From Paramacrobiotus metropolitanus (taxonomy: Eukaryota > Tardigrada > Eutardigrada > Parachela > Macrobiotidae), in the NCBI RefSeq assembly GCF_019649055.1, contig NW_026570308.1, positions 248,001-312,000 of the forward strand: a stretch of 64,000 nucleotides of DNA, read 5' to 3'. The notes beneath the pieces are model-generated. The model was not told the origin of the DNA. It did not search any database and worked only from the letters and a program-made list of their open reading frames with translations. Every line of letters starts with the position of its first letter. Positions within the stretch are counted from its first letter, which is position 1. Positions 1 to 64,000 of this stretch are shown here, one piece after another. The translations under genes and the position numbers were made by a program.

Positions 1-1181
1 AGCGGCTATTTACTATACGTACCGCGAAGCCGGTTGCGAGCGTGCATATTCCAGAGAGAAAATTTTATAAATAATCTTAAAATAGCCATATCCAATTTGG
101 GATGACGATAAGGATCAGGAATGCAGTGTACATGAGTGTGTGAAGCGTTTGATTGCCAAATGACGCTGCAGACGTTTTTAGCGGTAATCATTCAGCGGCG
201 CTGCAGACACGGCAACAGTTGTTGTGTTTGATTTATCCAAATGAGGCCAGTGAAGCCGATTTGGGTCCAGTTTAGATGGAGATGGCAGTGGAGTGATTGG
301 CCACGGTGAAAACACTACACAGTCCGATGGATGCGCCTGATAAGGCCCATTAATGCCGCTGACCTTCTCCAAAAAATGCGGTCGTTTCTTCTTTAATTGG
401 GAAATTTAACCGGAAAATGATTTCCTCTTTGGTTATCGGTCAGAGAAAAATTCGTAGAAAATCTCAAGAATGCACTTAACTCCAAAAATGATGTACATTC
501 AATAAAACGTGCTGTAATGTTTTTAAATTCAGAAAAAAAATAATTATATAATTAGGAAGAATTAAGGAAAAAATTCTGTAAAAAATATTCTGCTGATTTG
601 AAAATATTGGAAATTATTTAAGAGCAAGTGGAGATAGATTGCAGTATGCGCTGATGAAATAGCTGGAGAAAATTATGCTGAATTCAGCAGAAAAAAAACC
701 GGCTAAAATGGATGATGGACGAGTTGTGCGTGTGTTTGTCCAGTCAGCGGCGCGCTGAACGAAATGGACTGTGCGCGTGTTGACGGACGGTTAAATGATG
801 CGATAAGAGATTATCTGCTCCGTGTGTTACTCACCCGCCGCTACAGCGACGCACAGTGAAAAATCGCTGTTTTTACTTTTTAATTTTTTTTAAAAAATGT
901 GCAGTAGCTACTATATATGTACTGCTGTAACCGGTGGGATGATTGGTGCCAAATTAAATTAACTAAATTATTGAACCGGAATTACTGCTGTACGACAGTG
1001 TGCGTATCATTTGCTTCCTTGGGCGAAGTTTTTATAAATCTAATTTGATTAACGCGTCAGTAAAAATTTTATTAATTAGTTCAATCTATAGTAATGCAAT
1101 TACCATGTGAAAAACTGAACTGTGAACATGAGCACGTAACTTATGTAAAGTGAAATGTATGGTGATAAGTAGATAATCCCC

Positions 1182-1967
1182 AGTTCTGAGCCATCACACT
1201 ACGGTATTCCATGCTTTATCTAGCTTACACTTTGCAACTACTTTTAATGGAGATATCTTACCAGGCTGCTGGAGAATGTTTTAACTAATTTTGAAATTCG
1301 AAACCACCTGAATGTCGTGTTTTCAAATTACCCATACGATTCACGGTCATGTGAACTGGGGAATAAAAAAGACTAATTTCAGGGAAAATAATAATAAGTG
1401 GGTGAAAATGAAAATTATTATTATTACCTTTATTATTACTTGAAATTATTATTGCCAGAAGTGAAAATTATTATTATTATTATTACATGAAATGAAATTA
1501 TGATTACCTGAAATGAAAATTATTACCTATTTTTTTAAATCAATCCAATCAAATTAAATACTTCGTAAATATATAAATATATTTCTAAGTAAATGTTTCA
1601 TAAATCAACGAAATCCGCAGTACTGCCATTACATGTACAAAAAGTAAGTTTTTTTTCATAGCGTAACTTTACAGCGCATCGTTATTTACAAGCTCTATCA
1701 AAGGATTTACAACAGATCTGAGCCAACACACTACAATATTTCATGCAAAGTTAGAGAACGACTGTAGTCTGTAACGAGTGCCTTTCGCTAACATTACAGT
1801 ACTGTTCGTCTGTTTTCACCTCCGTTTACTGGAAGATATTTTACCAAGCTGTTGAAAATGTTCTTTTGGTTAATTTTTGAGAATTTCTTACTTTTTGGGT
1901 TTACGATGTATGATTCCCGGTCGATCGTGGGGGAAATAAAAAAGAATAAATTCAAGGAAATCAGTAT
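1182..1967. repeat. Old diverged direct duplication (1182-1390 and 1718-1967)
   Basis: Two segments in the same orientation share a series of colinear words. Both start with CTGAGCCA followed by CACACTAC, continue through a GGA-GATAT-TTACCA-GCTG block, and end with a GATTC-CGGTC block followed by GGGGAATAAAAAAGA-like sequence. Between these blocks the copies differ by substitutions and indels. This could be an old segmental duplication or two copies of an unrecognised interspersed repeat. Ends are approximate. Confidence 0.6.
1385..1530. repeat. ATT/AAT microsatellite-like tract
   Basis: The tract is dominated by ATT triplets interrupted by short TGAAAATG-type words, so it looks like a decayed trinucleotide repeat. 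It lies between the two halves of the older duplication. Confidence 0.8.
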
Positions 1968-2248
1968 TAAATGACGTGAAAATGTGGAGTAAATGGTCCG
2001 CAGTGGTCGTGCTCCTCTGCAACTCCCCCAAGAAAAGCACAGAAAATATAAAAAAATAATGTATTTATCAGAGCGGGTTAGGTAAAGTAATGCGGAAACA
2101 GTCCGCCGTCTGCCGTACGAACTACGGATTCGACAATAATCAATTTAGATAAAAATAAAAGCGCGGTTGGTCTGGACTTAATTAATTACACATCTCGCCG
2201 TTCACCCTGTTCTGGTAGAATTATTAAAGGAGAATTGTTTGCGTGTAG

Positions 2249-5200
2249 TGCCATGCGAATTTTATTGGGGAAGTTGTCGCGCGGATGGCTGGTGGACGAG
2301 CAGAAGGACGACGGGTACACGGCGCTGCATCTGGCGGCGCTGAACAACCACCTGGAGGTGGCCGAACTGCTGGTCAAGCAGGGCCACGCCAACATGAACC
2401 TGCAGAATGTCAACAAGCAGACCGCCCTGCATCTGGCCGTCGAGCGCCAGCACACCCAGGTCGTCCGGGTACGTTATGAGTGACTATTCACGACGGGAGA
2501 AAAATTGCCCGAATTATACAGGAACAGAAACAATTAAAATTTAACAATCCTTTTATTATACGATTTTTTCTGTTTTTTTTTATGGCATGGAAATTACATC
2601 GTTCTTCCTCCCTGTACGCGATTTATTATTGACATGACCTTTTTTAATTTTTTGCGGTAACGATCGAATTTTTGGGGATAATATCTGCAATAACTGCAAC
2701 CCGGATTTGTCATAAATGTATTTTGTTTATTAATTGCTACCGTACACAAAGTTTGCAAGTACGGTGTACTGCCAAGTTTGCATTGTGTACATTTTAATCA
2801 TTTTATTATTTTCTATTTATTTAACCGTCGATTTTATTTGCTAGCAGATTATTATGGAACCCGAACGAGACATGCTGCTTTTAATTTTGCAGAGTTGGAC
2901 AGTTTTTATTTTAATTTTGCACTTAGTTTTCACGGGAGATTATTTTGTTTGAACTTTTGATTCGCTCGGTTAATTTCTTAATACTTATTTTGAACCTTTT
3001 CATGTTATTCCTGCAGACAATTATGTAACACTGTCTGTTGTTAATTCTGGAACATTCCAGGTTGTTGTTGTTAATTTATGAAGCAGTTTGATGTTAAAAT
3101 CGATTTTTATGGAACTAATTTAAGGCATAAAAATTATTGTGGTTGAATTAGTGAGAAATCGTATTTTCTATGGAAAATTGTAGATGCTGGTGCGCGAAGG
3201 CGGCGACGTGAACCTGGCGGATAAGGACGGGGACACGGCGCTGCACGAGGCCCTGCGCAGTCACACCCTGTCGCAGATCCGCCAACTGCAGGACATGCAG
3301 GACAGCCAGGTCGGCAATCCCATTGTAAGTCCCACTTTTCCCTTCCCCGGCACTTGTACTAATATGCTTTATCTCGAACGGGTAATAAAGGAATTTTTTT
3401 ATTGGAATGTCTGCCCGGATTTGTCTGTTCAGTCAATCTCCATTGTTTTTCTTCCTTATCACCGGTAGAAATTCGACCGTTTTTAATACGTTCTGCATAT
3501 ATGGTTTTGTGATGCCGCTCCCTGTAGGGAGATCGTAGAATTGTGGCACATGCGTTATTGTATCGTTGAATCGTGGGTATTATGAGCACTTTAACATCGT
3601 CTTGCTGTCTCAGTTCCATATCTATTTTTTCCTTTTAATACCGTAGATAGTCTTGAGTAGAATCGAAATTTGCGCCTAAGTATTAACATTTTTCCGCAAA
3701 AAAATATTTGGAAAAACCTACGATAAAGTGGTAGCATATTGCCGAAGATGGACAATTAATTACAGCCTGTTAATAATGGTATTGTTGTATGTTTATGGTG
3801 ACCAGTAAATGTTATCCTTGGGTCTTATTGAAATTTTGACGGCTATTAAATTACGTACCATAATCCCGCTGCTTACGGTATATTATTTAAACTACACAGC
3901 ATAGAATATTAAGGCCTAAGAAAAACATACGATGATGATAGTACAGATTAAGAAATGGTAAGAAAAAAAAAGTTCGGTATGAGAAACATAAAAAATTACA
4001 ATATGTACTATAAAAATTAGTAAAGCATTGGCGCTGGCGACGATGGGTGTTGGACACTGTTGCTGTGGTAAGTGTGGTGTATGCGTTGCAGTTGCTGATG
4101 GGATTGGCGGCGCACGCGGCCCAGGGCACGGACAGCAAGAGCAGCGCCTCGCTGGCGTTGTTCCTGGTGGCGCACGGCGCCGATCTGCTGGTGAAGAACA
4201 AGAAAGGTCAGACGCCGCTGGACCTCTGTCCCGATCCCAATCTGGCCAAGGCCCTGAACAAATGCCAGACCGACAAAGCGTAAGTTACACAGTAAAGAAA
4301 CGCGTAAATAATTAAATGAATTTACATGAGACTATATTAATGATTTTACACGATAATAAATTAATGAAAGATTAAATTAATAATAATAAATAAATAAACA
4401 AATGCATTGCCAGATTTAAATACAGTAAGCAAATGCATGACAAATCACTGTATAAATGCTGTACATTACCCAGAAAAAATATTATATTACTAAATAAATA
4501 CGAGGAAAAGAAGCAAAGAAGGAAAATAAAACGAAACAGAATGAGTACTCGGTAAAGAAATAAACTGCTCAGTACATAATGGAATAAATTACACAACCAA
4601 TACCTCGTCAAATGAATGAACTAGAAGGTTGCTGAAAATAAATGAATAAATTAGTTGAATGGTTAATGTAGTGTTATTAATTTTGCCGATATATAAAACA
4701 TGAATTTAATGGTGTGTGGCGTGGGTGTAGGAACGGGACGGTGAGTGTTATTAATTTTGCCGATATATAAAACATGAATTTAATGGTGTGTGGCGTGGGT
4801 GTAGGAACGGGACGGTGAGTCCGACGGGGAATTATCTGCGGACGGAGGAGTGCCCCAAAGACTGTCTGGTCTGCTCGGATCAGCCGCGCGACACCCTCTT
4901 CGGACCCTGCGGCCACGTGGCGGCGTGTGGGCAGTGCGCGGCACGCGTCAAAAAATGCCTCGTCTGTCGGGTCAGTTCAGCCAGTTTCCGGCACTTTTCG
5001 GCAACACGCAAACGGTTTTCGTTGCGCATTGTTTTGCTTTCTGAAAAAATAAAAAATATGTTTAATTTTTTTATAGTGATTATGTAGTCTTGTTATGTTT
5101 TATAGGGTTTTATTATAAAAAGTTGAAATAATAAAAAATATAAGAAAATTAAAAATAATTTAAAAAATGATTATAAAGAATAAGGATAAAAGTAGCGAGT

Positions 5201-6923
5201 TGCAGTGTTGCCGGTATATGCTTTCAGTCGGCGTTGTTAAAATGTGTAAAATAATAAAATCTGGAGCATTTGGATGAGACGATGAGTGTCTCTGCTTAGA
5301 AATGTTAACAGAACGTAGTGTAGGGGCAGGGAAGCTGTCATCCATGATGCGGGTGCGTAGTTTACCACTTGTCCTACAACAGGCTTTGTTTGATGATTAT
5401 CATTTTATGGATAGAAATTCTTGTTATTATTTTTGTTGCATGATTATTTATTGGGGATTTGATTTGTTTAATACTGAAAAAAGGCAGTACAGTGGTATAG
5501 TAGCGTATGGTTATAATGAGGAAATGACCTGTTTGAAGACATTCGGAACTGGTTGCAGGAGGCGGTGGTGAGTCGCGCGGCCATCGAGGAGTGTCTGGTG
5601 TGTTCGGAGCGGAAAGCGGCGGTGCTCTTCCAGCCCTGCGGCCACATGTGCGTCTGTGCGCAGTGCGCGCCGCTCATCAAGAAGTGCGTCAACTGCCGGC
5701 TGCCCATTGAGCGCCAGGTGCCCTACGCCGTCTGCTGCGCCGCTTCCGGTACGCAACCGAATTTTCCTGCAATTTCTGTGCTTGTTTCTACATTACTTGC
5801 TACCGTTTTCCTGTGCATTTGTACGAATATTTAAAGTGTAATTTTAGGAAAATCACCTGTTACATATTTGTAAAGTTGCCTCTTTCTAAGCAGGAGTTTC
5901 TTCATTTTGCTCCTTTTTAATCAAAAGACAGACTACTATATGAAGAATTTTCGTATACTGTGTATATGTTCTCAAAAAAATGCCGATTAATTTGGTGATA
6001 TTATAAATAGCAGTTTTCAGAAGAAATAGAAAATTCATAATAAATTACAGGTATTTTAAATGTTTTGTATCCGATTGTAGCGCCGCCCTCTCCGTCGCCG
6101 GTCCCGGCGCCTGTGCCGTTGGCTCCGGAGCACATGTCGATGAACAACACCAACTACAAACCCAACAACGTCTCCGTCGCCAAGCACACCAACGCGCCCA
6201 CCGACGTCACCAAGCTGCAGCAGCAGCTGCACGACATCAAGGAACAGGTGCGCCAAAAATGAAGAAATTTATTTAAAATAATTCCCAATTTAATTAGAAA
6301 CTTCATCCGTTGACTCTTCGGTGTTAGAAAAATTCTTGCGTAGTTCTTAAGACCGGCACAGGTCACTTCTGTATTTTATTCAAATCGTTAGCATTCTTTC
6401 ACTGCGACTGCCGTGCTTAATAAGAACGAAACATAATTGACTGATATTGGATAATAACTGACCAAACTTATTAAGCTCGGCAGATAAACTTATTTCAAGA
6501 TTTTTTTCCTATTAAAAAAATCTTTGATTATAAAAACCAGATTCTGTGAACGTCGTCCTTAGTTACAGCAGTGGTTATCGTGTTTTATCACAAAGTTATT
6601 CCAGTCATTTGTTCGCCGTTTAAAAAAATGGAAAATCTGGAAAAATCGTCGGATAAAAAATTAATTTTGTGGATTAAATTGATTCCCGTAATTTTTCAAT
6701 AAAAATTGTAGAAGAGTGACAATAAATTATATTATTTTTTTAAATGCAGTAATTGTTTGTACATGGTTGGTGGTGATTGCAGACGATGTGCCCGGTGTGC
6801 ATGGACCGCATCAAGAACATGATCTTCCTGTGCGGACACGGCACCTGCCAGCTGTGCGGGGACCGTGTCACCGAGTGCCCCATTTGTCGCAAACTGGTCG
6901 AGAAGCGCATCCTCCTCTACTGA
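2249..6923 (+). CDS. mib1: Mind bomb E3 ubiquitin ligase, C-terminal part (seven exons)
   Basis: Exons at 2249-2468, 3184-3324, 4092-4279, 4805-4970, 5559-5748, 6081-6247 and 6783-6923 have matching phases and GT-AG borders. They join into about 403 residues ending in a stop. The protein starts at the block matching MIB1 [17 protein letters not shown] and continues with ankyrin repeats ([53 protein letters not shown]). Three RING fingers follow, with first Cys pairs CLVC, CLVC and CPVC; a Q-rich coiled coil ([12 protein letters not shown]) separates RING2 from RING3. It ends in RILLY. MIB1 ubiquitylates Notch ligands such as Delta to drive their endocytosis; ankyrin repeats and RINGs lie C-terminal to its ligand-binding domains. 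Those N-terminal domains must lie left of the window. The segment between exons 3324 and 4092 is a few residues shorter than in vertebrates, so a small exon could be missed. Identification is by recalled homology and is strong. Confidence 0.96.
4671..4818 (+). repeat. Perfect 74-bp tandem duplication spanning a splice acceptor
   Basis: Positions 4671-4744 and 4745-4818 are identical. Each copy carries the intron end with its acceptor (GGGTGTAG) and the first bases of the next mib1 exon (GAACGGGACGGTGA). The second copy is the real exon start at 4805. The first copy has an acceptor at 4730 followed ten bases later by a consensus-like donor, GTGAGT, at 4741. This creates a potential 10-nt cryptic exon that would shift the reading frame if spliced in. 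Confidence 0.9.
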
Positions 6924-8126
6924 CCGGCTTTCCCTTCATCTCGGCGTTTATTTTATCCGTTGCGGCGCTTTTGGATCTGAATTCTTTTCGTTCGTTTTTA
7001 GCTGTGTTTTTATCCAGTTATCACCGCTTTCTGTACAACTCTTAACTGTAAATAACCGGTATTTCATGCTGTGTTTTCATTTCATTTACTAATAATTTTT
7101 TTATTTTCATTTAATGGTTATTTTATTATGTATGTTTTCTTCTGTTTTCGTGGATTTGGTTTGCTGCTTGTATTATAACGTTTGGCTCGTAAGGTTGGCG
7201 TACGCTGGGTACAGAACGTCTACATAAAGTGGTGAATTCTTATTAAAAAAAAGCAGGCAGAATCGATTTTCTTCTAGCAGTTATGAGTTATCCTGGGTCT
7301 CGTAAATAGCGCTTAATTAGGTAAAATCCTTGCGATTTGGTCGGGTTTTAACGATAACGTGTATGGATATCTTACTGCACCCAGAGTCGACGACAAATGG
7401 TTCCTGTACGAAACACAAAGCATGAGTACAATATCAGCGACTCACTGAACCCGCACATTGTTGACCAGCTGGTTTCTGTACACCGACCGACCAGTTGCTA
7501 TCTTATCTCTTGCACACACAATTAGAAAAACAGCTGCGCAAGGGAACGAAAGAAAAAGGTTTCGGCACAGAACGTCGTCGTCGGTCAGTGATTTCGCCGA
7601 CACAGCGAATCTTTTCTCGGGTACTGCAGATTTGTCGGTCCGCAAGTATCTGCGGACTGCCGCGTGAAATCGATACCACATCGGCTGGCAAATGGTCGGA
7701 AAAGCCGAAACAGTCTTACTGTATGTACAGGATATTAAGGGACAGAGAAATCGTAAACAAGATTTGCGATAATTTGCCAGAAAGTAAAAAGCTAAACCGA
7801 TGCGTAATCATATAAACTATGCGATCCTTTTAGTGCGGCCAGTGTTTATAGACTGCTGACCGTTACCACCTTGATTATGTTAGGCCGAGTGGTCACCCTA
7901 CAGATTGTTACCATGGATGCCACTGGGTTTACATGTGCTGGCTTTGCTACCACGAGCTTACTTGTTAGTCGAAGTTTACTTGTTCTTGAATAACAGCAAA
8001 ACAAAGCCAAACAGACTGACTTTCGGAGAAACGATCAGTACTTAGAATCGGATCAGTGATGTTTCAAGATGCAATAATTACTGGAGTCGCAAGCTAGTAT
8101 TCATCCTCCGCTGTATCAGCAATCGA
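6924..8126. other. Intergenic region between mib1 and the F-box gene (convergent 3' ends)
   Basis: The first part is the mib1 3' untranslated and flanking sequence. It is recognisably duplicated at 12785-13190, for example in the words CCGTTGCGGCGCTTT and AACGTTTGGC. From about 7330 to 8126 I see no duplicated counterpart and no gene. A 106-codon open frame at 7495-7815 lacks an ATG at its start, any domain and any splice context, so I do not call it. Confidence 0.6.
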
Positions 8127-10197
8127 TTAGACATCCTTGAAAATCGGGCACATTCTACTAACGTTAAGGTGGTTCTCCACGAAGCGACGCACATCGGTTG
8201 GTAACTGCTGGTCTTCCTGATTCGCCGTCATTCTACCACAGCGCAACGGTTCGGTTAGCAAGGCCTCGTAAGCGGAAGGCCCCGTGAACGTGCAGTCCTT
8301 CCATAGCACGGTGTCAACTACGGATGCCACTTCAACTTCATTACCAACCAAAGTGTTGCTTGTATCAAAAAAACAGCTGTTCAAGTGCAACCGGACTTTA
8401 TGCAGAATGACAGTATATGTCTGGGTTACTGTAATAACTGTATCCTTGTTGGCGAACTGGATGACCCGCATGCAGTCGCTCACAAAAGCAAAGTAGCAGT
8501 CGAAGAGCGCATTGCTGATAATGATCCGCTGCGTAGCCGGTGTGACGCACTGCAACAAGCAACCGCCCACGGTGTACGCTGAACGCCGCCACACCTCACG
8601 TTCGGCACGGGACGCCGTGGTGGCGTCGGGTATCGTGGGTGCAGAGAAGGATACCCACACTATCACGCTGGTCAGTCTGGTGTCCAGAAGCGCGTTCCAC
8701 AACGAGCAGACACGGCGACACTTGGCACCATCCACAGTGAGCATACACTGGAAGGTCAGCTGCAGAATCTCCATTGGCAGCTGCGGCAACGATGCGGTGG
8801 AATAATCGGATGATTGCGGAAATAGTTGCTGCGGTGGTGGGATCCAGCGGGATTCAGCCAGAAGCCATCCATCGGACAGGCGCTTCTCACTCTCCTCTTT
8901 TATTTCCACAACATAGCGCATCTAAAAATTTGAAGAGATAGGTACGCACGACGGTTCCATGTGCACAATGTTTATTATTGCATTTACACGCTAGGAAGAA
9001 TCAGGCGTGGTTTGCAAAACGTGCTGGTTCACAATCTATATTGTATGTGTGGCTGGGCTGTGAGTAATGGTTGCACTTTGCATAAAGTGAGAGTGCAGTC
9101 CGTATTATATAAAGTGCATCATGCGCTTATGTAGTGCACTCTCATTTTACGCAAATACAACCGTTACTCACAGAACAACCGGATGTTAGGCGCACAAGGT
9201 AATTACATGCACTGTGCATGTAACACATAAGTGTATATGCCTGGCAGTTACAGTAACATTGTTACATAATTAATTAATGGTAATCATTATACATTGAAAC
9301 TAATCGCAGTGTCCACAATGTGCGTTATCGGATACTATATTGTAGTGTATGGCGTCACAAGGGTTCCATACTGTCCATGGTTATACGTGCCATAATATTT
9401 TCGCGGCTCATTGTTATTGTTGTTTTCGTTCACGATGAATTAAAGAGCGGAATGCTCCTCGCGTCGTGCCATGTAATTGTTCAAATAAGTAGTTGCTTAC
9501 CACAGTTACGGGACTGTTAACCTCGAATTCCCATTTGCGTATGTATTGGAGGTAAACCAGCTTCCCATGGTTCACAGAAACAGGATAATCTGAGTAGCGT
9601 AGTGGAAAGTAGGGCCATCTCTCGTTGAAAGGCTTGAAACATTTCCCGGCTCAGGTTCCACGAGGCAACATCAACCAGATCCCGATCCCAAAATAAGTTA
9701 ACAGGCAGGGAACATGCTTTAATTACGAATGCTGCTTTTCGGATAACCGTGGGTGTGTTTCCCGCGGCCGGCACAATACGCACCGCATGAGCCGAAATCA
9801 GTTGCTGAAACACATGCTCACGAATTTTAATCTCCACCAAAACGAATCCTCTCCACAACAAGCGACCGAGAAGAAGCTGTGCGGGATACCAGGTCCACGG
9901 TTGCGCACACGTAAAGCGCCCCAGTACCTCAATCTGCGGGACGGGATCACGCTGTAATACCTTCTGAAACGAGGCTGTTTCCATCTCGTCGTAGCAACAT
10001 TCCCCTTGGAAATAGCGATGGAACACCTGTCCGTCTTTCACCGGCTCCCCTCGTCTGCCGGGAACGTCGAAATCGACAATAAGTCGCCCGTCGCGAACAT
10101 TGATCACCCAACCGTGCTGCAGAAGACCGTCATCGCCCTTCACAACAACGGCGTTCCAACGGGGCGCACAGTGCGAATATGCTCGGAAGCTGCTCAT
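8127..10197 (-). CDS. F-box protein, two exons, one apparent frameshift
   Basis: Exon 1 runs from ATG at 10197 to a donor at 9501 (GTAAGC follows). Exon 2 runs 8921-8127 after a TTTTTAG acceptor. Exon 2 has an F-box at about residues 45-90 of the exon (SLPQLPMEILQLTFQCML, then CRRVCSLWNALLDT). F-box proteins link substrates to SKP1-CUL1 ubiquitin ligases. Exon 1 opens with RWNAVVVKGDDGLLQHGWV, a block of unknown function. The initial frame is open to 9517, but the downstream frame opens from 9650 (words such as RYSDYPVSVNHGKLVYL and QYIRKWEF). That second frame alone reaches the good donor in the phase needed for exon 2, implying a one-base shift between 9650 and 9520. The product would be about 496 residues. 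It may be a real lesion or a sequencing error. The gene is convergent with mib1, and part of it is duplicated at 13244-13380. Confidence 0.68.
9051..9182. repeat. Imperfect inverted repeat, MITE-like, in the F-box gene intron
   Basis: Arms of about 45 bp face each other: left arm with CTGTGAGTAATGGTTG then GAGAGTGCAG, right arm with CTGCACTCTC-like sequence then CAACCGTTACTCACAG. About 25-30 bp of loop separates them. The size, terminal symmetry and intronic position fit a small non-autonomous DNA transposon. I could not identify a clean target-site duplication, so the family is unknown. Confidence 0.6.
9203..9223. repeat. Short perfect hairpin
   Basis: TTACATGCA and TGCATGTAA form perfect 9-bp arms around a CTG loop, just outside the larger inverted repeat in the same intron. 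It may be part of the same mobile element or chance. Confidence 0.55.
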
Positions 10198-11216
10198 TGT
10201 GAGGCCGAAAGTGACCTTCTGGTAGAGCTGATTTAACCGAGTACTTTGAAAGTTAGAAAATTTTTTAAATCACGAGTTTTCAGTATATACGAGCACTTCG
10301 TAGCTCGCGCATACCGGCTACAATAGTATTACCTGTTACTGGTTTAAATGATGCACAAGCTCAAAGTATTGTTGCAGTGATTTCGACTGGACGACTCCGT
10401 TTGCTGTTCATGGAAGACCAGCATAACACAGCGCTGCGCAAGACACTGCTCGCACAGAATTTTTAAGAACTATGCAGAGAAGCGGCTTATGCTGAATGGC
10501 TGTTTTCAATGTTTTACTAGAAGGTGCCCTCGTTAATTGTCATCACCATCCGGCAACTACTCTGTCGACTGCACGGTATTACATTAAATTCTCAAGTTAA
10601 GATACTTTGCGAGTGTATGTATCCGGCTATCCATTATATTGTGCTGACCTTGCAGACAGCACACTGACAGCAGTGGAGTCGCAACAAGATTTGATATTGG
10701 TGTTCCGTAGCGGTAGGCTTAGTCGCTTAGACCGCGTCGAGCGCTAAAGACATTTTAAGACAATCTACCGCATTGCGCCCGTAACGTTCGTATCATGTTC
10801 ATAATGAGCGAATTAAATCGGAATAATAACTACGCGGAACAAATCGGCTAGAATTAATGAACTGCGCCATTTGGAGTCTGCGTATTAGAATGAAGAGCGA
10901 AGTTTTAAATAATCTTAATTACAGTTTTGACAACTTATTGTAGACTCCACATTGTAGAGTATGTTCATGCTATTGTGCAGTACAGCTGCCCTAGCGGAAA
11001 CAGTGCCAATCCGTTTTTTTTGTGATGAAGTATACTTTTTGTTGTCATTTTTTGAATCTTTTTGTTATTTTCTGATATTTTTTTATATCAAACTTTAAGC
11101 GTTATTTAATTCCGTTATTTTTCGTAAACGTCTTTACTTTCGCACTATTTTTTTGATAGTTTCTGTTCTGCAATCTATAAATGACATGTTGGATGGTTTT
11201 TCTGTAATGTGGAATT
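10198..11216. other. Intergenic region upstream of the F-box gene
   Basis: No coding exon is visible. This must contain the minus-strand promoter of the F-box gene, but I see no convincing core element. It ends where similarity to mib1 intron sequence begins (GAACGTAGTGT at about 11218, matching about 5311). Confidence 0.5.
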
Positions 11217-11438
11217 GAACGTAGTGTGAAGGCAGTCACCGGTATTTTGTTTCGAAAATTATTACATGTTTTGCTATTTGATAGTGTATGGAGAAAAGCC
11301 TTTAATTAATTTTTTTCTTTGCGGTTAATAATCGCATTACAGTTTTGTTAAACTGCTTACAGTCCGTACAGTGGTGTAGTAGAATAGCGTATGGTTGTAA
11401 TAAGGTCGGCGCGTTGCTGCAGCAGGAAGTGATTGCAG

Positions 11439-12784
11439 GAGACAGTGGTGAGTCAACCATCGAGGAGTGTCTGTTGTGTTCGGAGCGGAAAGCGGCGGTG
11501 CTCTTCCAGCCCTGCGGTCACAAGTGCGTCTGTGCGCAGTGCGCGCCGCTCATCAAGAAGTGCGTCAACTGCCGACTGCCCATTGAGCGCCAGGTACCCT
11601 ACGCCGTCTGCTGCGCCGCTTCCGGTACGCAACCGAATTTTTCAGCGATTTTTATTTATGTTTCTTTATTGCTTCTTCCTTTTATATTGTAGAAATTTCG
11701 TCAGTATTTACAGTTTAACTTGAAAAATAAGTTTTTTTATTTTTTCTACCAAAATTTGAGGGTTTTTAAACTATAAAAGAAATTTCTGATATTTTTAATT
11801 TTCCCTAGTGACATTTTTTAATCCGCAGTTTTTTATAATGCGAAACCAGTTTGTTTTGTAAAGATTTTTCGTATGCACAAATGCTGTGTTTTTATTATAA
11901 AAAAATAAAATTCATTTGGCGCGGTTTTAAATAGTTGTTGTCCGAATAAATAATATTCAAAATAAATAACAGATATTGCAAAAGGGTTTTCTTCGATTGT
12001 AGCGCCGCCGTCGCCGGCGCCGGTGCCGTTGGCTCCGGAGCACATGTCGATGAACAACACCAACTACAAACCCAACAACGTCTCCGTCGCCAAGCACACC
12101 AACGCGCCCACCGACGTCACCAAGCTGCAGCAGCAGCTGCACGACATCAAGGAACAGGTGCGCCAAAAATAGAGAAAAAAGTTTTTTTTTTAAATAATTC
12201 GGCATTTAATTAGAAACACCTTTTGTTAATTCTGTGATATTAGAAAAACATTTTATATATTTCGTAGGTACCGGCACAGGTCACCTCTGTATTTTATTTG
12301 CCTGATATTTGATAATAATTGATAAAATTATTCAGCTCGAAAGATACATAAATTTATTTCCAGATTTTTTCCCAATAAAAAATCTTGTATTATAGAAAGC
12401 AGATTCTGTGAATTGTACTTAGTTATGGCGCTGATTACTTGATGTTTTGTCACAAAATTATCCCAGTCATTCATCAGCTGATAAAAATATACGAGAACCT
12501 GGAAAACTCGCCGGATAAAAATTAGATTTAAAAATTAAATTGATTCCCGTAATTTTTCAAGAAAAATTGTAGAAGAATGACAATAAAATATATAAATTTT
12601 TTTTAAATGCGGAAACTGTTTGTACATGGTTGAGTGATGGTTGCAGACGATGTGCCCGGTGTGCATGGACCGCATCAAGAACATGATCTTCCTGTGCGGA
12701 CACGGCACCTGCCAGCTGTGCGGGGACCGCGTTACCGAGTGTCCCATTTGTCGCAAACTGGTGGAGAAGCGCATTCTCCTCTAA
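11439..12784 (+). CDS. Partial mib1 paralogue: RING2, linker and RING3 only
   Basis: Three exons, 11439-11624, 12003-12157 and 12647-12784, match the last three mib1 exons with the same borders and internal phases. All zinc-binding Cys and His of RING2 and RING3 are kept. The Pro-rich linker is about four residues shorter. In the last exon I count five synonymous third-position changes and one change that turns the final Tyr codon into the stop, so the protein ends RILL. RING2 carries V to L and M to K changes. The first exon has lost four bases near its start relative to mib1. The RING-coding frame is open upstream into former intron, but I find no ATG in it, so an unseen upstream exon is needed or the gene is a pseudogene. 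If translated, it would be a RING-only protein lacking ankyrin and ligand-binding parts. Confidence 0.62.
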
Positions 12785-13243
12785 TGACCGGCTTTCCCTT
12801 TATCTCGGCAATTATTTTATCCGTTGCGGCGCTTTGGATCTGAATTGTATTTGTTCTTTTCAGCTATATTTTCAACTGGTAGTGTTCGCTTTTATCCTGT
12901 ACAATTCTGGCTTTCATTAACCGGTACCTAATGCCGTGTTTTCACTTATTTACTAATAATATTGTTTTTTATTTTCATTTAAAGGTTTTATTTTATTATT
13001 GACTTTGTCTTCTGCTGTGCTTGCATATGTTGTATTCTAACGTTTGGCGAGTAAGATTGGCCGTACGCTCGGTACAGAACTTCCACGTGGAGTCGTGAAC
13101 TTTTATTTACTAAAGAAAAACAGAAGAAGTCGTTTTCCACTGCCCGTTATCCTTGGCCTCGCATACAGCGCTTAAGGCCTGATAAGTGAAGTGACCCGCT
13201 ACATGGTGCCAAATGCCGGTATGTGCAGGAGAACTGCATACAT
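12785..13243. other. Duplicated mib1 3' flank, no gene
   Basis: This segment is similar to 6924-7330 through scattered conserved words (for example CTAACGTTTGGC and GGTACAGAAC) and then joins abruptly to the F-box relic. I see no coding sequence in it. Confidence 0.7.
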
Positions 13244-13380
13244 GCCGAAGCAGCGTTCCCCTTGGGAATAGCGATGGAATGCGTGTCCGTATGTAACCGG
13301 CTCCGCTCTTCTGTCGGAAACGTCGAAATTGACAATAAGCCCTTCATTCCAAACATCGATCACCCAAGCCGTGCATCAAC
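13244..13380 (-). pseudogene. Relic of F-box gene exon 1
   Basis: The minus strand encodes AWVIDVWNEGLIVNFDVSDR followed by RAEPVTYGHAFHRYSQGE. This matches the F-box gene exon 1 block (GWVINVRDGRLIVDFDVPGR, then RGEPVKDGQVFHRYFQGE) at about 9990-10116. Only about 45 codons remain; the start, the rest of exon 1 and the F-box exon are absent. It marks the right side of the local duplication. A neighbouring 8-bp-arm hairpin (CTGCCTTA and TAAGGCAG) lies at about 13385-13401. Confidence 0.85.
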
Positions 13381-13707
13381 ACGCTGCCTTAGTAAGGCAG
13401 CCTTACTGACTTGATAAACTGCTCGTGTTATTCAAACTTAACTTACAAATCTAATGGTCATAACACGGTCACATGCCGAACATTTCGCACTACTTTATAG
13501 AACAGTCTCATGAACAGGCAAATAAAATAAATAAAAATATTAATAAAAATCACCGGCAATTATTCCGCATTAATTGACCAGAAAATAAAAAAGGCTATGA
13601 AGACAGATGTCAAGAAGATACCGACGATATGGAAAGGTTAGATTTGGCAGAATGATTCCGAAAGAAGTAATTCGCAGAATGTTTTGCAGCAATCTTAAAT
13701 TAAGCTG

Positions 13708-16700
13708 TTACAGGTAAAACATGCACTGGCGGAAGAGGTCCGGTGCGATTTTGTGCAGATGCTTAGCAATGAACCTAGCATGTTTCCGAGCGTATTGTAC
13801 GGGAGCCGGCATGCGAATAGTTTCCTGAAACCAATCACACTCAGATTTCAAGGTAATTAATTTTTGTTAAAGCTATACTGTACAAACGTATCCCGCTGAA
13901 AAAGCACTATCCTTTTACAATTTTTGTCAACAGCTGAAACAACTGTAAGAAATCACGCTGCATGCCTACCGAGCAGTTGTAGTACATGTGGCACAGCATG
14001 TACGTCATCTGTTGCAGATGCTGCGGATTCAGCTGGGAATCGTCGTCGATAACGTTGTAGTATGTCGGCGCCACCGTGCCCTCGCGCACACTCTGTGATA
14101 CGACGTAAAAGTCGTAGCTGCAATGAATTTATTTGATCTTAAAATTTTTTATTAATAAATTTAAATTTCCACGTGAACATTCTTAGTAGGAGAAAACACC
14201 GTACAGAGATTCGCGTGTCACGATGCTGTCCACAATCGTCCCTGGCAGAGGATTATCAATTCGACCGTTGTCGTTTTTAAAGAAGCGAATGCTCGGTCGC
14301 TCGTTCACAAGGAGATAAGTAACCGTAATCCTACACACAAAACAAGCAAAATAAAAGATGTGCCACGAAATATCGAAATATCAAAACTTGACACACATAA
14401 ACTGCCATATTTACATACTTTCTGTCCCAAGACAGGCCATTGGTGAGATTGCGCACACCGGCCAGTTCTATCTCCTTAATATTGCCCAGCTGACCCTCGG
14501 ATATTCCTAAATTTACAATCAGTCAATTTAGGATTAAACACATGCAATAACAGCCCGCATTCCAAGCCAGTAATTTTCTAACAAGGTCCGGCAAAGCTTA
14601 CCGTGACGGTAAATAAACACACTCGCAGGAAAATTGTGTCGTTTTGCGTAAAAATAATGGAGACATTCTGTAAGAAAATGCCATGACCTCTGCTGAATCA
14701 TAATTTTATACGAGTACTGTACTGACAGAATTAATTCTTTTTACCCTTTATGAGTTGCGGAACACAAGTTAACATCTCATCGTCATCGTCCACATAGACC
14801 GCACAATTATAGTACTTGGAGAATCCCACGTTCCAGGCCGCCGCGGCCGTCACCACAATTTTCTGCATTCTACGATCGATTTGACTGCCAATCCCGATGA
14901 CCATTGCAGTCTGAAGCGGGAACTAAACAAAAGCAATCAGCAATGATTATAATTTCCAGGCATCTGTGATGCACCGCAAAAAAAACTAAGGTCAGCTTAA
15001 TTTAGATAACGGGGGTGAAAGGGGTACTTATAGCAATTTGCTAATATTTATGCGATTAATTAGATCAACAATCAAACGAGTAATCGTTAAGGTTCCGCAC
15101 AAACTAAACATCAGATCAAAGATTAAAAGCTGCGTAATAAATGATTAATTAAACCAATTATTAATTGTAAAGCTATTAATCACGCCCGCAAAACGAATGA
15201 AACGTACATGCATCGTCCAGATGTCGCCGCCGAGCTTGGCGTTCAGCTGCATGCACACTTTGGTGGCCACGCTCTTGATCTTTCCGGGGGCGCCGCTGAT
15301 CGTCTTTGCCAGAATGACTTGGGAAGCGCCTAAACGCAAAATCAATTTAACGAACAAAGTAAATAAAGGAAAAACTGGCTTGCAGTTGGAATTAAAAGAA
15401 AACAATAACAAAACTTATTTAAAATAAAAAAAAAAGAATTTTTGAAAAACAACTTACAATGTCGACGGCAACATAATTGTTTAAATGCGTCGTAACGGTC
15501 CTTTGTGGGATTGGAAAACACCGCCATAATCTACGAATAAATAAAGTGAATCACAAAACGGACAAACAAAATACAACAGCGGAGCCGGTGTCATTATACC
15601 AGTTTTAAGCCCGGATGATACAATTCCTTTATTCGCTTAATGTAGGAGCGAGACACATCAGCCACAATTTCCCTGCGAAAATCAGTGAGGTATAAACGGC
15701 AAACTTTCACCATACAACAAGTCACAATACTGCCAACACAGCGCCATTAAAATTTCGACCTAAATAATCGCCAGAAAAATAAATAATCACTGTATTTAAT
15801 GATATCGTAAATAAGCCAGATTAAAATACTGATTATCAAAGAACTAATTATTACATTAATTAACCGATTTGCAACACTTCGGCGTTTTTCGCATTCCAGG
15901 GATTTGCAAAAGGTCTGTATACCGGATATTGGAGATTCGTATTCGCCGCTTGCTCCACGTGACAAAGAATTTTCAAAAATTGATTACGTGATAACTAATG
16001 TTTTTATACAAGCTTGTGCGGAGATTAATAAAAAATTATGAAGTTTTTTATGTTTTTAATTTAGCGAATACTCTGTCTCTGGTGCCCAGTACGCGAATAC
16101 GTTGTGTAAGTGTCGGGGATTATAAAAACGTCGAAGTATTTTTTTATCGTCATTACCACTATTAACTACGAAGGAAAAAAAATGTGCTATGAATTTACAC
16201 TCTCGGATGCAGGACAACCATCCCCGTCGGCACAGCGACCTGAATAATCTGGCGTATAAATTCATTCGTTATGCCCAGGTTAGGCTGTGTGGTCAGCACA
16301 AGCCAGTTTCCTTCCAGCACCACGGCCGTCTGGAATGGAATGTTTTTCATGTGCGTGCTCCAGTCGGCCTTAATAGGATCATAAAAGTACTGCAAGCACA
16401 CAACAATCCTCATTTTCACTTCGTTTAATTCTGCGCTGAAGATCATGACCTTACTTTGTGTTCTCCCTGGGACAGCCGTTGCGGTAGCAGACAGCGGGAC
16501 GAGAATTTCACCAGTTCCTTGCCGTACTGCACGTCCCACAGCTTCAGCTCCTTCTGCACATTCTCATTGCTAAAGAAAGCCAAAAACCGAATTAAATTTC
16601 CGAACAAAAAAATTAAGAATCTTTTCCGTACCAGTAATTACAGTAGTAATTAATAATTAGTAATTTGAAATTAAATGTCATTTTACTACACATCGCAGTG

Positions 16701-19700
16701 CTGCAGTTCCTCCTGCATATTCTCATTAAAACCAAAACTCTGCATTTCTTTGCCGGAAATGGAAAAGTTCAGAAAAATTTCCTCCTGCATATTCTCATTA
16801 AAACTAAAACTCTGCATTTCTTTGTCGGAAATGGAAAAATTCAGAAAAATTTTCGAAAAAGATCGTCTTACAAACCAACAACAATTACGTGAAAATAAAC
16901 GCTTCAGTACATTAAATTACAAAACGCTAATACGTACTCAATCAGCTTGCGGATAAAGACCTCCGTGGCGTTCTTGCGGCGATCGGGATCCAGCTTGGTG
17001 TGCTTCGACACTGCCTGCATTATGCGGAAATCAGCGCGGATCTGGTCAGTGTATCCAGTCAGGCGACACAGTTCCGGCACCAGTAGAATCTCCGTGCCGC
17101 GGCAACGCATGGCCTTGTTGGCCGGCAACACGACCAGCAACGGCTGATCGTGATCGGTCACGTTCATATGGTAGCGCTATAAATAAAAAAACACATATCA
17201 ATAATAAATATCAATAAATACTGGCATCCGCCAACTTCAAGTCGAAAAGCTATCAACAACAAACACATGAGGAAAAGTGTAAGAAGGAAAAATGCAAATT
17301 CTTACATGGCAAAAATAATCGACGAAGGAGATTTTCTTTTGCTTCGATTTATCGGTGCCACGGGGTGTGTACGCGAAAAACCCGCCCGCAGAGTTTGTCC
17401 ACATGACATATTGTACTGTGTACAATTTGTGATTGTACCTGAAAATAAGGAAACCCGCTAGATTATTGTAAATTATTTAACTCTCGTCACCGTTATTCGT
17501 GGAAAAAATTATTTGTTTCAGGTACCGAAGAATGCACTGTTCTTTTGAATAAAATTAAAGATTGATAGAATAAAAACTAACTAAGCTACAGAAAATTAAA
17601 GAAAATCTAATAATAATATTAGTGATGGCAGAGAAGCTCGAAATATTGAAGCAATAATTATACATCGCGAGGACTTTTTGGCCAACGATTAACAGGTCCA
17701 CTTCTTTACGAATATTTCTCAAAGTATTTTTCTTTCCAGATATCGGTTCTGCCGCACTTTTCCACGCCTCCAGCATCGCATCGCGAGCGCTTTGTCTGCC
17801 AAGGAAAACGAGCAGGTTATCTCGAAAAAAAAAGAGACTCAGACTTTGTACAAAATATTCTGAAACACTAAAGACGAAATTATCGTGAAAATAAAATAAG
17901 AACAGAAAATCAACGTACCGAATAATGCGGAAGCGCTGATCGACGCTCATCAAGACGCGATTCTGCTCGAAAATCCCAATGGAAGTCTCAAAGCCCGGCC
18001 AGATTTCCAGGCTACAATTATCAAAAGCAAAAATACAGAATTAAAGCAATTTTCAGAAAAATGGTGCTCTAAGCAGGGCGCAATCCGAGGGAAACCGAGA
18101 AACGGCTGAAAAAGGCGCCGATGGGGGAATCGAACCCCGGCTACGTCGTTAGATCCGCGTAGGCAGTACAGTACCACTGCACCACGGCGCAATACGTTGA
18201 AATCATTTGAAAGATTTTGTCGCTGTACGTGAGCCGCTTCTCCGCTCACAGTGCAATGGAATTTACCGTTTCTGGTAACCTTCCGGTTCCAATTTACCAG
18301 CCGGATCGTAGCAGTTATCCTGAATGCGGACCATCTTCAAATCGTGCTCCTGGAATCTAAATTTGAACAATGATCAACAAATGTCAAAACGTTTCAGTTG
18401 CGTAAACAAAATAGTTTTGAAACGCATTTAATTAATAATCAATTTTCACTAATACTGACTAGAAATTTCGACACAAAATTTCAAAGCTGCCGGTCAAGTC
18501 GTTGTCACTCAGTAAGGAGGGAACGCGGCTGGCACAATTCAAATCAGCGAATAAGCAATTTAATTTTCACCTTTTAATGATCCATTAATTTTAATTGTAA
18601 ATAATTGTATATTTATCATTAATTCCATCATAACTTTTCAAAGACCGTACCGGTTCAACTGGGAATTGAGGATGACGAGCACCTGCGGATTCTGCGCGTC
18701 CAGATTTGCCGTGCGCCGCATGCGCACCTTCATATCCTGCTGATTGAACTCCACCGCATCTTCGCACTCCTATCGGCGCCATAAAAATATCGAAATTATT
18801 GAAAAATCAATAAAAACAACGTCCCGCAAATTCGCTTCATTTTACAACAAATTCATCTTTGATTCAGTTGCTGTGTAAATGTCTCTCTCGGAACTTCCGG
18901 TGCGGTCGTTTTTATAAATCACAGATTTTTTACCGAATAAAATTTTTAAAAAATTATAAAAACTGTTGCCAAAACATTTAAAAAAGCTAAAAGCATATAA
19001 TACCTATTAATGTATGTGTGAATATAATTTTACGAGGTAGATGCGAATATCTGTACTGAAAAAAATACAAGTACTGCACATGTTTTTTGTACACTTTAAA
19101 AAACATCAAAATATACAGCAGATAATTACTAATACGCAGATAAGATCAGTTATTTCATTAACAAAATCACTCTGAAATTGTAAATTGTAGAAATTTATAA
19201 GATTCAGTGAGCAGAAAATATGAAGCGCCTACCTCGGTTATTAATTCGGCAGCGGATGGGCCGACGTACAGAACACTGCCGCCGTCGAAGATGTAGGAGT
19301 TCTCAACCATCTGTTTTTTGTCGGCCCAGCGGTGCATGATGCCGAAGCGCTGGGAGCGATTGCCGGGCTGCGGATCGAAGTCCACCTGGTAGATGACGCC
19401 CTTCGCGCCCAGTGTTACATCGATACAGTTGCAGTACAACTCCACCGAGTACCAGCCATTTCCTGTTAAAACAAGCACGGTCTGGAATCTGATTAAAACC
19501 CACAAAAATTTCCAGAAATTATTATTCAACATGTTAAAATATTTACAAATTAAAATAAGAACTAAATTATTTTAGCACAACATTTAACAACAGAATCAAA
19601 ATTAGCATTCAACAATTAAGCATTCAGTGGGGCATTATTAATTTGTGTTCATTAGCGACTTCAAGAAACTGCCAAAAATGAAATTAAAGAATGAAAAAAA

Positions 19701-19972
19701 GTGAAAATGAAATTTGTAAAACCTGTTATGCAGCAACTGAATGCAGTAACAACTAACAAGTGATGGTTTAAAATAAAGTTAACATCGATACAGTATATTA
19801 CTGTGAACACTAACATGTAAATTTGTACATACAAACGGTAACGCACCCTGCTTATTAGCTGCCATGACTTCCCTCTGGAAAAGCGATTTTGGAACTCCCT
19901 TATCCCAAAATGCTGCGCTGCAACCAGGTGCGATGCAGCCCCCACGGGCCACGGCGCACGGAATCGAGATCC
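13708..19972 (-). CDS. piwi-like: PIWI-clade Argonaute with a degenerate slicer triad
   Basis: Nineteen minus-strand exons in consistent phase: 19847-19972, 19233-19462, 18651-18769, 18267-18356, 17919-18011, 17664-17795, 17306-17438, 16938-17176, 16455-16569, 16199-16389, 15600-15672, 15458-15530, 15208-15329, 14745-14922, 14602-14667, 14419-14506, 14205-14330, 13970-14117, 13708-13824. From ATG 19865 they give 783 residues. The N domain ([12 protein letters not shown]), PAZ (about 184-352: [28 protein letters not shown]), MID and PIWI (about 540-783) follow, ending MFYL. PIWI proteins bind piRNAs and silence transposons. The 5'-phosphate pocket is kept: Y491, K495, Q506, K534. The catalytic positions read IGIG (G555), IYRHG (H624) and QYARK (R758) instead of D, D, H; E592 aligns with the glutamate finger. 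It should bind but not cleave. No RG-rich N-terminus is visible; the exon at 19847-19972 is open upstream of the ATG, so the true start may lie further 5'. Confidence 0.94.
16690..16850 (-). pseudogene. Two decayed copies of a PIWI exon start, in tandem
   Basis: Within the intron between 16570 and 16937, a 72-bp unit occurs twice (16707-16778 and 16779-16850) with about three differences. On the minus strand its edge reads [13 protein letters not shown] and then a stop. This matches the start of the downstream PIWI exon at 16569 ([13 protein letters not shown]). The copied part includes the intron-exon junction, but the acceptor is not preserved. It is a local duplication of an exon edge that later decayed. 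Confidence 0.75.
18114..18190 (-). tRNA. tRNA-like gene or tRNA pseudogene in a PIWI intron
   Basis: The 77-nt minus-strand segment has complementary ends (GCGCCG and CGGCGC), an A-box-like TGGTGCAGTGGT, a B box GGTTCGATTCC within a T-arm (GGGG, TTCGATT, CCCC), and is followed at once by TTTTT, a Pol III terminator. The anticodon region is odd: a 5-bp stem (CTACG and CGTAG) encloses a 12-nt loop, leaving almost no variable loop. I therefore cannot assign an anticodon. It may be a damaged tRNA, a tRNA-derived SINE head, or an unusual functional gene. It lies on the same strand as the host PIWI gene. Confidence 0.5.
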
Positions 19973-20393
19973 CTAAATAAGTCGAAAATGCAAAATTAAA
20001 GAATCTATATTAAAATTATTATATTATTTTATGAAATTATCGTCTAGAAAACTCATTGCACTGTGCAAACAGCACTGTGCAATGAGTCTTGCAATTTACT
20101 GCAAGAACTACTGTACTAGTATACACGTCGTAACCGCCCTTAAGGCAAGCGAGCGAGCATGTAGATTTTCTTTTTATGAAAGACATATTTTGGTAAGACC
20201 GCAACAGAAGCAATAGCTGAGCGTCTACGTAACCATTAGCGGCAGCTGACGCGGCAAAGGGATCTCTGAATAGGTTTCTGTTTTCCAAAACCTCTGGACT
20301 GACGGCCAAATCAACGTCAGTTTGAGCTACGTAGTTACATAAAAGCGACTACGTTACAAGTAGAGCAGTAAGGCCTTGTCCCGAATCAGAAGC
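19973..20393. other. 5' flank of the PIWI gene up to the satellite edge
   Basis: This short interval must hold the PIWI 5' end. On the minus strand, 20330-20232 reads open as AQTDVDLAVSPEVLENR then NLFRDPFAASAAANG and ends before GTTACG in the phase needed to join 19972. It could be an upstream exon, but without an ATG or a family match this is weak. A hairpin with 11-bp arms (ACTCATTGCAC, GTGCAATGAGT) lies at 20051-20087. Confidence 0.4.
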
Positions 20394-21060
20394 AAATCAC
20401 GGTTCCCAAACACGCTCCACCCAGGGTCGCTAAAGCAATCCGGCAGGGTTCCAAATTTCCGGACCCATGTACATTACTACGGCGCGTTCGTTAATAATGT
20501 TTCGGTTACAAGTTGCGTATTTACGTAACGGTCACTCAAAAACCCTCCAGCCGGGGTCGCTAAAAAAATTCGTCCTGTGCCCAAATTTCCGGACCCCTGT
20601 ACATTACTACGGCGAGTTCGTCAATGATGACAAGGTTATAATTTACGTATTCACGTCACGGTTCCCCAAAAACGCTCCACCCGAGGTCCAAATTTCCGGA
20701 CACCTGCCTATTACCACGGCGAAATTTTTTATAATGACCCTTTTATATTATACGGAACGATTCCCCAGAAAGCTCTACGCGGGGTCGCTAAAAAAACTCG
20801 TCTTGAGCCAAAATTTCCTGTCTCCTGTACATTACTACAACGAGTTCGTCAATACTGGCCGGGTTATAATTTACGTATTCACGTCACGGTTCCCCAAAAA
20901 CGCTCCACCCAAGGCCGTTAAAGAAATCCAGCTCGATCTAAATTTTGCAACCCCCCGTACGTGCTGCAGCGGTTTCGTCAGTAATGACCCGGTATAAGCT
21001 ACGTAATTACGTCACGGTCACCCAAAAACGCCCCACCCGGGGTCGCTAAAAAATCTGGCC
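20394..21060. repeat. Left edge of the satellite with diverged monomers
   Basis: The first monomers, from ATCACGGTTCCCAAACACGC at about 20394, differ from the interior consensus at many positions and are not part of an obvious higher-order block. The transition from unique DNA is abrupt at about 20394, roughly 420 bp from the nearest PIWI exon. Confidence 0.75.
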
Positions 21061-21079
21061 CGGGTCCAAATTTCTGGAC

Positions 21080-24000
21080 ACCTGCACATTACCACGACGA
21101 ATTTTTTTCTAATGACCCATTTATAATATACTTCACAGTTTCCAAAAAACGCTCTACCCGGTTTCGCTAGAAAAATCCGTCCGAGGCCCAAATTTCCTGT
21201 CTCCTGTACAGTACTACGGCGAGTTCGTCAATAATGACCAGGCTATAATTTACGTATTCACATTACGGTTCCCCAAAACGCTCCAACCAAAGCCGCAATA
21301 GAAATCCAGCCCGATCTAAATTTTCCGACCTCCCGTACATTGCTACTGCGGGTTCGCCAATAAAGACCCGGTCATAAGTTACGTATTTACGTCACGGTCA
21401 CCTACAAACGCTCCACCCGAGGTCCCGAAATAAATCTGTCCCGGGTTTACATTTTCAGACGCCTTGTACATTACCACGGCGGATTTGTTTATAGTGACCC
21501 GGTTATAATATACGTCACGGTTCCCCAGAAACGCTCCACCCGGGGTCGCTAAAAATTCTGGCCGGGTCCAAATTCCGGACACCTGTACATTACCGCGGCG
21601 AATTTTTTTATACTGACCCATTTATAGTATACGTCACGGTTCCCAAAAACAATCCACCCGGGGTCGCTGAAAAAATCCGTCCGGAGCCAAAATTTCCTGT
21701 CTCCTGTACAATACTACAATGAGTTTGTCAATGCTGACCGAGTTTTAATTTACGTATTCACGTCACGGTTCCCCAAAAACGCTCCACCCAAGGCCGCTAA
21801 ACAAATCCAGCCCGATCTAAATTTTGCGACCCCCCATACATTAGTACTGCGGGTTCGTCAAGAAAGACCCGTTTATAAGTTACGTATTTACGTCACGGTC
21901 ACCCAAAACGCTACACCCGTGGTCGCCAAAAATTTTAGCCCGATGCAAATTTTCCGACCTCCATACGTGCTTCTGCAGGTTAGTCAATAATGACCCGGTT
22001 ATAAGGTACGTATTTACGTTACGGTCACCCAAAAACGCTCACCCAGGGTCGCTAAAAAATTCTGGCCCGGGTCCAAATTTCTGGACACCTGTAGGTTACC
22101 ACGGCGAATTTTTTATAATGACCGAGTTATATTATACGTCACGGTTCCCCAAAAACGCTCCACCTGGTTCGCTAAAAAAATCCGTCCGGAGCCCAAATTC
22201 CCTGTCTCCTGTACATTACTACGGCGAGTTCGTCGATACTGACCGAGTTATAATTTACGTATTCACGTGACATTTCCCCGAAATCGCTCCACCTAAGGCC
22301 GCTAAAGAAATCCAGACCGATCTAAGTTTTGCGACCCCCCGTACGTGCTGCTGCGGGTTCGTCGATAATGACCCAATTATAAGCTACGTATTTACGTTAC
22401 GGTTCCCCAAAAACGCTCCACCCGGTTTTGCTAAAAAAGTCCGTCCGTGGCAAAAATTTTCTGTCTCCTGTACATTACTACTGCGAGTTCGTCAATAATG
22501 ACCAGGCTATAATTTTCGTATTCACGTTACGGTTCCCCAAAAACGCTTCAACCAAAGCCGCAAAAGAAATTCAGCCCAATCTAAGTTTTTCGAACTCCCG
22601 TACATTGCTACTGCGGGTTCGCCAATAAAGACCCGGTCATATGTTACGTGTTTACGTCACGGTCACCTAAAAACGCTCCACCCGAGGTCCCGAAATAAAT
22701 CTGCGCCGGGTTGAAATTTTCTGTCGCCTTGTACATTACCACGGCAGATTTGTTTATAGTGACCCGGTTATAATATACGTCACGGTTCCCCAAAAACGTT
22801 CTACAAGGTTTCGCTAGAAAAATCCGTCCGTGGCCCAAATTTCCTGTCTCCTGTACATTACTACGGCGAGTTCGCTAATAATGACCAGGCTATAATTTAC
22901 GTATTCACACTACGGTTCCCCAAAAACGCTCCAACCAAAGCCGCAATAGAAATCCAGCCCGATCTAAATTTTCCGACCTCCCGTACATTGCTTCTGCGGG
23001 TTCGCCAATAAAGACCCGGTCATAAGTTACGTATTTACGTCACGGTCACCTACAAACGCTCCACCCGAGGTCCCGAAATAAATCTGTCCCGGGTTTACAT
23101 TTTCAGACGCCTTGTACATTACCACGGCGGATTTGTTTATAGTGACCCGGTTATAATATACGTCACGGTTCCCCAGAAACGCTCCACCCGGGGTCGCTAA
23201 AAATTCTGGCCGGGTCCAAATTCCGGACACCTGCACATTACCACGACGAATTTTTTTCTAATGACCCATTTATAATATACTTCACAGTTTCCAAAAAACG
23301 CTCTACCCGGTTTCGCTAGAAAAATCCGTCCGAGGCCCAAATTTCCTGTCTCCTGTACAGTACTACGGCGAGTTCGTCAATAATGACCAGGCTATAATTT
23401 ACGTATTCACATTACGGTTCCCCAAAAACGCTCCAACCAAAGCCGCAATAGAAATCCAGCCCGATCTAAATTTTCCGACCTCCCGTACATTGCTACTGCG
23501 GGTTCGCCAATAAAGACCCGGTCATAAGTTACGTATTTACGTCACGGTCACCTACAAACGCTCCACCCGAGGTCCCGAAATAAATCTGTCCCGGGTTTAC
23601 ATTTTCAGACGCCTTGTACATTACCACGGCGGATTTGTTTATAGTGACCCGGTTATAATATACGTCACGGTTCCCCAGAAACGCTCCACCCGGGGTCGCT
23701 AAAAATTCTGGCCGGGTCCAAATTCCGGACACCTGTACATTACCGCGGCGAATTTTTTTATACTGACCCATTTATAGTATACGTCACGGTTCCCAAAAAC
23801 AATCCACCCGGGGTCGCTGAAAAAATCCGTCCGGAGCCAAAATTTCCTGTCTCCTGTACAATACTACAATGAGTTTGTCAATGCTGACCGAGTTTTAATT
23901 TACGTATTCACGTCACGGTTCCCCAAAACGCTCCACCCAAGGCCGCTAAACAAATCCAGCCCGATCTAAATTTTGCGACCCCCATACATTAGTACTGCGG

Positions 24001-25375
24001 GTTCGTCAAGAAAGACCCGTTTATAAGTTACGTATTTACGTCACGGTCACCCAAAACGCTACACCCGTGGTCGCCAAAAAATTTTAGCCCGATGCAAATT
24101 TTCCGACCTCCATACGTGCTTCTGCAGGTTAGTCAATAATGACCCGGTTATAAGGTACGTATTTACGTTACGGTCACCCAAAAACGCTCACCCAGGGTCG
24201 CTAAAAAATTCTGGCCCGGGTCCAAATTTCTGGACACCTGTAGGTTACCACGGCGAATTTTTTATAATGACCGAGTTATATTATACGTCACGGTTCCCCA
24301 AAAACGCTCCACCTGGTTCGCTAAAAAAATCCGTCCGGAGCCCAAATTCCCTGTCTCCTGTACATTACTACGGCGAGTTCGTCGATACTGACCGAGTTAT
24401 AATTTACGTATTCACGTGACATTTCCCCGAAATCGCTCCACCTAAGGCCGCTAAAGAAATCCAGACCGATCTAAGTTTTGCGACCCCCGTACGTGCTGCT
24501 GCGGGTTCGTCGATAATGACCCAATTATAAGCTACGTATTTACGTTACGGTTCCCCAAAACGCTCCACCCGGTTTTGCTAAAAAAGTCCGTCCGTGGCAA
24601 AAATTTTCTGTCTCCTGTACATTACTACTGCGAGTTCGTCAATAATGACCAGGCTATAATTTTCGTATTCACGTTACGGTTCCCCAAAAACGCTTCAACC
24701 AAAGCCGCAAAAGAAATTCAGCCCAATCTAAGTTTTTCGAACTCCCGTACATTGCTACTGCGGGTTCGCCAATAAAGACCCGGTCATATGTTACGTGTTT
24801 ACGTCACGGTCACCTAAAAACGCTCCACCCGAGGTCCCGAAATAAATCTGCGCCGGGTTGAAATTTTCTGTCGCCTTGTACATTACCACGGCAGATTTGT
24901 TTATAGTGACCCGGTTATAATATACGTCACGGTTCCCCAAAACGTTCTACAAGGTTTCGCTAGAAAAAATCCGTCCGTGGCCCAAATTTCCTGTCTCCTG
25001 TACATTACTACGGCGAGTTCGCTAATAATGACCAGGCTATAATTTACGTATTCACACTACGGTTCCCCAAAAACGCTCCAACCAAAGCCGCAATAGAAAT
25101 CCAGCCCGATCTAAATTTTCCGACCTCCCGTACATTGCTTCTGCGGGTTCGCCAATAAAGACCCGGTCATAAGTTACGTATTTACGTCACGGTCACCTAC
25201 AAACGCTCCACCCGAGGTCCCGAAATAAATCTGTCCCGGGTTAACATTTTCAGACGCCTTGTACATTACCACGGCGGATTTGTTTATAGTGACCCGGTTA
25301 TAATATACGTCACGGTTCCCCAGAAACGCTCCACAAGGGGTCGCTAAAAATTCTGGCCGGGTCCAAATTCCGGAC
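21080..25375. repeat. Two-copy higher-order block of about 2.15 kb (17 monomers)
   Basis: Long stretches recur at an offset of 2147-2150 bp: for example 21379-21621 and 23529-23771, and 22428-22628 and 24575-24775. The copies start at the distinctive word CACGACGAATTTTTTTCTAA at about 21092 and 23242. They differ mainly by single-base homopolymer length. Parts of the block recur again to about 27.3 kb. Confidence 0.85.
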
Positions 25376-28300
25376 ACCTGTACATTACCGTGGCGAATTT
25401 TTTTATACTGACCCATTTATAGTATACGTCACGGTTCCCCATAAACAATCCACCCGGGGTCGCTGAAAAAATCCGTCCGGAGCCAAAATTTCCTGTCTCC
25501 TGTACAATACTACAATGAGTTTGTCAATACTGACCGAGTTTTAATTTACGTATTCACGTCACGGTTCCCCAAAAACGCTCCACCCAAGGCCGCTAAACAA
25601 ATCCAGCCCGATCTAAATTTTGCGACCCCCCATACATTAGTACTGCGGGTTCGCCAATAAAGACCCGGTCATAAGTTACGTATTTACGTCACGGTCACCT
25701 ACAAACGCTCCACCCTAAGTCCCGAAATAAATCTGTCCTGGGTTTACATTTTCAGACGCCTTGTACATTACCTCGGCGGATTTGTTTATAGTGACCCGGT
25801 TATAATATACGTCACGGCTCCCCAAAAACGCTCCACCTGGTTCGCTAAAAAAATCCGTCCGGAGCCCAAATTCCCTGTTTCCTGCACATTACTACGGCGA
25901 GTTCGTCGATACTGACCGAGTTATAATTTACGTATTCACGTGACATTTCCCCGAAATCGCTCCACCTAAGGCCGCTAAAGAAATCCCTCCCTATGCAAAT
26001 TTTCCGACCCCCATACGTGCTTCTGCAGCTTCGTCAATAATGACCCGGTTATAAGTTACGTATTTACGTTACGGTCACCCAAAAACGCTTCACCCAAGGC
26101 CGCTATAGAAATCCAGCCCGATTGAAATTTTCCGACCTCCCGTACATTAGTACTGCGGGTTCGTCAATAAAGTTCCGGTCATAATTACGTAATTACGTCA
26201 CGGTCACCCAAAAACGCGACACATGGGGTCGCTAAAAAATTCTGGCCGGGTCCGAATTCCGGACACCCGTACATTACCACGGCGAATTTTTTTATACTGA
26301 CCCTTTGATAGTATATGTCACGGTTCCCCAAAAACGATCCACCCGGGGTCGCTAAAAAAGTCCGTCCGTGGCCCAAATTTTCTGTTTCCTGTACATTACT
26401 ACTGCGAGTTCGTCAATAATGACCAGGCTATAATTTTCGTATTCACGTTACGGTTCCCCAAAAACGCTTCAACCAAAGCCACAAAAGAAATTCAGCCCAA
26501 TCTAAGTTTTCCGGAATCCCGTACATTGCTACTGCGGGTTCGCCAATAAAGACCTGGTCATAAGTTACGTGTTTACGTCACGGTCACCTAAAAACGCTCC
26601 ACCCGAGGTCCCGAAATAAATCTGCGCCGGGTTGAAATTTTCTGTCGCCTTGTACATTACCACGGCAGATTTGTTTATAGTGACCCGGTTATAATATACG
26701 TCACGGTTCCCCAAAAACGCTCTACAAGGTTTCGCTAGAAAAATCTGTCCGTGGCCCAAATTTCCTGTCTCCTGTACATTACTACGGCGAGTTCGTTAAT
26801 AATGACCAGGCTATAATTTACGTATTCACATTACGGTTCCCCAAAAACGCTCCAACCAAAGCCGCAATAGAAATCCAGCCCGATCTAAATTTTCCGACCT
26901 CCCGCACATTGCTTCTGCGGGTTCGCCAATAAAGACTCGGTCATAAGTTACGTATTTACGTCACGGTCACCTACAAACGCTCCACCCGAGGTCCCGAAAT
27001 AAATCTGTCCCGGGTTTACATTTTCAGACGCCTTGTACATTACCACGGCGGATTTGTTTATAGTGACCCGGTTATAATATACGTCACGGTTCCCCAGAAA
27101 CGCTCCACCCGGGGTCGCTAAAAATTCTGGCCGGGTCCAATTTCCGGACACCTGTACATTACCGCAGCGATTTTTTTTAACTGACCCATTTATAGTATAC
27201 GTCACGGTTCCCCATAAACAATCCACCCGGGGCCGCTGAAAAAATCCGTCCGGAGCCAAAATTTCCTGTCTCCTGTACAATACTACAATGAGTTTGTCAA
27301 TACTGACCGAGTTTTAATTTACGTATTCACGTCACGGTTCCCCAAAAACGCTCCACCCAAGGCCGCTGAACAAATCCAGCCCGATCTAACTTTTGCGACC
27401 CCCCATACATTAGTACTGCGGGTTCGCCAATAAAGACCCGGTCATAAGTTACGTATTTACGTCACGGTCACCTACAAACGCTCCACCCGAGGTCCCGAAA
27501 TAAATCTGTCCTGGGTTTACATTTTCAGACGCCTTGTACATTACCACGGCGGATTTGTTTATAGTGACCCGGTTATAATATACGTCACGGTTCTCCAAAA
27601 ACGCTCCACCTGGTTCGCTAAAAAAATCCGTCCGGAGCCCAAATTCCCTGTCTCCTGTACATTACTACGGCGAGTTCGTCGATACTGACCGAGTTATAAT
27701 TTACGTATTCACGTGACATTTCCCCGAAATCGCTCCACCTAAGGCCGCTAAAGAAATCCCTCCCTATGCAAATTTTCCGACCCCCATACTTGCTTCTGCA
27801 GCTTCGTCAATAATGACCCGGTTTTAAGTTACGTATTTACGTTACGGTCACCCAAAAACGCTTCACCCAAGGCCGCTATAGAAATCCAGCCCGATTGAAA
27901 TTTTCCGACCCCCCATACGTGCTTCTGCTGGTTCGTCAATAATGACCCGGTTATAAGTTACGTATTTACGTTACGGTCACCCAGAAAAGCTTCACCCATG
28001 GCCGCTAAAGAAATCCAGCCCGATATAAAATTTCCGACCTCCCGTACATTAGTACTGCGGGTTCGTCAATAAAGTTCCGGTCATAATTTACGTATTTACG
28101 TCACGGTCACCCAAAAACGCGACACCCGGGGTCGCTAAAAAATTCTGGCCGGGTCCGAATTCCGGACACCCGTACATTACCACGGCGAATTTTTTTATAC
28201 TGACCCTTTGATAGTATACGTCACGGTTCCCCAAAAACGATCCACCCGGGGTCGCTAAAAAAGTCCGTCGGTGGCCCAAATTTTCTGTTTCCTGTACATT

Positions 28301-30116
28301 ACTACTGCGAGTTCGTCAATAATGACCAGGCTATAATTTACGTATTTAAATCACGGTTCCCCAAAAACGCTCAAACCAAAGCCGCAAAAGAATCCAGCCC
28401 GATCTAAATTTTCCGACCTCCCATACGTGCTGATGCAATGTCGTCAATAATGACCCGGTTATAAGCTACATATTTACGTCACGGTCACCCAAAAACGCTC
28501 CCTCGGAGTCACTAAAAAATTTTGGTCGGGGCCAAATTTCCGGACACCTGTGCATTACCACGGCGAATTTTTTTCTAACGACTCATTTATAATATACGTC
28601 ACGGTTTCCCAAAAACGCTCCACCCCGTTTCGCTAAAAAAATCCGTCCGTAGCCCAAACTTTCTGTCTCCTGTACATTACAACGGCGAGTTCGTCAATAA
28701 TGACCAGGCTATAATTTACGTATTCAAATCAGGGTTCCCCAAAAACGCTCCACCCAAGGCAGCTAAAGAAATCCAGCCCGATCTAAATTTTCCGACCTCC
28801 CGTACATTAGTACTGCGGGTTCGTCAATAAAGTTTCGGTCATAAGCTACGTATTTACGTCACAGGCACCCAAAAACGCCACACCCGGGGTCGCCAAAAAA
28901 TTCTGGCCCGGGTCTTAATTTCTGGACACTTGTAGGTTACCACGGCGAATTTGTTTATAGTGTCCCGGTTATAATATACGTCACGGTTCCCCAGAAACGC
29001 TCCGCCCGGGGTCGGTAAAAAATTCTGGCCGGGTCCGAATTCCGGACACTTGTAGGTTACCACGGCGAATTTTTTATAATGACCCATTTAAAGTATACGT
29101 CACGGTTTCCCAAAAACGCTCCACCCGGTTTCGCTAAAAAAATCCGTCCGTAGCCCAAACTTTCTGTGTCCTGTACATTACAACGGCGAGTTCGTCGATA
29201 ATGACCAGGCTATAATTTACGTATTCAAATTACGATTCGCCAAAAACGCTCCACCCAAGGCCGCTGAAGAAATCCAGCCCGATCTAAATTTTCCGACCTC
29301 CCGTACATTAGTACTGCGGGTTCGTCAATAACGTTTCGGTCATAAGCTACGTATTTACGTCACAGTCTCCCAAGAACGCTACGCCCGCAGTCGTTAAAAA
29401 ATTCTGGACCGGGTCCAAATATCTGGACACCTGTAGGTTACCACGGCGAATGTTTTATAATGACCCATTTATATTATACGTCACGGTAACTCAAAAACGA
29501 TCCACCCGGGGTCGCTAAAAAATTCTGGCCGGGTCCAAATTCCGGACACCCGTACATTACCACGGCGAATTTTTTTATACTGACCCATTGATAGTATACG
29601 TCACGGTTCACCAAAAACGATCCACCCGGGGTCGCTAAAAAAATCCATCCGAAGCCAAAATTTCCTGTCTCCTGTACATTACTACAACGAGTTCGTCAAT
29701 ACTGACCGGGTTTTAATTTACGTATTCACGTCACGGTTCCCCAAAAACGATTCACCCAAGGCCGCTAAAGAAATCCCTCCCGATGCAAATTTTCCGACCC
29801 CCATACGTGCTTCTGCAGCTTCGTCAATAATGACCCGGTTATAAGCTACGTATTTACGTCACGGTCACCCAAAAACGCTCCACCCGGAGTCACTAAAAAT
29901 TTTGGTCGGGGCCAAATTTCCGGACACCGGTGCATTACCACGGCGAATTTTTTCCTAATGACTCATTTATAATATACGTCACGGTTTCCCAAAAACGATC
30001 CAACCGGTTCCGCTAAAAAAATCCGTCCGTAGCCCAAACTTTCTGTCTCCTGTACATTACTACGGCGAGTTCGTCAATAATGACCAGGCTATAATTTACG
30101 TATTCAAGTTACGGTA

Positions 30117-30295
30117 CGAGGACATTTGGGTGCTGTGAACATACCCTGCACGATTAGGCTGCGATGAACAGCTGGTTAGCCGTAGCTCGCAACGCTACTA
30201 ATATCACAGTCTGAATGCAAGCGGCTATTAATTTAGCCGGCTGTTCATCGCAGCCTAATCGTGCGGGGTATGTTCACAGCACCCAAATGTCCTCG
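30117..30295. mobile_element. 179-bp palindromic MITE inserted in the satellite
   Basis: Inverted termini start CGAGGACATTTGGGTGCTGT on both strands and extend about 57 bp with one mismatch, then continue less perfectly around a short centre. The element is flanked by TA on each side (30115-30116 and 30296-30297), within GTAC at both ends. A TA target duplication would fit a Tc1/mariner-type non-autonomous element; a GTAC duplication is the alternative. The satellite monomer resumes on the far side at CCCAAAAATGC. There is no coding capacity. It is the only non-satellite insertion I see in the array. Confidence 0.9.
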
Positions 30296-30919
30296 TACCC
30301 AAAAATGCTCCACCCAAGGCCGCTAAAGAAATCCAGCCCGATCTAAATTTTCCGACCTCCCGTACATTAGTACTGCGGGTTCGTCAATAAAGTTCCGGTC
30401 ATAAGTTACGCATTTACGTCACGGTCACCCAAAAACGCTCCACCCGGGGCCGCTAAAAAATTCTGGCCGGGTCCAAATTCCGGACACCCGTACATTACCA
30501 CGGCGAATTTTCTTATACTGACCTATTGATAGTATACGTCACGGTTCCCCAAAAACGATCCACCCGGGGTCGCTAAAAAAATCCGTCCGAAGCCAAAATT
30601 TCCTGTCTCCTGTACATTACTACAACGAGTTCGTCAATACTGACCGGGTTTTAAATTACGTATTCACGTCACGGTTCCCCAAAAACGCTCCACCCAAGGC
30701 CGCTAAAGAAATCCCTTTCTATGCAAATTTTCCGACCCCCATACGTGCTTCTGCAGCTTCGTCAATAATGACCCGGTTATAAGTTACGTATTTACGTTAC
30801 GGTCACCCAAAACGCTTCACCCAAGGCCGCTATAGAAATCCAGCCCGATTGAAATTTTCCGACCCCCATACGTGCTTCTGCAGGTTCGTCAATAATGACC
30901 CGGTTATAAGTTACGTATT

Positions 30920-33900
30920 TACGTTACGGTCACCTAGAAACGCTTCACCCAAGGCCGCTAAAGAAATCCAGCCTGATATAAATTTTCCGACCTCCCGTAT
31001 ATTAGTACTGCGGGTTCTTCAATAAGGTTCCGGTCATAATTTACGTATTTACGTCACAATCACCCAAAAAGGCGACACCCGGGGTCGCTAAAAAATTCTG
31101 GCCCGGGTCCAAATTTCTGGACACCTGTAGGTTACCACGGCGAATTCTTTATAATGACTCATTTATATTATACGTCACGGTTTCCCAAAAACGCTCCACC
31201 CGGTTTCGCTAAAAAAATCCGTCCGTAGCCCAAACTTTCTGTCTCCTGTACTTACTACTGCGAGTTCGTCAATAATGACCAGGCTTTAATTTTCGTATTC
31301 ACGTTACAGTTCCCCAAAACGCTTCAACCAAAGCCGGAAAAGAAATTCAGCCCGATCTAAGTTTTCCGAACTCCCGCACATTGCTACTGCAGGTTCGCCA
31401 ATAAAGACCCGGTCATAAGTTACGCATTTACGTCACGGTCACCTAAAAACGCTCCACCCGGGGTCGCTAAAGAAATCCAGCCCGATCTAAATTTTCCGAC
31501 CTCTCGTACATTAGTACTGCGGGTTCGTCAATAAAGTTCCGGTCATAAGTTACGCATTTACGTCACGGTCACCTAAAAACGCTCCACCCGGGGTCGCTAA
31601 AAAATTCTGGCCGGGTCCAAATTCCGGACACCCGTACATTACCACGGCGAATTTTCTTATACTGACCTATTGATAGTATACGTCACGGTTCCCCAAAAAC
31701 GATCCACCCGGGGTCGCTAAAAAAATCCGTCCGAAGCCAAAATTTCCTGTCTCCTGTACATTACTACAACGAGTTCGTCAATACTGACCGGGTTTTAAAT
31801 TACGTATTCACGTCACGGTTCCCCAAAAACGCTCCACCCAAGGCCGCTAAAGAAATCCCTCTCTATGCAAATTTTCCGACCCCCATACGTGCTTCTGCAG
31901 CTTCGTCAATAATGACCCGGTTATAAGTTACGTATTTACGTTACGGTCACCCAAAAACGCTTCACCCAAGGCCGCTATAGAAATCCAGCCCGATTGAAAT
32001 TTTCCGACCCCCCATACGTGCTTCTGCTGGTTCGTCAATAATGACCCGGTTATAAGTAACGTATTTACGTTACGGTCACCCAGAAACGCTTCACCCATGG
32101 CCGCTAAAGAAATCCAGCCCGATATAAATTTTCCGACCTCCCGTACATTAGTACTGCGGGTTCGTCAATAAAGTTCCGGTCATAATTTACGTATTTACGT
32201 CTCGGCCACCCAAAACGCGACACCCAGGGTCGCTAAAAATTCTGGCCGGGTCCGAATTCCGGACACACGTACATTACCACGGCAAATTTTTTTATGCTGA
32301 CCCTTTGATAGTATACGTCACGGTTCCCCAAAAACGATCCACCCGGGGTCGCTAAAAAAGTCCGTCCGTAGCCCAAACTTTCTGTCTCCTGTACATTACT
32401 ACTGCGAGTTCGTCAATAATGACCAGCCTATAATTTTCGTATTCATGTTACAGTTCCCCAAAAACGCTTCAACCAAAGCCGCAAAAGAAATCCAGCCCGA
32501 TCTAAATTTTCCGACCTCCCGTACATTAGTACTGCGGGTTCGTCAATAAAGTTCCGGTCATAAGTTACGCATTTACGACACGGTCACCCAAAAACGCTCC
32601 ACCCGGGGCCGCTAAAAAATTCTGGCCGGGTCCAAATTCCGGACACCCGTACATTACCACGGCGAATTTTCTTATACTGACCTATTGATAGTATACGTCA
32701 CGGTTCCCCAAAAACGATCCACCCGGGGTCGCTAAAAAAATCCGTCCGAAGCCAAAATTTCCTGTCTCCTGTACATTACTACAACGAGTTCGTCAATACT
32801 GACCGGGTTTTAAATTACGTATTCACGTCACGGTTCCCCAAAAACGCTCCACCCAAGGCCGCTAAAGAAATCCCTCTCTATGCAAATTTTCCGACCCCCA
32901 TACGTGCTTCTGCAGCTTCGTCAATAATGACCCGGTTATAAGTTACGTATTTACGTTACGGTCACCCAAAAACGCTTCACCCAAGGCCGCTATAGAAATC
33001 CAGCCCGATTGAAATTTTCCGACCCCCCATACGTGCTTCTGCAGGTTCGTCAATAATGACCCGGTTATAAGTTACGTATTTACGTTACGGTCACCTAGAA
33101 ACGCTTCACCCAAGGCCGCTAAAGAAATCCAGCCTGATATAAATTTTCCGACCTCCCGTATATTAGTACTGCGGGTTCTTCAATAAAGTTCCGGTCATAA
33201 TTTACGTATTTACGTCACAATCACCCAAAAAGGCGACACCCGGGGTCGCTAAAAAATTCTGGCCCGGGTCCAAATTTCTGGACACCTGTAGGTTACCACG
33301 GCGAATTCTTTATAATGACTCATTTATATTATACGTCACGGTTTCCCAAAAACGCTCCACCCGGTTTCGCTAAAAAAATCCGTCCGTAGCCCAAACTTTC
33401 TGTCTCCTGTACTTACTACTGCGAGTTCGTCAATAATGACCAGGCTTTAATTTTCGTATTCACGTTACAGTTCCCCAAAAACGCTTCAACCAAAGCCGCA
33501 AAAGAAATTCAGCCCGATCTAAGTTTTCCGAACTCCCGCACATTGCTACTGCAGGTTCGCCAATAAAGACCCGGTCATAAGTTACGCATTTACGTCACGG
33601 TCACCTAAAAACGCTCCACCCGGGGTCGCTAAAGAAATCCAGCCCGATCTAAATTTTCCGACCTCTCGTACATTAGTACTGCGGGTTCGTCAATAAAGTT
33701 CCGGTCATAAGTTACGCATTTACGTCACGGTCACCTAAAAACGCTCCACCCGGGGTCGCTAAAAAATTCTGGCCGGGTCCAAATTCCGGACACCCGTACA
33801 TTACCACGGCGAATTTTCTTATACTGACCTATTGATAGTATACGTCACGGTTCCCCAAAAGACGATCCACCCGGGGTCGCTAAAGAAAATCCGTCCGAAG

Positions 33901-34540
33901 CCAAAATTTCCTGTCTCCTGTACATTACTACAACGAGTTCGTCAATACTGACCGGGTTTTAAATTACGTATTCACGTCACGGTTCCCCAAAAACGCTCCA
34001 CCCAAGGCCGCTAAAGAAATCCCTCTCTATGCAAATTTTCCGACCCCCATACGTGCTTCTGCAGCTTCGTCAATAATGACCCGGTTATAAGTTACGTATT
34101 TACGTTACGGTCACCCAAAAACGCTTCACCCAAGGCCGCTATAGAAATCCAGCCCGATTGAAATTTTCCGACCCCCCATACGTGCTTCTGCTGGTTCGTC
34201 AATAATGACCCGGTTATAAGTAACGTATTTACGTTACGGTCACCCAGAAACGCTTCACCCATGGCCGCTAAAGAAATCCAGCCCGATATAAATTTTCCGA
34301 CCTCCCGTACATTAGTACTGCGGGTTCGTCAATAAAGTTCCGGTCATAATTTACGTATTTACGTCTCGGCCACCCAAAAACGCGACACCCAGGGTCGCTA
34401 AAAAATTCTGGCCGGGTCCGAATTCCGGACACACGTACATTACCACGGCAAATTTTTTTATGCTGACCCTTTGATAGTATACGTCACGGTTCCCCAAAAA
34501 CGATCCACCCGGGGTCGCTAAAAAAGTCCGTCCGTAGCCC
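30920..34540. repeat. Higher-order block repeated at about 2.16 kb (17 monomers)
   Basis: Matching anchors recur about 2158-2163 bp apart: the TCACCTAGAAACGC monomer at about 30930 and 33093, the ACCTCTCGTACATTAG monomer at about 31499 and 33659, and the TCTCGGCCACCC monomer at about 32208 and 34363. Confidence 0.8.
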
Positions 34541-36200
34541 AAACTTTCTGTCTCCTGTACATTACTACAACGAGTTCGTCAATACTGACCGGGTTTTATA
34601 TTACGTATTCACGTCACGGTTCCCCAAAAACGCTCCACCCAAGGCCGCTAAAGAAATCCCTCTCTATGCAAATTTTCCGACCCCCATACGTGCTTCTGCA
34701 GCTTCGTCAATAATGACCCGGTTATAAGTTACGTATTTACGTTACGGTCACCCAAAAACGCTTCACCCAAATCCGCTATAGAAATCCAGCCCGATTGAAA
34801 TTTTCCGACCCCCCATACGTGCTTCTGCTGGTTCGTCAATAATGACCCGGTTATAAGTTACGTATTTACGTTACGGTCACCCAGAAACGCTTCACCCATG
34901 GCCGCTAAAGAAATCCAGCCCGATATAAATTTTCCGACCTCCCGTACATTAGTACTGCGGGTTCGTCAATAAAGTTCCGGTCATAATTTACGTATTTACG
35001 TCTCGGCCACCCAAAAACGCGACACCCAGGGTCGCTAAAAAATTCTGGCCGGGTCCGAATTCCGGACACCCGTACATTACCACGGCAAATTTTTTTATGC
35101 TGACCCTTTGATAGTATACGTCACGGTTCCCCAAAAACGATCCACCCGGGGTCGCTAAAAAAGTCCGTCCGTAGCCCAAACTTTCTGTCTCCTGTACATT
35201 ACTACTGCGAGTTCGTCAATAATGACCAGCCTATAATTTTCGTATTCATGTTACAGTTCCCCAAAAACGCTTCAACCAAAGCCGCAAAAGAAATTCAGCC
35301 CGATCTAAGTTTTCCGAACTCCCGTACATTGCTACTGCGGGTTCGCCAATAAAGACCCGGTCATAAGTTACGTGTTTACGTCACGGTCACCTAAAAACTC
35401 TCCACCCGAGGTCCCGAAATAAATCTGTGCCGGGTTAAAATTTTCTGTCGCCTTGTACATTACCACGGCAGATTTGTTTATAGTGACCCGGTTATAATAT
35501 ACGTCACGGTTACCCAAAACGATCCACCCGGGGTCGCTAAAAAATCCGTCCGAAGCCAAAATTTCCTGTCTCCTGTACATTACTACAACGAGTTCGTCAA
35601 TACTGACCGGGTTTTAAATTACGTATTCACGTCACGGTTCCCCAAAAACGTTCCACCCAAGGCCGCTAAAGAAATCCTCTCTATGCAAATTTTCCGACCC
35701 CATACGTGCTTCTGCAGCTTCGTCAATAATGACCCGGTTATAAGTTACGTATTTACGTTACGGTCACCCAAAAACGCTTCACCCAAATCCGCTATAGAAA
35801 TCCAGCCCGATTGAAATTTTCCGACCCCCCATACGTGCTTCTGCTGGTTCGTCAATAATGACCCGGTTATAAGTTACGTATTTACGTTACGGTCACCCAG
35901 AAACGCTTCACCCATGGCCGCTAAAGAAATCCAGCCCGATATAAATTTTCCGACCTCCCGTACATTAGTACTGCGGGTTCGTCAATAAAGTTCCGGTCAT
36001 AATTTACGTATTTACGTCTCGGCCACCCAAAAACGCGACACCCAGGGTCGCTAAAAAATTCTGGCCGGGTCCGAATTCCGGACACCCGTACATTACCACG
36101 GCAAATTTTTTTATGCTGACCCTTTGATAGTATACGTCACGGTTCCCCAAAAACGATCCACCCGGGGTCGCTAAAAAAGTCCGTCCGTAGCCCAAACTTT
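34325..36200. repeat. Higher-order steps of 5 and 8 monomers
   Basis: The same monomer pair (minus-strand open frames at 34351-34542, 34988-35179 and 36004-36195) recurs after 637 bp and then 1016 bp, that is 5 and 8 monomers. This shows unequal exchange by different whole-monomer steps within one short stretch. Confidence 0.85.
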
Positions 36201-39200
36201 CTGTCTCCTGTACATTACTACTGCGAGTTCGTCAATAATGACCAGCCTATAATTTTCGTATTCATGTTACAGTTCCCCAAAAACGCTTCAACCAAAGCCG
36301 CAAAAGAAATTCAGCCCGATCTAAGTTTTCCGAACTCCCGTACATTGCTACTGCGGGTTCGCCAATAAAGACCCGGTCATAAGTTACGTGTTTACGTCAC
36401 GGTCACCTAAAAACTCTCCACCCGAGGTCCCGAAATAAATCTGTGCCGGGTTAAAATTTTCTGTCGCCTTGTACATTACCACGGCAGATTTGTTTATAGT
36501 GACCCGGTTATAATATACGTCACGGTTACCCAAAACGATCCACCCGGGGTCGCTAAAAAATCCGTCCGAAGCCAAAATTTCCTGTCTCCTGTACATTACT
36601 ACAACGAGTTCGTCAATACTGACTGGTTTTAAATTACGTATTCACGTCACGGTTTCCCAAAAACGCTCCACCCAAGGCCGCTAAAGAAATCCTTCCCGAT
36701 GCAAATTTTCCGACCCCCATACGTGCTTCTGCAGCTTCGTCAATAATGACCCGGTTATAAGTTACGTATTTACGTTACGGTCACCTAGAAACGCTTCACC
36801 CAAGGCCGCTAAAGAAATCCAGCCTGATATAAATTTTCCGACCTCCCGTATATTAGTACTGCGGGTTCTTCAATAAAGTTCCGGTCATAATTTACGTATT
36901 TACGTCACAATCACCCAAAAACGCGACACCCGGGGTCGCTAAAAAATTCTGGCCCGGGTCCAAATTTCTGGACACCTGTAGGTTACCACGGCGAATTCTT
37001 TATAATGACTCATTTATATTATACGTCACGGTTTCCCAAAAACGCTCCACCCGGTTTCGCTAAAAAAATCCGTCCGTAGCCCAAACTTTCTGTCTCCTGT
37101 ACATTACTACTGCGAGTTCGTCAATAATGACCAGCCTATAATTTTCGTATTCATGTTACAGTTCCCCAAAAACGCTTCAACCAAAGCCGCAAAAGAAATT
37201 CAGCCCGATCTAAGTTTTCCGAACTCCCGTACATTGCTACTGCGGGTTCGCCAATAAAGACCCGGTCATAAGTTACGTGTTTACGTCACGGTCACCTAAA
37301 AACTCTCCACCCGAGGTCCCGAAATAAATCTGTGCCGGGTTAAAATTTTCTGTCGCCTTGTACATTACCACGGCAGATTTGTTTATAGTGACCCGGTTAT
37401 AATATACGTCACGGTTACCCAAAAACGATCCACCCGGGGTCGCTAAAAAAATCCGTCCGAAGCCAAAATTTCCTGTCTCCTGTACATTACTACAACGAGT
37501 TCGTCAATACTGACCGGGTTTTAAATTACGTATTCACGTCACGGTTCCCCAAAAACGCTCCACCCAAGGCCGCTAAAGAAATCCCTCTCTATGCAAATTT
37601 TCCGACCCCCATACGTGCTTCTGCAGCTTCGTCAATAATGACCTGGTTATAAGTTACTTATTTACGTTACGGTCACCCAAAAACGCTTCACCCAAATCCG
37701 CTATAGAAATCCAGCCCGATTGAAATTTTCCGACCCCCCATACGTGCTTCTGCTGGTTCGTCAATAATGACCCGGTTATAAGTTACGTATTTACGTTACG
37801 GTCACCCAGAAACGCTTCACCCATTTCCGCTAAAGAAATCCAGCCCGATATAAATTTTCCGACCTCCCGTACATTAGTACTGCGGGTTCGTCAATAAAGT
37901 TCCGGTCATAATTTACGTATTTACGTCACGGTCACCCAAAAACGCGACACCCGGGGTCGCTAAAAAATTCTGGCCGGGTCCGAATTCCGGACACCCGTAC
38001 ATTACCACGGCGAATTTTTTTATACCGACCCTTTGATAGTATACGTCACGGTTCCCCAAAAACGATCCACCCGGGGTCGCTAAAAAAGTCCGTCCGTAGC
38101 CCAAACTTTCTGTCTCCTGTACATTACTACTGCGAGTTCGTCAATAATGACCAGGCTATAATTTTCGTATTCACGTTACAGTTCCCCAAAAACGCTTCAA
38201 CCAAAGCCGCAAAAGAAATTCAGCCCGATCTAAGTTTTCCGAACTCCCGTACATTGCTACTGCGGGTTCGCCAATAAAGACCCGGTCATAAGTTACCTGT
38301 TTACGTCACGGTCACCTAAAAACCCTCCACCCGAGGTCCCGAAATAAATCTGTGCCGGGTTAAAATTTTCTGTCGCCTTGTACATTACCACGGCAGATTT
38401 GTTTATAGTGACCCGGTTATAATATACGTCACGGTTACCCAAAAACGATCCACCCGGGGTCGCTAAAAAAATCCGTCCGAAGCCAAAATTTCCTGTCTCC
38501 TGTACATTACTACAACGAGTTCGTCAATACTGACCGGGTTTTAAATTACGTATTCACGTCACGGTTTCCCAAAAACGCTCCACCCAAGGCCGCTAAAGAA
38601 ATCCTTCCCGATGCAAATTTTCCGACCCCCATACGTGCTTCTGCAGCTTCGTCAATAATGACCCGGTTATAAGTTACGTATTTACGTTACGGTCACCTAG
38701 AAACGCTTCACCCAAGGCCGCTAAAGAAATCCAGCCTGATATAAATTTTCCGACCTCCCGTATATTAGTACTGCGGGTTCTTCAATAAAGTTCCGGTCAT
38801 AATTTACGTATTTACGTCACAATCACCCAAAAAACGCGACACCCGGGGTCGCTAAAAATTCTGGCCCGGGTCCAAATTTCTAGACACCTGTAGGTTACCA
38901 CGGCGAATTCTTTATAATGACTCATTTATATTATACGTCACGGTTTCCCAAAAACGCTCCACCCGGTTTCGCTAAAAAAATCCGTCCGTAGCCCAAACTT
39001 TCTGTCTCCTGTACATTACTACTGCGAGTTCGTCAATAATGACCAGGCTATAATTTTCGTATTCACGTTACAGTTCCTCCAAAAACGCTTCAACCAAAGC
39101 CGCAAAAGAAATTCAGCCCGATCTAAGTTTTCCGAACTCCCGCACATTGCTACTGCGGGTTCGCCAATAAAGACCCGGTCATAAGTTACGTGTTTACGCC

Positions 39201-39823
39201 ACGGTCACCTAAAAACTCTCCACCCGAGGTCCCGAAATAAATCTGTGCCGGGTAAAATTTTCTGTCGCCTTGTACATTACCACGGCAGATTTGTTTATAG
39301 TGACCCGGTTATAATATACGTCACGGTTACCCAAAACGATCCACCCGGGGTCGCTAAAAAATCCGTCCGAAGCCAAAATTTCCTGTCTCCTGTACATTAC
39401 TACAACGAGTTCGTCAATACTGACCGGGTTTTAAATTACGTATTCACGTCACGGTTCCCCAAAAACGCTCCACCCAAGGCCGCTAAAGAAATCCCTCTCT
39501 ATGCAAATTTTCCGACCCCCATACGTGCTTCTGCAGCTTCGTCAATAATGACCCGGTTATAAGTTACGTATTTACGTTACGGTCACCCAAAAACGCTTCA
39601 CCCAAATCCGCTATAGAAATCCAGCCCGATTGAAATTTTCCGACCCCCCATACGTGCTTCTGCTGGTTCGTCAATAATGACCCGGTTATAAGTTACGTAT
39701 TTACGTTACGGTCACCCAGAAACGCTTCACCCATTTCCGCTAAAGAAATCCAGCCCGATATAAATTTTCCGACCTCCCGTACATTAGTACTGCGGGTTCG
39801 TCAATAAAGTTCCGGTCATAATT
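36004..39823. repeat. Two tandem 1.91-kb higher-order units (15 monomers)
   Basis: The anchors at 36004, 37913 and 39823 are spaced 1909 and 1910 bp. The intervening monomer order largely agrees between the two units. The step is 15 monomers at 127.3 bp each. Confidence 0.85.
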
Positions 39824-42800
39824 TACGTATTTACGTCACGGTCACCCAAAAACGCGACACCCGGGGTCGCTAAAAAATTCTGGCCGGGTCCGAATTCCGG
39901 ACACCCGTACATTACCACGGCGAATTTTTTTATACTGACCCTTTGATAGTATACGTCACGGTTCCCCAAAAACGATCCACCCGGGGTCGCTAAAAAAATC
40001 CGTCCGTAGCCCAAACTTTCTGTCTCCTGTACATTACTACTGCGAGTTCGTCAATAATGACCAGGCTATAATTTTCGTATTCACGTTACAGTTCCCCAAA
40101 AACGCTTCAACCAAAGCCGCAAAAGAAATTCAGCCCGATCTAAGTTTTCCGAACTCCCGTACATTGCTACTGCGGGTTCGCCAATAAAGACCCGGTCATA
40201 AGTTACGTGTTTGCGTCACGGTCACCTAAAAACTCTCCACCCGAGGTCCCGAAATAAATCTGTGCCGGGTTAAAATTTTCTGTCGCTTTGTACATTACCA
40301 CAGCAGATTTGTTTATAGTGACCCGGTTATAATATACGTCACGGTTACCCAAAAACGATCCACCCGGGGTCGCTAAAAAAATCCGTCCGAAGCCAAAATT
40401 TCTGTCTCCTGTACATTACTACTGCGAGTTCGTCAATAATGACCAGGCTATAATTTTCGTATTCACGTTACAGTTCCCCAAAAACGCTTCAACCAAAGCC
40501 GCTAAAGAAATCCCTCCCGATGCAAATTTTCCGACCCCCATACGTGCTTCTGCAGCTTCGTCAATAATGACCCGGTTATAAGTTACGTATTTACGTTACG
40601 GTCACCCAAAAACGCTTCACCCAAGGCCGCTATAGAAATCCAGCCCGATTGAAATTTTCCGACCCCCCATACGTGCTTCTGCAGGTTCGTCAATAATGAC
40701 CCGGTTATAAGTTACGTATTTACGTTACGGTCACCTAGAAACGCTTCACCCAAGGCCGCTAAAGAAATCCAGCCTGATATAAATTTTCCGACCTCCCGTA
40801 TATTAGTACTGCGGGTTCTTCAATAAAGTTCCGGTCATAATTTACGTATTTACGTCACAATCACCCAAAAACGCGACACCTGTAGGTTACCACGGCGAAT
40901 TCTTTATAATGACTCATTTATATTATACGTCACGGTTTCCCAAAAACGCTCCACCCGGTTTCGCTAAAAAAATCCGTCCGTAGCCCAAACTTTCTGTCTC
41001 CTGTACATTACTACTGCGAGTTCGTCAATAATGACCAGGCTATAATTTTCGTATTCACGTTACAGTTCCCCAAAACGCTTCAACCAAAGCCGCAAAAGAA
41101 ATTCAGCCCGATCTAAGTTTTCCGAACTCCCGCACATTGCTACTGCGGGTTCGCCAATAAAGACCCGGTCATAAGTTACGTGTTTACGCCACGGTCACCT
41201 AAAAACTCTCCACCCGAGGTCCCGAAATAAATCTGTGCCGGGTTAAAATTTTCTGTCGCCTTGTACATTACCACGGCAGATTTGTTTATAGTGACCCGGT
41301 TATAATATACGTCACGGTTACCCAAAAACGATCCACCCGGGGTCGCTAAAAAAATCCGTCCGAAGCCAAAATTTCCTGTCTCCTGTACATTACTACAACG
41401 AGTTCGTCAATACTGACCGGGTTTTAAATTACGTATTCACGTCACGGTTCCCCAAAAACGCTCCACCCAAGGCCGCTAAAGAAATCCCTCTCTATGCAAA
41501 TTTTCCGACCCCCATACGTGCTTCTGCAGCTTCGTCAATAATGACCCGGTTATAAGTTACGTATTTACGTTACGGTCACCCAAAAACGCTTCACCCAAAT
41601 CCGCTATAGAAATCCAGCCCGATTGAAATTTTCCGACCCCCCATACGTGCTTCTGCAGGTTCGTCAATAATGACCCGGTTATAAGTTACGTATTTACGTT
41701 ACGGTCACCTAGAAACGCTTCACCCAAGGCCGCTAAAGAAATCCAGCCTGATATAAATTTTCCGACCTCCCGTATATTAGTACTGCGGGTTCTTCAATAA
41801 AGTTCCGGTCATAATTTACGTATTTACGTCACAATCACCCAAAAACGCGACACCCGGGGTCGCTAAAAAATTCTGGCCCGGGTCCAAATTTCTGGACACC
41901 TGTAGGTTACCACGGCGAATTCTTTATAATGACTCATTTATATTATACGTCACGGTTTTCCCAAAACGCTCCACCCGGTTTCGCTAAAAAAATCCGTCCG
42001 TAGCCCAAACTTTCTGTCTCCTGTACATTACTACTGCGAGTTCGTCAATAATGACCAGGCTATAATTTTCGTATTCACGTTACAGTTCCCCAAAAACGCT
42101 TCAACCAAAGCCGCAAAAGAAATTCAGCCCGATCTAAGTTTTCCGAACTCCCGCACATTGCTACTGCGGGTTCGCCAATAAAGACCCGGTCATAAGTTAC
42201 GTGTTTACGCCACGGTCACCTAAAAACTCTCCACCCGAGGTCCCGAAATAAATCTGTGCCGGGTTAAAATTTTCTGTCGCCTTGTACATTACCACGGCAG
42301 ATTTGTTTATAGTGACCCGGTTATAATATACGTCACGGTTACCCAAAAACGATCCACCCGGGGTCGCTAAAAAAATCCGTCCGAAGCCAAAATTTCCTGT
42401 CTCCTGTACATTACTACAACGAGTTCGTCAATACTGACCGGGTTTTAAATTACGTATTCACGTCACGGTTCCCCAAAAACGCTCCACCCAAGGCCGCTAA
42501 AGAAATCCCTCTCTATGCAAATTTTCCGACCCCCATACGTGCTTCTGCAGCTTCGTCAATAATGACCCGGTTATAAGTTACGTATTTACGTTACGGTCAC
42601 CCAAAAACGCTTCACCCAAATCCGCTATAGAAATCCAGCCCGATTGAAATTTTCCGACCCCCCATACGTGCTTCTGCTGGTTCGTCAATAATGACCCGGT
42701 TATAAGTTACGTATTTACGTTACGGTCACCCAGAAACGCTTCACCCATGGCCGCTAAAGAAATCCAGCCCGATATAAATTTTCCGACCTCCCGTACATTA

Positions 42801-42836
42801 GTACTGCGGGTTCGTCAATAAAGTTCCGGTCATAAT

Positions 42837-45800
42837 TTACGTATTTACGTCACGGTCACTCAAAACGCGACACCCGGGGTCGCTAAAATTCTGGCCGGGT
42901 CCGAATTCCGGACACCTGTACATTACCACGGCGAATTTTTTTATACTGACCCTTTGATAGTATACGTCACGGTTCCCCAAAAACGATCCACCCGGGGTCG
43001 CTAAAAAAGTCCGTCCGTAGCCCAAACTTTCTGTCTCCTGTACATTACTACTGCGAGTTCGTCAATAATGACCAGGCTATAATTTTCGTATTCACGTTAC
43101 AGTTCCCCAAAAACGCTTCAACCAAAGCCGCAAAAGAAATTCAGCCCGATCTAAGTTTTCCGAACTCCCGTACATTGCTACTGCGGGTTCGCCAATAAAG
43201 ACCCGGTCATAAGTTACGTGTTTACGTCACGGTCACCTAAAAACTCTCCACCCGAGGTCCCGAAATAAATCTGTGCCGGGTTAAAATTTTCTGTCGCCTT
43301 GTACATTACCACGGCAGATTTGTTTATAGTGACCCGGTTATAATATACGTCACGGTTACGCAAAACGATCCACCCGGGGTCGCTAAAAAATCCGTCCGAA
43401 GCCAAAATTTCCTGTCTCCTGTACATTACTACAACGAGTTCGTCAATACTGACCGGGTTTTAAATTACGTATTCACGTCACGGTTTCCCAAAAACGCTCC
43501 ACCCAAGGCCGCTAAAGAAATCCTTCCCGATGCAAATTTTCCGACCCCCATACGTGCTTCTGCAGCTTCGTCAATAATGACCCGGTTATAAGTTACGTAT
43601 TTACGTTACGGTCACCTAGAAACGCTTCACCCAAGGCCGCTAAAGAAATCCAGCCTGATATAAATTTTCCGAACTCCCGCACATTGCTACTGCGGGTTCG
43701 CCAATAAAGACCCGGTCATAAGTTACGTATTTACGTTACTGTCACCAAAAAACGCTACACCCGCAGTCGCTAAAAAATTCTAGCCCGGGTCCAAATTTCT
43801 GGACACCTGTAGGTTACCACGGCGAATTTTTTATAATGACCCATTTATATTATACGTCACGGTTCCCCAAAAACGCTCCACCCGTGGTCGCTAAAAATAT
43901 TCAGCCCGATGCAAATTTTCCGACCCCCCATACGTGCTTCTGCAGGTTCGTCAATAATGACCTGGTTATATGTTACGTATTTACGTTACGGTTACCCAAA
44001 AACGCTCCACCCGGGGTCGCTGAAAAATTCCGGCCCTGTCCAAATTCCGGACACCTGTACATTACCACTGCAATTTTTTTCATACTGACCCATTTTTAGT
44101 ATATGTCACGGTTCCCAAAAATGATCTACCCGGGGTCGCTAAAGAAATCCGTCCGTAGCCAAAATTTCCTGTCTCCTGTACATTACTACAACGGGTTTGT
44201 CAATACTGACCGGGTTTAAATTTACGTATTCACGTAACGGTTCCCCAAAACCGCTCCACCTAAGGCCGCTAAAGAAATCCAGCCCGATCTAAATTTTCCG
44301 ACCTCCCGTACATCAGTACTGCGGGTACGTCAATAAAGTTCCGGTCATAATTTACGTATTTACGTCACGGTCACCCAAAAACGCGACACCCGGGGTCGCT
44401 AAAAAATTCTGGCCGGGTCCGAATTCCGGACACCCGTACATTACCACGGCGAATTTTTTTATACTGACGCTTTGATAGTATACGTCACGGTTCCCCAAAA
44501 ACGATCCACCCGGGGTCGCTAAAAAAGTCCGTCCGTAGCCCAAACTTTCTGTCTCCTGTACATTACTACTGCGAGTTCGTCAATAATGACCAGGCTATAA
44601 TTTTCGTATTCACGTTACAGTTTCCCAAAAACGCTTCAACCAAAGCCGCAAAAGAAATTCAGCCCGATCTAAGTTTTCCGAACTCCCGTACATTGCTACT
44701 GCGGGTTCGCCAATAAAGACCCGGTCATAAGTTACGTGTTTGCGTCACGGTCACCTAAAAACTCTCCACCCGAGGTCCCGAAATAAATCAGTGCCGGGTT
44801 AAAATTTTCTGTCGCCTTGTACATTACCACGGCAGATTTGTTTATAGTGACCCGGTTATAATATACGTCACGGTTACCCAAAAACGATCCACCCGGGGTC
44901 GCTAAAAAAATCCGTCCGAAGCCAAAATTTCTGTCTCCTGTACATTACTACTGCTAGTTCGTCAATAATGACCAGGCTATAATTTTCGTATTCACGTTAC
45001 AGTTCCCCAAAAACGCTTCAACCAAAGCCGCTAAAGAAATCCCTCCCGATGCAAATTTTCCGACCCCCATACGTGCTTCTGCAGCTTCGTCAATAATGAC
45101 CCGGTTATAAGTTACGTATTTACGTTACGGTCACCCAAAAACGCTTCACCCAAGGCCGCTATAGAAATCCAGCCCGATTGAAATTTTCCGACCCCCATAC
45201 GTGCTTCTGCAGGTTCGTCAATAATGACCCGGTTATAAGTTACGTATTTACGTTACGGTCACCTAGAAACGCTTCACCCAAGGCCGCTAAAGAAATCCAG
45301 CCTGATATAAATTTTCCGACCTCCCGTATATTAGTACTGCGGGTTCTTCAATAAAGTTCCGGTCATAATTTACGTATTTACGTCACAATCACCCAAAAAC
45401 GCGACACCCGGGTCGCTAAAAATTCTGGCCCGGGTCCAAATTTCTGGACACCTGTAGGTTACCACGGCGAATTCTTTATAATGACTCATTTATATTATAC
45501 GTCACGGTTTTCCCAAAAACGCTCCACCCGGTTTCGCTAAAAAATCCGTCCGTAGCCCAAACTTTCTGTCTCCTGTACATTACTACTGCGAGTTCGTCAA
45601 TAATGACCAGGCTATAATTTTCGTATTCACGTTACAGTTCCCCAAAAACGCTTCAACCAAAGCCGCAAAAGAAATTCAGCCCGATCTAAGTTTTCCGAAC
45701 TCCCGCACATTGCTACTGCGGGTTCGCCAATAAAGACCCGGTCATAAGTTACGTGTTTACGCCACGGTCACCTAAAAACTCTCCACCCGAGGTCCCGAAA

Positions 45801-48800
45801 TAAATCTGTGCCGGGTTAAAATTTTCTGTCGCCTTGTACATTACCACGGCAGATTTGTTTATAGTGACCCGGTTATAATATACGTCACGGTTACGCAAAA
45901 ACGATCCACCCGGGGTCGCTAAAAAAATCCGTCCGAAGCCAAAATTTCCTGTCTCCTGTACATTACTACAACGAGTTCGTCAATACTGACCGGGTTTTAA
46001 ATTACGTATTCACGTCACGGTTCCCCAAAAACGCTCCACCCAAGGCCGCTAAAGAAATCCCTCTCTATGCAAATTTTCCGACCCCCATACGTGCTTCTGC
46101 AGCTTCGTCAATAATGACCCGGTTATAAGTTACGTATTTACGTTACGGTCACCCAAAAACGCTTCACCCAAATCCGCTATAGAAATCCAGCCCGATTGAA
46201 ATTTTCCGACCCCCCATACGTGCTTCTGCTGGTTCGTCAATAATGACCCGGTTATAAGTTACGTATTTACGTTACGGTCACCCAGAAACGCTTCACCCAT
46301 GGCCGCTAAAGAAATCCAGCCCGATATAAATTTTCCGACCTCCCGTACATTAGTACTGCGGGTTCGTCAATAAAGTTCCGGTCATAATTTACGTATTTAC
46401 GTCACGGTCACTCAAAAACGCGACACCCGGGGTCGCTAAAAAATTCTGGCCGGGTCCGAATTCCGGACACCCGTACATTACCACGGCGAATTTTTTTATA
46501 CTGACCCTTTGATAGTATACGTCACGGTTCCCCAAAAACGATCCACCCGGGGTCGCTAAAAAAGTCCGTCCGTAGCCCAAACTTTCTGTCTCCTGTACAT
46601 TACTACTGCGAGTTCGTCAATAATGACCAGGCTATAATTTTCGTATTCACGTTACAGTTCCCCAAAAACGCTTCAACCAAAGCCGCAAAAGAAATTCAGC
46701 CCGATCTAAGTTTTCCGAACTCCCGTACATTGCTACTGCGGGTTCGCCAATAAAGACCCGGTCATAAGTTACGTGTTTACGTCACGGTCACCTAAAAACT
46801 CTCCACCCGAGGTCCCGAAATAAATCTGTGCCGGGTTAAAATTTTCTGTCGCCTTGTACATTACCACGGCAGATTTGTTTATAGTGACCCGGTTATAATA
46901 TACGTCACGGTTACGCAAAAACGATCCACCCGGGGTCGCTAAAAAAATCCGTCCGAAGCCAAAATTTCCTGTCTCCTGTACATTACTACAACGAGTTCGT
47001 CAATACTGACCGGGTTTTAAATTACGTATTCACGTCACGGTTTCCCAAAAACGCTCCACCCAAGGCCGCTAAAGAAATCCTTCCCGATGCAAATTTTCCG
47101 ACCCCCATACGTGCTTCTGCAGCTTCGTCAATAATGACCCGGTTATAAGTTACGTATTTACGTTACGGTCACCTAGAAACGCTTCACCCAAGGCCGCTAA
47201 AGAAATCCAGCCTGATATAAATTTTCCGAACTCCCGCACATTGCTACTGCGGGTTCGCCAATAAAGACCCGGTCATAAGTTACGTATTTACGTTACTGTC
47301 ACCAAAAAACGCTACACCCGCAGTCGCTAAAAAATTCTAGCCCGGGTCCAAATTTCTGGACACCTGTAGGTTACCACGGCGAATTTTTTATAATGACCCA
47401 TTTATATTATACGTCACGGTTTCCCCAAAACGCTCCACCCGTGGTCGCTAAAAATATTCAGCCCGATGCAAATTTTCCGACCCCCCATACGTGCTTCTGC
47501 AGGTTCGTCAATAATGACCTGGTTATATGTTACGTATTTACGTTACGGTTACCCAAAAACGCTCCACCCGGGGTCGCTGAAAAATTCCGGCCCTGTCCAA
47601 ATTCCGGACACCTGTACATTACCACTGCAATTTTTTTCATACTGACCCATTTTTAGTATATGTCACGGTTCCCAAAAATGATCTACTCGGGGTCGCTAAA
47701 GAAATCCGTCCGTAGCCAAAATTTCCTGTCTCCTGTACATTACTACAACGGGTTTGTCAATACTGACCGGGTTTAAATTTACGTATTCACGTAACGGTTC
47801 CCCAAAACCGCTCCACCTAAGGCCGCTAAAGAAATCCAGCCCGATCTAAATTTTCCGACCTCCCGTACATCAGTACTGCGGGTACGTCAATAAAGTTCCG
47901 GTCATAATTTACGTATTTACGTCACGGTCACCCAAAAACGCGACACCCGGGGTCGCTAAAAAATTCTGGCCGGGTCCGAATTCCGGACACCCGTACATTA
48001 CCACGGCGAATTTTTTTATACTGACGCTTTGATAGTATACGTCACGGTTCCCCAAAAACGATCCACCCGGGGTCGCTAAAAAAGTCCGTCCGTAGCCCAA
48101 ACTTTCTGTCTCCTGTACATTACTACTGCGAGTTCGTCAATAATGACCAGGCTATAATTTTCGTATTCACGTTACAGTTTCCCAAAAACGCTTCACCCAA
48201 GGCCCCTAAAGAAATCCAGCCCGATTGAAATTTTCCGACCCCCCTTACGTGCTTCTGCAGGTTCTTCAATAATGACCCGGTTATAAGTTACGTATTTACG
48301 TTGCGGTCACCCAGAAACGCTTCACCCAAGGCCGCTGAAGAAATCCAGCCCGATATAAATTTTCAGACCTCCCGTACATTAGTACTGCGGGTTCGTCAAT
48401 AAAGTTCCGGTCATAATTTACGTATTCACGTCACGGTTCCCAAAACCGCTCCACCTAAGGCCGCTAAAGAAAGCCAGCCCGATCGAAATTTTCCGACCCC
48501 CCGTACATCAGTACTGCGGGTTCGTCAATAAAGTTCAGGTCATAAGTTACGTATTTACGTCACGGTCACCCAAAAACGCTCCACCCAGGGTCGCTAAAAA
48601 ATTCTGGTCGGGTCCAAATTTCCGGACACCTGTACATTACCACTGCAATTTTTTCATACTGACCCATTTATAGTATACGTCACGGTTCCCAAAATGATCT
48701 ACCCGGGGTCGCTAAAGAAATCCGTCCGTAGCCAAAATTTCCTGTCTCCTGTACATTACTACAACGGGTTTGTCAATACTGACCGGGTTTAAATTTACGT

Positions 48801-51800
48801 ATTCACGTAACGGTTTCCCAAGACCGCTCCACCTAAGGCCGCTAAAGAAATCCAGCCCGATCTAAATTTTCCGACCTCCCGTACATCAGTACTGCGGGTT
48901 CGTCAATAAAGTTCCGGTCATAATTTACGTATTTACGTCACGGTCACCCAAAACGCGACACCCGGGGTCGCTAAAAAATTCTGGCCGGGTCCGAATTCCG
49001 GACACCCGTACATTACCACGGCGAATTTTTTTATACTGACCCTTTGATAGTATACGTCACGGTTCCCCAAAAACGATCCACCCGGGGTCGCTAAAAAAGT
49101 CCGTCCGTAGCCCAAACTTTCTGTCTCCTGTACATTACTACTGCGAGTTCGTCAATAATGACCAGGCTATAATTTTCGTATTCACGTTACAGTGTTCCCA
49201 AAAACGCTTCAACCAAAGCCGCAAAAGAAATTCAGCCCGATCTAAGTTTTCCGAACTCCCGTACATTGCTACTGCGGGTTCGCCAATAAAGACCCGGTCA
49301 TAAGTTACGTGTTTGCGTCACGGTCACCTAAAAACTCTCCACCCGAGGTCCCGAAATAAATCAGTGCCGGGTTAAAATTTTCTGTCGCCTTGTACATTAC
49401 CACGGCAGATTTGTTTATAGTGACCCGGTTATAATATACGTCACGGTTACCCAAAAACGATCCACCCGGGGTCGCTAAAAAAATCCGTCCGAAGCCAAAA
49501 TTTCTGTCTCCTGTACATTACTACTGCTAGTTCGTCAATAATGACCAGGCTATAATTTTCGTATTCACGTTACAGTTCCCCAAAAACGCTTCAACCAAAG
49601 CCGCTAAAGAAATCCCTCCCGATGCAAATTTTCCGACCCCCATACGTGCTTCTGCAGCTTCGTCAATAATGACCCGGTTATAAGTTACGTATTTACGTTA
49701 CGGTCACCCAAAAACGCTTCACCCAAGGCCGCTATAGAAATCCAGCCCGATTGAAATTTTCCGACCCCCCATACGTGCTTCTGCAGGTTCGTCAATAATG
49801 ACCCGGTTATAAGTTACGTATTTACGTTACGGTCACCTAGAAACGCTTCACCCAAGGCCGCTAAAGAAATCCAGCCTGATATAAATTTTCCGACCTCCCG
49901 TATATTAGTACTGCGGGTTCTTCAATAAAGTTCCGGTCATAATTTACGTATTTACGTCACAATCACCCAAAAACGCGACACCCGGGGTCGCTAAAAAATT
50001 CTGGCCCGGGTCCAAATTTCTGGACACCTGTAGGTTACCACGGCGAATTCTTTATAATGACTCATTTATATTATACGTCACGGTTTCCCAAAAACGCTCC
50101 ACCCGGTTTCGCTAAAAAAATCCGTCCGTAGCCCAAACTTTCTGTCTCCTGTACATTACTACTGCGAGTTCGTCAATAATGACCAGGCTATAATTTTCGT
50201 ATTCACGTTACAGTTCCCCAAAACGCTTCAACCAAAGCCGCAAAAGAAATTCAGCCCGATCTAAGTTTTCCGAACTCCCGCACATTGCTACTGCGGGTTC
50301 GCCAATAAAGACCCGGTCATAAGTTACGTGTTTACGCCACGGTCACCTAAAAACTCTCCACCCGAGGTCCCGAAATAAATCTGTGCCGGGTTAAAATTTT
50401 CTGTCGCCTTGTACATTACCACGGCAGATTTGTTTATAGTGACCCGGTTATAATATACGTCACGGTTACGCAAAAACGATCCACCCGGGGTCGCTAAAAA
50501 ATCCGTCCGAAGCCAAAATTTCCTGTCTCCTGTACATTACTACAACGAGTTCGTCAATACTGACCGGGTTTTAAATTACGTATTCACGTCACGGTTCCCA
50601 AAAACGCTCCACCCAAGGCCGCTAAAGAAATCCTCTCTATGCAAATTTTCCGACCCCATACGTGCTTCTGCAGCTTCGTCAATAATGACCCGGTTATAAG
50701 TTACGTATTTACGTTACGGTCACCCAAAAACGCTTCACCCAAATCCGCTATAGAAATCCAGCCCGATTGAAATTTTCCGACCCCCCATACGTGCTTCTGC
50801 TGGTTCGTCAATAATGACCCGGTTATAAGTTACGTATTTACGTTACGGTCACCCAGAAACGCTTCACCCATGGCCGCTAAAGAAATCCAGCCCGATATAA
50901 ATTTTCCGACCTCCCGTACATTAGTACTGCGGGTTCGTCAATAAAGTTCCGGTCATAATTTACGTATTTACGTCACGGTCACTCAAAACGCGACACCCGG
51001 GGTCGCTAAAATTCTGGCCGGGTCCGAATTCCGGACACCCGTACATTACCACGGCGAATTTTTTTATACTGACCCTTTGATAGTATACGTCACGGTTCCC
51101 AAAAACGATCCACCTGGGGTCGCTAAAAAGTCCGTCCGTAGCCCAAACTTTCTGTCTCCTGTACATTACTACTGCGAGTTCGTCAATAATGACCAGGCTA
51201 TAATTTTCGTATTCACGTTACAGTTCCCCAAAAACGCTTCAACCAAAGCCGCAAAAGAAATTCAGCCCGATCTAAGTTTTCCGAACTCCCGTACATTGCT
51301 ACTGCGGGTTCGCCAATAAAGACCCGGTCATAAGTTACGTGTTTACGTCACGGTCACCTAAAAACTCTCCACCCGAGGTCCCGAAATAAATCTGTGCCGG
51401 GTTAAAATTTTCTGTCGCCTTGTACATTACCACGGCAGATTTGTTTATAGTGACCCGGTTATAATATACGTCACGGTTACGCAAAACGATCCACCCGGGG
51501 TCGCTAAAAAATCCGTCCGAAGCCAAAATTTCCTGTCTCCTGTACATTACTACAACGAGTTCGTCAATACTGACCGGGTTTTAAATTACGTATTCACGTC
51601 ACGGTTTCCCAAAAACGCTCCACCCAAGGCCGCTAAAGAAATCCTTCCCGATGCAAATTTTCCGACCCCCATACGTGCTTCTGCAGCTTCGTCAATAATG
51701 ACCCGGTTATAAGTTACGTATTTACGTTACGGTCACCTAGAAACGCTTCACCCAAGGCCGCTAAAGAAATCCAGCCTGATATAAATTTTCCGAACTCCCG

Positions 51801-52740
51801 CACATTGCTACTGCGGGTTCGCCAATAAAGACCCGGTCATAAGTTACGTATTTACGTTACTGTCACCAAAAAACGCTACACCCGCAGTCGCTAAAAAATT
51901 CTAGCCCGGGTCCAAATTTCTGGACACCTGTAGGTTACCACGGCGAATTTTTTATAATGACCCATTTATATTATACGTCACGGTTCCCCAAAAACGCTCC
52001 ACCCGTGGTCGCTAAAAATATTCAGCCCGATGCAAATTTTCCGACCCCCCATACGTGCTTCTGCAGGTTCGTCAATAATGACCTGGTTATATGTTACGTA
52101 TTTACGTTACGGTTACCCAAAAACGCTCCACCCGGGGTCGCTGAAAAATTCCGGCCCTGTCCAAATTCCGGACACCTGTACATTACCACTGCAATTTTTT
52201 TCATACTGACCCATTTTTAGTATATGTCACGGTTCCCAAAAATGATCTACCCGGGGTCGCTAAAGAAATCCGTCCGTAGCCAAAATTTCCTGTCTCCTGT
52301 ACATTACTACAACGGGTTTGTCAATACTGACCGGGTTTAAATTTACGTATTCACGTAACGGTTCCCCAAAACCGCTCCACCTAAGGCCGCTAAAGAAATC
52401 CAGCCTGATCTAAATTTTCCGACCTCCCGTACATCAGTACTGCGGGTACGTCAATAAAGTTCCGGTCATAATTTACGTATTTACGTCACGGTCACCCAAA
52501 AACGCGACACCTGGGTCGCTAAAAATTCTGGCCGGGTCCGAATTCCGGACACCCGTACATTACCACGGCGAATTTTTTATACTGACGCTTTGATAGTATA
52601 CGTCACGGTTCCCAAAACGATCCACCTGGGTCGCTAAAAAAGTCCGTCCGTAGCCCAAACTTTCTGTCTCCTGTACATTACTACTGCGAGTTCGTCAATA
52701 ATGACCAGGCTATAATTTTCGTATTCACGTTACAGTTTCC
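42837..52740. repeat. Mosaic 3.56-kb and 4.57-kb higher-order units
   Basis: A marker segment with a distinctive ATTCAGCCCGATGC monomer occurs at 43836, 47393 and 51957, offsets 3557 and 4564 bp (28 and 36 monomers). The longer unit contains an extra segment of about 1.0 kb (eight monomers) at about 48185-49195, recognisable by AAGGCCCCTAAAG. Versions of that start monomer recur at about 55290, 57836 and 60225. Confidence 0.8.
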
Positions 52741-53760
52741 CAAAACGCTTCAACCAAAGCCGCAAAAGAAATTCAGCCCGATCTAAGTTTTCCGAACTCC
52801 CGTACATTGCTACTGCGGGTTCGCCAATAAAGACCCGGTCATAAGTTACGTGTTTGCGTCACGGTCACCTAAAACTCTCCACCCGAGGTCCCGAAATAAA
52901 TCAGTGCCGGGTTAAAATTTTCTGTCGCCTTACATTACCACGGCAGATTTGTTTATAGTGACCCGGTTATAATATACGTCACGGTTACCCAAAACGATCC
53001 ACCCGGGGTCGCTAAAAAATCCGTCCGAAGCCAAAATTTCTGTCTCCTGTACATTACTACTGCTAGTTCGTCAATAATGACCAGGCTATAATTTTCGTAT
53101 TCACGTTACAGTTCCCAAAAACGCTTCAACCAAAGCCGCTAAAGAAATCCCTCCCGATGCAAATTTTCCGACCCCCATACGTGCTTCTGCAGCTTCGTCA
53201 ATAATGACCCGGTTATAAGTTACGTATTTACGTTACGGTCACCCAAAAACGCTTCACCCAAGGCCGCTATAGAAATCCAGCCCGATTGAAATTTTCCGAC
53301 CCCCCATACGTGCTTCTGCAGGTTTCGTCAATAATGACCCGGTTATAAGTTACGTATTTACGTTACGGTCACCTAGAAACGCTTCACCCAAGGCCGCTAA
53401 AGAAATCCAGCCTGATATAAATTTTCCGACCTCCCGTATATTAGTACTGCGGGTTCTTCAATAAAGTTCCGGTCATAATTTACGTATTTACGTCACACCC
53501 AAAAACGCGACACCCGGGGTCGCTAAAAATTCTGGCCCGGGTCCAAATTTCTGGACACCTGTAGGTTACCACGGCGAATTCTTTATAATGACTCATTTAT
53601 ATTATACGTCACGGTTTCCCAAAACGCTCCACCCGGTTTCGCTAAAAAATCCGTCCGTAGCCCAAACTTTCTGTCTCCTGTACATTACTACTGCGAGTTC
53701 GTCAATAATGACCAGGCTATAATTTTCGTATTCACGTTACAGTTCCCCAAAACGCTTCAA
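52495..53760. other. Satellite patch with coordinated homopolymer shortening
   Basis: Relative to otherwise identical neighbouring units, runs of C, A, G and T are one base shorter throughout (CCCAAAACG for CCCCAAAAACG, CTGGGTCGC for CCCGGGGTCGC, GCTAAAAAATCC for GCTAAAAAAATCC). A few two-base losses also occur (GCCTTACATT for GCCTTGTACATT). A similar patch spans about 56735-60240. The pattern looks technical rather than biological. Confidence 0.65.
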
Positions 53761-56734
53761 CCAAAGCCGCAAAAGAAATTCAGCCCGATCTAAGTTTTCC
53801 GAACTCCCGCACATTGCTACTGCGGGTTCGCCAATAAAGACCCGGTCATAAGTTCCGTGTTTACGTCACGGCCACCTAAAAACGCTCCACCCGAGGTCCC
53901 GAAATAAATCTGTGCCGGGTTAAAATTTTCTGTCGCCTTGTACATTACCACGGCAGATTTGTTTATAGTGACCCGGTTATAATATACGTCACGGTTACCC
54001 AAAAACGATCCACCAGGGGTCGCTAAAAAAATCCGTCCGAAGCCAAAATTTCCTGTCTCCTGTACATTACTACAACGAGTTCGTCAATACTGACCGGGTT
54101 TTAAATTACGTATTCACGTCACGGCTCCCCAAAAACGCTCCACCTAAGGCCGCTAAAGAAATCCCTCCCGATGCAAATTTTCCGACCCCCATACGTGCTT
54201 CTGCAGCTTCGTCAATAATGACCCGGTTATAAGTTACGTATTTACGTTACGGTCACCCAAAAACGCTTCACCCAAGGCCGCTATAGAAATCCAGCCCGAT
54301 TGAAATTTTCCGACCCCCCATACGTGCTTCTGCAGGTTCGTCAATAATGACCCGGTTATAAGTTACGTATTTACGTTACGGTCACCTAGAAACGCTTCAC
54401 CCAAGGCCGCTAAAGAAATCCAGCCTGATATAAATTTTCCGACCTCCCGTATATTAGTACTGCGGGTTCTTCAATAAAGTTCCGGTCATAATTTACGTAT
54501 TTACGTCACAATCACCCAAAACGCGACACCGGGGTCGCTAAAAAATTCTGGCCCGGGTCCAAATTTCTGGACACCTGTAGGTTACCACGGCGAATTCTTT
54601 ATAATGACTCATTTATATTATACGTCACGGTTTCCCAAAAACGCTCCACCCGGTTTCGCTAAAAAAATCCGTCCGTAGCCCAAACTTTCTGTCTCCTGTA
54701 CATTACTACTGCGAGTTCGTCAATAATGACCAGGCTATAATTTTCGTATTCACGTTACAGTTCCCCAAAAACGCTTCAACCAAAGCCGCAAAAGAAATTC
54801 AGCCCGATCTAAGTTTTCCGAACTCCCGCACATTGCTACTGCGGGTTCGCCAATAAAGACCCGGTCATAAGTTACGTGTTTACGTCACGGCCACCTAAAA
54901 ACGCTCCACCCAAGGTCCCGAAATAAATCTGTGCCGGGTTAAAATTTTCTGTCGCCTTGTACATTACCACGGCAGATTTGTTTATAGTGACCCGGTTATA
55001 ATATACGTCACGGTTACCCAAAAACGATCCACCAGGGGTCGCTAAAAAAATCCGTCCGAAGCCAAAATTTCCTGTCTCCTGTACATTACTACAACGAGTT
55101 CGTCAATACTGACCGGGTTTTAAATTACGTATTCACGTCACGGCTCCCCAAAAACGCTCCACCTAAGGCCGCTAAAGAAATCCCTCCCGATGCAAATTTT
55201 CCGACCCCCATACGTGCTTCTGCAGCTTCGTCAATAATGACCCGGTTATAAGTTACGTATTTACGTTACGGTCACCCAAAAACGCTTCACCCAAGGCCCC
55301 TAAAGAAATCCAGCCCGATTGAAATTTTCCGACCCCCCTTACGTGCTTCTGCAGGTTCTTCAATAATGACCCGGTTATAAGTTACGTATTTACGTTGCGG
55401 TCACCCAGAAACGCTTCACCCAAGGCCGCTGAAGAAATCCAGCCCGATATAAATTTTCAGACCTCCCGTACATTAGTACTGCGGGTTCGTCAATAAAGTT
55501 CCGGTCATAATTTACGTATTCACGTCACGGTTCCCCAAAACCGCTCCACCTAAGGCCGCTAAAGAAAGCCAGCCCGATCGAAATTTTCCGACCCCCCGTA
55601 CATCAGTACTGCGGGTTCGTCAATAAAGTTCAGGTCATAAGTTACGTATTTACGTCACGGTCACCCAAAAACGCTCCACCCAGGGTCGCTAAAAAATTCT
55701 GGTCGGGTCCAAATTTCCGGACACCTGTACATTACCACTGCAATTTTTTTCATACTGACCCATTTATAGTATACGTCACGGTTCCCAAAAATGATCTACC
55801 CGGGGTCGCTAAAGAAATCCGTCCGTAGCCAAAATTTCCTGTCTCCTGTACATTACTACAACGGGTTTGTCAATACTGACCGGGTTTAAATTTACGTATT
55901 CACGTAACGGTTTCCCAAGACCGCTCCACCTAAGGCCGCTAAAGAAATCCAGCCCGATCTAAATTTTCCGACCTCCCGTACATCAGTACTGCGGGTTCGT
56001 CAATAAAGTTCCGGTCATAATTTACGTATTTACGTCACGGTCACCCAAAAACGCGACACCCGGGGTCGCTAAAAAATTCTGGCCGGGTCCGAATTCCGGA
56101 CACCCGTACATTACCACGGCGAATTTTTTTATACTGACCCTTTGATAGTATACGTCACGGTTCCCCAAAAACGATCCACCCGGGGTCGCTAAAAAAGTCC
56201 GTCCGTAGCCCAAACTTTCTGTCTCCTGTACATTACTACTGCGAGTTCGTCAATAATGACCAGGCTATAATTTTCGTATTCACGTTACAGTTCCCCAAAA
56301 ACGCTTCAACCAAAGCCGCAAAAGAAATTCAGCCCGATCTAAGTTTTCCGAACTCCCGCACATTGCTACTGCGGGTTCGCCAATAAAGACCCGGTCATAA
56401 GTTCCGTGTTTACGTCACGGCCACCTAAAAACGCTCCACCCGAGGTCCCGAAATAAATCTGTGCCGGGTTAAAATTTTCTGTCGCCTTGTACATTACCAC
56501 GGCAGATTTGTTTATAGTGACCCGGTTATAATATACGTCACGGTTACCCAAAAACGATCCACCAGGGGTCGCTAAAAAAATCCGTCCGAAGCCAAAATTT
56601 CCTGTCTCCTGTACATTACTACAACGAGTTCGTCAATACTGACCGGGTTTTAAATTACGTATTCACGTCACGGCTCCCCAAAAACGCTCCACCTAAGGCC
56701 GCTAAAGAAATCCCTCCCGATGCAAATTTTCCGA

Positions 56735-59700
56735 CCCCATACGTGCTTCTGCAGCTTCGTCAATAATGACCCGGTTATAAGTTACGTATTTACGTTACGG
56801 TCACCCAAAACGCTTCACCCAAGGCCGCTATAGAAATCCAGCCCGATTGAAATTTTCCGACTTCATACGTGCTTCTGCAGGTTCGTCAATAATGACCCGG
56901 TTATAAGTTACGTATTTACGTTACGGTCACCTAGAAACGCTTCACCCAAGGCCGCTAAAGAAATCCAGCCTGATATAAATTTTCCGACCTCCCGTATATT
57001 AGTACTGCGGGTTCTTCAATAAAGTTCCGGTCATAATTTACGTATTTACGTCACAATCACCCAAAAACGCGACACCCGGGGTCGCTAAAAAATTCTGGCC
57101 CGGGTCCAAATTTCTGGACACCTGTAGGTTACCACGGCGAATTCTTTATAATGACTCATTTATATTATACGTCACGGTTTCCCAAAAACGCTCCACCCGG
57201 TTTCGCTAAAAAAATCCGTCCGTAGCCCAAACTTTCTGTCTCCTGTACATTACTACTGCGAGTTCGTCAATAATGACCAGGCTATAATTTTCGTATTCAC
57301 GTTACAGTTCCCAAAAACGCTTCAACCAAAGCCGCAAAAGAAATTCAGCCCGATCTAAGTTTTCCGAACTCCCGCACATTGCTACTGCGGGTTCGCCAAT
57401 AAAGACCCGGTCATAAGTTACGTGTTTACGTCACGGCCACCTAAAAACGCTCCACCCAAGGTCCCGAAATAAATCTGTGCCGGTTAAAATTTTCTGTCGC
57501 CTTGTACATTACCACGGCAGATTTGTTTATAGTGACCCGGTTATAATATACGTCACGGTTACCCAAAACGATCCACCAGGGTCGCTAAAAAATCCGTCCG
57601 AAGCCAAAATTTCCTGTCTCCTGTACATTACTACAACGAGTTCGTCAATACTGACCGGGTTTTAAATTACGTATTCACGTCACGGTTCCCCAAAAACGCT
57701 CCACCCAAGGCCGCTAAAGAAATCCCTCCCGATGCGAATTTTCCGACCCCCATACGTGCTTCTGCAGCTTCGTCAATAATGACCAGGTTATAAGTTACGT
57801 ATTTACGTTACGGTCACCCAAAAACGCTTCACCCAAGGCCCCTAAAGAAATCCAGCCCGATTGAAATTTTCCGACCCCCCTTACGTGCTTCTGCAGGTTC
57901 TTCGATAATGACCCGGTTATAAGTTACGTATTTACGTTACGGTCACCCAGAAACGCTTCACCCAAGGCCGCTAAAGAAATCCAGCCCGATATAAATTTTC
58001 AGACCTCCCGTACATTAGTACTGCGGGTTCGTCAATAAAGTTCGGTCATAATTTACGTATTCACGTCACGGTTCCCCAAAACGCTCCACCTAAGGCCGCT
58101 AAAGAAAGCCAGCCCGATCAAATTTTCCGACCCCCGTACATCAGTACTGCGGGTTCGTCAATAAAGTTCAGGTCATAAGTTACGTATTTACGTCACGGTC
58201 ACCCAAAACGCTCCACCCAGGGTCGCTAAAAATTCTGGTCGGGTCCAAATTTCCGGACACCTGTACATTACCACTGCAATTTTTCATACTGACCCATTTA
58301 TAGTATACGTCACGGTTCCCAAAAATGATCTACCCGGGGTCGCTAAAGAAATCCGTCCGTAGCCAAAATTTCCTGTCTCCTGTACATTACTACAACGGGT
58401 TTGTCAATACTGACCGGGTTAAATTTACGTATTCACGTAACGGTTTCCCAAAACCGCTCCACCTAAGGCCGCTAAAGAAATCCAGCCCGATCTAAATTTT
58501 CCGACCTCCCGTACATCAGTACTGCGGGTTCGTCAATAAAGTTCCGGTCATAATTTACGTATTTACGTCACGGTCACCCAAAAACGCGACACCGGGTCGC
58601 TAAAAAATTCTGGCCGGGTCCAATTCCGGACACCCGTACATTACCACGGCGAATTTTTTATACTGACCCTTTGATAGTATACGTCACGGTTCCCCAAAAC
58701 GATCCACCGGGGTCGCTAAAAATCCGTCCGTAGCCCAAACTTTCTGTCTCCTGTACATTACTACTGCGAGTTCGTCAATAATGACCAGGCTATAATTTTC
58801 GTATTCACGTTACAGTTTCCCAAAACGCTTCAACCAAAGCCGCAAAGAAATTCAGCCCGATCTAAGTTTTCCGAACTCCCGTACATTGCTACTGCGGGTT
58901 CGCCAATAAAGACCCGGTCATAAGTTACGTGTTTACGTCACGGTCACCTAAAACTCTCCACCCGAGGTCCCGAAATAAATCTGTGCCGGGTTAAAATTTT
59001 CTGTCGCCTTGTACATTACCACGGCAGATTTGTTTATAGTGACCCGGTTATAATATACGTCACGGTTACCCAAAACGATCCACCCGGGGTCGCTAAAAAA
59101 TCCGTCCGAAGCCAAAATTTCCTGTTTCCTGTACATTACTACAACGAGTTCGTCAATACTGACCGGGTTTTAAATTACGTATTCACGTCACGGTTCCCAA
59201 AAACGCTCCACCCAAGGCCGCTAAAAAAATCCTTCCCGATGCAAATTTTCCGACCCCATACGTGCTTCTGCAGCTTCGTCAATAATGACCCGGTTATAAG
59301 TTACGTATTTACGTTACGGTCACCTAAAACGCTTCACCCAAGGCCGCTAAAGAAATCCAGCCTGATATAAATTTTCCGACCTCCCGTATATTAGTACTGC
59401 GGGTTCTTCAATAAAGTTCCGGTCATAATTTACGTATTTACGTCACAATCACCCAAAAACGCGACACCCGGGGTCGCTAAAAAGTCTGGCCCGGGTCCAA
59501 ATTTCTGGACACCTGTAGTTACCACGGCGAATTCTTTATAATGACTCATTTATATTATACGTCACGGTTTCCCAAAACGCTCCACCCGGTTTCGCTAAAA
59601 AAATCCGTCCGTAGCCCAAACTTTCTGTCTCCTGTACATTGCTACTGCGGGTTCGTCAATAATGACCAGGCTATAATTTTCGTATTCACGTTACAGTTCC

Positions 59701-60240
59701 CCAAAACGCTTCAACCAAAGCCGCAAAAGAAATTCAGCCCGATCTAAGTTTTCCGAACTCCCGCACATTGCTACTGCGGGTTCGCCAATAAAGACCCGGT
59801 CATAAGTTACGTGTTTACGTCACGGTCACCTAAAACTCTCCACCCGAGGTCCCGAAATAAATCTGTGCCGGGTTAAAATTTTCTGTCGCCTTGTACATTA
59901 CCACGGCAGATTTGTTTATAGTGACCCGGCTATAATATACGTCACGGTTACCCAAAACGATCCACCGGGGTCGCTAAAAAATCCGTCCGAAGCCAAAATT
60001 TCCTGTCTCCTGTACATTACTACAACGAGTTCGTCAATACTGACCGGGTTTTAAATTACGTATTCACGTCACGGTTCCCAAAACGCGCTCCACCCAAGGC
60101 CGCTAAAGAAATCCTCCCGATGCGAATTTTCCGACCCCCATACGTGCTTCTGCAGCTTCGTCAATAATGACCAGGTTATAAGTTACGTATTTACGTTACG
60201 GTCACCCAAAACGCTTCACCCAAGGCCCTAAAGAAATCCA
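56735..60240. other. Second satellite patch with homopolymer shortening
   Basis: Same signature as at 52495-53760: many single-base losses within homopolymers across different monomer types, for example GACCCCATACG, CACCGGGTCGC, CCCTAAAG and CCGGTTAAAAT. Flanking units of the same type have the longer runs. Confidence 0.6.
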
Positions 60241-63200
60241 GCCCGATTGAAATTTTCCGACCCCCCTTACGTGCTTCTGCAGGTTCTTCGATAATGACCC
60301 GGTTATAAGTTACGTATTTACGTTACGGTCACCCAGAAACGCTTCACCCAAGGCCGCTAAAGAAATCCAGCCCGATATAAATTTTCAGACCTCCCGTACA
60401 TTAGCACTGCGGGTTCGTCAATAAAGTTCCGGTCATAATTTACGTATTCACGTCACGGTTCCCCAAAACCGCTCCACCTAAGGCCGCTAAAGAAAGCCAG
60501 CCCGATCGAAATTTTCCGACCCCCCGTACATCAGTACTGCCGGTTCGTCAATAATGACCCGGTTATTAGCTACGTAATTACTTCACTGTCACCCAAAAAC
60601 GCTCCACCCAGGTTCGCTAAAAAATTCTGGTCGGGTCCAAATTTCCGGACACCTGTACATTACCACGTCGAATTTTTTTATACTGACCCTTTGATAGTAT
60701 ACGTCACGGTTCCCCAAAAACGATCCACCCGGGGTCGCTAAAAAAGTCCGTCCGTAGCCCAAACTTTCTGTCTCCTGTACATTACTACTGCGAGTTCGTC
60801 AATAATGACCAGGCTATAATTTTCGTATTCACGTTACAGTTCCCCAAAAACGCTTCAACCAAAGCCGCAAAAGAAATTCAGCCCGATCTAAGTTTTCCGA
60901 ACTCCCGCACATTGCTACTGCGGGTTCGCCAATAAAGACCCGGTCATAAGTTACGTATTTACGTCACTGTCACCAAAAAACGCTACACCCGCAGTCGCTA
61001 AAAAATTCTAGCCCGGGTCCAAATTTCTGGACACCTGTAGGTTACCACGGCGAGAATTTTTTATAATGACCCATTTATATTATACGTCACGGTTCCCCAA
61101 AAACGCTCCACCCGTGGTCGCTAAAAATATTCAGCCCGATGCAAATTTTCCGACCCCCCATACGTGCTTCTGCAGGTTCGTCAATAATGACCTGGTTATA
61201 TGTTACGTATTTACGTTACGGTTACCCAAAAACGCGACACCCGGGGTCGCTAAAAATTTCTGGCCGGGTCCGAATTCCGGACACCCGTACATTATACCAC
61301 GGCGAATTTTTTTTATACTGACCCTTTGATAGTATACGTCACGGTTCCCCAAAACGATCCACCCGGGGTCGCTAAAAAAGTCCGTCCGTAGCCCAAACTT
61401 TCTGTCTCCTGTACATTACTACTGCGAGTTCGTCAATAATGACCAGGCTATAATTTTCGTATTCACGTTACAGTTCCCCAAAAACGCTTCAACCAAAGCC
61501 GCAAAAGAAATTCAGCCCGATCTAAGTTTTCCGAACTCCCGTACATTGCTACTGCGGGTTCGCCAATAAAGACCCGGTCATAAGTTACGTGTTTGCGTCA
61601 CGGTCACCTAAAAACTCTCCACCCGAGGTCCCGAAATAAATCTGTGCCGGGTTAAAATTTTCTGTCGCCTTGTACATTACCACGGCAGATTTGTTTATAG
61701 TGACCCGGTTATAATATACGTCACGGTTACCCAAAAACGATCCACCCGGGGTCGCTAAAAAAATCCGTCCGAAGCCAAAATTTCCTGTTTCCTGTACATT
61801 ACTACAACGAGTTCGTCAATACTGACCGGGTTTTAAATTACGTATTCACGTCACGGTTTCCCAAAAACGCTCCACCCAAGGCCGCTAAAAAAATCCTTCC
61901 CGATGCAAATTTTCCGACCCCCATACGTGCTTCTGCAGCTTCGTCAATAATGACCCGGTTATAAGTTACGTATTTACGTTACGGTCACCTAGAAACGCTT
62001 CACCCAAGGCCGCTAAAGAAATCCAGCCTGATATAAATTTTCCGACCTCCCGTATATTAGTACTGCGGGTTCTTCAATAAAGTTCCGGTCATAATTTACG
62101 TATTTACGTCACAATCACCCAAAACGCGACACCCGGGGTCGCTAAAAAATCTGGCCCGGGTCCAAATTTCTGGACACCTGTAGGTTACCACGGCGAATTC
62201 TTTATAATGACTCATTTATATTATACGTCACGGTTTCCCAAAACGCTCCACCCGGTTTCGCTAAAAAAATCCGTCCGTAGCCCAAACTTTCTGTCTCCTG
62301 TACATTACTACTGCGAGTTCGTCAATAATGACCAGGCTATAATTTTCGTATTCACGTTACAGTTCCCCAAAAACGCTTCAACCAAAGCCGCAAAAGAAAT
62401 TCAGCCCGATCTAAGTTTTCCGAACTCCCGCACATTGCTACTGCGGGTTCGCCAATAAAGACCCGGTCATAAGTTACGTGTTTACGTCACGGTCACCTAA
62501 AAACTCTCCACCCGAGGTCCCGAAATAAATCTGTGCCGGGTTAAAATTTTCTGTCGCCTTGTACATTACCACGGCAGATTTGTTTATAGTGACCCGGTTA
62601 TAATATACGTCACGGTTACCCAAAAACGATCCACCCGGGGTCGCTGAAAAATTCCGGCCGCGTCCAAATTCCGGACACCTGTACATTACCACTGCAATTT
62701 TTTTCATACTGACCCATTTATAGTATACGTCACGGTTCCCAAAAATGATCTACCCGGGGTCGCTAAAGAAATCCGTCCGTAGCCAAAATTTCCTGTCTCC
62801 TGTACATTACTACAACGGGTTTGTCAATACTGACCGGGTTTAAATTTACGTATTCACGTAACGGTTCCCCAAAACCGCTCCACCTAAGGCCGCTAAAGAA
62901 ATCCAGCCCGATCTAAATTTTCCGACCTCCCGTACATCAGTACTGCGGGTTCGTCAATAAAGCTCCGGTCATAATTTACGTATTTACGTCACGGTCACCC
63001 AAAAACGCGACACCCGGGGTCGCTAAAAAATTCTGGCCGGGTCCGAATTCCGGACACCCGTACATTACCACGGCGAATTTTTTTATACTGACCCTTTGAT
63101 AGTATACGTCACGGTTCCCCAAAACCGCTCCACCTAAGGCCGCTAAAGAAATCCAGCCCGATCTAAATTTTCCGACCTCCCGTACATCAGTACTGCGGGT

Positions 63201-63599
63201 TCGTCAATAAAGTTTCGGTAATAAGCTACGTATTTACGTCACAGTCACCCAAAAACGCTACACCCGGGGTCGCTAAAAAATTCTGGCCCGGGTCCAAATT
63301 TCTGGACACCTGTAGGTTACCACGGCGAATTTTTTGTAATGACCCATTTATATTATACGTCACGGTTCCCCAAAAACGCTCCACCCGGTTTTGCTAAAAA
63401 ATCCGTCCGTGGCCCAAATTTCCTGTCTCCTGTACATTACTACGGCGAGTTCGTCAATAATGACCAGGCTATAATTTACGTATTCACGTTACGGTTCCCC
63501 AAAAACGCTCCACCCAAGGCCACTAAAGAAATCCAGCCCCATCCAAATTTTCCGAACCCCCGTACATTAATACGGCGAGTTCGTTAATAATGACCTGGT

Positions 63600-64000
63600 T
63601 ATAAGTTGCGTATTTGCGTCACGGTCAACCAAAAAGCTCCACCCGTGGTCGTTAAAAAAATTCGTCCCGGGCCCAAATTCCCGGGCCCCTGTATATTACT
63701 ACAGCGGGTTCGTCAATAATGACGCGGTCATAAATTACTACACCCGTTGTCAATAAAAGATCCGACTCAGATCCAATATTCCTGACACCCCTACCTTTAT
63801 ACGGCGGATTCGTTGATAATGACCCGGTTTTAATCTACGTCACGCTTACCAAAAACGCTCCACCCGAGGTCGCTAAACAAATCCGGCCCTATCCAAATTT
63901 CCCGACCCCCAGTATATTACTACAGCGGGTTCGTCAGTAATGACCAGGTTATAATTAACGTCCCTGTTCCCCAAAATTGATCCGCCGGCGGTGGCTAAGA
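63600..64000. repeat. Diverged monomers near the right end, likely approaching the array edge
   Basis: Monomers after about 63600 carry many private substitutions. One has an internal deletion of part of the core near 63737 (ATTACTACACCCGTTGTCAA). This mirrors the divergence at the left edge and suggests that the array ends shortly beyond the window. Confidence 0.6.

What the first reader, a model, noticed from the sequence alone, without database searches (positions are those of the whole stretch)
13708..19972. PIWI protein with all three slicer metal ligands replaced but guide pocket intact
Seen directly: the three motif positions read IGIG, IYRHG and QYARK where active PIWIs have IGID, IYRDG and QYAHK. 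The residues are G555, H624 and R758 in the spliced model. The gene is otherwise well formed: 19 exons in phase, no internal stop, the 5'-phosphate pocket residues Y491, K495, Q506 and K534 kept, and a normal C-terminus. Established knowledge: Argonaute slicing needs the DEDH tetrad. Inference: this is a maintained, non-slicing PIWI acting by binding and recruitment, as in nuclear transcriptional silencing. Loss of all three ligands, not one, suggests a long catalytically inactive history.
Basis: partly seen in the sequence, partly recalled or inferred. Interest (0 to 1): 0.85.

Follow-up and report, generated by a model that had tools for sequence, protein, structure and literature searches.

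The report
Non-slicing PIWI gene in a tardigrade
This gene looks like a preserved PIWI protein, a guard against jumping genes, that has lost its RNA-cutting residues in steps while keeping the parts that hold its guide RNA; PIWIs without cutting residues are already known, so its interest lies mainly in how this one got there.

Summary
An independent spliced model (19 exons, 783 aa, no stop) gives G555, H624 and R758 exactly where Siwi has D670, D740 and H874. No change of splice border restores them.

The genome is probably a tardigrade's. Three paralogues keep DEDH. The nearest paralogues read D-Q-D-R and D-E-D-R, and a broken neighbour H-Q-G-K. By parsimony the histidine was lost first, in a shared ancestor; both aspartates went later, on this gene's own branch.

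It is not a plain pseudogene. Overall omega is 0.20 and omega=1 is rejected. Of 41 positions invariant in nine other PIWIs it changes three, two of them the catalytic aspartates. Constraint since its last sequence exchange with its neighbour is likely but not proven.

The model lacks the two N-terminal exons (one basic, glycine-rich) of its paralogues, which weakens the proposed nuclear role. A 43-kb satellite begins about 540 bp upstream.

Most likely it is a guide-binding, non-cutting PIWI. PIWIs lacking all three residues are in print for mites, and Drosophila Piwi is a shown non-slicer: a new member of a known kind.

The parts
19847..19865 (-). Exon 1 of the model: ATG + 6 codons (MAANKQ), phase 1 at its end; hypothetical
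   Evidence: open frame, donor GTGCGT, right phase, but no homology to L009 or L011 seen here
19233..19462 (-). Exon 2 (N domain start); homologous to exon 3 of paralogue L009; acceptor at the same place
   Evidence: homology to L009 runs 87 bp further upstream, to 19549, and ends there
18651..18769 (-). Exon 3 (homogenised with L009)
18267..18356 (-). Exon 4 (homogenised with L009)
17919..18011 (-). Exon 5 (homogenised with L009)
17664..17795 (-). Exon 6 (older divergence); PAZ begins
17306..17438 (-). Exon 7 (older divergence), PAZ domain
16938..17176 (-). Exon 8 (nearer to L009, dS 0.59), PAZ end and linker
16455..16569 (-). Exon 9 (intermediate, dS 0.79 to L009)
16199..16389 (-). Exon 10 (intermediate, dS 0.74 to L009)
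15600..15672 (-). Exon 11
15458..15530 (-). Exon 12, MID: 5'-phosphate pocket Y491 and K495
15208..15329 (-). Exon 13, MID: pocket Q506 and K534 (homogenised with L009)
14745..14922 (-). Exon 14, PIWI domain: D1 replaced by G555 (codon 14889-14887 GGC); glutamate finger E592 kept (14778-14776 GAG); older divergence
14602..14667 (-). Exon 15: D3 replaced by H624 (14605-14603 CAC); older divergence
14419..14506 (-). Exon 16 (nearer to L009, dS 0.58)
14205..14330 (-). Exon 17
13970..14117 (-). Exon 18 (homogenised with L009)
13708..13824 (-). Exon 19 plus stop TAA (13710-13708): H4 replaced by R758 (13788-13786 CGG); normal C-terminus FYL
20405..63738 (.). 130-bp satellite array, about 337 copies, just upstream (5') of the gene; lies where paralogues would have N-terminal exons

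Best explanation
The gene encodes a PIWI-clade Argonaute that binds a guide RNA but cannot slice. It belongs to a four-gene subfamily of this (probably tardigrade) genome. Slicing was first disabled by loss of the catalytic histidine (R in three members, K in the fourth). With cutting already gone, this copy then lost both catalytic aspartates, while the rest of the PIWI and MID core stayed under selection. It most likely acts as an RNA-guided binding and recruiting platform, or as a competitor of the DEDH PIWIs (L013, L014, L021). Shown: residues, kept pocket, past purifying selection, and order of loss by parsimony on an unrooted tree. Inferred: no slicing (by analogy with Siwi H874K and human AGO1), guide binding, recruitment. 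Where it acts is unknown; the missing N-terminal tail speaks against a Drosophila-Piwi-like nuclear role for this copy.
For: Tetrads from one alignment: window G-E-H-R; L009 D-Q-D-R; L011 D-E-D-R; L010 H-Q-G-K; L013, L014, L021 D-E-D-H. The tree joins window, L009, L011 and L010 at 100/100 and window with L009 at 99/97, catalytic columns left out. No stop in 783 codons; in a neutral simulation at distance 0.1 copies carry 7.6 stops on average and 0 of 300 are stop-free. Omega on the window branch: 0.20 over 746 codons (LRT against 1: 29.3, p=6e-8), 0.175 in older exons (p=2e-6), 0.155 in the three exons with the lost ligands (p=0.011). Only 3 of 41 invariant positions changed, 2 of them catalytic. 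PDB sequence search with a provisional chain of this gene: PIWI chains E down to 3e-114, HrAgo1 4e-45, best AGO2 chain 1e-28. In Siwi, H874K almost abolishes slicing with loading kept, and Drosophila Piwi (DVDK) did not cut its target efficiently and is judged not a slicer (PMC7015924, passages). In human AGO1 the slicer defect is put down to the DEDR tetrad, and the glutamate finger is kept even in inactive AGO1 and AGO4 (PMC9262622, passages).
Against: No expression, small-RNA or protein data. Exon 1 is hypothetical and two N-terminal exons are missing. The window branch is longer than its sister's (0.32 against 0.03), and polarised amino-acid changes in older exons are 90 against 17, with 50 unresolved, so constraint looks looser; yet equal omega for window and L009 is not rejected (p=0.29 over all codons). 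In the homogenised tracts the likelihood test does not reject omega=1 (p=0.31), so very recent loss of function is possible. No other species could be examined.
Confidence: 0.7

Rival explanations
1. A recently dead duplicate: a 5'-truncated copy next to a satellite array that was kept readable by exchange with its neighbour L009 and has only lately stopped being used.
For: Two N-terminal exons not found; homology stops 87 bp above exon 2; long branch; likelihood test not significant in recent tracts; neighbour L010 shows decay, with one frameshift and one stop.
Against: No stop or frameshift over 783 codons (its 18 introns all have GT-AG borders, but the aligner allowed only GT or GC donors and AG acceptors); omega 0.155-0.20; parsimony counts since homogenisation 11 nonsynonymous of 34 changes against 75% expected (p=2.5e-7); of 39 non-catalytic invariant positions one is changed.
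Confidence: 0.2
2. A nuclear co-transcriptional silencer of the Drosophila Piwi type.
For: Non-slicing tetrad as in Drosophila Piwi; a GTSF1-like pair of CHHC fingers exists in the genome.
Against: Not an orthologue of Drosophila Piwi, which groups with Siwi at 100/100; this copy's model lacks the basic N-terminal tail exon that L009 and L011 have.
Confidence: 0.2
3. A catalytically dead competitor: it takes up guides or partners of the slicing PIWIs and tunes their activity, in the cytoplasm.
For: Guide pocket kept, ligands lost, N-terminal tail not found, DEDH paralogues present.
Against: Nothing direct; expression and guide set unknown.
Confidence: 0.2
4. Assembly, splicing or editing artefact: the true protein has D, D and H.
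For: Each D change is one base away from L009's codon (GAC to GGC, GAC to CAC). Raw reads were not available.
Against: Residues lie inside exons with their motif neighbours; A-to-I editing cannot turn GGC or CAC into an aspartate codon (standard code); R at the fourth position recurs in two separate paralogues.
Confidence: 0.03

Closest known systems
Drosophila Piwi (PDB 6kr6; DVDK tetrad)
   Same: PIWI-clade Argonaute, non-canonical tetrad with the histidine replaced by a basic residue, guide pocket kept; judged not to be a slicer (PMC7015924, passages)
   Different: Keeps both aspartates and lost the glutamate finger instead; groups with Siwi, not with this clade; has an N-terminal tail (recalled)
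Mite PIWI-family proteins lacking the DDH/DDD/DDK motif (SRG, SRS or NDH/NDY)
   Same: PIWI-family Argonautes of which some (those called Ago3) have none of the three catalytic residues (PMC7659050, passages)
   Different: Different residues and another phylum; selection and order of loss were not seen in the passages read; no sequence comparison was made here
Human AGO1 (DEDR)
   Same: Arginine at the fourth position with glutamate finger kept; same state as paralogue L011 (PMC9262622, passages)
   Different: AGO clade, not PIWI; aspartates kept; convergent
C. elegans WAGO Argonautes
   Same: Many are non-slicing (recalled, not tested)
   Different: Separate Argonaute clade with a different small-RNA class (recalled)
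Siwi, EfPiwi, PDB 'Piwi-like protein 1' (9s0z)
   Same: PIWI clade, PAZ-MID-PIWI, pocket residues, C-terminal end
   Different: DEDH tetrad; have an N-terminal tail (recalled)

Membership tests
PIWI-clade Argonaute | Piwi and PAZ domains | tested here: met
   PF02171 E 1.8e-64 (478-768), PF02170 E 8.9e-18 (208-334), both over cut-off
PIWI-clade Argonaute | Closer to PIWI than to AGO | tested here: met
   PDB search with a provisional chain: PIWI chains up to E 3e-114, HrAgo1 4e-45, AGO2 at best 1e-28; the tree held PIWIs only, no AGO outgroup
PIWI-clade Argonaute | N domain and N-terminal arginine/glycine-rich tail | tested here: not met
   Second tail exon found genome-wide only at L009 and L011; both tail exons sought in the window and ten loci, only L009 and L011 match; first tail exon not sought genome-wide. 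ArgoN not reported for this copy at E<=0.01, weak in L009 (E 5e-4, below cut-off). The start of the N domain is present. A distal unseen first exon is not excluded
PIWI-clade Argonaute | 5'-phosphate pocket Y-K-Q-K and intact C-terminus | tested here: met
   Y491, K495, Q506, K534 and ending FYL aligned to Siwi
PIWI-clade Argonaute | Binds piRNAs | not testable with these tools
   Needs small-RNA sequencing of the immunoprecipitated protein
Slicing PIWI (DEDH) | Catalytic tetrad D-E-D-H | tested here: not met
   G-E-H-R
Drosophila-Piwi-type nuclear silencer | Orthology to Drosophila Piwi | tested here: not met
   Drosophila Piwi groups with Siwi 100/100; the window clade is separate
Drosophila-Piwi-type nuclear silencer | Loss of slicing with guide pocket kept | tested here: met
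   Sequence only; activity not measured
Drosophila-Piwi-type nuclear silencer | Nuclear entry and recruitment of chromatin silencing factors | not testable with these tools
   N-terminal tail absent in the model argues against; no cell data
Pseudogene | Broken frame or omega near 1 | tested here: not met
   No stop or frameshift; omega 0.20, p=6e-8 against 1. Recent tracts alone: inconclusive by likelihood (p=0.31)

The most novel reading that the evidence does not exclude
A PIWI subfamily of this tardigrade gave up slicing as a group by losing the histidine. Copies freed in this way then shed their aspartates in parallel (window G..H, L010 H..G); L012, outside the subfamily, lost its own (A..L, with M for the histidine). 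The window copy, stripped of its N-terminal tail and patched by exchange with L009 in many exons but not in those that carry the lost ligands, now works as a dedicated guide-holding pseudo-slicer that competes with or scaffolds for the cutting PIWIs.
Probability: 0.2. Interest if true: 0.65.

Novelty: new member of a known kind. Interest (0 to 1): 0.45.

Why it matters
Whether animals need the slicer activity of each PIWI, and in which order catalytic residues are lost, is hard to read from single cases such as Drosophila Piwi and human AGO1. Here one genome holds intact DEDH PIWIs, DEDR and DQDR paralogues, and copies without any aspartate. That is a graded series which can be tested by expression, guide sequencing and slicing assays. 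It also gives a testable rule: the histidine goes first and the glutamate finger may stay.

Tried and rejected
Rejected: restoration of D, D, H by other splice borders or by RNA editing (residues lie within exons with their motif neighbours; GGC and CAC cannot be edited A-to-I into aspartate).

Rejected: the idea, from per-exon distances, that the window gene is an outgroup to L009 plus L011 in its older exons. Quartet counts with L010 as outgroup favour window with L009 there too (59 against 41 and 29 sites), and so does the protein tree. I now speak only of a mosaic with uneven synonymous distance (chi-square 95.3, 17 df, p=7e-13 for window-L009; p=0.49 and 0.36 for the other pairs). Intron-flank similarity supports gene conversion only moderately (mean z 4.1 over 16 flanks against 2.3 over 20, p=0.017); some flanks of older exons are similar too.

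Led nowhere: Rfam and ARAGORN on the window (0 matches each); Maelstrom family search (no match, but no control rang). Literature on tardigrade PIWI paralogues: listings of 'tardigrade/Piwi/Argonaute/small RNA', 'Hypsibius/piRNA/Piwi', 'Paramacrobiotus/Argonaute' and 'Ramazzottius/Piwi' showed no title or abstract start on PIWI catalytic residues in tardigrades. I saw passages of six papers and no whole text. No eukaryote collection was on hand for orthologues. Structure prediction was not run: its stated rule counts only proteins that the DNA gives letter for letter, and this protein is spliced.
Full report
WHERE THE WINDOW LIES. The window is contig C88, 248001-312000, of a 169.8-Mb genome in 533 contigs. 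I therefore call the genome a eutardigrade's; its size fits Paramacrobiotus metropolitanus (recalled, not tested).

THE OBSERVATION. I wrote a protein-to-genome aligner with GT-AG introns and rebuilt the gene, starting from a hand-joined chain of open frames and then from the paralogue L009. The model has 19 exons on the minus strand, 783 codons and no stop or frameshift. The residues are G555, H624 and R758, exactly as reported. The 5'-phosphate pocket (Y491, K495, Q506, K534) and the C-terminus are present.

THE FAMILY IN THIS GENOME. PF02171 gives 57 exon-level matches that I group into 21 loci; one more (L032) came. Of these 22, I modelled 13 PIWI-type loci (window, L009-L015, L021, L031-L034). 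Three others are AGO-type by spliced model (L019, L020, L022), five look AGO-type from exon fragments (L002-L006), and one, near C2:3.30 Mb, was not read. Eight PIWI-type loci give a tetrad: window G-E-H-R; L009 (same contig, about 50 kb away) D-Q-D-R; L010 (same contig) H-Q-G-K, with one frameshift and one stop; L011 D-E-D-R; L012 A-gap-L-M; and L013, L014 and L021 D-E-D-H. L014 is cut at its contig end. The other five (L015, L031-L034) are broken copies of the L021 type. So 3 of 8 readable PIWIs keep DEDH and 5 of 8 do not.

ORDER OF LOSS. A tree of 12 MID-PIWI sequences, with the four catalytic columns left out, joins window, L009, L011 and L010 at 100/100 and window with L009 at 99/97. All four have R or K for the histidine; L009 and L011 keep both aspartates. 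The root was not inferred, but L013, L014, L021 and three of the four outside sequences have DEDH. The shortest history is loss of the histidine in the common ancestor of the four, then both aspartates on the window branch and, separately, on the L010 branch. L012 lies outside the four; its own place is weakly supported (72/76) and its branch long. Its aspartate losses are then separate; its loss of the histidine need not be, since the well-supported branches force only two changes for all non-DEDH rows, Drosophila Piwi included. In Siwi the single change H874K nearly abolishes slicing while loading is kept (PMC7015924, passages). In human AGO1 the DEDR tetrad accounts for the slicer defect (PMC9262622, passages). 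So slicing was probably lost at the histidine step, before the aspartates went; this is inference.

IS IT ALIVE? A neutral copy at distance 0.1 would carry 7.6 stops on average, and 0 of 300 simulated copies were stop-free; at 0.05 the figures are 4.0 stops and 3.7% stop-free. Branch omega for the window gene, in a three-sequence codon model with L009 and L011, is 0.20 over 746 codons (p=6e-8 against 1), 0.175 in the older exons (p=2e-6) and 0.155 in the three exons that carry the lost ligands (p=0.011). Of 41 columns invariant in seven reference PIWIs plus L009 and L011, the window changes three: the two catalytic aspartates and one residue near the C-terminus (p=0.0037); with the seven references alone it changes 10 of 51 (p=0.035). 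L010 and L012 show the same bias (2 of 6 and 2 of 7 changes, p=0.018 and 0.026). This pattern fits selective loss of catalysis better than general decay. Against this: the window branch is long (0.32 against 0.03 for L009); polarised amino-acid changes in older exons are 90 against 17, with 50 unresolved; and in the recently homogenised tracts the likelihood test does not reject omega=1 (p=0.31), although parsimony counts do (11 of 34 nonsynonymous, p=2.5e-7). An earlier fit of those tracts, with the first 25 divergent codons kept in, gave omega 0.38, also not different from 1. L011 is near saturation at synonymous sites, so the parsimony polarisation is noisy.

A MOSAIC WITH ITS NEIGHBOUR. 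Synonymous distance between window and L009 differs strongly from exon to exon, from about 0.2 to saturated (chi-square 95.3, p=7e-13). The other two pairs do not show this. Exons 2 (most of it), 3, 4, 5, 13 and 18 are close (dS 0.17-0.48); 8 and 16 less so (0.59, 0.58); 9 and 10 are intermediate (0.79, 0.74). Exons 14, 15 and 19, with the three lost ligands, are distant (dS 1.08, saturated, 2.6). Gene conversion is the simplest account. Intron flanks support it moderately (p=0.017).

THE 5' END. L009 and L011 start with two further exons, the second with a basic glycine-rich stretch. Neither is in the window, and the second matches nowhere else in the genome at E<=10; the first was not sought genome-wide. 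Homology to L009 stops 87 bp above exon 2, at 19549. A 130-bp satellite (about 337 copies) begins at 20405 and ends before the next contig stretch read. Exon 1 (MAANKQ) fits in phase but is unproven.

MECHANISM. Best reading: a guide-loaded, non-cutting PIWI acting as a binding platform or a competitor of the slicing PIWIs. Putative piRNAs with a ping-pong signature are reported for the tardigrade Hypsibius dujardini (PMC4323106, passages), which fits slicing paralogues of the L013/L014/L021 kind. A GTSF1-like CHHC pair and RdRP-family genes are in this genome.

NOVELTY. PIWIs without any of the three residues are reported in mites (PMC7659050, passages), and Drosophila Piwi is judged a non-slicer. 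This is a new member of a known kind. In the listings of nine searches I did not see this graded series within one genome; I saw passages of six papers only.

Noticed in passing
window 20405-63738: Satellite array of a 130-bp unit, about 337 copies (a 380-bp period is also reported), with strong strand skew, starting about 540 bp upstream of the gene's inferred ATG; the next 10 kb of contig show none of a 10-base marker counted 10-17 times per 4 kb in the array.
   Followed up: partly
window 16707-16852, intron before exon 9: Two 72-bp tandem copies that translate to a stretch resembling the start of exon 9 (NENMQEEL), as if the exon's beginning had been duplicated into the intron.
   Followed up: no
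window 18110-18191, intron between exons 4 and 5: Minus-strand tRNA-like stretch with box A and box B look (recalled motifs); ARAGORN and Rfam report nothing there.
   Followed up: no
window 5520-6950 and 11306-12783: RING-finger 3' exons of an ankyrin/RING gene (looks like Mind bomb, recalled) occur twice, with an F-box-like open frame (weak, below cut-off) on the other strand in between.
   Followed up: no
L031, L033, L034 (contigs C5, C26, C112): Broken copies of an L021-type PIWI segment with the same translation over the MID-PIWI stretch on three contigs, with the same stop and frameshift; L015 and L032 are further broken copies, so a PIWI fragment has spread by copying.
   Followed up: partly
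L012 (C2:2911000-2920999): A further PIWI-like gene, outside the window subfamily, with A, L and M at the D, D, H positions and the loop after the first position shortened.
   Followed up: partly
L022 (C23:455500-462000): AGO-type locus whose model reads S where AGOs have the first aspartate and N for the histidine: another likely non-slicer.
   Followed up: no
L040, L041 (contig C7): RNA-dependent RNA polymerase family genes (PF05183, E down to 4e-79; 7 exon-level matches, all on contig C7).
   Followed up: no
L038, L039 (contig C33:813225-813673): Two CHHC zinc fingers 0.4 kb apart (PF05253), as in GTSF1/Asterix, a PIWI partner (recalled).
   Followed up: no
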